64,000 nucleotides of DNA from Marchantia polymorpha subsp. ruderalis (lineage: Eukaryota; Streptophyta; Marchantiopsida; Marchantiales; Marchantiaceae): NCBI GenBank assembly GCA_037833965.1, contig AP031352.1, positions 27,530,501 to 27,594,500 on the forward strand, in the 5' to 3' direction. Shown here piece by piece: positions 1 to 64,000 of this stretch; position 1 is the first letter of the stretch, and each line of letters opens with the position of its first letter. Both the position numbers and the translations under genes were made by a program. The notes beneath the pieces are model-generated. The model ran no database searches and was not told where the DNA came from. It saw only the letters and a list, made by a program, of their open reading frames with translations.

Positions 1-159
1 ATCAAGCCAATGAATATTACATACCTCTCAAGCGTACACCATCAAGCGTTTCACTTGGTGTTACAGCACCCGGCTCGACTGCCGCATAGATGGTATTATG
101 GATGTTATGAACATATCGATCGACGCATAGATGTTCTTATGATCATATTGTAAACCCTT

Positions 160-194
160 ACTCTAATCGATGTGTATTACACATCGATTAGAGT
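160..194. repeat. Near-perfect palindrome, 17-bp arms
   Basis: Two 17-base arms starting ACTCTAATCG and ending CGATTAGAGT are exact reverse complements around a single central base. The function is unknown. It is one of several similar isolated palindromes in the low-copy parts of the window. Confidence 0.8.
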
Positions 195-581
195 CCAACA
201 TTGGGTGCCCATGCCCAAACCCACCCATGCCCATGGGTTTTCGGTGGGTTTTGGATGACATTATTTTTCCATGGGTCGGCACAAGTAATGCTAAGGGCAG
301 TATTTGTCAAGATCCAACCAAGAATTGGCGTAATTTGCATAGCATGGGTGGGTACAGGTGATGCTATAATTGGGCATGGGTGGGCTTAGGTCGCTGCTCA
401 TGGTCATGGTCTGGTCTGGGTGCAGATTTGAAGTCAAATGTTGGCTCTGATGTGTATGTACTTAATGCTGAGTGTTATACAACAGAGAAGGAATTTTAAA
501 AGATCAAGAATAGTTTCAATCAAGATACAAGTCAAGTAAGAGCTTTGACCCCTTTCGAGCAGCCAACGATGTAATCGAACA

Positions 582-635
582 ATGACGTAAATGGATAGTT
601 CACAAACGTGGTTGTGAACTATCCATTTACGTCAT
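582..635. repeat. Inverted repeat, 24-bp arms, 6-base loop
   Basis: The arms 582-605 and 612-635 are exact reverse complements (left arm begins ATGACGTAAATGG) around the loop ACGTGG. Each arm carries TGACGT, a core bound by plant bZIP factors in general, but nothing here shows a regulatory role. Confidence 0.85.
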
Positions 636-3450
636 TTACGTGAGTGTGTGGGAACCTGTGACCTTTCAGAAGGCAGAAAATAAGCAATCGCTAAGCTAGC
701 AACCCTTGAATACGGTCATACGTTTGGATACGTCCATTGAGCCATATGGGAGAGTCTTGCGTACATACGCCAGTTCAGCAGTCGGCACATAGACTCTTCC
801 CGGAAAAGGTTAGCATGATACCGTCAAATCCACCTTGAATACAGTGTGATCCCACACCATAAACTAAACATAAACTAGTACCACCATGCCGGCTCGGTGA
901 TACTAGATCAACAATACTTGCATCAGTCATTTCCATGCTGATCATGGCAAGGCTGTAGATGAAGGATTTTGCAAAGCTAATAAGGGGAGCTATGATATTT
1001 TCCGTATAGGAAGGTAGCGAGTACTTAGTTAGTTCGAGTTCTCGATCATGAAAGGTTGACGTGTAGTTCGTAGGAATGGTGGGCTCAAGTACAGTAGAGG
1101 AGTACACATGTCCCGACTAAATCAAAATCCAATCACAATCTAATCTACAATCACGTTGGTGGGAGAACACATATGCTATCGCAGCACCTACATGAGAGCG
1201 AAAGAACACACAACTTCAACACAACGAAAGAACACCTACAAATTCCAAACCGCATCACGTCTCCTGGCTTTCATCGGCATGATAGTCACTAGGCAACAAA
1301 GCTCCCTGATATTCTCATGCGTTTTCACATTTGTTTCCGGTTTCCGATCTTCCAGTGTGAATATTTTCATCCATTCGAAACTTTGAGACAGAATTTGATT
1401 TCTGTAATAACCCACCAAAGGCTAAAACTGCAGTATGGTGGTAAAAAGATCGAACCCACAGGGACAGAGGCAACACACAGAGTAAAAAGTGTCACGTTTA
1501 ACAGACTTTTGTAGAGTTTGAATTCTCAGGCGACTGTCACTCCCAGAAATACTGCAGTGCTCGACTCGGAGGCTCGACTCAGAGGAGGATCTCGACTCGG
1601 AGGATGCTCGGAGGATGCACAGTACAGCGTAGTCACTCAACACACACACACACACACACACCTGAAACTGGCAAAAGCACAACTCGGAGGTCGGTCAGGA
1701 CCTCCGCTTCGGATTTCAGGAGGAAAGTGTCTCAAAAGTTCACTTAGAGGTTATGCAGGTAGTGACTCCCACTCCGGCTTTTACTGCCCTTCCGTCAGGA
1801 ACTAGCGTAGGGTACCCGGACTGGACTTCCCACTTCGGAACGAAGCCTCTTCATACGCCGTGGACGTCACCCTCGACTCACACCAAACGCAGGGAGTGCA
1901 GGCCCGACTGAGAACTTAACTGAGACACGATCCAGTAACACACACACAACCTGAATTGCAAACCAAGGCTTACACGAAGTAATAAAACTTCACATTGGCA
2001 TTCAGGGGAAACTTCCCGTAGGAGTACAATCAGGATATGTCACTCGAAGGAGTAAGGGGGAACTGTTCAAGTATCTAACTCGCAGCCGGCTGTGGTAACA
2101 CACTTTTTGTTTTTTTTGCAGAATTTAAACAATTTTAGAAAACTAGTACCGAAGCAGTGTTTGTAGTTAGAAAAGGGTACGTTAAATAGAGTGGATTGAT
2201 GAGATCGTCACGAGGACACGAAGAATCACGTAGTCGGATGTACCAACGCCAATGTCTTCGGCGCCTTCGGCAAAAGCTTCTTTTCTGAGGTGTCTCTACT
2301 CACGCGCTTCCAGCGTATGAGGAAGCTACGCTTCCGGCGCAGACACCTCAGGAGGAGGTTTTGCTAAAGACGTCAGGAGAAGGGCCCGAACCTCTGAAGG
2401 CGTCCGACCATGAGTGCGCCTTCGGCGATGCGCCGCTGGCACGGAAGGGGAAAACCTTCATAACGATCAGAATACACAGTAGATCCAGTTGGTTGAAGTC
2501 GCATTAGAAAGAGCTCGGGACGCTCGCTCTAACGAGCCCAAGAGCGTCGGAGATGGATCAGGGACGGAGAAGTTATGAGCGTCGGAAAACTCGTAGCCGG
2601 ACATGCGCCGTTCGCGCTAGGGTTCACAGCCGGAAAGGATTCCCGTACGCCCTCGGCGATGCGCCTTCGGCGGAATCACGCGCTCATAGGAGGAAACCAA
2701 CTCAGAGTCGGAAGCGCCTTTGGCGGCTATACATGGAAGGAAAGCGCCGGTCGGATGTACGCCTCCGACGTGGCGCTGACGGCCGGATGCGCTGCCATGA
2801 GTTGCGCTGGCGGATATGCGCCGGCAGCAATGGACGAGGCATAAAGGACAAAATAAGCGGTACGACTGCGCGCCGGCGTAATTCGCTCCGACTAGATGTG
2901 CGCCTCCAGCAAGGCGCCGACGGATAAGGAACGCACCAGCGGCGACACGCCTCCGGTGAGGGACGGGTTAGGAAAAGACAACATGGCCGACGTATACCCT
3001 GCGGCGGACTCGAGTCCGGAAGGTGGCGGCGGCGGGAGAATTCAACATTCACGCATGCGAATGCGCGCAGTGCGGAGACGTGAATTCGCGCATGCAAAGG
3101 GCGAACCGTTAGGCCGTATAGCCGGCTGCGTACGTTGTAACCAGTAAGAACGTTGGACGTTCTTGAAATCGGAGAAGAAAAGACTGCGCTCCAGTCTCAT
3201 TCTCTCATTCTTGATTTTGCGATTTCCAGTTTCCAAGATTACGCGCAAGAGCGGAGCGACCTGCAGTGAGGGGAGAGAGTGCGGAGACGAGTTGCGCAAG
3301 GATCTTGACAGACCTTGGAGAGAATTGCGAGAAGCGAACTTGAGCGTGAGCGCAGAGAGAGTGAGCAGTCAGTGCTTGAGCGGCCGACGCGCAGTGGCGA
3401 TTGTGAGAGAGCGAGCGAAAGGGAGAACGTTTGTGTGTGCAGGAAACGCA

Positions 3451-6006
3451 ATGTCGAAGGTTCCCCAGCTGCGAGTGTCTCCACTCAGGGTGCCGCAGAT
3501 CGGTCTACGCGCATTTCAAGATGTGCTGCTGGGGCTGAAGCTCGATTTTCTCCTCTGGGGGTGGAACTGGACATGTCCGGAGATGGTGCGCGAGTATCTG
3601 CAGGAGAGACACAAGCCCTCTCGCGGATTCCGTCCACATCCAGAAAGATGGGACGTTTGCAACTGGGCGCAGGTGTTGGGCAGGTGTGCCGGCGAAGAAG
3701 GGGATCTCCTCTTCGAGGCCGATAGCGTGAAGCTGTCCCAGGAGGAAGAAATCTCCTACAATGAGCTCTTCAAAGTTGCCAGGCATCCCAAGAACGGTTT
3801 CCGGACACGGGATTACAAAGATCGATTGCGGAGAAATGTCGCGACTGCATTGCTGCAGATATTGCAGCCGACCAAGACCGCTTACATGCATGGTTGGCAG
3901 GTAGAATTTGTGGAGCTAGTGTTGTCAGGAGCTCCAGTGCATTGGGCACGGCTCCTGTGGAAGGTGACGCGCCAACATGCGCAAGAAGAGAAAGGAGGAA
4001 CCCTCAATCATCTATCGCCTTACTTGATCGTGTTTTATCGGGCGATGGGATGTTTGACAAATGCTGAGAAAACACAGTTTCCGCTGCTGACCCGGAGCTA
4101 TCCAGGTAGATATTCGAGGGACGCCGAAGTAGACACGGATCCGGACGAGGAACCTACCAGTACGCCTCCGGCTCCGGCTCCAGCAAGAGCAGCAGAAGAA
4201 CGTCGAAGTGAGCGCATTCCGCGAAAGCGGAAGTGAGATGAGCAACCTGAGGACAGGCAGCCGGAAGTGCCAGCTGCGCCGACTCGTGGTCGGCCCACCC
4301 CCGAGCCTCACAGTCGACCAAAACAGAGGGCACGCAAAATGCCAACTGGTACTGAGGAGACCGGGCGTACTCCGATCCGGCGGAATCTCACACAGGAGGA
4401 GATAATCGCGCAGATTCTAGGGAAGACGACAAATACCTCTGCACAGAAGGCACCAATGCCTTCGGGAGGAGATGGACGGACTGACAGTCGGCCGACTACG
4501 AGTCGGACGACTGAAGGCCGACAAGCGGAAGGAAGGCCAACTGAACGGCGCGTTGAACCGGACCGCAGGCCGGAAGCATAAGAGAGTTTGGCGGACGAGC
4601 CAACAACCCTCAGAGGGTCGTCCTCGGCGGAAGGCACTTCTGGGAAAACGCCACCAGCAAGCAGGCCAAGTGGAGTCAAGACGCGCAGGGTGTATTTGAC
4701 TCCCAGTCGGACAATTGCTGGTCGGCCGACTGCGAGTCGGACAACAGAGAGTCAGCCGGATTCGCCGACTGCGAGACGGACGGGGCCGACGACCAGTGTG
4801 CGGACGCCTTCGGCGGACGCACCTTCAGCGAAGACACCTTCCGCGCAGATTGCGCCGGAAAGGCAGGCAGCAGAAGCGGGCGGTGCAAAAGTGACAAGAG
4901 TCACTGCGGCGTCGACCCCTTTGGAGACCAAAGATCGAGCCGGAACAGGGGCTCAAGCAGTGGGATCTCCCACTGCCCTGGATATTTTAGCAGGCAGTGG
5001 AGCAGCAGTCGCAGCGGAAGCTGCTGCGCGCCACAGTTCCAGGGAGTCGCCAAGGGATTCGGTGGCGACTGAAATCCTCGAGACTGAGGATGAGACGAGC
5101 TCGGAAGAGCAGGAAGCGGATTCGGTGCAGAAAACACCAACAGGGGTGTTGTGCGAACAGATAGTTCCACTCCTGCAATATCTGGATCGCAAGACATCCA
5201 AGTACGCGGGTACTCGAAAACCGCAGTCTTATGTGGAGACTATCAGGCGAAGGACGAGGAGCAAGGTGGCAAGGTGGGCCTCTAGGTGCCAAGTATATGT
5301 GGATAGGAACACCGCCCTCCGACAACACCTAGCGGTCACACAGAAGCTATACCAAGCCTTGCAGCAGCAGAGGGAGGATGCGGCGACGAAAAGTCAGGCG
5401 GATGCCGAGCTAATGCGGGCAAAGATCGAGTCGGAATTGCAGGAAGAACGGAGACAAAACCACGTCCTAGCAGCCGAGCTTGCGCGCCAGACGCGCGCCT
5501 TAGAAGAAAGTCAAAGAGCCCGCAAGGAGGATGAGGAGTTGTTGCGCAACTTGCAATCCGAGTGCTCGGATTTGAGGGCACAACGTGCGGATGCAGAAAT
5601 GCAGCTAGCAGAGGTGGAGAGCAGCTGCAGGGCGCGAGGAGAGTTGGCGACACGGGTGACTCGTTGTCTAAAAGTATACGCCCATTGGGAGGTGGCAGCT
5701 CAAGAGAGGATCACACTCAGGGAGTTCGAGCTTCGGGCGGCGGCATTGACGGAGGGTGACAGTCGGAGTCGGCGGCGAGTGGCGAGGAAATTAGAAACCT
5801 TCTTGTCGGGTGCGCGCGACACTATGGCGCACTTAGAGTCGGAAGTCACTGCAGCGCTCCGACGCCTGGGGTTGCGCAGCCGGTCGGAAGACTGGCAAGG
5901 TAGAGACAGCGAGCGGAGCAGTCCGGCGCGCAGGAGGCGCAGCACCGGATCAGCCGAGTGCAGTAGAATAGTTTGGTTTCGCGCAGATGCTGCGAGTAGT
6001 AGATAG
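3451..6006 (+). pseudogene. LTR-encoded coiled-coil protein, two nonsense codons (A)
   Basis: This copy has the same 852-codon layout as the intact genes in B and C and starts at the equivalent ATG (MSKVPQLRV). Two in-frame stops break it. TGA at 4234-4236 replaces the Trp codon after the basic RIPRKRK segment. TAA at 4579-4581 replaces a Glu codon in the disordered middle. No frameshift separates the three pieces. The N-terminal W-rich region (LLWGWNW), the coiled coil and the C-terminal block are otherwise conserved. It is probably inactive, although the C-terminal 472 codons remain open. Confidence 0.85.
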
Positions 6007-6038
6007 GATAGCGTAGTGCTAGTTAGGATCTTTGAGGG

Positions 6039-6045
6039 TATAAAG
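6039..6045 (+). promoter_or_regulatory. LTR TATA box (A)
   Basis: TATAAAG, 32 bases downstream of the LTR gene's stop codon. It is followed by the conserved GGCGTTTTGCC segment, where the transcript start would be expected. Confidence 0.6.
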
Positions 6046-7209
6046 TAGATCAAGGCGTTTTGCCTTGGGACTCTTCCAGTTTCGGAAGTGCAGATCAGGA
6101 ACTCACTTTCTTGGCGTGTTTGTGCATTTTGGTCCTGGCACCACGTAGAGAAGCTGCAGCATAGCGAAGTTACCGTATGTTGTAGTTGAAGGCCTTCGGC
6201 CGAATGTTCAGAGCTAGCACCCGGTTAGAGACTTGAGTAGTGCGGATCTGCACCTGCGGGTGATTTCTGATGCTCAGAGCCGGCTGCGAGTTAGATACTT
6301 GAACAGTTCCCCCTTACTCCTTCGAGTGACATATCCTGATTGTACTCCTACGGGAAGTTTCCCCTAAATGCCAATGTGAAGTTTTATTACTTCGTGTAAG
6401 CCTTGGTTTGTAATTCAGGTTGTGTGTGTGTTACTGGATTGTGTCTAAGTTAAGTTCTCAGTCGGATCTGCACTCCCTGCGTTTGGTGTGATAGTCGAGG
6501 GTGACGTCCACGGCGTATGAAGAGGCTTCGTTCCGAAGTGGGAAGTCCAGTCCGGCTGCCCTACGCTAGTTCCTGGCGGAAGGGCAGTAAAAGCCGGAGT
6601 GGGAGGCACTACCTGCAGAGCCTCTGAGTGAACTTTTGAGACACTTTCCTCCTGAAATCCGAAGCGGAGGTCCTGACCGACCTCCGAGTTGTGCTTTTGC
6701 CAGTTTCAGGTGTGTGTGTGTGTGTGTGTGTGTGTTGAGTGACCACGCTGTACCGTGCATCCTCCGAGCATTCTCCGAGTTGAGATCCTCCTCCGAGTCG
6801 AGCCTCCGAGTCGAGCACTGCAGTATTTCTGGGAGTGACAGTCGCCTAGAATTCAAACTCTACAAAAGTCTGTTAAAACGTGACACTTTTACTCTGTGTG
6901 TTGCCTCTGTCCCTGTGGGTTCGATCTTTTTACCACCATACTGCAATTTTAGCCTTTGGTGGGTTATTACACCGGCTCTAAGGATCAGAAATCACCCGCA
7001 GGTGCAGATCCGCACTACTCAAGTCTCTAACCGGGTGCTAGCTCTGAACATTCGGCCGAAGGCCTTCAACTACAACATACGGTAACTTCGCTATGCTGCA
7101 GCTTCTCTACGTGGTGCCAGGACCAAAATGCACAAACACGCCAAGAAAGTGAGTTCCTGATCTGCACTTCCGAAACTGGAAGAGTCCCAAGGCAAAACGC
7201 CTTGATCTA

Positions 7210-7216
7210 CTTTATA
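7210..7216 (-). promoter_or_regulatory. LTR TATA box (E1)
   Basis: TATAAAG on the minus strand, just downstream of the LTR gene's stop codon. It occupies the same place in every family-1 LTR and probably marks the U3/R boundary region. Confidence 0.6.
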
Positions 7217-7248
7217 CCCTCAAAAGTCCTAACTAGCACTACGCTATC

Positions 7249-8052
7249 CTATCTACTACTCGTAACATCTGCGCGAAACCAAACTATACTACTACACTCG
7301 GCGGATCCGGTGCTGCGCCTCCTGCGCGCCGGACTGCTCCGCTCGCTGTCTCTACCTTGCCAGTCTTCCGACCGGCTGCGCAACCCCAGGCGTCGGAGCG
7401 CTGCAGTGACTTCCGACTCTAAGTGCGCCATAGTGTCGCGCGCACCCGACAAGAAGGTTTCTAATTTCCTCGCCACTCGCCGCCGACTCCGACTGTCACC
7501 CTCCGTCAATGCCGCCGCCCGAAGCTCGAACTCCCTGAGTGTGATCGTCTCTTGAGCTGCCACCTCCCAATGGGCGTATCCTTTTAGACAATGAGTCACC
7601 CGCGTCGCCAACTCTTCTCGCGCCCTGCAGCTGCCTTCCACCTCTGCTAGCTGCATTTCCGCTTCCGCACGCTGCGCCCTCAAATCCGAGCACTCGGATT
7701 GCAAGTTGCGCAACAACTCCTCATCCTCCTTGCGGGCTATTTGACTTTCTTCTAAGGCGCGCGTCTGGCGCGCAAGCTCGGCTGCTAGGACGTGGTTTTG
7801 TCTCCGCTCTTCCTGCAATTCCGACTCGATCTTTGCCCGCATTAGCTCGGCATCCGCCTGACTTTTCGTCGCCGCATCCTCCCTCTGCTGCTGCAAGGCT
7901 TGGTATAGCTTCTGTGTGACCGCCAGGTGTTGTCGGAGGGCGGTGTTCCTATCCACATATACTTGGCATCTAGAGGCCCAAATGGCCACCTTGCTCCTCG
8001 TCCTTCGCCTGATAGTCTCCACATAAGACTGCGGTTTTCCAGTACCCGCGTA
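7249..8052 (-). CDS. LTR-encoded coiled-coil protein, C-terminal part (E1)
   Basis: This is the C-terminal third of the protein encoded in the U3 part of family-1 LTRs. The reading frame is open from the E2 insertion point at 8052 to its stop. It includes the coiled coil (heptad-rich stretch with LQEERRQN, then LAAELARQTRALEE) and the conserved tail (LREFELRAA, GDSRSRR, LGLRSRSEDWQGRD, STGSAECS). The N-terminal two thirds were lost when E2 inserted and the locus was rearranged, so this copy cannot make the whole protein. The remaining part has no nonsense codon. Compared with the copies in B and C it carries scattered amino-acid changes (for example AIWASRC). The function is unknown. Confidence 0.75.
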   Translation of the reverse strand, partial: YAGTGKPQSYVETIRRRTRSKVAIWASRCQVYVDRNTALRQHLAVTQKLYQALQQQREDAATKSQADAELMRAKIESELQEERRQNHVLAAELARQTRALEESQIARKEDEELLRNLQSECSDLRAQRAEAEMQLAEVEGSCRAREELATRVTHCLKGYAHWEVAAQETITLREFELRAAALTEGDSRSRRRVARKLETFLSGARDTMAHLESEVTAALRRLGLRSRSEDWQGRDSERSSPARRRRSTGSAECSSIVWFRADVTSSR

Positions 8053-9018
8053 TGTAATAACCCACTAAAGGCTAAAACTGCAATATAGTGGTAGAAAGGT
8101 CGAACCCACAGGGACAGAGGAACACACAGGGTACAAAGTGTCACGTTTTAACAGACTATTGAGGAGTTTGAATTCTCAGGCGACTGTCACTCCCAGAAAT
8201 ACTGCAAGTGTCCACTCGGAGCGCACTCGGAGGTCGCACAGTGCAGCATAACACACACACACACACACACCTGAAACTACAGAAACACAACCCAGAGATC
8301 CGTTAGGACCTCTACTTCAAGATTTCAAGGGGAAAGTCTCTCACGAGCACACTCGGCAAAGCTGCGGGCAGTGACTTCCAACTCCGGCTTTTACAACGCT
8401 TCCACTAGCTTGCTGCTAGTGTAGGAAACCCGGTTTGGACTACCTACTTCGGATCGAAGTCACTCAGACGCGGTGAACAACACTCTCAACTCACAAAACG
8501 CGCAGAGAACACAGGTCCACGCTGAAGGACTCACTGTGAAACATTCCAGTAACACAACAACAGTCTATTGAAGAGTTTGAATTCTCAGGCACTTGTCATT
8601 CCCAGAAATACTACAGGGGTTACCCTCAAGGCACCTGCTGCAGCGTAACCTGAATTTACAACCAAGGCTTACACGAAGTAACAAAACTTCACTTTGGCAT
8701 TCAGGGGAAAAATCCCAAGGAGTACAATCAGAAAGGAACACTCGAAGGTGTAGGGGCGAAACTGTTCAAGTATCTAACTAGTCACTGGCTCTGAGCATCG
8801 GCAGTCACCCACAGGTGCAGATCCGAACTACTCAAGTCTCTAACCAATGTACTAGCTCTGAACATTCGGCCGAAGGCCTTCAGCTACAAAATGCGGAACG
8901 CTAAGTTGTAACTCCTCGTGCGTGGTGACAGAACTCAAGGACACAAACACGCAAAGGAAATGGGTTCCTGATCTGCACTTCTGATGGGAAAGAACCCCAG
9001 GCAAAACGCCTGGAACTA

Positions 9019-9025
9019 TTTTATA
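9019..9025 (-). promoter_or_regulatory. LTR TATA box (E2)
   Basis: TATAAAA on the minus strand, shortly after the stop codon of the LTR gene. The position is the same as in family 1, although the surrounding DNA has diverged. Confidence 0.6.
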
Positions 9026-9060
9026 CCTTCTAAGTCCTACTAGCACTACACTGCACTACG

Positions 9061-11154
9061 CTACACGCCTGCACGGAACCACGCTACACTACACTCCGCG
9101 GAACCTGTACTACGTCGACTGCGCGGCCGACTGCCGCGCACTAACTCCCTACCCTGCCAATCTTCCGCTCGACTGCGCAGTCCCAAACGCTGCAACGCCG
9201 CGGACACCTCCACTTCGAGGGCGGACATGGTATCCTGTGCCTTCGACAGAAAGGCATCAAGCTTCTTTGCTACCTTCCGCCGACTCCTACTGTCGCCTGA
9301 CAACAACCCGGCTGCGCGCAATTCAAACTCACGCAGTGTGAGTTTCTCCTGCGCCTTCACTTCCCAGTGGGCGTAGCCCTTGAGACAGTGGGCGACTCGC
9401 CTCGCCGTCTCCACCTTCGTGCGATCCGCCTCCTTCCTGCGATCCTCTTCAATTATCACTAATTGCGATTCGGCTTCAGCACGTTGAGCTCTCAATTCGC
9501 CACACTCTGACTGTAACCTGCGGATTAACTCTTCATCCGCCTGCCGTGCGAGCTGACATTGTTCCAACAACCGCGTCTGTCGCACGAGCTCCTCTGACAA
9601 AATCCGATTCTGGTCCTGCTCAGAAATGAGTGCTTCCTTGGCCTTCACCTGCTCCTTGGTGAGCTCGTCCAGTTTCTCATCCTTCATCTTCTCGGAGTGC
9701 TTGTAGAATTTCTGATTAAGTTTGTACTGACCCCACAAGCATGCATGCTTCTCCTTCAATTCCCTCAACTCCTGGTCCACTCTAGCTAACAGCTTGCTGG
9801 TGTGGACTTTAGTGCGAGTCCGCCTGCGCACTAACTCGATGTAAGATCCCGGCTGGAGTGGGTCGGCGTATTTATCGACCTTGCGATCCAAGTACCTCAG
9901 CAACGGAATCACCTGCTCAGAGAGCGCCGCCGCCGGCGCTCCAACAATTTCCTCCTCCTCCTCCTCGGTGTCTTCTGCTCCTGACATTTCTTCCGTGGAG
10001 CCCCCGTCGTCATCATCCGAGTGGAGAATTTCAGTCGCCATTGATTGCGTCGGCGACTGCCCCGAGTGGGGCTGCATGTCATCGACGTGTGCTGCCTGCG
10101 AAGGCACGGCTGCAGCCTCGCTGCTCGTCGCCAAAATGTCTAAGGCGGAAGGCGAATGTACTCGTGCGGCATCCCCGTCTCTCGCTTGTTGGTTGTCTAC
10201 CGCGTCCTCTCTACCGCCGTCGCCCGCCGCCGAAGGCGATCGAGCGGAGGGTGGCTGCGCGGGGTTTGATTGCGCATCGCGCATCGAAATTTCATCCCGC
10301 GGACAGTCACTCCGCTCCTCCGTCTGTTGCTGCTCCCTTGATCGGTCCGTGGGGGCTGTGCCCGGCCCGCGCGCAGGCGCAATTGCCGGCGCCTTGTCCG
10401 CCGCCGACGTAGCGCCGCGGACATCCATCGCCGAAGGCGACATGGCCGAAGGCCGCTCGCCCGATGTTCCTTGGCCTATAGGCCCTACCGCCGAAGGCGC
10501 ATCTATCGGCGGACTTCCCGCCGATGGTGCGGCCTCCGCACGCTCCCTGCTCGTATCTCCTCGGCTCGAAGGCCCTGGCGCCGAAGGCGCAAATTGCGGC
10601 GCGTGGTGCGCCGGAGGGTCTGGCCCCGAGGGCCGGTGTCTCGTAGGCGGTTCTTCCGCCGGCTCCTTCCCCTTCCTACGTTGGAACGGGGGTGATTCTT
10701 GCCTGTGCACAGGCGGCACGTGTGGAGGTGTCCTGTGCACAGGCGACCTGTGCACAGGTGAGCGCCTGTGCACAGGCGGACTGCTCCTTCCCACGCGTAA
10801 GCGTAGATCCACGTCCACTTGTGAACGCCTGTCCGCGGAGGCTCGTCCGTCCGCGGAGGCTCGTCTGTGCGCAAACGGAACATCTGTCCGTATCGCACGT
10901 GGTAACTCCGGAGGCCCTTGGCCCGTAGGCGGCCTCTCTCCCGTCGAGGTTGCAGCGGAGTCCGTTGCTCCTGCGGTCGTCCGCGCTTCCTCATGCTTCT
11001 CTGGCGACGCACTTCCTTTCTCCGTCGCAATCGTCGCCGTGTCCGCACTGTCGGCTGGTAACTCCAGTCTGCGTGCCTTCTGCTTCGGCCGGCTGTATGG
11101 CTCGCACAGCGGCCGCGGTCGAATGGGAGCAGAGGGTTCTTGATGCTGCTCCTC
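9061..11154 (-). CDS. Family-2 LTR-encoded coiled-coil protein, 5'-truncated
   Basis: One open frame of 697 codons runs from the telomere-repeat junction to its stop. The first ATG or GTG is internal, because the N-terminus was removed by the rearrangement. It is homologous to family-1 LTR residues from about 285 to the end. It begins near a PYSRPKQKARR segment and passes through PVHRR-type and PSA-type repeats, which look disordered. It then contains SALDILA, an acidic run (DDDDGGSTEE, EEEEEE), IPLLRYLDRK, a coiled coil, and the shared tail (LREFELRAA, GDSRSRR, LGLRSRAEDWQGRE, RRSTGSAECS). The two families differ strongly in the middle but stay alike in these blocks, which suggests protein-level constraint. 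The function is unknown; binding of element RNA or Gag is one possibility. Confidence 0.75.
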   Translation of the reverse strand, partial: EEQHQEPSAPIRPRPLCEPYSRPKQKARRLELPADSADTATIATEKGSASPEKHEEARTTAGATDSAATSTGERPPTGQGPPELPRAIRTDVPFAHRRASADGRASADRRSQVDVDLRLRVGRSSPPVHRRSPVHRSPVHRTPPHVPPVHRQESPPFQRRKGKEPAEEPPTRHRPSGPDPPAHHAPQFAPSAPGPSSRGDTSRERAEAAPSAGSPPIDAPSAVGPIGQGTSGERPSAMSPSAMDVRGATSAADKAPAIAPARGPGTAPTDRSREQQQTEERSDCPRDEISMRDAQSNPAQPPSARSPSAAGDGGREDAVDNQQARDGDAARVHSPSALDILATSSEAAAVPSQAAHVDDMQPHSGQSPTQSMATEILHSDDDDGGSTEEMSGAEDTEEEEEEIVGAPAAALSEQVIPLLRYLDRKVDKYADPLQPGSYIELVRRRTRTKVHTSKLLARVDQELRELKEKHACLWGQYKLNQKFYKHSEKMKDEKLDELTKEQVKAKEALISEQDQNRILSEELVRQTRLLEQCQLARQADEELIRRLQSECGELRAQRAEAESQLVIIEEDRRKEADRTKVETARRVAHCLKGYAHWEVKAQEKLTLREFELRAAGLLSGDSRSRRKVAKKLDAFLSKAQDTMSALEVEVSAALQRLGLRSRAEDWQGRELVRGSRPRSRRSTGSAECSVAWFRAGV

Positions 11155-11246
11155 TTAGGGTTTAGGGTTAGGGTTTAGGGTTTAGGGTTTAAGGGTTTAG
11201 GGTTTAGGGTTTAAGGGTTTAGGGTTTAGGGTTTACCCCTAACCCC
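11155..11246 (+). repeat. Interstitial telomere-repeat tract
   Basis: About twelve TTTAGGG-type units, with TTAGGG and TTTAAGGG variants, run on the plus strand from 11155 to about 11235. They are followed by the opposite-strand form CCCCTAACCCC (11236-11246). The tract lies exactly between two truncated retroelement pieces of opposite orientation: the LTR gene of E2 on the left and the integrase end of E3 on the right. A telomere added to a broken end followed by end joining would give this layout, as would capture of telomeric DNA during break repair. Confidence 0.9.
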
Positions 11247-11252
11247 CTCCTC

Positions 11253-11462
11253 CTCAAACCGGTACTACTGCAGGCGGGTGATTTGGCATTGCTCTACGAC
11301 AGCAGGCATGCCAGATTCCCAGGCAAACTGCACCTAAGATGGATGGGACCTTACAGGGTTGTCGAAGTCTTCCCGAATGGATCCATCCAACTTGCGGACC
11401 TGGCCGGCGATTTGTTAGGCACCCGAGTGAACGGGTGGCGGTTGAAGAAATACCATATGTGA
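11253..11462 (+). pseudogene. Integrase C-terminal fragment (E3)
   Basis: About 69 codons align with the end of the integrase in element C. The readable segments are ALLYDSRHARFPGKLHLRW, MGPY, EVFPNGSIQLA and GTRVNGWRLKKYH, followed by a TGA stop. This region is the GPY/F-type C-terminal domain. No chromodomain follows it, as expected for Tat/Athila-like plant gypsy elements. The catalytic core is missing, so the fragment is inactive. Confidence 0.85.
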
Positions 11463-11486
11463 GTGTTCGCGTGGGCGCTCACAATT

Positions 11487-11499
11487 GAGGAGGGGGGCA
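11487..11499 (+). promoter_or_regulatory. Polypurine tract (E3)
   Basis: GAGGAGGGGGGCA lies directly against the LTR start TGTGGTACCCC. It is the expected plus-strand primer of reverse transcription, and the same sequence is found in element C. Confidence 0.85.
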
Positions 11500-13113
11500 T
11501 GTGGTACCCCACTTTTGGCAATTTTGAGGAAATTAAAACATTTTTGGAAAACTGTACCCTGGCAGCATTGTAAATAGCCTTCGGTACATCAAAACAGAGT
11601 GAATCCGGAAGATCGCGGGGATTCTCGAGAGATCTTGTAGAATCTGGGATTTGGGGTGCAGCAGTAAGGACAGGCACCACCCTCCCTGCGAGCTCTGCAG
11701 TTAGGATCTCTACGGCGCAAGGCGCAGAACCCGCCTTCGGAGGTTGCGTCCGCGGCTGTAGGGAAACCCCCCGTAATTAGGTCAACCCTCGGGCGCCTTG
11801 ACCAAGTTAGGGTCCCGTTGGAAAGAGCTCGACGCGCTGATTCCAACGAGCCCAAGAACGCTTGGAACGGATGAGGACTTAGGGAGTTATCACTATTGGA
11901 AGAAACGGAGGCGGTCGCCTACGGCGGAAAGAGTTCGCCACCGGCGCGAATTCCGCCTACGCGGAAGGGGGAATCAAGTTTTGTCCTATGCGCGGACGAA
12001 GGCGTTCGCCTGTGCACAGGCGAAGTAGGGTTAGAGGAGGCGCGAAGTCCGCCTACGCACAGGCGCTCGCCTGTGCACAGGCGCTTCGGCGTCGGCGGAA
12101 AATCCGCCTTGGGCCCTAGAAATGCGCCTTGTGAGGTAGAAGTGTACGGCGCCTTCCGCGCCAGCGCGGCGCCGCGTACGTCGGAAGAGCCGCCAGAGTA
12201 ATCAAATCGGTACGGACCATGCGGACGGGAAGGGTGGATGCGCTCTTGGACGGACGGAGTTGCGGCGGCGGAAGCGCCGAAGAAGAGACAAGGAACGGAC
12301 AGACTGGACGGAGACGGCTGACCACGGTCAACGCCTTCCGCGCCAGCGCGACGTAGCGCACGGAATTCGCCTGCGCACAGGCGAACGCCTGTGCACAGGA
12401 GGATGAAGTTCCGTGCCGGCGGAGAATCCGCCGAGGCTCCTGCCTGCGCACAGGCGGGAGTTGAACTTTTGTCCGACATGCGGACACACGCGTCAAGGCA
12501 GAGGGGGATTGGCCGAGGGGCGGTACGAACAAGTGTACCGCGCAAGGCGGAAAACTCGCCTTCGGCGTTACGCCCCCATGTCCGCAGGGTGACACGCTCG
12601 CGGAGTTCAAATCCGCCAATTCGAGCGTGAGAGTTTAATCGACGACGGCGGAGCGTGAAGCCGCGCGTGAGAGCGAAGACCGTTCCAGCGTACAGCCGGC
12701 GCGGCCATCAAGTGAGACGTTCTTCACGACCAAGAGCCGACCATGACCTTCGACCGGGCGGCGGAGAACGTCCCATTCTTGAATTCGCGATTCCAATCTC
12801 TTGTGCGCGCTGCGCGCATCCATCTGCTGGCTGCGGAACATTCTCGACGTCGTCGCACAGGAGATTTCTTGTTGATTGAGGGAGAAGTGAGTGCGCGTGA
12901 TTTGGAATTGAGGGCGATTAGAGTTTGCCGAGAGAGAAAGAAGCGCGGGCAGTGCGGAAGTAGAATGAGCGGGCGAGCGAACCCCAGGAACGCAATGACG
13001 AGACCGAGCAGATTGCGGATGGTGCCACTTCGCCTACCGCAGAACGGGCTGCGCGCTTTTGAGGAGCGCTTAATAGCAAGAAAGCTCGATTTCTTGCTAT
13101 GGGGATGGAATTA
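11500..13113 (+). repeat. 3' LTR of E3 (family 2), 5' part
   Basis: The LTR starts TGTGGTACCCCAC at 11500. It contains a hairpin module near 11811-11853 (GTTGGAA paired with TTCCAAC), several CCTGTGCACAGG or CCTGCGCACAGG palindromes (about 12000-12090, 12370-12400 and 12440), many CGCC(T)TCGGCG words, and the first codons of the family-2 LTR gene. It is cut at 13114 by element B. Confidence 0.85.
12995..13113 (+). pseudogene. Family-2 LTR gene, first 39 codons, cut by element B
   Basis: The ATG at 12995 is equivalent to the start of the family-1 LTR gene. The segments PLRLPQNGLRAFEERL and KLDFLLWGWN match PLRVPQIGLRAFQDVL and KLDFLLWGWN of family 1. Element B inserted right after the WGWN codons, so the rest of the gene is gone from this copy. 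An upstream open frame (from 12743) is continuous with it, but the family-1 comparison supports 12995 as the start. Confidence 0.75.
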
Positions 13114-14418
13114 TGTGGTAACACACTTTTTGTTTTTTTTACAGAATTTAAACAATTTTAGAAAACTAGTACCAAAGCAGTGTTTGTAGCTAGAGAAGGG
13201 TACGCTAAATAGAGTGGATTGATGAGATCGTCACGAGGGCACAAAGAATCACGTAGTCGGATGTACCAACGCCAACGTCTTCGGCGCCTTCGGCAAAAGC
13301 TCCTTTTTGAGGTGTCTCTACTCACGCGCCTCTAGCGTATAAGGAAGCTACGCTTCCGGCGCAGACACCTCAGGAGGAGGTTTTGCTAAAGACGTCAGGA
13401 GAAGGGCCCGGACCTCTAAAGGCATCCGACCATGAGTGCGCCTTCGGCGAAGCGCCGCTAGCGCGGAAAGGGAAAACCTTCATAACAATCGGGATACACG
13501 GTAGATCCAGTTGGTTGAAGTTGCATTAGAAAGAGCTCGGGACGCTCGTTCTAACGAGTCCAAGAGCGCCGGAGATGGATCAGGAATGGAGAAGTTATGA
13601 GCGTCGGAAAACTCGTAGCCGGACATGCGCCGTTCGCGCTAGGGTTCACAGCCGGAAAGGATTCCCGTACGCCCTCGGCGATGCGCCTTCGGCGGAATCA
13701 CGCGCTCACAGGAGGAAGCCAACTCAGAGTCGGAAGCGCCCTTGGCGGCTGTTCATGGAAGGAAAGCGCCGGTCGGATGTACGCCTCCGACGTGGCGCTG
13801 ACGGCCGGATGCGCTGGCATGAGTTGCGCTGACGGATATGCGCTGGCAGCAACGGACGAGGCATAAAGGACAAAATAGGCGGTACGACTGCGCGCCGGCG
13901 TAATTCGCTCCGGCTGGATGTGCGCCTCCAGCAAGGCGCCGACGGATAATGAACGCGCCAGCGGCGACACGCCTCCGGAGAAGGGCGGGTTAGGAAAAGA
14001 CAACAGGGCCGACGTATACCCTGCAGCGGACTCGAGTCCGGAAGGTGGCGGCGGCGGGAGAATTCAACGTTTAAGCATGCGAATGCGCGCAATGCGGGGA
14101 CGTGAATTCGCGCATGCGAAGGGCGAACCGTTAAGCCGTATAGCCGGCTGCGTACGTTGCAACCAGTAAGAACGTTGGACGTTCTTGAAATCGGAGAAGA
14201 AAAGACTGCGCTCCAGTCTCATTCTCTCATTCTTGACTTTGCAATTTCCAGTTCCAAGATTACGCGCAAGGGCGGAGCGACCTGCAGTGAGAGTAGAGAG
14301 TGCGGAGACGAGTTGCACAAGGATCTTGGCGGACCTTGAAAGAATTGGGAGTAGCGATCTTGAACGAGCGCAGAGAGAGTGAGCGAAAGGGAGAACGTTT
14401 GTGTGTGCAGGCAACGCA

Positions 14419-16974
14419 ATGTCGAAGGTTCCCCAACTGCGAGTGTCTCCACTCAGGGTGCCGCAGATCGGTCTACGCGCATTTCAAGATGTGCTGACGA
14501 GGCTGAAGCTCGATTTTCTCCTCTGGGGGTGGAATTGGACGTGTCCGGAGATGGTGCGCGAGTATCTGCAAGAGAGACACAAGCCTTCTCGCGGATTTCG
14601 CCCACACCCAGAGAGATGGGAAATTTGCAATTGGGCGCAGGTGTTGGGCAGGTGTGCCGGCGAGGAAGGGGATCTCCTCTTCGAGGCCGACAGCGTGAAA
14701 GTGTCCCAGGAGGAAGAAGTCTCTTACAATGAGCTCTTCAAGGTGGCTAGACATCCCAAGAACGGTTTCCGGACTCGGGATTACAAGGATCGATTGCGGA
14801 GAAATGTCGCGACAGCATTGCTGCAGATATTGCAGCCGACCAAGACCGCTTACATGCATGGTTGGCAGGTAGAGTTCGTGGAGCTAGTGTTGTCAGGAGC
14901 TCCGGTGCATTGGGCACGGCTCCTGTGGAAGGTGACGCGCCAACATGCGCAAGAAGAGAGGGGAGGAACGCTCAATCATCTATCGCCTTACTTAATCGTG
15001 TTTTACCGGGCGATGGGATGTTTGACGAATGCTGAGAAAACTCGGTTTCCGCAGCTGAGCCGGTCTTATCCAGGTAGATATTCGAGGGAGGCCGAAGTAG
15101 ACACGGATCCGGACGAGGAACCTGCCAGTACGCCTCCGGCTCCGGCTCCAGCCAGAGCAGCAGAAGAACGTCGAAGTGAGCGCATTCCGCGAAAGCGGAA
15201 GTGGGATGAGAGACCTGAGGACAGGCAGCCGGAAGTGCCAGCTGCGCCGACTCGTGGTCGGCCCACCCCCGAGCCTCATAGTCGACCAAAACAGAGGGCA
15301 CGCAGAATGCCAACTGTTACTGAGGAGACCAGGCGAACTCCGACCCGGCGGAATCTCACACAGGAAGAGATAATTGCTCAGGTCCTAGGGAAGACGGCAG
15401 AAACCTCTGCACAGAAGGCACCACGGCCTTCGGGAGGAGATGGACGGACTGACAGCCGGCCGACTGCGAGTCGGATGACTGAAGGTCGACAAGCGGAAGG
15501 AAGGCCAACTGAACGGCGCGTTGAACCGGACAGCAGGCCGGAAGCAGAAGAGAGTTTGGCTGACGAGCCAACAATCCTCAAAGGGTCGTCTTCGGCGGAA
15601 GGCACTTCTGGAAGAACGCCCCCAACAAGCAGGCCAAGTGGAGTCAAGACGCGCAGGGTGTATCCGACTCCCAGTCGGACAACTGCTGGTCGGCCGACTG
15701 CGAGTCGGACAACAGAGAGTCAGCCGGATTCGCCGACTGCGAGACGGATGGGGCCAACGACCAGTGTGCGGACGCCTTCGGCGGACGCACCTTCAGCAAG
15801 GACACCTTCCGCGCAGATTGCGCCGGAAGGACAGGCAGCAGAAGCGGGCGGTGCAAGAGTGACAAAAGTCACTGCGGCGTCGACCCCTTCACAAACCGAA
15901 GATCGAGCCGGAACAGGGGCTCAAGCAGTAGGATCTCCCACTGCCCTGGATATTTTAGCAGGCAGTGGAGCAGCAGTCGCAGCAGAAGCTGCTGCGCGCC
16001 ACAGTTCCAGGGAGTCGCCAAGGGATTCGGTGGCGACTGAAATCCTCGAGACTGAGGATGATACGAGCTCGGAAGAGCAGGAAGCGGATTCGGTGCAGAA
16101 AACGCCAACAGGGGTGCTGTGCGAACAGATAGTTCCACTCCTGCGATATCTGGATCGCAAGACATCCAAATACGGAAGTGCCTTAAAACCGCAGTCTTAT
16201 GTGGAGACTATCAGGCGAAGGACGAGGATCAAGGTGGCAAAGTGGGCCTCTAGTTGCCAAGTATATGTGGAAAGGAACACCGCCCTCCGACAACACCTGG
16301 CGGTCACCCAGAAGCTGTACCAAGCCTTGCAGCAGCAGAAGGAGGATGCGGCGACGAAGAGTCAGGCGGAGGCCGAACTAATACGGGCAAAGATCGAGTC
16401 GGAACTGCAGGAGGAGCGGAGACAGAACAACGTCCTAGCAGCCGAGCTTGCGCGCCAGACGCGCGCCTTAGAAGAAAGTCAAAGAGCCCGCAAGGAGGAT
16501 GAGGAGTTGTTGTGCAACTTGCAATCCGAGTGCTCGGATTTGAGGGCACAACGTGCGGGATTAGAAATGCAGCTGGCCGAGGTGGAGAGCAGCTGCAGGG
16601 CACGAGGAGAGTTGGCGGCACGGGTGACTCGTTGTCTAAACGGATACACCCATTGGGAGGTGGCAGCTCAAGAGAGGGTTACACTCCGGGAGTTCGAGCT
16701 TCGGGCGGCGGCCTTGACGGAAGGTGACAGTCGGAGTCGGCGGCGAGTGGCGAGAAAATTAGAAACTTTCTTGTCGGGTGCGCGCGACACTATGGCGCAC
16801 TTGCAGTCGGAAGTCACTGCAGCGCTCCGACGCCTGGGGTTACGCAGCCGGTCGGAAGACTGGCAAGGTAGAGACAGTAAGCGGAGCAGTCCGGCGCGCA
16901 GGAGGCGCAGCACCGGATCTGCTGAGTGCAGTAGAGTAGTTTGGTTTCGCGCAGATACTGCGAGTGGTAGATAG
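14419..16974 (+). CDS. LTR (U3)-encoded coiled-coil protein, intact (B)
   Basis: An 851-residue protein of unknown function is encoded wholly inside the LTR. ATG 14419 is chosen because all copies align from MSKVPQLRV; the frame is open slightly further upstream. Residues 1-230 form a W-rich region (LLWGWNW, then QPTKTAYMHGW, LSGAPVHWARLLW). It faintly resembles the N-terminal domain of proteins annotated as putative plant transposon proteins, but this is a weak inference. A basic RIPRKRKW segment near 254 could be a nuclear signal. Residues 270-600 are rich in Ser, Thr, Pro and Arg and look disordered, with an acidic patch near 545-560. Residues 615-740 form a coiled coil, followed by a conserved basic tail (LREFELRAA, LGLRSRSEDWQGRD). 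There is no signal peptide or membrane segment. The stop lies 33 bases before the LTR TATA box. Confidence 0.8.
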   Translation: MSKVPQLRVSPLRVPQIGLRAFQDVLTRLKLDFLLWGWNWTCPEMVREYLQERHKPSRGFRPHPERWEICNWAQVLGRCAGEEGDLLFEADSVKVSQEEEVSYNELFKVARHPKNGFRTRDYKDRLRRNVATALLQILQPTKTAYMHGWQVEFVELVLSGAPVHWARLLWKVTRQHAQEERGGTLNHLSPYLIVFYRAMGCLTNAEKTRFPQLSRSYPGRYSREAEVDTDPDEEPASTPPAPAPARAAEERRSERIPRKRKWDERPEDRQPEVPAAPTRGRPTPEPHSRPKQRARRMPTVTEETRRTPTRRNLTQEEIIAQVLGKTAETSAQKAPRPSGGDGRTDSRPTASRMTEGRQAEGRPTERRVEPDSRPEAEESLADEPTILKGSSSAEGTSGRTPPTSRPSGVKTRRVYPTPSRTTAGRPTASRTTESQPDSPTARRMGPTTSVRTPSADAPSARTPSAQIAPEGQAAEAGGARVTKVTAASTPSQTEDRAGTGAQAVGSPTALDILAGSGAAVAAEAAARHSSRESPRDSVATEILETEDDTSSEEQEADSVQKTPTGVLCEQIVPLLRYLDRKTSKYGSALKPQSYVETIRRRTRIKVAKWASSCQVYVERNTALRQHLAVTQKLYQALQQQKEDAATKSQAEAELIRAKIESELQEERRQNNVLAAELARQTRALEESQRARKEDEELLCNLQSECSDLRAQRAGLEMQLAEVESSCRARGELAARVTRCLNGYTHWEVAAQERVTLREFELRAAALTEGDSRSRRRVARKLETFLSGARDTMAHLQSEVTAALRRLGLRSRSEDWQGRDSKRSSPARRRRSTGSAECSRVVWFRADTASGR

Positions 16975-17007
16975 GATAGCGTAGTGCTAGTTAGGATCTT
17001 TTGAGAG

Positions 17008-17014
17008 TATAAAG
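17008..17014 (+). promoter_or_regulatory. LTR TATA box (B)
   Basis: TATAAAG, 33 bases after the LTR gene's stop. Genomic RNA would start about 25-35 bases further on, so the LTR gene lies in U3 and appears only at the 3' end of genomic RNA. Confidence 0.65.
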
Positions 17015-17959
17015 TAGATCAAGGCGTTTTGCCTTGGGGACTCTTCCAGTTTCAGAAGTACAGATCAGGAACTCACTTTCTTGGCGTGTTTGTGCATTTT
17101 TGGTCCTGGCACCACGTAGAGAAGCTGCAGCATAGCGAAGTTACCGTATGTTGTAGTTGAAGGCCTTCGGCTGAATGTTCAGAGCTCGCACCCGGTTAGA
17201 GACTTGAGTAGTGCGGATCTGCACCTGCGGGTGATTTCTGATGCTCAGAGCCGGCTGCGAGTTAGATACTTGAACAGTTCCCCCTTACTCCTTCGAGTGA
17301 CATATCCTGATTGTACTCCTACGGGAAGTTTCCCCTGAATGCCAATGTGAAGTTTCATTACTTCGTGTAAACCTTGGTTTGTAATTCAGGTTGTGTGTGT
17401 GTTACTGGATCGTGTTTTCAGTAAGTTCTCAGTCGGGTCTGCACTCCCTGCGTTTTGTGTGATAGTCGAGGGTGACGTCCACGGCGTACGTAGAGGCTTC
17501 GTTCCGAAGTGAGAAGTCCAGTCCGGGTACCCCCGCTAGTTCCTGGCGGAAGGGCAGTAAAAGCCGGAGTGGGAGGCACTTCCTGCAGAACCTCTGAGTG
17601 AACTTGCGAGACACTTTCCTCCTGAAATCCGAAGCGGAGGTCCTGACCGACCTCCGAGTTGTGCTTTTTGCCAGATTCAGGTGTGTGTGTGTGTGTGTGT
17701 GTTGAGTGACCAAGCTGTACCGTGCATCCTCCGAGCATCCTCCGAGTTGAGATCCTCCTCCGAGTCGAGCCTCCGAGTCGAGCACTGCAGTATTTCTGGG
17801 AGTGACAGTCGCCTAGAATTCAAACTCTACAAAAGTCTGTTAAACGTGACACTTTTACTCTGTGTGTTGCCTCTGTCCCTGTGGGTTCGATCTTTTTACC
17901 ACCATACTGCAGTTTTAGCCTTTGGTGGGTTATTACATAAGGAGCCGACAACTTCTTTT

Positions 17960-17977
17960 TGGCGCCGCTGCCGGGGA
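17960..17977 (+). promoter_or_regulatory. Primer-binding site (B), tRNA-Asp-like
   Basis: TGGCGCCGCTGCCGGGGA is the usual form of the tRNA-Asp-complementary primer site of many plant gypsy elements. It starts 22 bases after the LTR end, a somewhat larger gap than usual. Confidence 0.85.
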
Positions 17978-18020
17978 CAGTGCGTCAACACCAGAATACT
18001 TGAGCAGCAATGCTCGGTGA

Positions 18021-19934
18021 ATGTCGACGAGCGATAGTGTGGGAAACCTGAGTGCGAGAGCCACACGGAAACTCCGTCGAGATTCAGAAAAAGCCGTGGA
18101 AACAAAACGGCGAACTAAAAAGAAGACCCCCGGTGAAGACTCTGCAGAAAGATCGCCATCACCGACTACTGGAAGACAAAGGCGTTCCAGTTCACCTACC
18201 GAGAGCATTGAGCTAACAGTTCTATTGGACATCCCTCCGACGGGAACTCTTCCTGAGTTTGGCCAACCTAGGATCAGTCCGTCGACAGGATCACCGATGG
18301 CAGAACATCAAGCCAATCTCCGCCAGGTGTTTTCCCAACCTACCACCAAACATTCGTATCCAAGATACACGGGAACGGGCGACGACGATGATGCAGATTC
18401 ATACATAAAGCTCTTCGAGTCGGTCTCCATCGCCAATCGTGAGACCAGTGATGAAGACAGACTACGAATCTTTCCTAGCCTGCTACGCAGACGAGCGCGT
18501 AGCTGGTACAACCATGAGAGCACCGACCCCACTGGCATCCGGACCTGGGCTCAGCTCAAGGAAAAGTTTCTGAGGCGGTTCCGCGAACTCGGATATGACA
18601 GTCGAGTTCTGACCCGACTTCGAAATCTTCGACGCGAGCGGAAGGAGAATCTTCGAGACTACACTGAGAGATTCCAAGACCTCCTAGATCGAATTCCGAA
18701 GACAGGCCCGGGAGAACCGTATTCGGTACAACAGGCAGTGGATTGGTATGTGACAGGGCTCTCAAGAGAAATGGAGACCTTCTGTAGGAGAGGCAAGACT
18801 GACACAATCCAAGATGTGATAGCTTCCGCGGAGACTTTTGAGACGTCAACCCTTGACACTCGAAGACGCGACCGACGGTCGACGAAGAAGAAGTCGCAAG
18901 GCGGACGTCGGAAGAGAAGGAACTCGCCTTCCTCGACAGAAGAGTCAAGTTCCTCCGAATCAAGTTCTTCCTCGGAAGAGGAAGAGGACTCGTCATCTTC
19001 AGAAGAAGAAAGACGGAAGAAGAAACGCAGTGCGACCAAGAAGAAGGATCGAGGTAAGGGAATCCCAGTGAAGACTCAAGGGGACATCGCAGCCAAGGTA
19101 GACAACCTGGTGAAGAATTTTGCGGACCTGAAAGTTCATGTAGTGGGAGGCCAAGACCGACGTAAATCACCTGCGAGACAACGAGCGAATCTCTGGTGTA
19201 CTACGTGCGGACAGGTGGGACATGCCAACACGGAGTGCATGTCCGCGCGGCCATCTTACCCAGTGAATGCGGTCGAATGGGCACCACAGTGGGAGAACCC
19301 CATGTATTATGCTGAGCCACCTATGTATTATGCTGAGCAGGTTGAGGACACCGCCTACTCAGTACAGACAGCTCCAGCTACAACTCCGAACCCACCGGTG
19401 CATATACCGCGCTTTGTTCCAAGGGAAATGGCGGGTACACTCCCACCAAGACGCATGGCACCTCCAGGCAATCACAACCGACCTCGACCACAATTCGATG
19501 GTTGCTACAACTGCGGAGACATGGGGCATTACGCGCCAAGTTGTCCCCACCCGAGGAAGCCAATGGGGTATGCACCATTGTGCAGCAATTGCAAGAAGTC
19601 CGGACATACAGCAGCTGAATGTGATCAGCCCCAACTCCCTAGGCCAGCCGTGCGTTTCGTATCAACACCTGGCAAGGAAGAAGTGCAGGTCAACCAGGTA
19701 GAACTGAGTTTGGACCCAGCTGAAGGAGACGAAGTATGGCCAGAGGAAGAAGTAATGTGCGGTCGGGTAGAAACCCGAAGTTCGAAGAGGAGAGGAGAAG
19801 GCCACGAGGACACTCGCCGCCTCGAGCGTAGGGAAGAGAGGAGGAAGTCTAAAGAAGTTAGAGAAGGCCAGAGGAGAAGGCCGGGTACACCTCCGGCTAT
19901 GAGAAACACCCAGCCGGAGCAGAACTCAGACTAG
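18021..19934 (+). CDS. gag: Gag polyprotein with three zinc knuckles (B)
   Basis: The structural protein of the virus-like particle, 637 residues. ATG 18021 is the first good start after the primer site. Residues about 135-245 match the retrotransposon Gag capsid-type domain (RRRARSWYNHE, then WAQLKEKFLRRF and LRDYTERFQDLLDRIP). A Ser/Glu-rich low-complexity stretch follows, near 305-335. Three CCHC zinc knuckles lie near residues 392 (CTTCGQVGHANTEC), 494 (CYNCGDMGHYAPSC) and 520 (CSNCKKSGHTAAEC); most plant gypsy Gags have one or two. The C-terminus is highly charged. It ends at TAG 19932-19934, after which the same frame stays open into protease, so readthrough could make Gag-Pro. The matching gene in C is split by element D. 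Confidence 0.92.
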   Translation: MSTSDSVGNLSARATRKLRRDSEKAVETKRRTKKKTPGEDSAERSPSPTTGRQRRSSSPTESIELTVLLDIPPTGTLPEFGQPRISPSTGSPMAEHQANLRQVFSQPTTKHSYPRYTGTGDDDDADSYIKLFESVSIANRETSDEDRLRIFPSLLRRRARSWYNHESTDPTGIRTWAQLKEKFLRRFRELGYDSRVLTRLRNLRRERKENLRDYTERFQDLLDRIPKTGPGEPYSVQQAVDWYVTGLSREMETFCRRGKTDTIQDVIASAETFETSTLDTRRRDRRSTKKKSQGGRRKRRNSPSSTEESSSSESSSSSEEEEDSSSSEEERRKKKRSATKKKDRGKGIPVKTQGDIAAKVDNLVKNFADLKVHVVGGQDRRKSPARQRANLWCTTCGQVGHANTECMSARPSYPVNAVEWAPQWENPMYYAEPPMYYAEQVEDTAYSVQTAPATTPNPPVHIPRFVPREMAGTLPPRRMAPPGNHNRPRPQFDGCYNCGDMGHYAPSCPHPRKPMGYAPLCSNCKKSGHTAAECDQPQLPRPAVRFVSTPGKEEVQVNQVELSLDPAEGDEVWPEEEVMCGRVETRSSKRRGEGHEDTRRLERREERRKSKEVREGQRRRPGTPPAMRNTQPEQNSD

Positions 19935-20849
19935 GCGGACAGGTATTCAGAAGAGTTCCGGACTCGAGATTACCTTCCGGACATCAAAGATGAGGTGAGT
20001 CACCTCATCAAGGAAGCACTGGGCGCCGGAATGACATCCGACGACCGGAAGGCGGTTAGGCCCCCTACACCCCTTCCGACCGCGAGTACAGGGAAACTTC
20101 CGGCCGTGACTTTTAACACTTCCTACGACATAGTGAAAGACATGGGGAGCCAGAGGGCAAATATTTCCTTCCACCAGTTGTTGGAAGACAATAAGACGTA
20201 CAGGAGGATGCTGATGCTTTCGTTGCGCCGACCACGCAAACCCCGAAAAGAGAAACTTCCGGCTGTGTACAGAGTGGAAGGAGGAGACCTGGGACCTCCA
20301 GAGATCGAAGTAGAGATCGGAGGCTGCGTCATTCAGAAGGTACCAGTGGACTCCGGCTCGGGCGTGAATATCATGACCGAGGAGACAGCGAACTCCTTGG
20401 GGTTCCAGACCTTCGAGCCTACATCCCGAGTATTGCGACTGGCCGATCAAACACGCAGAATGCCACTAGGAATGTTGAGCAATGTGAGAACCAACATTGG
20501 AGGAGTGGACTTTCAACTGTCCTACATAATACTGCAACCTCTGATGAAGAAAGGTTATGATGTGCTGCTTGGCAGACCTTGGCTATACGATGCCAAAGCA
20601 AGGTGTGACTGGAGTAGGAAGAGATTACAGTTCCGTAGCCCTGCTGACCCTCCGACTGTCATTACCGTACCGTGGACCAAGGTACCCCATGAGGGCGAAA
20701 CACCTTCCACCACCTCCGGTTACACAACCGGAGGGGAGACCAGCTCATCATGCACTTCAGAGACCGAAACGTCGGAAGAATTTGTGGGCTACGTCACTTG
20801 CTGCTCTATTGAGGAGGAAGGAGACGCGGTATATCCGGATGACGAATAG
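19935..20849 (+). CDS. pro: Aspartic protease (B), in frame after gag TAG
   Basis: A retropepsin-type protease that would process the polyprotein. The catalytic segment is VPVDSGSGVNIM, with DSG in place of the common DTG, and a second hydrophobic segment YDVLLGRPWL matches the typical GRPWL block. There is no convincing ATG near the beginning. The frame is continuous with gag apart from the single TAG at 19932-19934, so expression by readthrough is more likely than a separate start. It ends with TAG at 20847-20849, followed directly by CAACTA, and the same frame then continues into reverse transcriptase. The protease in element C has the same sequence. Confidence 0.88.
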   Translation, partial: ADRYSEEFRTRDYLPDIKDEVSHLIKEALGAGMTSDDRKAVRPPTPLPTASTGKLPAVTFNTSYDIVKDMGSQRANISFHQLLEDNKTYRRMLMLSLRRPRKPRKEKLPAVYRVEGGDLGPPEIEVEIGGCVIQKVPVDSGSGVNIMTEETANSLGFQTFEPTSRVLRLADQTRRMPLGMLSNVRTNIGGVDFQLSYIILQPLMKKGYDVLLGRPWLYDAKARCDWSRKRLQFRSPADPPTVITVPWTKVPHEGETPSTTSGYTTGGETSSSCTSETETSEEFVGYVTCCSIEEEGDAVYPDDE

Positions 20850-20855
20850 CAACTA
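20847..20855 (+). promoter_or_regulatory. Candidate stop-codon readthrough site TAGCAACTA (B)
   Basis: The in-frame TAG between protease and reverse transcriptase is followed by CAA CTA. This fits UAG-CAR-YYA, the context known to promote readthrough in tobamoviruses. No other stop interrupts the frame between protease and reverse transcriptase. The same nine bases occur in element C (26134-26142, minus strand). Confidence 0.65.
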
Positions 20856-22422
20856 GCAGCCGGACTGGGCAGAAGCGAGATCAGTCACACAGAGGGGATT
20901 GTTGACCCGAGTGATTGCTGCGAACTGCAACTCAGTCCAGGTAAAGGCTTGAAGGTGTCAAGCCAGGTACAAGGAGAAGAGTTGAACAGGGTACAGGCGT
21001 TTCTTCGCCAGTATGAGGATGTCTTCGCATGGAAGATTGAAGACATGAAAGGCATACCTGCAAGGTATGGAGAGCACAGAATCGACTTGTTGGACGAGGC
21101 AGTTCCGGTTCGCCAACGCCAATACAGGCTCAACCCAAAATATTCATTATTGGTGAAGGACGAAATCGATAAGTACCTGAGCGCAGGAATCATCTACCCG
21201 GTACTTAGTAGCGAGTGGGTGTCGCCTATCGTGATCGTGCCCAAGAAACTGACGGGTAAGATCCGGGTGTGTCAGGACTTCAGGAAGCTGAACGCAGCAA
21301 CGCGGAAGGACCATCACCCTCTTCCTTTCACGGACTCTATTCTGGACCATGTAGCAGGGCATGAATGCTACAGTTTCCTAGACGGATTTTCCGGCTACAA
21401 CCAGGTGTCCATCAGGGAACAGGACAAGGACAAAACAACCTTCACAACCGACTGGGGAACCTATGCTTATCACAAGATGCCGTTCGGTCTGTGCAACGCG
21501 CCAGCGACGTTCCAGCGGATGATGACAAACATCTTCCAAGAACACCTGAGGAAGTTCCTAGAAATTTTCATCGACGACTTTTGTGTCTTCGGTAAGAGGT
21601 CGGAGCACCTTAACCATCTTCGGCAAACGTTCGACAGATGTAGGGAGAGCAGCTTGTCCTTACACCCTGAGAAATGTTTTTTCTTCATGACCAGCAGAAT
21701 CCTGCTGGGGCACCGAGTTTCGTCCGATGGCATTGCAGTGGATGTAGAGAAGGTGAAGATTATTCTTGAACTGCAGCCGCCAACGCATCTGCGTGAGTTG
21801 AGGGCCTTCCTTGGCCATGTAGGTTATTACAGAAGGTTCATAAATATGTATGCCATCTTGGCAGCCGATCTGACGAAGCTGCTTAAGAAGGATGAACTCT
21901 ATGTGTGGGGCAAGGAGCAACAGCTGGCCTTTGAAACGCTCAAAGCCAAACTGACGACTGCTCCGGTTCTGAGAAGTCCGGATTGGAACAGACCTTTCCA
22001 TGTCTATGTAGACACGTCGGCGTTTGCAATCGGGGTGGTTCTCAGTCAGAAGGACGACAACAAGAAAGACTACCCGATTTACTTCGCGAGTCGTCAGTTG
22101 TCAGCAGCAGAGAAGAAGTACACGACAACTGAGAGGGAGGCGTTGGGAATGGTGTACTCCTGCAAGAAGTTCCGACATTATTTGATCTGCTATGAGTTCG
22201 TGTTTCATGTAGATCATTACGCCTTACAGCACCTGGTGAAGAAGGCGGATCTGTCCGGACGAATTGCCAGGTGGGTACTACTGCTGCAGGAATTCACCTA
22301 TACTGTACAGACACGGAAAGGCGTTCACCATGAGAACGCGGACTACCTCTCCCGACTATGGACCGAATCCATAGAAGAGGAAGTAGTGGATGATTTTCCC
22401 GACGAACAACTTTTTCAGTTGT
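20850..22422 (+). pseudogene. pol: Reverse transcriptase-RNase H (B), truncated
   Basis: The RT blocks are visible: SPIVIVPKKLTGKIRVCQDFRKLN, read as overlapping short motifs SPIVIVPKK and RVCQDFRKLN, then FLDGFSGYNQV, FGLCNAPATFQRMM and the catalytic IDDF. RNase H follows with HVYVDTSAFAIGVVL, TTEREALGM and FHVDHYALQHL, so the catalytic Asp and Glu residues are kept. The frame loses element sequence at about 22422, where inverted LTR sequence of C begins. An open frame continues about 66 codons into that LTR, giving a chimeric tail without meaning. Integrase is missing. The start follows the protease TAG by readthrough; there is no early ATG. Confidence 0.9.
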
Positions 22423-23261
22423 TCATTATCCGTCGGCGCCTTGCTGGAGGCGCACATCCAGTCGGATCGAATTATGCCGGCGCGCAGTCGTACCGCCTAT
22501 TTTGTCCTTTATGCCTCGTCCGTTGCTGCCGGCGCATATCCGCCAGCGCAACTCATGTCAGCGCATCCGACTGTCAGCGCCACGTCGGAGGCGTACATCC
22601 GACCGGCGCTTTCCTTCCATGAACAGCCGCCAAAGGCGCTTCCGACTCTGAGTGGGTTTCCTCCTATGAGCGCGTGATTCCACCGAAGGCGCATCGCCGA
22701 GGGCGTACGGGAATCCTTTCCGGCTGTGAACCCTAGCGCGAACGGCGCATGTCCGGCTACGAGTTTTCCGACGCTCATAACTTCTCCATTCCTGATCCAT
22801 CTCCGACGCTCTTGGACTCGTTAGAACGAGCATCCCGAGCTCTTTCTAATGCAACTTTAACCAACTGGATCTACCGTGTATCCCGATTGTTATGAAGGTT
22901 TTCCCTTTTCGTGCTAGCGGCGCTTCGCCGAAGGCGCACTCATGGTCGGATGCCTTTAGAGGTCCGGGCCCTTCTCCTGACGTCTTTAGCAAAACCTCCT
23001 CCTGAGGTGTCTGCGCCGGAAGCGTAGCTTCCTTATACGCTAGAGGCGCGTGAATAGAGACACCTCAAAAAGGAGCTTTTGCCGAAGGCGCCGAAGACGT
23101 TGGCGTTGGTACATCCGACTACGTGATTCTTTGTGCCCTCGTGACGATCTCATCAATCCACTCTATTTAGCGTACCCTTCTCTAGCTACAAACACTGCTT
23201 TGGTACTAGTTTTCTAAAATTGTTTAAATTCTGCAAAAAAAACAAAAAGTGTGTTACCACA
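22423..23261 (-). repeat. 3' LTR of element C, first 0.84 kb only
   Basis: It starts (minus strand) TGTGGTAACACAC at 23261, next to the polypurine tract, and stops at 22423 where it meets RT of element B. It carries one copy of a 17-base unit (CGCATCCGACTGTCAG) that is doubled in the 5' LTR. Confidence 0.9.
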
Positions 23262-23274
23262 TGCCCCCCTCCTC
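23262..23274 (-). promoter_or_regulatory. Polypurine tract (C)
   Basis: GAGGAGGGGGGCA on the minus strand abuts the 3' LTR start. It is identical to the tract in E3. Confidence 0.88.
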
Positions 23275-23298
23275 AAATTTGAGCGCCCACGCGAACAT

Positions 23299-24282
23299 TT
23301 ACACGTGGTATTTCTTCAGACGCCATCCGTTCACGCGGGTGCCAAACCATTCTCCCGTCAGTTCTGCGAGTTGGATGGATCCATTTGGAAAAACTTCTAT
23401 CACCTTGTAAGGTCCCATCCACCTCAAGTGGAGCTTGCCTGGAAATCTAGCATGTCTGCTATCGTATAGCAGAGCCAAGTCGCCCTTCTCCAGCAGTACT
23501 GGTTTGAGTCTTCGATCGTACTTCTCCTTCCGCCTGAGTTGTAATTGCTTTGTTCGATCTTCGGCTTCTTGACGTCTTTCCTCCAGTGCCATTACCTCTT
23601 GCAGTCGATATGCCTGACTTTCCTCCGCGTCCAGCCTTCTCTGATCTAAGGTCCTCTTCGTAGGTATCTCGAATTCGATGGGTAAGATCGGATGCTGCCC
23701 ATAAACTAGGAAGTAAGGTGTTTGCCTGGTGGTGACTTTTTCTGCCGTTCTATATGCCCATAAGGCGGCCGGTAGCTTGGTGTCCCAGTCATGAGCATGG
23801 TTTACAGTTACCTTGAGGAGTATCTTACAGAGTAATCCATTGGACTTCTCTGTCAGACCATTTGCCTTGGGGTTGTAAGGAGTAGTCTTCCGATGCTTAA
23901 TCTGGAAGTGCCGCGTCAAACTCTCTATCACCTGATTCAGAAAGTGCGTCCCTCTGTCACTGACTATTTCTAGGGGGCACCCGTAGCGTGTGATGATTGA
24001 TTCGAATAGGAACCGTGCTACTGCGGCTGCGTCGTCGTGCCTTGTGGCTTCTGCCTCCACCATCTTGGTCGCATAGTCTGTTGCTACCAATATGTAGCGC
24101 CTGCGCGTGCCTTTAGTGACAGGTTGTATTGGTCCCACGAAGTCGATCCCCCATTTTTCAAACGGTGCCAATGGCATGATTGGTGTAAGAGGCCATCTCG
24201 TGGTCGGAGTCGGCCTTCCCGTTCTCTGGCAGCTGTCGCATTTGCGAACGTAGTCGTGTACATCTTTGAACATCGTCGGCCA
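23299..24282 (-). CDS. int: Integrase (C), after an in-frame TGA
   Basis: This enzyme inserts the element's DNA. The zinc-binding region straddles the upstream stop: the HH part (GGHYATRN) lies before it and the CC part (RKCDSCQRTGRP) after it. The catalytic triad is visible: Asp in KWGIDFVGP, Asp in VSDRGTHF, and Glu in ANGLTEKSNGLL. A GPY/F-type C-terminal domain follows (LRWMGPYKVIEVFPNGS) and the protein ends GWRLKKYHV without a chromodomain. TGA at 24283-24285 separates it from RNase H in the same frame, where related proteins have an aromatic residue in a GYxWPTM-like motif. This is most simply a point mutation. Element B lacks the region, so no second copy is available for comparison. 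Confidence 0.88.
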   Translation of the reverse strand, partial: WPTMFKDVHDYVRKCDSCQRTGRPTPTTRWPLTPIMPLAPFEKWGIDFVGPIQPVTKGTRRRYILVATDYATKMVEAEATRHDDAAAVARFLFESIITRYGCPLEIVSDRGTHFLNQVIESLTRHFQIKHRKTTPYNPKANGLTEKSNGLLCKILLKVTVNHAHDWDTKLPAALWAYRTAEKVTTRQTPYFLVYGQHPILPIEFEIPTKRTLDQRRLDAEESQAYRLQEVMALEERRQEAEDRTKQLQLRRKEKYDRRLKPVLLEKGDLALLYDSRHARFPGKLHLRWMGPYKVIEVFPNGSIQLAELTGEWFGTRVNGWRLKKYHV

Positions 24283-26139
24283 TCAGTATCCTGCATTCAC
24301 AATTTTGGTCACTGTGTTTCTGGTGGCGTAGTGACCACCAGCGTCTTCTGTGTGCATGGCTTTGACAACTCGCGGTACTTCAGACTCCTCTAGACATCTG
24401 CACAACCTCTCGTCTGCCATTTTCTTGAACAAGACCCCTTGTTGGAGCTGGTAAGGTCCCGCTTTATGAACGAAGACTGTGCGCTGCTCTGCATCCAATC
24501 CTTCCGGACATTGGAGTGTGAGCAGGAACCTGTATAAGTCCGCGTACCTGGACTCATGGCTGGCGGACAACTGAAAAAGTTGTTCGTCGGGAAAATCATC
24601 CACTACTTCCTCTTCTATGGATTCGGTCCATAGTCGGGAGAGGTAGTCCGCGTTCTCATGGTGAACGCCTTTCCGTGTCTGTACAGTATAGGTGAATTCC
24701 TGCAGCAGTAGTACCCACCTGGCAATTCGTCCGGACAGATCCGCCTTCTTCACCAGGTGCTGTAAGGCGTAATGATCTACATGAAACACGAACTCATAGC
24801 AGATCAAATAATGTCGGAACTTCTTGCAGGAGTACACCATTCCCAACGCCTCCCTCTCAGTTGTCGTGTACTTCTTCTCTGCTGCTGACAACTGACGACT
24901 CGCGAAGTAAATCGGGTAGTCTTTCTTGTTGTCGTCCTTCTGACTGAGAACCACCCCGATTGCAAACGCCGACGTGTCTACATAGACATGGAAAGGTCTG
25001 TTCCAATCCGGACTTCTCAGAACCGGAGCAGTCGTCAGTTTGGCTTTGAGCGTTTCAAAGGCCAGCTGTTGCTCCTTGCCCCACACATAGGGTTCATCCT
25101 TCTTAAGCAGCTTCGTCAGATCGGCTGCCAAGATGGCATACATATTTATGAACCTTCTGTAATAACCTACATGGCCAAGGAAGGCCCTCAACTCACGCAG
25201 ATGCGTTGGCGGCTGCAGTTCAAGAATAATCTTCACCTTCTCTACATCCACTGCAATGCCATCGGACGAAACTCGGTGCCCCAGCAGGATTCCGCTGGTC
25301 ATGAAGAAAAAACATTTCTCAGGGTGTAAGGACAAGCTGCTCTCCCTACATCTGTCGAACGTTTGCCGAAGATGGTTAAGGTGCTCCGACCTCTTACCGA
25401 AGACACAAAAGTCGTCGATGAAAATTTCTAGGAACTTCCTCAGGTGTTCTTGGAAGATGTTTGTCATCATCCGCTGGAACGTCGCTGGCGCGTTGCACAG
25501 ACCGAACGGCATCTTGTGATAAGCATAGGTTCCCCAGTCGGTTGTGAAGGTTGTTTTGTCCATGTCCTGTTCCCTGATGGACACCTGGTTGTAGCCGGAA
25601 AATCCGTCTAGGAAACTGTAGCATTCATGCCCTGCTACATGGTCCAGAATAGAGTCCGTGAAAGGAAGAGGGTGATGGTCCTTCCGCGTTGCTGCGTTCA
25701 GCTTCCTGAAGTCCTGACACACCCGGATCTTACCCGTCAGTTTCTTGGGCACGATCACGATAGGCGACACCCACTCGCTACTAAGTACCGGGTAGATGAT
25801 TCCTGCGCTCAGGTACTTATCGATTTCGTCCTTCACCAATAATGAATATTTTGGGTTGAGCCTGTATTGGCGTTGGCGAACCGGAACTGCCTCGTCCAAC
25901 AAGTCGATTCTGTGCTCTCCATACCTTGCAGGTATGCCTTTCATGTCTTCAATCTTCCATGCGAAGACATCCTCATACTGGCGAAGAAACGCCTGTACCC
26001 TGTTCAACTCTTCTCCTTGTACCTGGCTTGACACCTTCAAGCCTTTACCTGGACTGAGTTGCAGTTCGCAGCAATCACTCGGGTCAACAATCCCCTCTGT
26101 GTGACTGATCTCGCTTCTGCCCAGTCCGGCTGCTAGTTG
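24283..26139 (-). CDS. pol: Reverse transcriptase-RNase H (C)
   Basis: The enzyme copies the RNA into DNA and removes the RNA strand. It has the same motifs as in element B: RVCQDFRKLN, FLDGFSGYNQV, FGLCNAPATF and catalytic IDDF, then RNase H with YVDTSAFAIG, TTEREAL and FHVDHYALQHL. After RNase H come an integrase linker and the start of the integrase zinc region (GGHYATRN). The frame opens right after the protease TAG (26140-26142) and has no other stop until TGA 24283-24285. Only a handful of residues differ from element B. Confidence 0.9.
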   Translation of the reverse strand, partial: QLAAGLGRSEISHTEGIVDPSDCCELQLSPGKGLKVSSQVQGEELNRVQAFLRQYEDVFAWKIEDMKGIPARYGEHRIDLLDEAVPVRQRQYRLNPKYSLLVKDEIDKYLSAGIIYPVLSSEWVSPIVIVPKKLTGKIRVCQDFRKLNAATRKDHHPLPFTDSILDHVAGHECYSFLDGFSGYNQVSIREQDMDKTTFTTDWGTYAYHKMPFGLCNAPATFQRMMTNIFQEHLRKFLEIFIDDFCVFGKRSEHLNHLRQTFDRCRESSLSLHPEKCFFFMTSGILLGHRVSSDGIAVDVEKVKIILELQPPTHLRELRAFLGHVGYYRRFINMYAILAADLTKLLKKDEPYVWGKEQQLAFETLKAKLTTAPVLRSPDWNRPFHVYVDTSAFAIGVVLSQKDDNKKDYPIYFASRQLSAAEKKYTTTEREALGMVYSCKKFRHYLICYEFVFHVDHYALQHLVKKADLSGRIARWVLLLQEFTYTVQTRKGVHHENADYLSRLWTESIEEEVVDDFPDEQLFQLSASHESRYADLYRFLLTLQCPEGLDAEQRTVFVHKAGPYQLQQGVLFKKMADERLCRCLEESEVPRVVKAMHTEDAGGHYATRNTVTKIVNAGY

Positions 26140-26142
26140 CTA
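26134..26142 (-). promoter_or_regulatory. Candidate stop-codon readthrough site TAGCAACTA (C)
   Basis: Minus-strand TAG CAA CTA between protease and reverse transcriptase, identical to the site in element B and in the same frame as both genes. Confidence 0.65.
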
Positions 26143-27054
26143 TTCGTCATCCGGATATACCGCGTCTCCTTCCTCCTCAATAGAGCAGCAAGTGACGTAG
26201 CCCACAAATTCTTCCGACGTTTCGGTCTCTGAAGTGCATGATGAGCTGGTCTCCCCTCCGGTTGTGTAACCGGAGGTGGTGGAAGGTGTTTCGCCCTCAT
26301 GGGGTACCTTGGTCCACGGTACGGTAATGACAGTCGGAGGGTCAGCAGGGCTACGGAACTGTAATCTCTTCCTACTCCAGTCACACCTTGCTTTGGCATC
26401 GTATAGCCAAGGTCTGCCAAGCAGCACATCATAACCTTTCTTCATCAGAGGTTGCAGTATTATGTAGGACAGTTGAAAGTCCACTCCTCCAATGTTGGTT
26501 CTCACATTGCTCAACATTCCTAGTGGCATTCTGCGTGTTTGATCGGCCAGTCGCAATACTCGGGATGTAGGCTCGAAGGTCTGGAACCCCAAGGAGTTCG
26601 CTGTCTCCTCGGTCATGATATTCACGCCCGAGCCGGAGTCCACTGGTACCTTCTGAATGACGCAGCCTCCGATCTCTACTTCGATCTCTGGAGGTCCCAG
26701 GTCTCCTCCTTCCACTCTGTACACAGCCGGAAGTTTCTCTTTTCGGGGTTTGCGTGGTCGGCGCAACGAAAGCATCAGCATCCTCCTGTACGTCTTATTG
26801 TCTTCCAACAACTGGTGGAAGGAAATATTTGCCCTCTGGCTCCCCATGTCTTTCACTATGTCGTAGGAAGTGTTAAAAGTCACGGCCGGAAGTTTCCCTG
26901 TACTCGCGGTCGGAAGGGGTGTAGGGGGCCTAACCGCCTTCCGGTCGTCGGATGTCATTCCGGCGCCCAGTGCTTCCTTGATGAGGTGACTCACCTCATC
27001 TTTGATGTCCGGAAGGTAATCTCGAGTCCGGAACTCTTCTGAATACCTGTCCGC
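26140..27054 (-). CDS. pro: Aspartic protease (C)
   Basis: The same 284-residue core as in B, with VPVDSGSGVNIM as the catalytic segment and YDVLLGRPWL downstream. It is in frame with gag and separated from it by one TAG at 27055-27057. No early ATG is present, so production by readthrough of the gag stop is the likely route. The C-terminal region is rich in Ser, Thr and Glu and may be a linker. Confidence 0.88.
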   Translation of the reverse strand, partial: ADRYSEEFRTRDYLPDIKDEVSHLIKEALGAGMTSDDRKAVRPPTPLPTASTGKLPAVTFNTSYDIVKDMGSQRANISFHQLLEDNKTYRRMLMLSLRRPRKPRKEKLPAVYRVEGGDLGPPEIEVEIGGCVIQKVPVDSGSGVNIMTEETANSLGFQTFEPTSRVLRLADQTRRMPLGMLSNVRTNIGGVDFQLSYIILQPLMKKGYDVLLGRPWLYDAKARCDWSRKRLQFRSPADPPTVITVPWTKVPHEGETPSTTSGYTTGGETSSSCTSETETSEEFVGYVTCCSIEEEGDAVYPDDE

Positions 27055-27713
27055 CTAGTCTGAGTTCTGCTCCGGCTGGGTGTTTCTCATAGCCGGAGGT
27101 GTACCCGGCCTTCTCCTCTGGCCTTCTCTAACTTCTTTAGACTTCCTCCTCTCTTCCCTACGCTCGAGGCGGCGAGTGTCCTCGTGGCCTTCTCCTCTCC
27201 TCTTCGAACTTCGGGTTTCTACCCGACCGCACATTACTTCTTCCTCTGGCCATACTTCGTCTCCTTCAGCTGGGTCCAGACTCAGTTCTACCTGGTTGAC
27301 CTGCACTTCTTCCTTGCCAGGTGTTGATACGAAACGCACGGCTGGCCTAGGGAGTTGGGGCTGATCACATTCAGCTGCTGTATGTCCGGACTTCTTGCAA
27401 TTGCTGCACAATGGTGCATACCCCATTGGCTTCCTCGGGTGGGGACAACTTGGCGCGTAATGCCCCATGTCTCCGCAGTTGTAGCAACCATCGAATTGTG
27501 GTCGAGGTCGGTTGTGATTGCCTGGAGGTGCCATGCGTCTTGGTGGGAGTGTACCCGCCATTTCCCTCGGAACAAAGCGCGGTATATGCACCGGTGGGTT
27601 CGGAGTTGTAGCTGGAGCTGTCTGTACTGAGTAGGCGGTGTCCTCAACCTGCTCAGCATAATACATAGGTGGCTCAGCATAATACATGGGGTTCTCCCAC
27701 TGTGGTGCCCATT
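27055..27713 (-). pseudogene. gag: Gag (C), C-terminal part, cut off by element D
   Basis: It contains zinc knuckles two and three (CYNCGDMGHYAPSC and CSNCKKSGHTAAEC) and the charged tail, ending at the same TAG as in element B. Its N-terminal partner lies at 30266-31525 on the other side of D. The sequence directly before the D insertion reads WAPQWENP in both elements, so the break is purely the insertion plus its 5-bp duplication. Confidence 0.92.
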
Positions 27714-28681
27714 TGTAATAACCCACTAAAGGCTAAAACTGCAATATAGTGGTAGAAAGGTCGAACCCACAGGGACAGAGGAACACACAGGGTACAAAGT
27801 GTCACGTTTTAACAGACTATTGAGGAGTTTGAATTCTCAGGCTACTGTCACTCCCAGAAATACTGCAAGTGTCCACTCGGAGCGCACTCGGAGGTCGCAC
27901 AGTGCAGCGTAACACACACACACACACACACACCTGAAACTACAGAAACACAACCCAGAGATCCGTTAGGACCTCTACTTCAAGATTTCAGGGGGAAAGT
28001 CTCTCAAGAGCACACTCGGCAAAGCTGCGGGCAGTGACTTCCAACTCCGGCTTTTACAACACTTCCACTAGCTTGCTGCTAGTGTAGGAAACCCGGTTTG
28101 GACTGCTTACTTCGGATCGAAGTCACTCATACGTGGTGAACAACACTCTCAACTCACAAAACGCGCAGAGAACACAGGTTCGCACTGAAGGACTCACTGT
28201 GAAACATTCCAGTAACACAACAACAGTCTATTGAAGAGTTTGAATTCTCAGGCACTTGTCATTCCCAGAAATACTACAGGGGTTACCCTCAAGGCACCTG
28301 CTGCAGCGTAACCTGAATTTACAACCAAGGCTTACACGAAGTAGCAAAACTTCACTTTGGCATTCAGGGGAAAAATCCCAAGGAGTACAATCAGAAAGAA
28401 ACACTCGAAGGTGTAGGGGCGAAACTGTTCAAGTATCTAACTAGTCACTGGCTCTGAGCATCGGCAGTCACCCGCAGGTGCAGATCCGAACTACTCAAGT
28501 CTCTAACCAATGTACTAGCTCTGAACATTCGGCCGAAGGCCTTCAGCTACAAAATGCGGAACGCTAAGTTGTAACTCCTCGTGCGTGGTGACAGAACTCA
28601 AGGACACAAACACGCAAAGGAAATGGGTTCCTGATCTGCACTTCTGATGGGAAAGAACCCCAGGCAAAACGCCTGGAACTA

Positions 28682-28688
28682 TTTTATA
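28682..28688 (-). promoter_or_regulatory. LTR TATA box (D)
   Basis: TATAAAA on the minus strand in the same context as in E2. It is retained although the upstream gene is absent. Confidence 0.6.
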
Positions 28689-29130
28689 CCTTCTAAATCC
28701 TAACTAACACTACACTGCACTACCATGGTGCGAGCCGCAACAGATCCTACACTTGAGGAGTCGGCGGCTGCCTTCCCCTCTAACTTACAACCTAAATCTA
28801 ACCCTAACCCTAAATCTGAATCCTAAGCCTACTGTACAGAGCCGCCAGCGCCTTACCATCCAAGATCTGGGGCTGAAAATTTGCAGGCATGCGTGGCCGG
28901 CCGAGATCAACGGCCCCACAAAATTTCAGATCCATCCGACCGTCCATCGCAAAGATATGGGCCCCGCAAGATCTCTGAACCTAGGCCAAAATTCCTTCTC
29001 CAAAATCCGAGGACTGCGGGTCCCACGCGTCCTACACGCAAGCCGCCTACTCGCAGGCCGCCTTGGGCCGAAGGCCCCTCTAACTGTTAACGCCGAAGGC
29101 CTCACGCCTAACCATGACAGCCGCTTTCGA

Positions 29131-30054
29131 CGCTCATAACTCATTGACGCCTTATCCGTTTCAAGAGATCTTGGTCTCGTTGGAACCAGCTCGTCGAGTT
29201 CTTTCCAACGAGACCCGAATCAAGTCAAACCGCTAAGAATTGAGAAAGTTATGTTGGTTTTACTCTTCCGCCGAAGGCGTTCGCCTATCCACAGTCCGTC
29301 CGCGGCGATGACCTGGCTGTCCGCGGCGCTAAGCTGTCCGTCCGCTGCGCTGACCTGTCCGTCCGCGGCGCTGAGCTGTCCGTCCGCTGCGCTGACCTGT
29401 CCGTCCGCGGCGCTGAGCTGGCGCAGAAGGCGCCGTACACTTTCTACCTCACAAGGCGCATTTCTAGGGCCCAAGGCGGATTTCCCGCCGACGCCGAAGC
29501 GCCTGTGCACAGGCGGCACGTGTGGAGGTGACCTGTGCACAGGCGAACGCCTGTGCGCAGGCGAACTTCCTTCGTCCGCGCATAGGACAAAACTTTCTTC
29601 GCCTGTGCGCAGGCGGAAAGCTGAGTATCTTGCGACCTTCATAACTCCCGGAATTCTCCTCCGTTCGTGGCGTTCTTGGGCTCGTTAGAATCAGCGCGTC
29701 GAGCTCTTTCCAACGAGACCCTAAACAAGTCGAGGCGTTGCGAATTGAGAAAGTTATGAGGGATTCACTCTTCCGCCGAATGCACTCTCCCGCATCGCCA
29801 AAGGCGTTGACCCGAAGGCGTTGACCGAAGGCGTCTACCGCCCAAGGCGCATCTTCCGGCGGTTCTTCCGCCGAAGGCGTACCGCCAAAGTCGCTCTACC
29901 GCCGAAGGCCCCCCCATCAGTAACTTCCGACACTCATAACTCAGTGACCTCTCATCCGTTTCACAAGTTCTTGGTCTCGTTAGAACGAGCGTCGCGAGCT
30001 CTTTGCAACAAGACCCGAAGCAACTCAAGGCGTTACGAATTGAGAAAGTTATGA
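29131..30054. repeat. Triplicated hairpin module in D
   Basis: Three related segments of about 125 bases (29131-29254, 29637-29759, 29932-30054) each run from a CATAACTC-like start to AGTTATG. Each encloses a stem. In the first, GGTCTCGTTGGAA (29173-29185) pairs perfectly with TTCCAACGAGACC (29203-29215). Single, more diverged copies occur in family-1 LTRs and in E3. Confidence 0.75.
29294..29420. repeat. 21-bp tandem repeat in D
   Basis: About six units of the type TGTCCGTCCGCGGCGCTGAGC alternate with a CTGCGCTGAC variant, giving a 42-base higher-order period. In the minus frame they read as a seven-residue repeat (SAADGQV/L), but no homology supports coding. Confidence 0.8.
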
Positions 30055-30265
30055 GTGATCAACCGCCGAAGGTGCTCGAAGCGGATCCTGCAGCATGAAC
30101 CGCCCGTTCCGTCCCAAGCGTCCCACTGTGGCCTAAGCCCAAAACCCCTTGACTGTCCTCGATCCTCTGGTTTCGCGTACCGATTACTATTTACAGCTGC
30201 TGCCGCGGTACTTACTATTCAAAAATGTTTTAGTTCCGACAAAAAACAAAAAGTGGGTTACCACA

Positions 30266-31525
30266 CCATTCGACCGCATTCACTGGGTAAGATGGCCGCG
30301 CGGACATGCACTCCGTGTTGGCATGTCCCACCTGTCCGCACGTAGTACACCAGAGATTCGCTCGTTGTCTCGCAGGTGATTTACGTCGGTCTTGGCCTCC
30401 CACTACATGAACTTTCAGGTCCGCAAAATTCTTCACCAGGTTGTCTACCTTGGCTGCGATGTCCCCTTGAGTCTTCACTGGGATTCCCTTACCTCGATCC
30501 TTCTTCTTGGTCGCACTGCGTTTCTTCTTCCGTCTTTCTTCTTCTGAAGATGACGAGTCCTCTTCCTCTTCCGAGGAAGAACTTGATTCGGAGGAACTTG
30601 ACTCTTCTGTCGAGGAAGGCGAGTTCCTTCTCTTCCGACGTCCGCCTTGCGACTTCTTCTTCGTCGACCGTCGGTCGCGTCTTCGAGTGTCAAGGGTTGA
30701 CGTCTCAAAAGTCTCCGCGGAAGCTATCACATCTTGGATTGTGTCAGTCTTGCCTCTCCTACAGAAGGTCTCCATTTCTCTTGAGAGCCCTGTCACATAC
30801 CAATCCACTGCCTGTTGTACCGAATACGGTTCTCCCGGGCCTGTCTTCGGAATTCGATCTAGGAGGTCTTGGAATCTCTCAGTGTAGTCTCGAAGATTCT
30901 CCTTCCGCTCGCGTCGAAGATTTCGAAGTCGGGTCAGAACTCGACTGTCATATCCGAGTTCGCGGAACCGCCTCAGAAACTTTTCCTTGAGCTGAGCCCA
31001 GGTCCGGATGCCAGTGGGGTCGGTGCTCTCATGGTTGTACCAGCTACGCGCTCGTCTGCGTAGCAGGCTAGGAAAGATTCGTAGTCTGTCTTCATCACTG
31101 GTCTCACGATTGGCGATGGAGACCGACTCGAAGAGCTTTATGTATGAATCTGCATCATCGTCGTCGCCCGTTCCCGTGTATCTTGGATACGAATGTTTGG
31201 TGGTAGGTTGGGAAAACACCTGGCGGAGATTGGCTTGATGTTCTGCCATCGGTGATCCTGTCGACGGACTGATCCTAGGTTGGCCAAACTCAGGAAGAGT
31301 TCCCGTCGGAGGGATGTCCAATAGAACTGTTAGCTCAATGCTCTCGGTAGGTGAACTGGAACGCCTTTGTCTTCCAGTAGTCGGTGATGGCGATCTTTCT
31401 GCAGAGTCTTCACCGGGGGTCTTCTTTTTAGTTCGCCGTTTTGTTTCCACGGCTTTTTCTGAATCTCGACGGAGTTTCCGTGTGGCTCTCGCACTCAGGT
31501 TTCCCACACTATCGCTCGTCGACAT
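30266..31525 (-). pseudogene. gag: Gag (C), N-terminal part, cut off by element D
   Basis: It starts with the same MSTSDSVGN as element B, includes the capsid-type domain (RRRARSWYNHE, LRDYTERFQDLL), the Ser/Glu-rich stretch and zinc knuckle one (CTTCGQVGHANTEC), and is then interrupted by D right after VNAVEW. The frame runs about ten codons into D and stops. The sequence is otherwise nearly identical to element B. Confidence 0.92.
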
Positions 31526-31568
31526 TCACCGAGCATTGCTGCTCAAGTATTCTGGTGTTGACGCACTG

Positions 31569-31586
31569 TCCCCGGCAGCGGCGCCA
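31569..31586 (-). promoter_or_regulatory. Primer-binding site (C), tRNA-Asp-like
   Basis: The minus-strand TGGCGCCGCTGCCGGGGA is identical to the site in element B and lies 22 bases from the 5' LTR end. Confidence 0.85.
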
Positions 31587-32531
31587 AAAAGAAGTTGTCG
31601 GCTCCTTATGTAATAACCCACCAAAGGCTAAAACTGCAGTATGGTGGTAAAAAGATCGAACCCACAGGGACAGAGGCAACACACAGAGTAAAAGTGTCAC
31701 GTTTAACAGACTTTTGTAGAGTTTGAATTCTAGGCGACTGTCACTCCCAGAAATACTGCAGTGCTCGACTCGGAGGCTCGACTCGGAGGAGGATCTCAAC
31801 TCGGAGGATGCTCGGAGGATGCACGGTACAGCTTGGTCACTCAACACACACACACACACACACACCTGAATCTGGCAAAAAGCACAACTCGGAGGTCGGT
31901 CAGGACCTCCGCTTCGGATTTCAGGAGGAAAGTGTCTCGCAAGTTCACTCAGAGGTTCTGCAGGAAGTGCCTCCCACTCCGGCTTTTACTGCCCTTCCGC
32001 CAGGAACTAGCGGGGGTACCCGGACTGGACTTCTCACTTCGGAACGAAGCCTCTACGTACGCCGTGGACGTCACCCTCGACTATCACACAAAACGCAGGG
32101 AGTGCAGACCCGACTGAGAACTTACTGAAAACACGATCCAGTAACACACACACAACCTGAATTACAAACCAAGGTTTACACGAAGTAATGAAACTTCACA
32201 TTGGCATTCAGGGGAAACTTCCCGTAGGAGTACAATCAGGATATGTCACTCGAAGGAGTAAGGGGGAACTGTTCAAGTATCTAACTCGCAGCCGGCTCTG
32301 AGCATCAGAAATCACCCGCAGGTGCAGATCCGCACTACTCAAGTCTCTAACCGGGTGCGAGCTCTGAACATTCAGCCGAAGGCCTTCAACTACAACATAC
32401 GGTAACTTCGCTATGCTGCAGCTTCTCTACGTGGTGCCAGGACCAAAAATGCACAAACACGCCAAGAAAGTGAGTTCCTGATCTGTACTTCTGAAACTGG
32501 AAGAGTCCCCAAGGCAAAACGCCTTGATCTA

Positions 32532-32538
32532 CTTTATA
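32532..32538 (-). promoter_or_regulatory. LTR TATA box (C)
   Basis: Minus-strand TATAAAG, 33 bases after the stop of the LTR gene, as in element B. Confidence 0.65.
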
Positions 32539-32571
32539 CTCTCAAAAGATCCTAACTAGCACTACGCTATC

Positions 32572-35127
32572 CTATCTACCACTCGCAGTATCTGCGCGAA
32601 ACCAAACTACTCTACTGCACTCAGCAGATCCGGTGCTGCGCCTCCTGCGCGCCGGACTGCTCCGCTTACTGTCTCTACCTTGCCAGTCTTCCGACCGGCT
32701 GCGTAACCCCAGGCGTCGGAGCGCTGCAGTGACTTCCGACTGCAAGTGCGCCATAGTGTCGCGCGCACCCGACAAGAAAGTTTCTAATTTTCTCGCCACT
32801 CGCCGCCGACTCCGACTGTCACCTTCCGTCAAGGCCGCCGCCCGAAGCTCGAACTCCCGGAGTGTAACCCTCTCTTGAGCTGCCACCTCCCAATGGGTGT
32901 ATCCGTTTAGACAACGAGTCACCCGTGCCGCCAACTCTCCTCGTGCCCTGCAGCTGCTCTCCACCTCGGCCAGCTGCATTTCTAATCCCGCACGTTGTGC
33001 CCTCAAATCCGAGCACTCGGATTGCAAGTTGCACAACAACTCCTCATCCTCCTTGCGGGCTCTTTGACTTTCTTCTAAGGCGCGCGTCTGGCGCGCAAGC
33101 TCGGCTGCTAGGACTTTGTTCTGTCTCCGCTCCTCCTGCAGTTCCGACTCGATCTTTGCCCGTATTAGTTCGGCCTCCGCCTGACTCTTCGTCGCCGCAT
33201 CCTCCTTCTGCTGCTGCAAGGCTTGGTATAGCTTCTGGGTGACCGCCAGGTGTTGTCGGAGGGCGGTGTTCCTATCCACATATACTCCGCACCTAGAGGC
33301 CCACCTTGCCACCTTGCTCCTCGTCCGTCGCCTGATTGTCTCCACATAAGACTGCGGTTTTAAGGCACTTGCGTATTTGGATGTCTTGCGATCTAGATAT
33401 CGCAGGAGTGGAACTATCTGTTCGCACAGCACCCCTGTTGGCGTTTTCTGCACCGAATCCTCTTCTTGCTCTTCCGAGCTCGTCTCATCCTCAGTCTCGA
33501 GGATCTCAGTCGCCACCGAATCCCTTGGCGACTCCCTGGAACTGTGGCGCGCAGCAGCTTCCGCTGCGACGGCTGCTCCACTGCCTGCTAGAATATCCAG
33601 GGCAGTGGGAGATCCCAATGCTTGAGCCCCTGTTCCGGCTTGATCTTCGGTTTGTGAAGGGGTCGACGCCGCAGTGACTTTTGTCACTCTTGATCCGCCC
33701 GCTTCTGCTGCCTGTCCTTCCGGCGCAATCTGCGCGGAAGGTGTCCTTGCTGAAGGTGCGTCCGCCGAAGGCGTCCGCACACTCGTCGTTGGCCCCATCT
33801 GTCTCGCAGTCGGCGAATCCGACTGACTCTCTGTTGTCCGACTCGCAGTCGGCCGACCAGCAGTTGTCCGACTGGGAGTCGGATACACCCTGCGCGTCTT
33901 GACTCCACTTGGCCTGCTTGCTGGTGGCGTTCTTCCAGAAGTGCCTTCCGCCGAAGACGACCCTCTGAGGATTGTTGGCTCGTCAGCCAAACTCTCTTCC
34001 GCTTCCGGCCTGCTGTCCGGTTCAACGCGCCGTTCAGTTGGCCTTCCTTCCGCTTGTCGACTTTCAGTCATCCGACTCGCAGTCGGCCGGTCGTCAGTCC
34101 GTCCATCTCCTCCCGAAGGCCGTGGTGCCTTCTGTGCAGAGGTTTCTGCCGTCTTCCCTAGGACCTGAGCAATTATCTCTTCCTGTGTGAGATTCCGCCG
34201 CGTCGGAGTTCGCCTGGTCTCCTCAGTAACAGTTGGCATTCTGCGTGCCCTCTGTTTTGGTCGACTGTGAGGCTCGGGGGTGGGCCGACCACGAGTCGGC
34301 GCAGCTGGTACTTCCGGCTGCCTGTCCTCAGGTCTCTCATCCCACTTCCGCTTGCGCGGAATGCGCTCACTTCGACGTTCTTCTGCTGCTCTGGCTGGAG
34401 CCGGAGCCGGAGGCGTACTGGCAGGTTCCTCGTCCGGATCCGTGTCTACTTCGGCCTCCCTCGAATATCTACCTGGATAAGTCCGGCTCAGCTGCGGAAA
34501 CCGAGTTTTCTCAGCATTCGTCAAACATCCCATCGCCCGGTAAAACACGATTAAGTAAGGCGATAGATGATTGAGCGTTCCTCCCCTCTCTTCTTGCGCA
34601 TGTTGGCGCGTCACCTTCCACAGGAGCCGTGCCCAATGCACCGGAGCTCCTGACAACACTAGCTCCACGAACTCTACCTGCCAACCATGCATGTAAGCGG
34701 TCTTGGTCGGCTGCAATATCTGCAGCAATGCCGTCGCGACATTTCTCCGCAATCGATCCTTGTAATCCCGTGTCCGGAAACCGTTCTTGGGATGTCTAGC
34801 CACCTTGAAGAGCTCATTGTAAGAGACTTCTTCCTCCTGGGACACTTTCACGCTGTCGGCCTCGAAGAGGAGATCCCCTTCCTCGCCGGCACACCTGCCC
34901 AACACCTGCGCCCAATTGCAAATTTCCCATCTCTCTGGGTGTGGGCGAAATCCGCGAGAAGGCTTGTGTCTCTCTTGCAGATACTCGCGCACCATCTCCG
35001 GACATGTCCAATTCCACCCCCAGAGGAGAAAATCGAGCTTCAGCCTCGTCAGCACATCTTGAAATGCGCGTAGACCGATCTGCGGCACCCTGAGTGGAGA
35101 CACTCGCAGCTGGGGAACCTTCGACAT
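32572..35127 (-). CDS. LTR (U3)-encoded coiled-coil protein, intact (C)
   Basis: An 851-residue protein of the same layout as the copy in B: W-rich N-terminal region, basic segment RIPRKRKW, long Ser/Thr/Pro/Arg-rich middle with PSA repeats, acidic patch, coiled coil of about 125 residues and a basic conserved tail. The start at 35127 (MSKVPQLRV) matches the other copies; the frame is open for at least 30 codons upstream without an ATG. It has no stop or frameshift relative to B. The differences are mostly single residues (for example KVARWASRCGVYVD here against KVAKWASSCQVYVE in B). Two long uninterrupted frames surviving in separate copies support a real gene. The function is unknown. Confidence 0.8.
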   Translation of the reverse strand: MSKVPQLRVSPLRVPQIGLRAFQDVLTRLKLDFLLWGWNWTCPEMVREYLQERHKPSRGFRPHPERWEICNWAQVLGRCAGEEGDLLFEADSVKVSQEEEVSYNELFKVARHPKNGFRTRDYKDRLRRNVATALLQILQPTKTAYMHGWQVEFVELVLSGAPVHWARLLWKVTRQHAQEERGGTLNHLSPYLIVFYRAMGCLTNAEKTRFPQLSRTYPGRYSREAEVDTDPDEEPASTPPAPAPARAAEERRSERIPRKRKWDERPEDRQPEVPAAPTRGRPTPEPHSRPKQRARRMPTVTEETRRTPTRRNLTQEEIIAQVLGKTAETSAQKAPRPSGGDGRTDDRPTASRMTESRQAEGRPTERRVEPDSRPEAEESLADEPTILRGSSSAEGTSGRTPPASRPSGVKTRRVYPTPSRTTAGRPTASRTTESQSDSPTARQMGPTTSVRTPSADAPSARTPSAQIAPEGQAAEAGGSRVTKVTAASTPSQTEDQAGTGAQALGSPTALDILAGSGAAVAAEAAARHSSRESPRDSVATEILETEDETSSEEQEEDSVQKTPTGVLCEQIVPLLRYLDRKTSKYASALKPQSYVETIRRRTRSKVARWASRCGVYVDRNTALRQHLAVTQKLYQALQQQKEDAATKSQAEAELIRAKIESELQEERRQNKVLAAELARQTRALEESQRARKEDEELLCNLQSECSDLRAQRAGLEMQLAEVESSCRARGELAARVTRCLNGYTHWEVAAQERVTLREFELRAAALTEGDSRSRRRVARKLETFLSGARDTMAHLQSEVTAALRRLGLRSRSEDWQGRDSKRSSPARRRRSTGSAECSRVVWFRADTASGR

Positions 35128-36498
35128 TGCGTTGCCTGCACACACAAACGTTCTCCCTTTCGCTCGCTCTCTCACAATTGCCACTGCGCGTCGGCCACTC
35201 AAGCACTGACTGCTCACTCTCTCTGCGCTCGTTCAAGATCGCTACTCCCAATTCTTTCAAGGTCCGCCAAGATCCTTGTGCAACTCGTCTCCGCACTCTC
35301 TACTCTTACTGCAGGTCGCTCCGCCCTTGCGCGTAATCTTGGAACTGGAAATTGCAAAGTCAAGAATGAGAGAATGAGACTGGAGCGCAGTCTTTTCTTC
35401 TCCGATTTCAAGAACGTCCAACGTTCTTACTGGTTGCAACGTACGCAGCCGGCTATACGGCTTAACGGTTCGCCCTTTGCATGCGCGAATTCACGTCTCC
35501 GCATTGCGCGCATTCGCATGCTTAAACGTTGAATTCTCCCGCCGCCGCCACCTTCCGGACTCGAGTCCGCTGCAGGGTATACGTCGGCCCTGTTGTCTTT
35601 TCCTAACCCGCCCTTCTCCGGAGGCGTGTCGCCGCTGGTGCGTTCATTATCCGTCGGCGCCTTGCTGGAGGCGCACATCCAGTCGGATCGAATTATGCCG
35701 GCGCGCAGTCGTACCGCCTATTTTGTCCTTTATGCCTCATCCGTTGCTGCCGGCGCATATCCGCCAGCGCAACTCATGTCAGCGCATCCGACTGTCAGCG
35801 CATCCGACTGTCAGCGCCACGTCGGAGGCGTACATCCGACCGGCGCTTTCCTTCCATGAACAGCCGCCAAAGGCGCTTCCGACTCTGAGTGGGTTTCCTC
35901 CTATGAGCGCGTGATTCCACCGAAGGCGCATCGCCGAGGGCGTACGGGAATCCTTTCCGGCTGTGAACCCTAGCGCGAACGGCGCATGTCCGGCTACGAG
36001 TTTTCCGACGCTCATAACTTCTCCATTCCTGATCCATCTCCGACGCTCTTGGACTCGTTAGAACGAGCATCCCGAGCTCTTTCTAATGCAACTTCAACCA
36101 ACTGGATCTACCGTGTATCCCGATTGTTATGAAGGTTTTCCCTTTTCGTGCTAGCGGCGCTTCGCCGAAGGCGCACTCATGGTCGGATGCCTTTAGAGGT
36201 CCGGGCCCTTCTCCTGACGTCTTTAGCAAAACCTCCTCCTGAGGTGTCTGCGCCGGAAGCGTAGCTTCCTTATACGCTAGAGGCGCGTGAATAGAGACAC
36301 CTCAAAAAGGAGCTTTTGCCGAAGGCGCCGAAGACGTTGGCGTTGGTACATCCGACTACGTGATTCTTTGTGCCCTCGTGACGATCTCATCAATCCATTC
36401 TATTTAGCGTACCCTTCTCTAGCTACAAACACTGCTTTGGTACTAGTTTTCTAAAATTGTTTAAATTCTGCAAAAAAAACAAAAAGTGTGTTACCACA

Positions 36499-37991
36499 TA
36501 TATGCAACATTGCACTCTCCAGCTTTTAGTCCTACAAGAATTTCTGACCTAAGTTACCAGTTTCCAACTTACTCATTGCAGTAAGTTGCACTTAGTCCTG
36601 TATTTGGTTACTGACACCACGTAACTGTGTACTCAAGAGCTAAGGCTGCGAAGGTCAAAGTGTGACTATACTAGCGCATGTCATTGAAATGTACACATTG
36701 TCTTCAAATATCCTCGTCCAAATCGTTTCCTTCTTAAATATCAGCTCAGAGCACGACCATAAAACTCGATGAACAAGTTGGATTGACGATCATCAAAGCA
36801 CATGATACCATTTCAGCAAACGCTAAACTGTATGCACATGACAAATGAATAACCGTACCGTTGAGCATCTTCTTAGAAATCCAAATTAGTTTAGGTAATG
36901 GTAAGGAACAAGGCATGGAGCTAGCCTTTAAAGCTCAGTGCAAAAGCGTCTGTGATTAAAGTATATGAGATTTGCATTACCATCCTAATGAACTGCAAAC
37001 CTAAGACTTTCCTTTCCAGCTCCATAACGATTTAGATTTTACTCAATCCTACTCAACTAACCATTCGGTAACGCCCACGCACCCATCGGGTGATCAGGAT
37101 ATTTTGTATTTTTAGGCCCTAAAAGGCTTGAAAAGCTTTAATCTGTTGCATCGGTCTTATAGAATCAACTAGACATAACTAGCACAATACTTGACAATGG
37201 TTGAACATTAATCCCTCCAACACACAATAGCTCAATGAGTCTCCAAAATTGCCTGATATTCAACCATTGTACAGCAGTAGCAACCTGCATCTTCCTTATC
37301 GGACCAAGTTTAAACATCGCTCCTTTTTCCATCCTTCACAATAACTGAAGAGTATAGACTAGTCATCAAAAAACAGCATTCCTCAAAGTCATCTACAATT
37401 CAAAACAATGTGGACCTGCACAGTCTTCAAAATCTACTTCTAACCTCTTTTACTAGTTCACTTTCGTAAGAACGATTGGACTGTTATCAACTTTATAATA
37501 GTGTTTACGTACATTCTTACAGGTATAGTTGAAACATTTCAAGGGATCAAATAAGTGCACTTCTTAAACTTAAAATGTCAAAGTCTTATAGTGTGTAACC
37601 TATGTAACAAAAATCTAACTTTTCGGATTACTCTAAACTGAAAATTTATTACTATCTCTTGCTCATATAAATTAACGTGGCATGTTTGAAGTTCGTTTTA
37701 TGTTTGTAAGAGAATTTTTCAAATTAAGCAAGATCTTTCAATATATTCAGCAGCCTTACGTTTCCTAATATTTGAATACTGTTGATTTTGAAATTGATTG
37801 GGATTTACGCTGCAAAATAGTTGGTCATCGTTATTATCGTCAAGTAGTCTTTTATTGCTTACAACGACGGTATTCTCCAGAAAGTTGGAATGTTTCTTCC
37901 TTTCAACTACCAAGAAATGAATAAATACATGTAAAGTTTATTGAGTTAATTGGCTCAAAATCTTTTCCAAAAATCATTTCTTGGAACGCAG

Positions 37992-38023
<32 letters not shown>

Positions 38024-38406
38024 CCACGTATATTTACATAAGCATACTTAATTCAAAATTTTGATAAATTTCATACAGAATGTAAAAATATGAAGATTTC
38101 AGTGCCTGTTCTTGAGCCACATGTAGAGTTGAACATAAGAGCATTACATATCATTCACTTGTCCGAAGCCGATTCTATTTCAAACTGCATCACAAACTCA
38201 ACATCTTGATTTTTATAGGGACGGTGCATATTCTAACACTGAAGGGTACAAACTTTGGGATCGCTCTGCATGTACCAGAATGGGATCGACCATCTTTAAG
38301 GAAAGTATCGACTCTTGGAACTAGGAACTGCAACAATACTAGCTGATCCGCGCTCAAGATTAGCACAGAATACCCAGACCGAGATACGCAGTCATCAAGA
38401 GCGCAG
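36499..38406. other. Gene-free stretch right of the retroelement nest
   Basis: AT-rich sequence with no recognisable gene, RNA or repeat family apart from a microsatellite at 37992-38023. It directly abuts the 5' LTR of element C. Confidence 0.5.
37992..38023. repeat. (GT)n(AT)n microsatellite
   Basis: A short GT run passes into about eleven TA units. It is simple sequence without sign of function. Confidence 0.9.
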
Positions 38407-38503
38407 TATGAGCTGATTCACTCGAGCATTAAGGGACATAAAATCTACAATGTCAAGATAATTAGCATGATTTTATTTGAGTCGATTAGTTCAAGTTCTG
38501 GCC
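38407..38503. repeat. 97-bp duplicate of 42341-42437
   Basis: Nearly identical to 42341-42437 (both start TATGAGCTGATTCACTCGAG and end GTTCTGGCC). Together with the lipoxygenase fragment at 38919 it indicates a local duplication from the region behind the first lipoxygenase gene. Confidence 0.85.
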
Positions 38504-38869
38504 TTTATACAAACACGAAATAAAGGTTCGACGAGAAAGTCGCGAACTGTAATTGTTTTTTTGGAGTGATCCTCTTTGGAATGATCCGTGCTCGTATGAG
38601 GATCGACATTTCTCAATGACAAGCTTCTAATTCCTAAGGTCAAGAACCTATGGACATGGGCTTTTGTATCAGGGCTAGGACTAAAACAAAACTTTTCTTT
38701 TTTAGCTTGTAAACAAGTTTAGCAGAAACCCGAATACCCTTAATACTATTGCCTATTACCGTGCTCACATGGAAGATCCGTGTAAAGTTTACACGGATGT
38801 TTAGGGCTTACATTATAAACCCTAAACTTGATCCCTGTCTTTTTGGAAAACGGGTGCGTACTTAACTGG

Positions 38870-38911
38870 GAGGTTACTGTACTTAGAAAGCTTTCTAAGT
38901 ACAGTAACCTC
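38870..38911. repeat. 42-bp perfect palindrome
   Basis: GAGGTTACTGTACTTAGAAAG is followed immediately by its exact reverse complement, without any spacer. It lies eight bases left of the duplicated lipoxygenase fragment. Confidence 0.9.
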
Positions 38912-38918
38912 ATGTATC

Positions 38919-39347
38919 CGAAGAATTGCTACGCATCTCTCAAATGAGCATCTAAAGTGAATAGCCGACGTTCAGTTACTTCACCTATTTGAGCTTGTGC
39001 TGTTTACCTTAGTAAACGCTGCAAAACTCAGCACAGCTCTCAATGAAGTCACGGGCTGCCCAAAAGTCTCATGGAGGTTGTGTGTATTCCACAGTACGAG
39101 TTCATTTATAAGCCTGAAAATTTCTGCTCCTGTTTAGATTGAAATACTCCACTGGATGCCCTTGCCGGTGATCCCAGGTTCAGATGTAGGATACATGAGA
39201 GTGTAACCAGTTGTCATAAGAGCTCCATGTCTGTTGAACAATTCCGGATTCTCGTTCCTCTGCTTGAACATGAGCTCCAAGCGGGCCAGGAGATATGAAT
39301 ACCTCTGAAAAACCAGTTTCGCCTCGAGATCCGACGTCTAGTTGGGG
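38919..39347 (-). pseudogene. Lipoxygenase last-exon fragment
   Basis: This is a diverged copy of 42890-43318, that is, the 3' flank and the last 70 or so codons of the neighbouring lipoxygenase. The C-terminus reads GITGKGIQWSISI before the TAA at 39134-39136. One Trp codon has become TAG (NWTSD reads N-stop-TSD). Homology ends abruptly near 39347, where unrelated sequence follows. There is no metal-binding region, so it cannot be functional. It is a dead piece of a local segmental duplication. Confidence 0.9.
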
Positions 39348-42340
39348 ACCGAAAGCGCTTCCATTTACCTTCCAGACCTTTGCCGGGGAATGCGAAGCAT
39401 TTTGAAGCTGCATTTGTCGCCTCGTCGATGGATCCATCAAAAATGGGGTCTGCCTCCGCATTTAATTTAGAGTTTACTGATTCGAAAGGAAGTGCATCTG
39501 CATAGGGAAAGACCGAGACTCTGCTGTTCGATTCAATGGCGTTCCAGCTCTCCTTTGAAAGCTTCTCTTCGTGAACGCAGTTCTTGGCAGCAACGTCTCG
39601 GAGTTGGATCACGGCTTCACAGCACCGTTTCGCAGGTGGCTTTGTCTCGAGATTAGGCCCACAATTTCTCCGACACCTCCTATCACATAATGGTTTTGTC
39701 AGCCCGCACGATCGTTCCATTGAGCACGCGATCCCTTCTTCACGGCTACTCTGTTAGCAACGACCCTCGCTTGCAGGCTGCTAAGCTTCCTCCTCGTGAT
39801 GATGTCGAAAGAATAGAAATTAGATCTGCGGAATCCACCTACGCTTGAAGTTCTGGACCCAAAACCTCAAAGGTCGAGGGTCCAAGATCATAAGTCGGTG
39901 CATATCAGCCGTGTGCATTCTTTGCTGAGCTCTCCGTCTCAAATCAGCAATTTCACAGGACCATGATGCGAGAAAAACACCAGATGCCTGAGGATTGGGC
40001 ACTGAGGAAAGGAAGATCGCCCAAAGTGCGTCCTCACCCCGAACAGCTGGTGGAAGCAAAATTCCACCAGTGCGCGCCAAAGAGAGTTTAGGGTAGAGTT
40101 TTGGGAACTTCTATACCGCCAGCTCCCCGGTCAGGGCTTCACAACTCACCCGTGAAATACGGCCCATATAAATTTGAGCCGGCATATATGGCCGCATTTT
40201 GTGCATGTCCTCTAGATCGTACAACGGCAGGACCTTATTATACAGTCAGGTCCTGGGTATCTACAGCCTAGCCAGGCACGAGAAAATTACTTGATGGGAA
40301 TCCCGGGAAGTCAAAACACTTGATGGGACCCATCGAAGTCCCTACAGTCCACAGTCAGTGATGTTCCAATAAGATGGGGGTTTTTTTGGTAGTAATATGA
40401 AGTCATGGCAAGATTATACCGGGAGTACAGAATCATGGTGCTCGTCGTTTTCTCAGACATGGCTGGGATCAGACGAGTCGCCAAAATATACTCTGGCCCC
40501 ACGAGGCAGACAATCCCCACACTTTGGAGAAAATTAGCTGGTTATAAGAATTTTTGTTGGAACATGGATTAGTATGGGCCGCATGGCGTAGAATAGTCCC
40601 ATCGGGTTGTTGGGTCCGTTCAAGAGAATTGAGTTTCTCAGTGGTCCTATCAAGTAATTTCCTCGCAAGACACTCTGCAGCCGGATCTATCATCTTAGAT
40701 GATAGATCCGACTGCACATACTGGATGGTAGATGAATCATCTACCATCCAGTATGTGCGAACAGGCAAGGCATGAACCTTGTTAGTCTTTCTCGAGAAAC
40801 AAAAGTAGTTGATTGATAAATTAAATATCGGTGGAATTCGAACTACGTACCGTAACATTTGGCATTTTTCGAGTCGTGAGCACCTTAACACCGTGGACCT
40901 CCAAGTTTTCTGGCTGCCTGGTGTCACCTTATCCGGTTCTCAGGTCTCGTTGAACGGCGTGCAATTATATTAATTTCCTCATGCTGGTCTCTCTGTGGAT
41001 TCTTCGCCGTGATTGTTGCCAGGACTCCCTCACTTACTGCGAAATATCACAGTGTACCTTATTCCCCAAACTGCGAATGCGAAACACGTGCAAATGCGAG
41101 CCGACCTGGCATTTGCACGGTTCGAACTTTGAGGCTGGAGGTAGCTAGAGCATCCTGGTCTGCGAGGTGCTTCATGATCAGCATAAGACGATTGCATGGA
41201 TCAAGTAGGACACTTCAACTTTCAGCAAACAGAAGATACTCTATACACGTAACAATTTCCAGCGGTGCAATTCCAGTCCTTTTGTTTTATATTACTGAAG
41301 TAGGTCATAAACGTAGTAAGAAATTTACTTATTAGCTCCACTTTCGCCTCAACGCTTTTGCTACACGTGGTCTCTGCTAACCGAGTTGCGGTATATCGTG
41401 AATCTCAAACTTGTCCTTGTCCTTTAATTGTCTTTGCAAATAAACGGGGACCAAACCTTAAAAAGTTCCTCCTGCTTATTGGGTGGAGCTTTGGAAATCA
41501 GAAGATCCGACGTCTTTTTGGAGAAATTGTAGTTCTGTACATCCAATTTGCTTTTGATTGGAGTGCGGACACAGACGATTCGATGTTTTGGGTGCGAGAC
41601 CAATGGACTCAGATGTCGAGATACTCGGGCCATTTCTTCCCTAGCACCCACAGCAACTTGACCTTCAACAATTTGCAACCGTGTGAGCTCCTGCCAGCAA
41701 CGGTAGCGTCAGCTCTGAATGTGATACAAATCTCCTGCGTCTAGTTCCGGGGACCAAGCAACGCAAATTGAGGTTCACCAAGCTGCTGCAACGCTTGGGA
41801 TTGACGAATGGAAAACTCCGTGGATGAAAGAAATATTGATAATAACAGGTATTTATTATCTATTGTCATTTATGAAAGATACTTGTCGGATCAGTATAAT
41901 CCTATCAAGCAAACAATTCTTCAATATAACTACATCTCCAATATCATCAATACCTTCTGTTCTCTAAATAAATTAATCTACATCTAAATTATAGTGTGCT
42001 GGACTTTCAAGGAGCTCATGATTTAAGCTTGCCCTTTCTTCTCAAAATATAGTCCTTTGGGATGGATCTTAGATGTAGCTAGAAACTCTGAAGAACTGAC
42101 AAACACCTCTTCTTGCTCTGGGAATGTCTTGTAAATCTATCCGATGAAGTCACCAGGAGTTTCCCTGGGTCAATCAATCAATAAAAGTTTCAGGTCCAAA
42201 ACGTTAGACTCCTCAATGCTTACAAAAGGTACTTACAATATTTGGATTACTTACATGTTTGCTTTCTGGATGGCCCTGGAGGTTGTAGAGAAATGAACTT
42301 GTAATACCATATCGCTCATTTGCACTCACCTTCTAAACTT
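39348..42340. other. Gene-free stretch with palindromes
   Basis: Several open frames of 80-170 codons exist here (for example 39820-40080 and 40469-40927 on the minus strand, 41358-41744 on the plus strand). None shows a motif or splice pattern I can recognise. Two adjacent palindromes at 40683-40758 are listed separately. Confidence 0.4.
40683..40758. repeat. Two adjacent near-perfect palindromes
   Basis: The first (40683-40709) has 13-base arms beginning GGATCTATCATCT around one base. The second (40714-40758) has 22-base arms beginning GCACATACTGGATGG around one base. They are separated by only four bases. Confidence 0.9.
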
Positions 42341-42437
42341 TATGAGCTGATTCACTCGAGCATTAAGGGACATTAAATCTACAATGTCAAGATAATTAGC
42401 ATGATTTTATTTGAGTCGATTAGTTCAAGTTCTGGCC
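42341..42437. repeat. 97-bp duplicate of 38407-38503
   Basis: The partner of the repeat at 38407. The 450 bases between this block and the second duplicated block (from 42890) do not match the equivalent interval at 38504-38918. Confidence 0.85.
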
Positions 42438-42610
42438 AAGATTATTATATCGCTTTCTGCTGAGATTCAAGCAGTTTGATCCTAATCTTAGATATTAGAA
42501 AACATTGGGTGTCACAGACTCCTTAAAACGTGAAATTGTCACCTAGCCTGATCTCCGGCAAGTCCTTCATCTTCTGCAATAGGAAGACGATTTTAGTGGT
42601 GGGAGTGGAT

Positions 42611-42653
42611 AACACAGATAGGCTTTTGCAATCTGCAAAAGCCTATCTGTGTT
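42611..42653. repeat. Inverted repeat, 20-bp arms, 3-base loop
   Basis: AACACAGATAGGCTTTTGCA (42611-42630) is exactly reverse-complementary to 42634-42653, with the loop ATC. Confidence 0.9.
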
Positions 42654-43103
42654 GTGGAAGCACGAGAATCGAATTTAGAGAATAATTTTAATGTTGACGG
42701 TAATTTTTTAACCAGTAGATACATCATATTCAGTGATTAATGTTTAACCGACCATGAGGTTAGCCTACGTTTCGAAGGGCCGTTACTTCCCTCACTGCTC
42801 TAGAAATTGAGGTGAAGATGTAGATTGCTGCCGGGAATTGAAAAGAGTAATCTCTTGCAACTACCGACTTCTTACAAAGCTGATGATCGGAAGAATTGCT
42901 GCGCATCTCTCCAATCAGCATCTTAAGTGATTAGCCGATGTTCAATTACTTCACCTATTTGAGCTTGTGCTGGTTACTAAGACCTTTCGCTGCAAAACTC
43001 AGGACAGCTCTTAATGAAGGCACAGGCTGCCCAAAGTCTCATGGAGGTTGTGTGTATTCCACAGTACGAGTTCATTTATAAGCCTGAAAATCTCTGCTCC
43101 TGT

Positions 43104-46100
43104 TTAGATTGAAATACTCCACGGGATTCCCTTGCCGGTGATCCCAGGTTCAGATGTAGGATACATGAGAGTGTAACCAGTTGTCATAAGAGCTCCATGT
43201 CTGTTGATCAACTCCGGGTTCTCGTTCCTCTGCTTGAACATGAGCTCCAAGCGGCCCAGCAGATCTGAATACCTCTGAAAAACCTGCTTCGCCTCGAGAT
43301 CCGACGTCCAGTTGGCGTCGAGCCGCTGGCCGATGTATTCCTCGTCCTTGGCGTGAGATGACAGCACCTTGAGGGTGGTCATGATCTTGACACTTTGCTG
43401 CGGAGACGAGGTGACTCTGAAGATGTATTTCTCGAAATTGAACAGCATCCGCTTGTACTCGGTGGTGTTGGGCTCCGGGATCGGCATGCGAGTCATCGGA
43501 GGGCTGTTGGGCATGAAGCCGCAGTATCCGTATTGGCCGAAATTGACGGCAGCATGTTGCGGTCCTGCGATCCAGAAGATGTTGCACAGCACCCCGATCA
43601 AGCTGTCGACCGTCTTGCAAGTTGGCCACCACGGCTCGTCCTTCTTGTCCCCGTGCCCGACCTCGCGAATCTCCTTCCACCACGCTTGCAGCTCCTCGTC
43701 CTCGCGCACGCTATCGTCCGTCTTGTAGTAAAGTTTCACGTACCCGGTGATGTACTGCTTCGTGGCGTTCCACACGTCCAGCGCGTCCTTCGCGAATGGG
43801 TAGTCATCGAACAGAAGCTTCACTCCTGCGGGTGCTAGGTAGTCCGGTTCCGCCATTCCTCTGCCAAGGAATCAACCAACCAAGACTCGGAGGTGAGCTG
43901 GGTCGACAACCATTCCAAAATTGCTAATTTATCCATTCCATTTAAGTCTTATACACAGTTAAACCTCCCAAACGTAAAATTCCAAAACCATAACTATTTT
44001 ATGTGTAAATGTGCTCAATAAGAAAGATATGTCAATAGTGACATGGTATTATCTAATGTTGACGGTTTGAATTATATTTTGGAGTTAAAATTTTTATCAG
44101 TTATTAAAAAATTTCACATTTAAAAAAAAATGTGACCTAGGGTTTATTTAAAGATCTAGATTTACAATTCAGTCCTTCTGGTCTTCAATAAAATACTTCC
44201 CTATATATATAATTATCAAATTTTTCACTCAGTTTTATGTGTATTAAGTTGATTTCAAACGTGATTATAAAATCTACGTTAATCCTGAATAGAATTTATC
44301 TGATAAGAATCACTATTGGGAAGTGTCATTTATTTTTTTTAAGTGCCACTTCCCAATAATGACATGTAACCCTAACACCAACGTATGTTTCCATTAACGC
44401 GGTTCTATTCAAAATTAGGCACACCCAAGAGTGACATCCAACTCTAACACCAATGGATTAGGAATTTATACTCAAGGTTATGCAGTTTACTCTTGTGAGT
44501 GACAGGACGGAAAACATTACCACCAATGTATGTCGCTATTGGGAGTTTTACCTCTGTAGTGTCGAAGGACGATGAGATCGCCAAGACTGGACCGAAGAAA
44601 ATACTAATGTATCAGATTCGGTTGCGTATGATTGGGGACTGGTATCTTACCTGTCGAGCAGGTCTTGCGGCAATCCGACCCGGTCGAATCGCCAGAGCTT
44701 GTCATACACCACCGCGCTGATCTCGGAGCCGTACTTGCCTGGGGTGAAGTTCGATTCGATCGTTCCGGCGGGCCCAGCGGCGATCAATGTGCCACGGGCG
44801 TTTGCGTTGATGCGCATGGTGTTCACGAAGCATGGATCGAGCAGAACGAAGATCGGGTGCATCGCGCTCAGTTGCCTGTGACTGGCGATGACGAAAGGCT
44901 CCATAACGCAGTGACATTTCAGCCTGATGTAACAAGCATCGATCGTTAGCGTCTCCATTCGCCTTCCATAGCTACTCTGTCCGGCAGAGAGAGAGAGAGA
45001 GAGTGGAGCTCCTGAAAGTGAGGTTGGATGAATCTCTCTTAACTCGATTGCGCTTGAGTTGATAACACGTGAAGTTACTCACCAGTGAGAGACGAGCTCG
45101 TGGTAGCCGAAGTTCACAGACACGAAGTGAAGTTTGGCCAGTTCCCATTCGCAGTCGTGCTGATGTTTGAAAGCGGGTGGGGTGAAGACCTTGTGCTGGC
45201 CTTTGAGCTCACCATTGCGGGGTGGAGGCAGAGAGAGCTCAATAGCCACCGGCTTCATCTGGCGATCGTCAGTAAGAAAGAAGAAGGCACGTGGTGCATA
45301 GATGTGTCTCTTCGTGTCTGTCTGCGCGTTGATCCTCTCCACGTACGGGAGGTAAATGTCATGGTAATCGATTGTGAAAAGCCTCTTCGCCTGAACTGCC
45401 TGCGATTATCAACAAGACCATTGGAACAACGGTGAATTGACTGACAGTAGAGAAGATGGCGTATGGTACTTCCATGTGGAGGTCAAGGAAATACAATAAG
45501 CTTCTTGTACATTCAACCAGTTAATGCTAAATTGCTGAATGAAAATTGCGAAACCCATAAAAATACAGTTCGTTCAGTGCGCAGAAAGAAAAGTCCCTAA
45601 TTGGCACAAATGCATACACAAGGCTTGATTCAGCTGACGCAGTGCGAGTTGCGCATAAGATTGTACCTCAGCAGCAGTCATTTTCCTGCCATGAGACCAG
45701 AGATTTGATTCAATATGCTGTGCAGTTAGAGCACTGGCTGGGCCGTAAATATCCTCTGGTAGACTGCTTGTGGCTGGGAAGACCTGTTCATACAGACAGC
45801 AAAAGAGTCAAACTTTTGGAAACTTCTATGCAGTGCACAATTGGAGCTCTCACTGGGCTTTATCTCCATAGAAGCTGCCCAATCTTATAAAATAAGAACG
45901 AAACAGGGCCCTACAAGATTCTGTTACAGTGTCAATCTCACCTTGGCTCGTTTTATCACACCCGGATTGATCCCGGCGAGCATTTGACGACCAAACTCTT
46001 CGTCATCCATCCAAGCCAAGGGATTATCTGTTTATCACAGAGCCTTTAGAGAACCATACATCTGGAGGCCGAGTACTTTTTGGATTGAAGAGCATGAATC

Positions 46101-48175
46101 AAGAAGGATAGAAGGTCTGATTTCTATAAGTTGTGCCAAAGTCGGAATGGACCTGTGGAGTGGGGTACTTGATATTCTTGATATCACCACCCGGAATGCC
46201 ACCAAGCTGGGCAAACAAGTTTTGTTTCAGGAAGGCGAGGACAGCCTCCTTCTCTGCCTGAGTGGGTTGCAGTTCTGGGTGTTTGGGGAAGTAATCCATT
46301 CCATCCACGTACAAATTGAAAACTTCTTCAAAGCTGTCGAAGTCATCCGGAGTTTCGTCAAATTTCGCTTGAAAGATGGGCAACAAGGTTGCTGCTAATC
46401 CGAGGATGCTGTCCGCCATGAAACCCGATTCCTTCACTTTGCTGAAATCTTCGTCGCGAGGAACATAAACCTTCTCTCGCTGATAACCTTGTATAGGTGG
46501 AAGCGTCTCCATGCCCGTGTCTGGATCCAACCACCGGCCTCATCATCAGTCGAAATGAGCAGTTTACTTAAGGCTCGGATTTCAACCGAAAGTACAGCTT
46601 CAGATCATCCAGGTCCAATTCAAGCATGTGAATCCCAGTCCTCTCGTACTCTTTAAGAATTTGACACGGCTGAGAAAACGGGATCTCGAGTGCAAAAATA
46701 CACCGTTTCAGCAACTTTTGCATGACAGTCGAAGCTCTAGTCCACATTACTACATCCGACCAATTTTACATTTCCAGCCTTTCTTTCCGTGCACGATCCT
46801 GTAACTAGCATACCTGGGTCGACCTTTCTGCCGGTCCTGCAGCGTCGAGGATAGGGAATATTGCCCCGACCGCCAAGAGTTGGGCGGATCACTTTCGCTT
46901 CTACATCGCCCAAGTCGTTGTAGACGTCGTAATCGTAAACACGATCCCACGGGTTTCTTTCTCCGGTGCCGTTACCACGCATCGTTGCCATCTCGAAATT
47001 TCTCAAAATCTGCAGGCCGCGAGGCGTGTCGCTGGGAAGATACACCTACACGAGCAGTCAGCAAGAGCAGAATGTAAGAGCCGCCAGGGCACGAGGGTGT
47101 TTAAGGATCGCTTCGAATTGTGCTTCGAGTTGTGTGACGTGAATGTGCATGACAGATCCGAAGGTACGGGCAGAAAAGTTTCGCTTACCGAGCGGATGCA
47201 CGCGTCAAAGATATTGCGCAGTCTTTCTTACCTTGTTGGTGAAGAAAATGCGATCTATAACCAAAGTTTCATTGAAGTGCTTCTGGTATTGAGGACTTGC
47301 AGCAGTGATTTTGTAATTCTCTTCGCTCTTCTGATTAATCCAGGAATTGCAGGCAAAATCATAGCTCTGGCTCGAGTCCGGAGAGCTCAATCGCAGGAGC
47401 TGAAGGTAGAACTCTTCATTGCTCCTGCTGTCGACTATCAAAGCGCCCGGTTCGCCGAAACTACTCTCGACGCTGAAAGCTATGTCATAGAAGTCGTCGC
47501 TGTCGTTGCAGTCGTCCTGCAGTTGCGTCCTGGCACTCTTCTTCATGTTGCCCTGCTCTGTGTGACGCACGGAACGCAGAATTGACGCATCGTTAATGGT
47601 GGCCTGCTGTACACGAGGCTTTTAATCTGGATAAAGAATTTGTAAACAGCTCAGAGCTTCATGGCGATCTGAATGAGCGTGCCTAGAATATAGATAGTTT
47701 CAGCTCAGGCATGCAACGAATTCTCTCGTCACTCAACTTTGGTTAAGAACCGCCACGTACCGTCAAGTTCTGTACTGACGAGCGTGAACCAGACACTCTT
47801 CTGAAACTCGGAGAACTCAACAGTGGGTTTCGAGTCTTTGCCGATGGTTCTTGACAGTGTCAATTTTCCCTTCATCGTTACAATCTCTTGATCCACGTAC
47901 CGAGCACCCGTTACCGTTCTTTGGAGAGTCTGGATCGCATTGGCACTGACGTCGATGTGGTCTGCTCGCACACTGAAGCGATTCTTGCGTCCTTTCGCAT
48001 TGCAGTTCGCCTTTCTGCTGGTTACCCGCCCTGTATCCTTAACTGATTTACCCTTGATAGTGGAAAACTTCAATCCCAGTTCCTGAACTTTCACAGCTGA
48101 AGGTCTGGAAGATGGTAGAGATCCTAAAGGAATCGGCAGTGAGCTGTGAAGTCTGCTCATAGAGCTCGAATCCAT
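43104..48175 (-). CDS. LOX: Lipoxygenase, plastid type, nine exons (first copy)
   Basis: It adds oxygen to polyunsaturated fatty acids, the first step of oxylipin synthesis. Proposed exons: 47761-48175, 47232-47557, 46814-47045, 46137-46520, 45942-46027, 45667-45783, 45083-45399, 44651-44923, 43104-43860; sum 968 codons. The N-terminus is Ser/Arg-rich like a plastid transit peptide, followed by a PLAT/LH2 domain and the catalytic domain. Iron ligands are present: His in GYHELVSHW and LKCHC, HAAVN, and the C-terminal Ile of SISI. A usually conserved non-ligand His is Cys (LLDPC). Two junctions are uncertain. Exon 2 is shorter than in the sister gene. Exon 4 keeps frame only with a GC donor at 46135-46136; the GT at 46151-46152 would shift the frame. 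It is therefore either functional with a GC-AG intron or mildly damaged. Confidence 0.85.
44315..44357. repeat. Inverted repeat in lipoxygenase intron
   Basis: ATTGGGAAGTG and CACTTCCCAAT enclose about 21 bases in the last intron of the first lipoxygenase gene. A motif with ACCCTAACACCAA/ACTCTAACACCAA recurs just downstream. Confidence 0.7.
44986..45003. repeat. (GA)n microsatellite in intron
   Basis: About nine GA units in the intron between the exons at 45083-45399 and 44651-44923. Confidence 0.85.
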
Positions 48176-51100
48176 TTTGGCGGAACCACAAGTCCTAAAA
48201 CATTAACTACTTTCGAATTTGATCGATCCTGTCAATTCACGACGTACTGCATGAGATGTTAGAAAATCAATTTCACACCTGCAATCAGCATGTAAACCAG
48301 AACAAGGCTATGTGAAGTGCTATTCCAGCTGCTAGCTAGCATATTCTACATCCACTTTACGAGCTTGAACTACGAATCCCATCAACTAAAATTGAGCACA
48401 GTAGAAATTTTAACAGAAACTTGCAGATGCGCAGCCATCGCGCTGTCTTGATCAGCATACAAAAACCTTTGACGCCTGTCTCAGATCTTCTAATTTCTAC
48501 GCAGCGTAATCCTGATCTCTGGAGCAAGTGCTTGCCTCTCTATTCTGCCTACTCCTAAGAGGAGAATGGAAAAATACTAGAATCTCAGTCGATTTCAACG
48601 ACGAACTTTCTGCACCTCGTGAGTTTTGAGCTGGCACCAGATTTCCAAGAACCCTTCTCCTCTTCTGTAGCCACCTCCTCGTTTCTCAATTGCTATTCTA
48701 GGTCTCAGAGATATACGTTGCAGATGATTGAAATAATCGATGCTGAACTTCTACGGTAGGAGAGATACTTGTAATTGCTCAGATGTCACTTCTGTAAGAA
48801 ATTTTATTCGTAGATCTGAACGCTCATAGAACGCGTTCAGTTCTCGGATCCTGTCAGAAGCTAGATAGATTCTTCCATAATATAAAAAATTTGAACTTTG
48901 GACCCACAGCCTATTCCCACATGTTCATCTCATCCGAAGATACAGAATATTTACCTCGAAGAGTTTAGACTTATTTGCTTCTGAGCGTGGGGGTATTAGC
49001 CTAATTTTTCATTTCGAGTCCCACCACGAACTCTTGCCGTCAAGCGCGTGAGGTCGCACACCACTCTTTTAGCAACGGCAGATCGTGAGAATTCGAAATT
49101 GACAAGTGGTAAAGAATATTCAGCAGAGATCTTATCCTCTAAATTGGTTTGTCTGAGTAGACTCACCTAAGAATGCTACGTTCACCATCAGCAGAAACGC
49201 AAATGCTTTTGCTGACCAGAATGAGCTGGTCTCGTTAAATCATAACAATGAATATACAATATCAGCTCCATCACAATGAGCCCCTTCAGCACGACTGAAA
49301 TTTGACAATCTGGCCCTTAAGTTTGGCATATGAACCCGAGAAAGAAGAAACAGTAGCATAAAGAAGGGGACGTCATGCAACTCCCTTTAGTTCTACTCAC
49401 CATATCCAGCATCTAAGTGAAAGTCTGGTCCCATGCCATTTGAGGTGCGAGATGATATCTCTGAAGTTTATTCTACGTGGCCTATAGCATGTGACCAACA
49501 ACGGAATCTCGAAGAGGCTTATTTGTTGTAATGACATCTTCCAGGTTGATACTTACACACCACATCAGCACATTCAGATTTTGTTGTTTCTTAAATTTTC
49601 CGTCGCGCTCGTGCAAAGAAAATACATACTGCACCTAACATGTTGAGCTTTTTGGAAGAACTTGACATTTTAGGGATACTTTGTATAAATGCTCGGAACT
49701 ATGTACCAAGTATAGGCTTTCTAGGTCATTTCGAGAAGCTTTGACTAGACAACAACACAGTGACTGCAGTGCCCTTGGAGGCCAAATTTTTTAGGGTAGT
49801 TCATGGTACAGACATTGAACTGCACCAAGACATTTTTAGGTCTCTTACAGCCATACCTCAAAACCCTTGTGTTCAGTGAGGGCAGGGTTCCAAGGACAAT
49901 GGTTAAGAATAAGATAATCTGACCCCACGCTGCAGTACGTGACGATTTGTCAGCCTTATGGTTTGGTTGCCCGTTTCAATCTCGATAGAAAATGTCCAAG
50001 ATCCCCTCAGCAATAATTGCGCATTTGACATTTCCCATGATGTTTCCTTTGAGGGCATCATCCAAAAGAGAAGCATGATGTCGAAATCTGCCATTATTAA
50101 ACAACATCATGTGATTTATTGTAATTCTTTGCTATTTATGAAACATCTGTCGAATAAATGGAATACATTGGCCCGCAAACGGACTCAGAGAAAGGCATGG
50201 CGGTTACAATCAACATCATACCATGCATCTGTAATAGATGCCTTTGAATGCTAAGTGGGCGTGCTACCTTTCTGTTTTATATACTTTACATAATGTTCCG
50301 TATTCATGTAAATGAAAAGATGTAACTGTGCGTCCCATGGGTACAGAGTAGCTTCGTTCATTTCTGGAAAAGAAATAGGTCGTATCAGAGTATGCGACTC
50401 TTCACAGGATTGTGGAAGTATGTAGTTATACCCCTGAGGAACTCGGAACAGATGAAATTGATGAACTCTCAAAACCCAGAAGACCACCTGTTTAATGGCT
50501 AACATTGCTTCATTTAGTCGTCAAATGCTGCTTCGTTTTGATTTGAAATCCTTTACTCTTCTTTTAAGAGAAGAGAAACTATAGGCTGCAGAAAAAAGAA
50601 ACGCGTCAACCGTGATGAATATGGAAATCTACCAGATTTCAGGGCTTCCTTCGCAGAGGTTTGCAAGACTTATTCTAAACGGAGGTTCACGAATGATAGT
50701 CAACAGACCATCCGGGGCTCCGCCACTGTCAGCTGCAATTCGGGCACGGACTGGATCCACCGAGACTTTTCAAGGGATATTGCTGGCTTTTTCTTTTCGC
50801 CAGGCCCAATAATGTACCCTTTCATATGTGTTTGAGATATCAAAAACCTGGTTCTATCATATGTATCCGTTATAAAATATTATAATATACGGAAAAGACA
50901 TTTTGTGTGATTAACCAAAAGTTTGTACCACGACTGGTGAAGCCATGATGGGGTCAGTGCGATGAACTGCACCAAAGAGCCTCTCATTTGTGTACAACTA
51001 CTCCCAATGCCACTGTGAGTCCGCTAAGCAGCGGCCAGTGTCCCTGCTTCGCCTCTGCGTTAAAACAATGTGGAATAGAGAATTATGACACGTGCGGATT

Positions 51101-54100
51101 CCCACGCTATTGAGGAATTCATTGGATGATATCTTCAAGCAGCCAAAGTGAAAGGCTTAATTGACGAAGCATGCCTGCATGTTTAATCATTGTGTCCACT
51201 CTGGACATGTCAACAACTTAAATGATGGCTGAGCACGTGCGTATTAGTCCACAGATATTTCTAATAGTTGCAGGTTAGTTCTTGAGCTTGAAGCAAATAC
51301 ACTGTAATACTTAGACGAAGAAGCATAAGCTGAACAGCGACCATTTATCAGACTGAGAACAGCTGAAACTGATGGTCGAACGTGGGATGTCCAACTCTAC
51401 TAGTCGTTAGGACAGCAGAATACGCTCAGCATATATTGAGGTTCTGGTACGATAGTCTCCTGAGCATCCTTGGCTCCGCCACATAAGCATCGCTTCGGGC
51501 ACGGACAGGATACCACGAGACTTTTAATGGAATTTCGATAGTTTATTTTCCCCATACTTTAATTCTCTACTTCGAATTCTGGCGATTATGAATCTGATAA
51601 TTACAACACCGTCTGTTCTTTGGAGACTGAGTGGTCTAGAGCGTCTAAATCTAACACGGCAATTATATTTTCAGCATTCCTCTAGATTGCTGAAGGTTCT
51701 AATCAGACCCTGGTTCGGTCTGAGCAGGGGTAGAGAAAATTTCGAAAAAGGATGAACATTTTACAGTTCAATGTGCAAGCTTTAAAATGTCTGGGACCCG
51801 TAAATTGGCAGCCATAATACCAGGTGGATAGTTGGTGCACGCTTAGAGCTAGCACCAACTTTACTACGTTTATGTCTACGGTCAAACTTCAGTCTTCGCC
51901 TGTAAGATCGCGTGCGGAAAATCACCGTGTTTTCTAGGCTGTTGCTAACTTCTGAGACATTAGTTGTTCAATACTTTCAGCTACAGAAAGCACCACCTAT
52001 CGATGCGGTGTAAATTACAAATAGATGCTACTCGCTCACTTTATCAACTGCTCTTGTACGGAGTAAATGCATTTTGAGCTTCTGCATCTTACTTTATCTG
52101 AAAGTGATTGCCGAAGTTCGGCTAAAGATAATCTACTAGATCCGTCTGAAGAGGTAAATAAACTTCACAATATGATTAAAGGACTCAAGAAACAAGAAAC
52201 TCACGCCACAACCGTGGATATTCTCATCGGCATGGTCCTTAGCCCATTTGAAAATCTCTAGAAGCCTACAGCAATAAGGCTTATTGAGTGGACAACGCTT
52301 GACGTAGATGAGATTCACAATCTTCACGCAGCTGATTGGGAAGGTCATGGTTGATACCGGTTACATTCTGTCTACGATATTATGTGTTTTTCTCGTCATT
52401 TGGGTGGATTCACCCATAGTGAAACTGCTGGGAGCAGACTTAGGCTGTACCAAGGAGTCCCTATCCTAAGTAATATAATTAACATTGAAGGCCTAGAGTC
52501 CGAATACATAATTGAGGAATGTAAATACTTCAAAGTCCACCATGATTTGACAAGTGTAACATTGATTATCCAAACACCAGCATATACAGCAGTCAATAGT
52601 CCAACAATTTTCTATCAGAAATCCATCAATTGTTGGATAACCCCAACTCGTAACTCAAACGTCAATGAGTATAAGGCATGTATACAATCAACTTGACGTA
52701 AAGCTCCCATAATATGTAGGCATCTACTGTCAAGACTTCGACCAGGCAATCCACTACTGTTGACGATTGCGGGGGTGATAAGCTGAGAATAGAAACAACT
52801 GTCTTTTAGCCCCAACATATCTACACAAGACTACGAAAAAATTTTATCGGGAGTTTTGACAGAACTACACGGAACCATGATTCGGATTTGATGACATTAT
52901 TACAGCTTGAAATCGAAGCTGCACAGCGGCTACCAGAAGGTCAAATGTAATGCAGAACAATGACAGAGTTTATAATCATTCCACGAATCAAACAAGTCAT
53001 TAAAAATGTAGGATACAGTACAGCTGTAAACATTTGCTTCAGTCCAATCCAATGGGCTGAAATCAGCCTGTATTGGATATATCCCTCTCTGAACGAAGCA
53101 CTCTTTTATCTCGTAGTAGGGACGCCATTCATAACTATTGAATTTAAACTTCTAGAGTCCGCATTAAGACACTCAAAACTACTGTTAGAAGAAGATTTCG
53201 TCTTGAGTAAATGAAAGCAAATTTTTTAAACACTGTCAGCAACATCTGTTCTCTGATTTTTGTTAATCTTATGTCGTTACCTTCTTCGACCTTTCCTAAT
53301 CAGCATGGACTGTTTTCAGAGACCGCTCCTGGTCATGGACCTATATATTTGTGACAATATTCCCTCTATAAGGACTCTAATGTAACTTCTTGAGAATGCC
53401 TTCGTGCGAAACTTTTTAAATCTTGGCTTTTATCTTTAGATTAGTCCGACTTAGAATTTTATGAGACTTTCTCACTTGAATTTAAGCTGATGGTAGGATC
53501 TGAAAATTAAAGAGTTGTAAAAAAATTTGGAAGCTACTCCAAAAATTGGTTGATTATACAAGCTATGAGGGGAAGACGATAATGAAAATGTTGAAAACCG
53601 TACTGCAAGATTCCAGTTTAGCGACCTATTTACGACTTCACTCCAGTCACTAGCTTTGCCTTCGGCAACACCCTTCTCACGGTTATGTAGCAACAAGCTA
53701 GACATAAGTTGTTGAGGTCATAAGAGTTATGCCAAAACTTTAAAGCTTACAAGTATCATGCCTCCTAGTGAATTTGGACCACTGAAATTTAGGTGGGGTC
53801 TTTTTCATCGAATTTTGAATTCTTTGCGTGCCTTGAACTGGAAGTAATAAAAATCAAAGCTTCAATTCTCTCTAATAAACTGAAATTGAAATGAAGAAAT
53901 CATAGAAAAATTTTATTGTTTTTAAAACCCTTGAGCATCTTTTTATGTTGTTTGGATGACTTTTGGACCCCAAACTTGGCCGTGAAGGTTTCATGTGGAG
54001 ATAAAATATAAAAACGGCCCTCAATGTTCACATATATTATCATAAATTGTTCAAGATGGACAAAATGATGTTTTGGACTTCGTTTTAAGGTTACTCAATA

Positions 54101-57100
54101 TGATCATAAAATAAACAAAAGCTTCAAACCTTTTTTTCTTTGTGATCATATTGAGTAACCTTAAACCTAAATATTTTGAAATATCACTAGGTTACTATTT
54201 GGAATCTTCAGTAATCATCAATCATTCATTTCTTACAATTCTTTATCATACTATATTCTATAATAAATATCATGATATATCTTAATAAATTCGAAAAATA
54301 CGTAAAGAAAAAAATATTATCATGATCTTGTTATTTCTTAGTTAGCGTATTTTTTGAACTGTATTTTGAGTGAAAATTCCACGATATTAATATTGATTTC
54401 TCACTCAATATATCTTTCAATATTTATGATTCGTAAAAAATTTAAAAAAATGTTTGAAATATCACTCTAAATTCCAATAATATCCTCAAAAAAAACTTAA
54501 ATCTATTCTGAGGTCTCAATTTCAGTTTCACATTTTGAATTATATTGGCAAGATGCCGATTTGCTAAATTGAGCGAATTTCTGAACACAAGATTTTTTTA
54601 ATCATTATTTGATTATTTTTTGAGAATTAAATTTTTAGCTTGATGATACTTTGCTAAGGCTTTACAATTTTTGAAGATATTGAAAATCCTTAGCGAAGTA
54701 TATCAAGTTACCTAATTTAAATCTTAACGTTGCATTCAATTTTGAATATAACATGTATAAAAAATTTTCTAACAGTGCTTCACGGACAAATTGATCTGAA
54801 TTATAGGTGATAATCTTGCTGAAATGCATACCAAGCATTCTTTGCTGCAATGTTTGGCAGAAAAAAATTTGATTAATCTAAAGTCGTCAGAACTAAAATA
54901 TTCTTATGCATAATTCTTAAACTGGATCAAATAGACACTATTCATTTTGTAAATTATCCATAAAAAAAATTTGGACGGACTCTTTTGTTAAAAAAAATTA
55001 TTTTTTTAATTGCATCAGTATATTTTTTATTCATGTCCAAAAGTAGTAGGAACTAAAGCTCCCCATGTTGATCATAAAAGAATATATCATTAGTATCTTC
55101 AGAAAATCATGTAGTTCTCTATCTATTTTATAATTGATCATTCCAAATTTTTGAATCATGATTATTACAAAGTTGATTCATTTGAAAAGATTTGTATTCA
55201 TATTTTACCTTACAAAGTATACTAAATGTATCTTCGCCTCTCCTTACGTTACTTTTTTGTTAATAGAAGGGCTAAATTAATTCATATATTAATCTATCAT
55301 TTTTTAATGTAATTTATTGACAAGGTAGTTAAGATTAGACCATTTACTGTGCAAAAAGTTTATCTCATGTAGAATAGGATTTATCAGCAAAGTACCCTTC
55401 GTATCGAATGATACGTTTAAGCGGAATTTTTCTCTTCAAGATGATTCCGGCTCTCATGAATCTATCTATATCTCATGTGTAATCTGAACTTTAGAACTTT
55501 GTTTCTTTAGAGTTCTGAAGCTGTGATATAACTTTTTATATAAAGAAATGAAGATTCTTCTTCTCTTGTAAATATAACTTCTGTTCTTCTCTCTTCCTCT
55601 CAATTTAACATCTAAATCAAATTAAACCAAAAAGAGTAAGTTTTCCAACTGTCAATCATAAGATTGAAAACAGGCATATTTTATATATTTCTGTGTACAC
55701 CTCAATTTTCAACTTTCAAAGCCAAACTTATTTCCTTCGTTGCTTTCGCTGCTGTCATTTACTCTATGTCAACAACTATTAAAGTCAACCTCTCTTGCAA
55801 AAATCATACTAATGAGACTTGTACACAAGCAACGAATAAACACATCTGTTGTGAATTGTTGATTATTCAGATCTCTTTGATACTCTGAATTGGCGTATCT
55901 CCAACGCATTTAGGAAATCGATGGTTATCTCCAAAAAACCTTCTAGGTAACAAATACTTACTTCACCAGTATATGGTCCCAACTCGGATCCACAATGCGC
56001 CTAATAAGCACACTCATTTCGTGTGAAATATCTAATTTATTGTATACTATGGCTTGCATGAAACCACGTATAAAGTTTTCAAAATAATCTTTGTTCGTGA
56101 TGTCATTCTACTTCTCTGAACTTGGGCAAGTATTTGACCACGAGAGATGCGAGCCATACACCCGCCATGATCAAGAACTAAGGTTTCTTTTGAATGCTTT
56201 ATCTTTCCTTTAAGAGATTCAAAAAAACTCTTGATGGTCCCATGATAATCCAATTTGATGGTATTTTTATTTTAATTTTTAACAGTATTCATTTGAGGTA
56301 CTCTTCATAAATGAACTTTGAGTTGCAATCTCCATGCTATAAGTAGCTATCAACATATTATCCACCAAAGTCAAAATAGCATGTCATCTTTGGAAGTATA
56401 CATAATTATCAATGTTAATAGTTGGTATCCTTGTTGTATTCCATCGCCTTGGAGAGGAGTTCAGTCCATAAGGGTAAACTTTCGATTTTCAAACCTTATC
56501 CTCCTTGAAATATAAATCTAATTAATGTAGAACTCCTTGTTTCAATCTTCAATTTTCAATGTAATTACCTTGTTAAATTGATTGCCCCGACTTCAAAAGC
56601 TAATTCACAACCATAGTAGGGTGGACTTCCAAAAAAAACTCGTCCAATTTTTTTCATTTCAGCTTTCCATTATCGATCCTGTCTCCTTTAACTGAGAAAA
56701 TTTATAAAAGCGAGAATAATAGAACATAGTCAGGCTTTTTTCAACCTAGTGAATTGGTTAATGGACGCAAGGAACACCATATATTACACTTAGTCATATG
56801 GTTCTAAACTCGTTTGACATTATGCCAGTTCAGTTTATTGTGCTAAATGTACATCTAGCCCTCCATGAGGCCTTCTGATGACCGGTGTCGGGGATTAACA
56901 GTCCCGTTGATTAAAATTGGCAGCATTTCCCGAACTTACTGGCTATCGGACGGACGGAATTGACATAACCTCAAAAATATAAGACACAAAGCATCGAAAC
57001 ACAATGATTTACCAGAGATGCATTTTACTATCAGATGAAGATCACTCCGTATCTTCCAGAATCATCATGCAAGGGATCGGTACATCTGAGGAAAGGGGTG

Positions 57101-57342
57101 GACGGAAGCACGTGTGCTGCGAAGAGATCCTATGCATTACACCTGCTCGAGATGAGGCCAATATTTCTTGCTGGTTTATATCAGAGCTTTTAGCTCGAAA
57201 TGCGATTATAGTACAGCTGTACAGCTGCTTTCCGAGAGACAAGCAATGAAAGTCCGTGCTGCTTGATTAGTAGCAGTCGAGTAAGCTATTTATGTACAGA
57301 GGGCGTCGCTTCCTATTGAAGCCTGTGAGCCTGTAAGCCTGT
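48176..57342. other. 9-kb gap between the lipoxygenase genes
   Basis: It is AT-rich, strongly so from about 53800 to 55400, with many A/T runs. No open frame here exceeds about 105 codons, and none shows recognisable homology or a coherent exon chain. The first few hundred bases left of 48700 probably hold the promoter and 5' leader of the first lipoxygenase gene, but no clear TATA box could be assigned. Confidence 0.5.
54087..54162. repeat. Hairpin with 20-bp arms
   Basis: AAGGTTACTCAATATGATCA (54087-54106) is the exact reverse complement of 54143-54162, with a 36-base AT-rich loop. It could be a very small foldback element; no target duplication is obvious. Confidence 0.85.
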
Positions 57343-60300
57343 CTAGATAGAAATACTCCATGGGATACCTCTACCAGTCACTCCGGGTTCAGATGTGGGG
57401 TACATGAGTGTGTATCCAGACTTTTCCAGGGCGCCGCGCCTATTCTTTAAGTCCTTCCTTTGATGGTTTCTCTGATGGAACATGTGCTCCAAGCGTTCGA
57501 CCTTCTGAGCATATTTCTGGAACACTTCCAGAACTTTTGGATTCGAGGTCCAGTTGCTTTTATGCTCCAAGCGCTGGCCGATGTACTCCTCGTCCTTGGC
57601 GTGGGTCGAGAGGACGTTGAGCGTGGTCATGATCATGAGAGTTTGCATTGGCGAGGACACCACTCTGAACATGTAAGCCTCGAAATCGTAGCACATTCGC
57701 TTGTACTCTGCTGTGTTGGGCTCCGGAATCGGCCTTCGGGTCATCGGGGGCCGGTTCAGCATGAAACCGCAGTATCCGTATTGGCCGAAGTTGACGGCGG
57801 CATGTTGAGGTCCCGCGATCCACAAAATGTTGCACAGAATCTCGATGAGGCTTCCGACTGTCTTGCAAGTTGGCCACCACGGTTCGTCCTTCTTGTCCCC
57901 GTGTCCTACCTCCCTAATCTCCTTCCACCATGCCTGCAGCTCCTCATCCTCCCTCACTTTCTCGTCTGAAGAATAGAATATTTTCACGTAATCCGTGATG
58001 TACTCCTTGGTGGCGTTCCACACATCCAACGCATCCTTGGCGAATGGGTAGTCCTCGAACAGGAGCTTGACTCCTCCAGGTGCTGAGTAATCATGCTCTG
58101 CCATTCCCCTGCGATAAACGAAGCAGCCAAATTTCAATATAGATCATGATCAGACATAGACGACAACCGATCGTCGAGAAGACGATTCAATGCATTATCC
58201 AGCTCAATAACCTGAAAATCGTTGGACATTTTGTTCCGCCTGATGTGCTTTCTAATGTGTGCTGAAGGTTTTAGATATTATTTTTTCTTACCTGTCAAGC
58301 AGGTCATGTGGCAGTCCAGCCCTGTCGAATCGCCAAAGCTTGTCATAAACCACAGCGCTCATCTCATTGCCGTATTTTCCTGGAGTAAAGTAAGATTCTA
58401 TGGTTCCCTCGGGCGCACAAGCAATCAAAGATCCACGTGCATTGGCGTTTATGCGCATGGTGTTCACGAAGCATGGATCGAGGAGCACAAAGATCGGGTG
58501 CATTGCGCTCAGTTGTCTGTGACTAGCTATGACGAATGGCTCCATCACACAATGGCATTTCATCCTGATCACAAGCAACGCCCTCAGTCAACCCCAGATA
58601 GCAGTGGATGTGACGTGGTTTCATACTCAGTACTCATTCCTTGATCCTAAGCGTGCCCAAATTAGAACAAAAAAGTTTGATCATTGCACTGGAGCCAGGA
58701 GTCAGATGCAGTCGTAATTAGACTCATTCATCGCAGTAATGAGCGGTTTCCTTCTGACAGCAATGATGGAGAATCCATCTTCAATAAATGTGCATGAGTC
58801 TCGCAGCTGTCAGATATCAAGTTACGTACCAGTGAGAGATGAGCTCGTGGTAGCCGAAATCCACGGAATTGAAGTGGAGTTTTGCCAATTCCCACTCAGA
58901 GTCGTGCTCGTGCTCGAACCTCGGTGGGGTAAAAACCCTCTTGTGGCTCTGATTTTCACCGTTGTAAGGTGGAGGCAGCGAGAGCTCAATAGCCACCGGC
59001 TTCATCTTTTTGTCATCCGTGAGGAAGAAGAAAGCACGTGGGGCGTATATGAAGCACTTTCTGGGTTCTTCACCATCCTTCGTGAGAACTTTCTGGGAGT
59101 TGATCTTGTTGATGTACGGCATGTAAATATCATGGTAGTCAATAGTGAAGAGCCTCTTCGTGGCAACAGCCTGCGATGTTCAGAATCCATCGAAAATTTA
59201 GTGAGTTAGATACAGAGAGACCCGTGTTTCTCTGAATCCAGTGATAAATTCAAACTCAAGTCTAGATTCGTTTGAGGCCACGTCAGGCACTGACCTCTGC
59301 TGCAGTCATCCTCTTGCCGTTGCTGAAGAGATATTGTTCAATGTGCTGTGCTGTCAGAGCAGTGGCTGGGCCATACTCTTCCTCGGAAAGGGCGCTTGTA
59401 GGTGGAAAGACCTGTTGATGAGCGCAGCACTACGGCTTTAGTCGTACCGAGAAACTTGTAAGCGTAACATCAGCATTCTACAGAGATCAATACTTGCTGC
59501 ATAAAGTCCATGTTGTTCAGAAGTGGACATGCAACTGTAAGAACTTAGAGCAGTAGCAGCGGAGAAAGAAGACTGACCGTGGCTCTCTTGATAACCACCG
59601 GATTGATACCGGCGAGAGTTTGTCGTCCAAATTCTTCGTCATTCATCCATGTCATATGGTCCTGGGGTTCTGTTGAAGACGGAACATATACGAGAGGAAA
59701 ACGTTTAGAATCAGAGGAGCTACGGAGTCGATAACTCGACGAGCTAAAAGAGACCGATGGCAATCACACTCTGCAGGTGTTCGTGTTGTCATACCATCGA
59801 CGATCTGTGGAGGCTGGTACTTGATCTCCTCCAACTGGACCCGCTGACCCGAATTTTCCTGAACGTAGTCCTCAAGGAATTTTCGAACGTCTTCCCTCTC
59901 TTTCTGACTTGGTTGAAGTTGTGGATTCTCTGGTAATAGATTCAGTCCGCTTCTGTAGAGGCTGTAGAGTTGGTGCACATTGTCGAAGTCATCGGGAGTT
60001 TCGTCGAATTTGGCCCGTAACATGGGCACCAGCGTTGATTGGAGTCCCTTGAGACTGTCCCCTTGAAAGCCTTGTGTCTTGTCAATGCTGAAATCTTCGT
60101 CACGGGGAACGTACACGCTCTGTCTGAAGTTCGTTCCTGGGATTCTCGCTGGGCGCACCTCCATACCCGTCTCTGCTCCACCCAATAAGATCATCAGTCA
60201 AACTCTCAAGATCGGGTATCAGCAGAACGGAACCAAGAAACTCAATACAGGGTTCAGATCCTCTAAGTTTCGATCTGAGACCGTCGGATCGAAATGCAGG

Positions 60301-62058
60301 TGGAAAATGATTGCTTCTGAAAAGTCCAAACTTATGATCGCAAATTTCCTGTCATACTAAAGTTCTTTTCCTCTTCATTATACGTGACTATCGGGAAAGT
60401 CTGCCTGTGCGACGAGGAAGCGCACTGGAAGAAATGTGCACTGGATCATCGAGAATTTCACCGATTTGGACGCATGACAATTGAGAAATTTGATTCGTCT
60501 ACTTATTCGGCTTACTTTCATCGACCTTTCGGCCCGTCCGGCAGCGTCGAGGGTAGGGAATGTTGCCAGGACCACCCAGAGTTGGGCGGAGGATGTTGGC
60601 TTCTGCGTCACCCAAGTCGTTGTAGACATCGTACTCATAAATACGATCGTGGTGCTTCCTCTCTCCGGTACCATTCCCGCGCAGAGTCGCCATCTCGAAA
60701 CTTCTCAGCTTCTGGAGTCCTGAAGGGGTGTCTTTGGGAAGATAAACCTGCTCCATCAACGACAGTACACGATTAAAGTCTGGAAGAACCTTCTGGCGGC
60801 AACGAAAGGAGGAAGAAGCTAATACTTGACTTCGACCCTGAAGTCGGTGTACAACAACCATTGAACTTTTTCTTCAGGCCGTTCGCACTGTTGTGATAGA
60901 TCTCTGTGCACAGGCAGAATCTCACCTTGTTGGTGAAGAAAATGCGATGGATGACCTCATTGAGGAAGTGGGATCTGAACTGGTCTTTGGTTGCGACTAG
61001 TTTGTAGTTTTCTTCGCTCTTCTGATTTATCCAGGAATTACAGGGAAACTGATAAAGCTCAGATGAATCTGCAGAGCTCAGCTCCGCGCTCTGAAGGAAG
61101 AACTCCTCCCCGCTACGGCTTTCCACAATCAGTGCGCCAGGTTCGCCGAAATCGCATTCTACGCTGAAAGCAATTTCGCAGACTTCGATCCCACCCACGC
61201 AGTGAGAGCCGTCGACTTGCATCTGAGTCCTGGCACTCTTCTTCAAGTTCGCCTGCTCTGTTTGACGCAAAACATACCAATTTGACTTTTCTTCTTCAAA
61301 TACTTCAATAATGGTCATCCTGTGCGCTGGAGACTAAAGTCATTGATTCAGTAGAAAGCAGTCCTCATTTCATGACAACTCTCTTGCTCTCTTCCACTCT
61401 CCAGCTGCTTTAAAGTCGCGTACATTCACTGAGTGGCAGTTTATGAACCCATGCATTCCTGAAGAGAATTGGCTAAAATAAACTCTTCGAGCATGAAGAT
61501 CTTATCAGTTGACTTCTATCGATGCTTTTTTATTCACTACGTATCTAAGTACTGCAAAATCAGATCAACCATACGAGCTCTTTCCAAACTAAGAATGACA
61601 ACTGACAGAAATCTCAACGATCGTAGCTTACCATCAAGCTCCGTACTGACGAGAGTGAACCAAACAAGCTTCTGAAAATCAGCGAAGGGAGTTGTTGGTT
61701 CGCTATTGGTCTTGGAACGTTTGAGGATGACTTTGCCTTTCAGCGTGACGATTTCTTGATCGACAACCGGCACAGTTCTCTGGAGAGTGGAGATAGCATT
61801 AGTGCTGACGTTGATTTGTTCCGCTCGAACCTTGAAGCCAGTCTTGCTTCCTTCAGCACTGCACTTCACCCGTCTGCTGCTAACACCCGCAGCGTCCTTA
61901 ATTGACTTCCCGCTCAGAGAGGAAAACTTCAGACCCAATTTCTGGGTTTTGACGGTTGACGGTCTGCCAGCCGCTAGAGCTTGAGTGCAGGACGATGCGA
62001 TCGGTCCAGTGGAAGCAGCTAATGAACTCTGTAATCTACTCACAGTGCTAAGATCCAT
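57343..62058 (-). CDS. LOX: Lipoxygenase, plastid type, nine exons (second copy)
   Basis: Fatty-acid dioxygenase of the oxylipin pathway, the tandem sister of the gene at 43104-48175. Exons: 61632-62058, 60926-61326, 60516-60747, 59795-60172, 59578-59669, 59295-59411, 58830-59170, 58292-58564, 57343-58108. They have GT-AG borders and matching phases and sum to 1,008 codons plus stop, as expected for a lipoxygenase with a plastid extension. The Ser-rich N-terminus suggests a transit peptide. The PLAT/LH2 domain lies in exons 1-2. The YPRRCRTGR and VYVPRDEDF blocks lie in exons 3-4. Iron ligands are all present: [19 protein letters not shown] and the final Ile of SISI. As in its sister, LLDPC has Cys at a usual His position. 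Positional (9- or 13-) specificity cannot be read with confidence. Confidence 0.93.
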
Positions 62059-64000
62059 GGTTGGAGCTGTGTCAAATCACCTTGCTCTTCTCCTCTAGTC
62101 CTGTAACACACGGCCCATACTAGTAAGGAATGGATGTCACCGATCGACAGTTTTAAATACTTCCGAAGAAACTCAAGATCAAGCGACTGTTTCCAAACTA
62201 GTGTCCAAAGCTGCTTCGAATGCCACTGCAAGATTTGAGATTTGAAGCTCGGAAATTGATCAGACTTTTCGTTAAAGACCTAGGTCTACCAATCGAGCCA
62301 CATGGAAATCGCAGCTTTGATTTCATGATCTTACGAGCACATCAGAGTTTTCTAAACAACTATGAGCTACAAAATCCTATCGGAACCCAGACTGAACTTC
62401 TTCCTTAAACTTTTACCAGCATAGTGCCTAAAGTCGTCTCACTCTCAAAACCAGCTGAGATTACACGAACCTGTCCAGCGACTCCAGAGTCCACCACCGC
62501 CCCGTGAAGTTTGACCTGGGGGCGAGATATGATCAATACTTTCCCTCCGTCTCTGGCTTCGTTCGACTAGGTTCCTGAAAGACTTGAATATGTCTCCAGG
62601 ATCTCTAGTCCGAGCTTTGAGGAGATGAGTGTTGGACAATCACGAGCATCGAGTTACTTATACTTGCCACTCTATCGCTCTTTCAGAACATCTTCATTCT
62701 TGACAACTGAGGTAGGCTGCTGTGTCAGTTGAAATTTGTCAGAATCGGCACCGGTCGTCTTGAGCATGTCACTGCTGAAGTCTGCGGACCCACTGCCTGG
62801 TCATGTCCGTACACCTGCTGGTGCCGAAATAGTAAAATAATCAGGAGATTGAAGCACTTGTTTCAGGCACCAAGAGCTTCTCTCGCTAAATTTTGAAGCT
62901 TCGACATTTTAGTATGCGAAGAAAAGTCACCGCCCATTCGAAGTTGACCGTATCCGCAACGAGGAACCCGGACAGAATAATTCGACTTCGAATATCATAT
63001 TCATCCTGCAGGTGAGCGATGAGATAAGTTTCACACTGTGTCGAAGAGAGCGGCTGAGTTTTCGAACAGTGAGGTATGGGTAGATCTTCAGTATACATCG
63101 ATATGAGACATAAGCGAAACTAATTTTATAAATATCCAGTCTTGTGCCATTGAGTCAACATCTTCGGGCGAGGGTTCAGGACTACGTCGTCACGAAAAGT
63201 CATAAATGTTTGACTTCGAGAGAGAATACGAGAGAATAATTTGTAAAGTTGTTCAGCATTGACAAGTGTAAGTTTCTATGATAATCAACATTCTTGCAGT
63301 CCAGGGTGGATGGGAACACAACAAAAGCCTTCTAGTATCGTGCTCAGTCTTGTTCTACCTTTTGAGCGAGGAGACTTTTTGAGAGGGAATAGGCCTGACC
63401 TAAAGGTCTTTCGGGACTGGAGCTACCATGAGAGTTCTGGATTCTGTAAGTTTATTTCTGCTCAATGCTGACAACACTAGAAATGATGCTACGTTTTCAA
63501 GCTTTTCTTGCATTTCTTCTATATTGCGCATGCATATGAAGATGGCCAAAATGATAACTGCAAATATGACATTACAGTACAATGCGTGTGGCGTATTACA
63601 TTTGCTTAGTCCTATGCCCGACGACTTCGAAGGAATATAAGATCGGGGACACTGATTGACTGAAAAGAAAATTTACAGTAAATCTGAACGATACTTGAGT
63701 ATGTTGTAATGTTGAACAGATACTACATTACAACGCACTCAAATGCGTCTTGATGTGTACAAGGTTTAAGTGATTTCTCCGATAATCAATGAAAATGAAT
63801 AAAATGTTGCAAGAAGTAGATTCACTGAGCTTCCCGAAAGGATAACGGAGAGAAACTCCTTTCGTGATTGTTCTGAATAAAAGTAGACAAAACTGCATGA
63901 ACGCATGTCTAGCCCACCCCGTGAAAGAATTGGCAGTGTAGGCCATTACTTTCTCAAAGGCGGCCACCAACTTCAACTGACTCACTTTGTACCATGGCCG
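62059..64000. other. Right flank without a recognisable gene
   Basis: The first few hundred bases should contain the promoter and leader of the second lipoxygenase gene. The remainder has only short open frames (60-85 codons) without motifs. No RNA gene or mobile element is recognised. Confidence 0.45.

What the first reader, a model, noticed from the sequence alone, without database searches (positions are those of the whole stretch)
13114..17937. An 851-codon gene located entirely inside the U3 part of an LTR
The LTR of this gypsy family is about 4.85 kb, and over half of it is one uninterrupted gene that ends 33 bases before the LTR TATA box. Each full element would therefore carry two copies, and solo LTRs still carry one. 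In genomic RNA the gene would lie only in the 3' U3. That is the position of retroviral accessory genes such as nef or sag, and it would need its own promoter or a spliced/subgenomic mRNA. Plant LTR elements with extra genes usually have them between gag and the 3' LTR. The two intact copies (B and C) and an open partial copy (E1) argue against chance.
Basis: partly seen in the sequence, partly recalled or inferred. Interest (0 to 1): 0.9.

Follow-up and report, generated by a model that had tools for sequence, protein, structure and literature searches.

The report
A gene hidden inside retrotransposon LTRs
In a liverwort genome, a family of retrotransposons carries a whole protein gene inside each of its end repeats, and natural selection has kept that gene; it resembles in position, but not in sequence, an accessory gene of a mouse retrovirus.

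Summary
Window 13114-17937 is a real LTR (TGTGG...TTACA), and its 851-codon ORF (14419-16974) ends 33 bases before TATAAA. Elsewhere in the genome, elements carry two such LTRs: six of six scored pairs have matching 5-bp target duplications, and two solo LTRs keep the full gene. Of 40 fetched copies, 21 have the ORF uninterrupted and 26 stay in frame; of 53 copies ranked by protein similarity, 49 have no stop. pN/pS is 0.25 (0.11 in the N-terminal domain) against 1.1-1.6 in the two other frames. Variants shared between insertions are more constrained than private ones, as expected if selection acts on the element's spread. A solo LTR of another family, about 46% identical in protein, has the same layout.

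Best reading: a U3-encoded accessory protein, probably nuclear, with its own promoter in the LTR; positioned like MMTV sag, without homology to it. All named relatives found are from Marchantia. Coding and selection are shown; promoter and function are inferred, without RNA data. Derivatives lacking 309 codons also transposed, so the gene is not strictly needed in cis.

The parts
13114..17937 (+). LTR of copy B, 4,824 bp, 5' LTR of a truncated element
   Evidence: TGTGG...TTACA, TAAGGAGCCG and PBS-like motif follow; same ends in 40 fetched genomic copies compared
13114..14418 (+). non-coding part of U3 upstream of the gene
   Evidence: low identity between families (0.38 over 13214-14200); 19 ATGs upstream of the initiator-like block
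14226..14255 (+). initiator-like conserved block, proposed promoter/start of the gene's own mRNA
   Evidence: identity 0.79 in a leader of 0.38-0.42; also at 12772-12794 in an independent fragment; absent in L053 and L054
14419..16974 (+). 851-codon U3 gene (conserved N-terminal domain 1-230, basic motif near 257, variable linker, helical C-terminal part)
17008..17013 (+). TATAAA, presumed promoter of the genomic RNA
   Evidence: in 9 of 9 copies aligned from several families; block 17005-17060 identity 0.85
17960..17977 (+). PBS-like motif
   Evidence: sequence; match to a tRNA not tested
18021..19934 (+). gag ORF of copy B
   Evidence: Retrotrans_gag, zinc knuckles
20019..22421 (+). protease and RT-RNase H ORFs of copy B, cut at ~22421
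   Evidence: junction
31609..36498 (-). 5' LTR of copy C; intact ORF at 32572-35127
22421..23261 (-). first part of the 3' LTR of copy C, preceded by the polypurine tract
2091..6971 (+). older LTR copy A with a broken ORF (stops at codons 262 and 377)
7252..8052 (-). partial copy, ORF residues 585-851
9061..11109 (-). related ORF of a second family, N-terminal part missing
12995..13113 (+). start of a related ORF of another family, interrupted by the insertion of copy B

Best explanation
This Ty3/gypsy family, in a genome that is probably Marchantia polymorpha, carries an accessory gene wholly inside U3 of its LTR. Reverse transcription copies the U3 at the 3' end of the genomic RNA into both LTRs, so each new insertion lays down two gene copies and a solo LTR keeps one. 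The gene most likely has its own initiator-type promoter in the LTR about 190-250 nt upstream of its ATG, while the conserved TATA box after its stop codon starts the genomic RNA. The protein most likely acts in trans as a nuclear accessory factor, for example on element transcription, on entry of the pre-integration complex into the nucleus, or against silencing. A proposed origin: a gene between pol and the 3' LTR became part of U3 when the plus-strand primer (polypurine tract) moved upstream of it. Shown: LTR structure, two copies per element, coding frame, purifying selection. Inferred: U3 placement by TATA, promoter, localisation, role, origin.
For: Six of six scored pairs with target duplications; solo LTRs with the gene. 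pN/pS 0.254, control frames 1.63 and 1.12; N-terminal part 0.111. Shared variants 53 synonymous/37 nonsynonymous/0 stops, private 59/74/4, Fisher p = 0.022. 49 of 53 scored copies without stop; 12 pairs spaced 10,646-10,662 bp open on both sides. Codon-position identity between families 0.72/0.76/0.49 and 0.65/0.74/0.44; dN/dS 0.14-0.20 in the N-terminal part. Another family's solo LTR (L050, duplication CGTTT) spans the related ORF. Conserved TATA/R block 0.82-0.85 and upstream block 0.79. No ATG between block and ORF in 11 of 14 copies. Basic PRKRK-like motif in 26 of 36 relatives that reach this point, by a loose pattern.
Against: No RNA or protein evidence. The upstream block is absent in L053 and L054, and L049 has two out-of-frame ATGs after it. 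LTR derivatives lacking the first 309 codons have a target duplication (L043-L045, GCGCA), so the gene is not essential in cis. Both structure predictions failed (pLDDT 48 and 47), and no domain names a function. Nuclear role rests on a basic motif; the coiled coil rests on residue pattern and sub-threshold Pfam hits. Copy samples favour young copies.
Confidence: 0.6

Rival explanations
1. Same U3 gene, but translated like nef from a spliced subgenomic mRNA: a donor in the 5' leader joined to an acceptor just before the ATG in the 3' LTR, with no separate promoter.
For: Family 1 has TGTGTGTGCAG just before the ATG, and retroviral U3 genes can be made from spliced RNAs (established knowledge, recalled).
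Against: The acceptor-like stretch is not shared by L049-L052, while an upstream block and ATG-free leader are conserved.
Confidence: 0.2
2. The genomic RNA itself starts upstream of the ORF, so the gene lies in R/U5 or the 5' leader and is translated first from that RNA.
For: The conserved upstream block could be the only start. One public gene model, P0015, joins ORF residues to gag, though it may be a prediction error.
Against: A TATA box and its downstream block are the best conserved non-coding DNA and lie after the ORF.
Confidence: 0.12
3. The ORF is a passenger, open only because the copies are young; no current function.
For: LTR pairs differ by 1-9 per ~4,870 bp. Derivatives without the N-terminal part moved. 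Most listed older copies carry stops.
Against: Youth explains open frames but not pN/pS 0.25 with third-position excess, the constraint on shared variants or that between families.
Confidence: 0.05

Closest known systems
sag of mouse mammary tumour virus and related endogenous betaretroviruses
   Same: Most of sag lies in U3 of the LTR, persists in solo LTRs, shows purifying selection (omega 0.289 in one test) and uses several promoters including one in the LTR (PMC4667437, passages).
   Different: No sequence relation found (searches list only Marchantia among named hits). The host is a plant, there is no env, and here the gene lies entirely inside the LTR.
Additional ORFs of plant LTR retrotransposons (Athila, Grande gene23, RIRE2, Retand, SIRE)
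   Same: Extra gene in a plant element, in some cases with its own promoter or a nuclear protein (PMC7264820, parts 1-2 of 3).
   Different: Those are described in the internal region, mostly between pol and the 3' LTR; this one is inside the LTR. No match to their Pfam domains.
Retrosat2 of rice
   Same: LTR over 3.2 kb and an extra ORF0 of unknown function (PMC3485330, search listing and passages).
   Different: The passages I read do not place ORF0 in the LTR.
HIV nef (recalled, no call)
   Same: Accessory gene reaching into U3.
   Different: Only partly in U3, made from spliced RNA, no homology known.

Membership tests
Ty3/gypsy LTR retrotransposon | paired LTRs TG...CA with 5-bp target duplications | tested here: met
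   six of six pairs scored
Ty3/gypsy LTR retrotransposon | gag, protease, RT-RNase H, integrase in gypsy order | tested here: met
   Pfam hits on copies B and C; in B pol is truncated before integrase
Ty3/gypsy LTR retrotransposon | tRNA primer binding site next to the 5' LTR | tested here: inconclusive
   PBS-like motif 22 nt past the LTR end; no tRNA compared
plant additional ORF (aORF) class | located in the internal region between the LTRs | tested here: not met
   wholly inside the LTR in family 1 and in solo LTR L050 of another family
plant additional ORF (aORF) class | known aORF domain (Athila PF03078, Transposase_28, plant mobile domain, Transposase_32) | tested here: not met
   no such hit at E 10 for the ORF or at E 5 for 17 relatives; genome-wide PF20167 and PF03078 searches gave nothing over cut-off, but their controls did not ring
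MMTV sag | gene in U3 of the LTR | tested here: met
   ORF precedes a conserved TATA box inside the LTR; start site itself not mapped
MMTV sag | sequence homology to sag | tested here: not met
   named hits are only Marchantia; a direct comparison with sag was not made
MMTV sag | own mRNA from a promoter in or near the LTR | not testable with these tools
   indirect sequence evidence only

The most novel reading that the evidence does not exclude
The LTR is a self-contained gene cassette: initiator promoter, 5' UTR, complete accessory gene and the element's own terminator, with a second promoter after the gene for the genomic RNA. Each insertion lays down two such genes and LTR-LTR recombination leaves a stand-alone gene, so the family seeds the genome with gene units: a plant counterpart of MMTV sag that arose when the polypurine tract moved upstream of a 3' accessory gene.
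Probability: 0.42. Interest if true: 0.85.

Novelty: new variant of a known kind. Interest (0 to 1): 0.72.

Why it matters
LTRs are usually treated as non-coding. Here an LTR keeps a whole selected gene, which gives a plant case outside vertebrate retroviruses and a direct way to ask how an accessory gene enters U3 and is expressed from two copies per element. It also matters for annotation: relatives of this ORF sit in public Marchantia protein sets as hypothetical proteins (for example P0001, Mp_8g15400), so LTRs can pass for host genes. In nine searches of an open-access library (two of them on other points) I saw no plant retrotransposon reported with a gene inside its LTR; most subscription papers are not held there, so this is not proof of absence.

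Tried and rejected
Chance ORF: rejected by pN/pS and frame controls. Repeat not an LTR: rejected. Host gene captured once: all named homologues are Marchantia and the layout recurs in another family. Known domain: no Pfam hit over cut-off and no convincing solved structure (best E 0.015). Genome searches with PF20167 and PF03078 found nothing over cut-off, but no control genome rang, so they say little. A resemblance of the N-terminal residue pattern to the Transposase_32 type of plant transposon domain came from memory and could not be tested. Structure prediction of the N-terminal domain failed twice (pLDDT 48 and 47), so no fold search was run. A splice acceptor before the ATG is not shared by the other families. 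Rfam: no match over the gathering score. A simple helix-period measure peaked near residue 766, not in the stretch that looks like a coiled coil by eye (about 615-725), so the coiled-coil call is weak. One library search returned no papers.
Full report
What is there. The finding is right about the sequence. An 851-codon ORF (14419-16974) lies wholly inside a repeat at 13114-17937 that begins TGTGG and ends TTACA. Its stop codon is 33 bases before TATAAA at 17008-17013. A second intact copy is at 32572-35127 on the minus strand. An older copy A (LTR 2091-6971) is broken by stops at codons 262 and 377.

It is an LTR. The window lies in a 241-Mb, 9-contig genome. P0016, a Marchantia polymorpha protein, matches it at 100% over residues 1-254, so the genome is probably that species. 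I fetched the 40 best matches to the first 487 bases of the LTR, a choice that favours young copies; the first look named 1,642 candidates. In 15 of the 40 the LTR follows the polypurine tract GAGGGGGGCA. One search scored six pairs: six of six have identical 5-bp duplications, with 1 to 9 differences per ~4,870 bp. Both ORFs are intact in five of the six; one 5' LTR has a stop at codon 804. A seventh pair (L013/L012, GACTT) is read because the script stopped there. Three solo LTRs have duplications (L022, L023, L024): two keep the full ORF, the third lacks its N-terminal part. L017 was also flagged as solo, but it spans parts of two LTRs and is not counted. In a separate protein search 49 of 53 scored copies had no stop (13,525 candidates in the first look), and 12 pairs spaced 10,646-10,662 bp were open in both members. 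That list is ranked by similarity and so is biased as well.

It is coding and selected. Of the 40 LTR copies, 21 carry the ORF without stop or indel and 26 keep start and frame. The other 14 have a frameshift, stops, a truncation, an N-terminal deletion, or are composite. Nei-Gojobori counts on 33 distinct family-1 sequences (copy A and the composite L017 left out) give pN/pS 0.254, against 1.63 and 1.12 when the frame is shifted by one and two. The parts score 0.111 (residues 1-230), 0.348 (231-510) and 0.309 (511-851); copy A against the family gives 0.290. With 40 sequences (B and C included; A, L017 and L048, a duplicate of B, dropped) sorted into 26 insertion groups, shared variants are 53 synonymous, 37 nonsynonymous and 0 stops, private ones 59, 74 and 4; per-site ratios 0.23 and 0.43; Fisher p = 0.022. 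The relaxation of private variants is what selection on elements that go on copying would give. Private variants are still below 1, since some of them arose before insertion. Against four other-family copies dN/dS is 0.14-0.20 in the N-terminal part, with dS between 1.4 and 2.2; in the C-terminal part it is 0.215 for L049, and dS is saturated for the other three.

It is an old arrangement. L050, about 46% identical in protein, is a solo LTR of another family: it starts TGTGGTAA, ends TTATTACA, is flanked by CGTTT on both sides and holds the (broken) related ORF. L049 shows the LTR 5' end, with its 3' part inverted; L051 shows the 3' end; in L052 another LTR start follows the ORF. L053 and L054, of the most distant lineage seen, share the LTR 3' part after the ORF, but no LTR ends were recognised there. 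Between B and L049, L050, L051 the non-coding leader is 0.38-0.42 identical, but 14226-14255 is 0.79, the TATA block 0.85 and the next 340 nt 0.82. TATAAA is present in all nine copies aligned.

How it probably works. The TATA block after the stop codon is the expected start of the genomic RNA, which puts the gene in U3; no start site was mapped. The upstream block CTCATTCTTGA fits the plant initiator consensus as I recall it. It recurs in an independent fragment at 12772-12794 (20 of 23), but not in L053 or L054 (12 and 13 of 23, at the level of shuffled sequence). Of 14 copies, several of them near-identical family-1 copies, 11 have no ATG between block and ORF, while ATGs resume beyond it. 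In two of the other three (the fragment and L051) the extra ATG is in frame; L049 has two out of frame. From this I infer an own promoter. The protein has a conserved N-terminal domain, a basic PRKRK-like motif (26 of 36 relatives that reach this point, by a loose pattern), a variable linker rich in P, S, T and G, and a C-terminal part that looks helical. I infer a nuclear trans-acting factor. Trans action fits the derivatives that lost 309 N-terminal codons yet moved (L043-L045, duplication GCGCA), but so does dispensability. In copy C the integrase frame ends 37 nt before the LTR, so nothing lies between pol and the polypurine tract. A shift of that tract upstream of an older 3' gene would explain how the gene came into U3; this is a proposal.

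Known or new. Most of MMTV sag lies in U3, sag persists in solo LTRs and uses several promoters (PMC4667437, passages). Plant additional ORFs are described in the internal region (PMC7264820, parts 1-2 of 3; PMC6317226, passages). The ORF and 16 relatives match no Pfam family that explains them: hits were weak coiled-coil and low-complexity families. The best solved-structure match has E 0.015. Every named protein hit is from Marchantia; some hits are unnamed assembly contigs, and searches scored only the 8,000 best candidates. Hence a new variant of a known kind.

Limits. There are no RNA or protein data. Copy samples favour young, similar copies; older relatives mostly carry stops. Both structure models were too poor to use.

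Noticed in passing
17020-17036: Palindrome CAAGGC-GTTTT-GCCTTG between the TATA box and the expected start site; in the second family it reads CCAGGC...GCCTGG, a change on both sides.
   Followed up: no
17938-17977: The PBS-like motif starts 22 nt past the LTR end, an unusually wide gap.
   Followed up: no
13114-22421 and 22421-36498: Copies B and C face each other in an inverted join; C also holds a fragment of a second family starting at 27714.
   Followed up: partly
13114-14384 against 14373-19280: B and C are 97.0% alike upstream of the ORF but 99.1% from the ORF on, which suggests recombination between subfamilies.
   Followed up: no
L041-L045, L016, L024: LTR derivatives with three different deletions that remove the ORF's N-terminal part (927, 1042 and 799 nt).
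   Followed up: partly
L033-L035 and L043-L045: Tandem elements with three LTRs and two internal regions, with one target duplication outside.
   Followed up: no
43104-43864 and 57343-58112: Two related stretches about 14 kb apart (82%); the second encodes a lipoxygenase C-terminal part.
   Followed up: no
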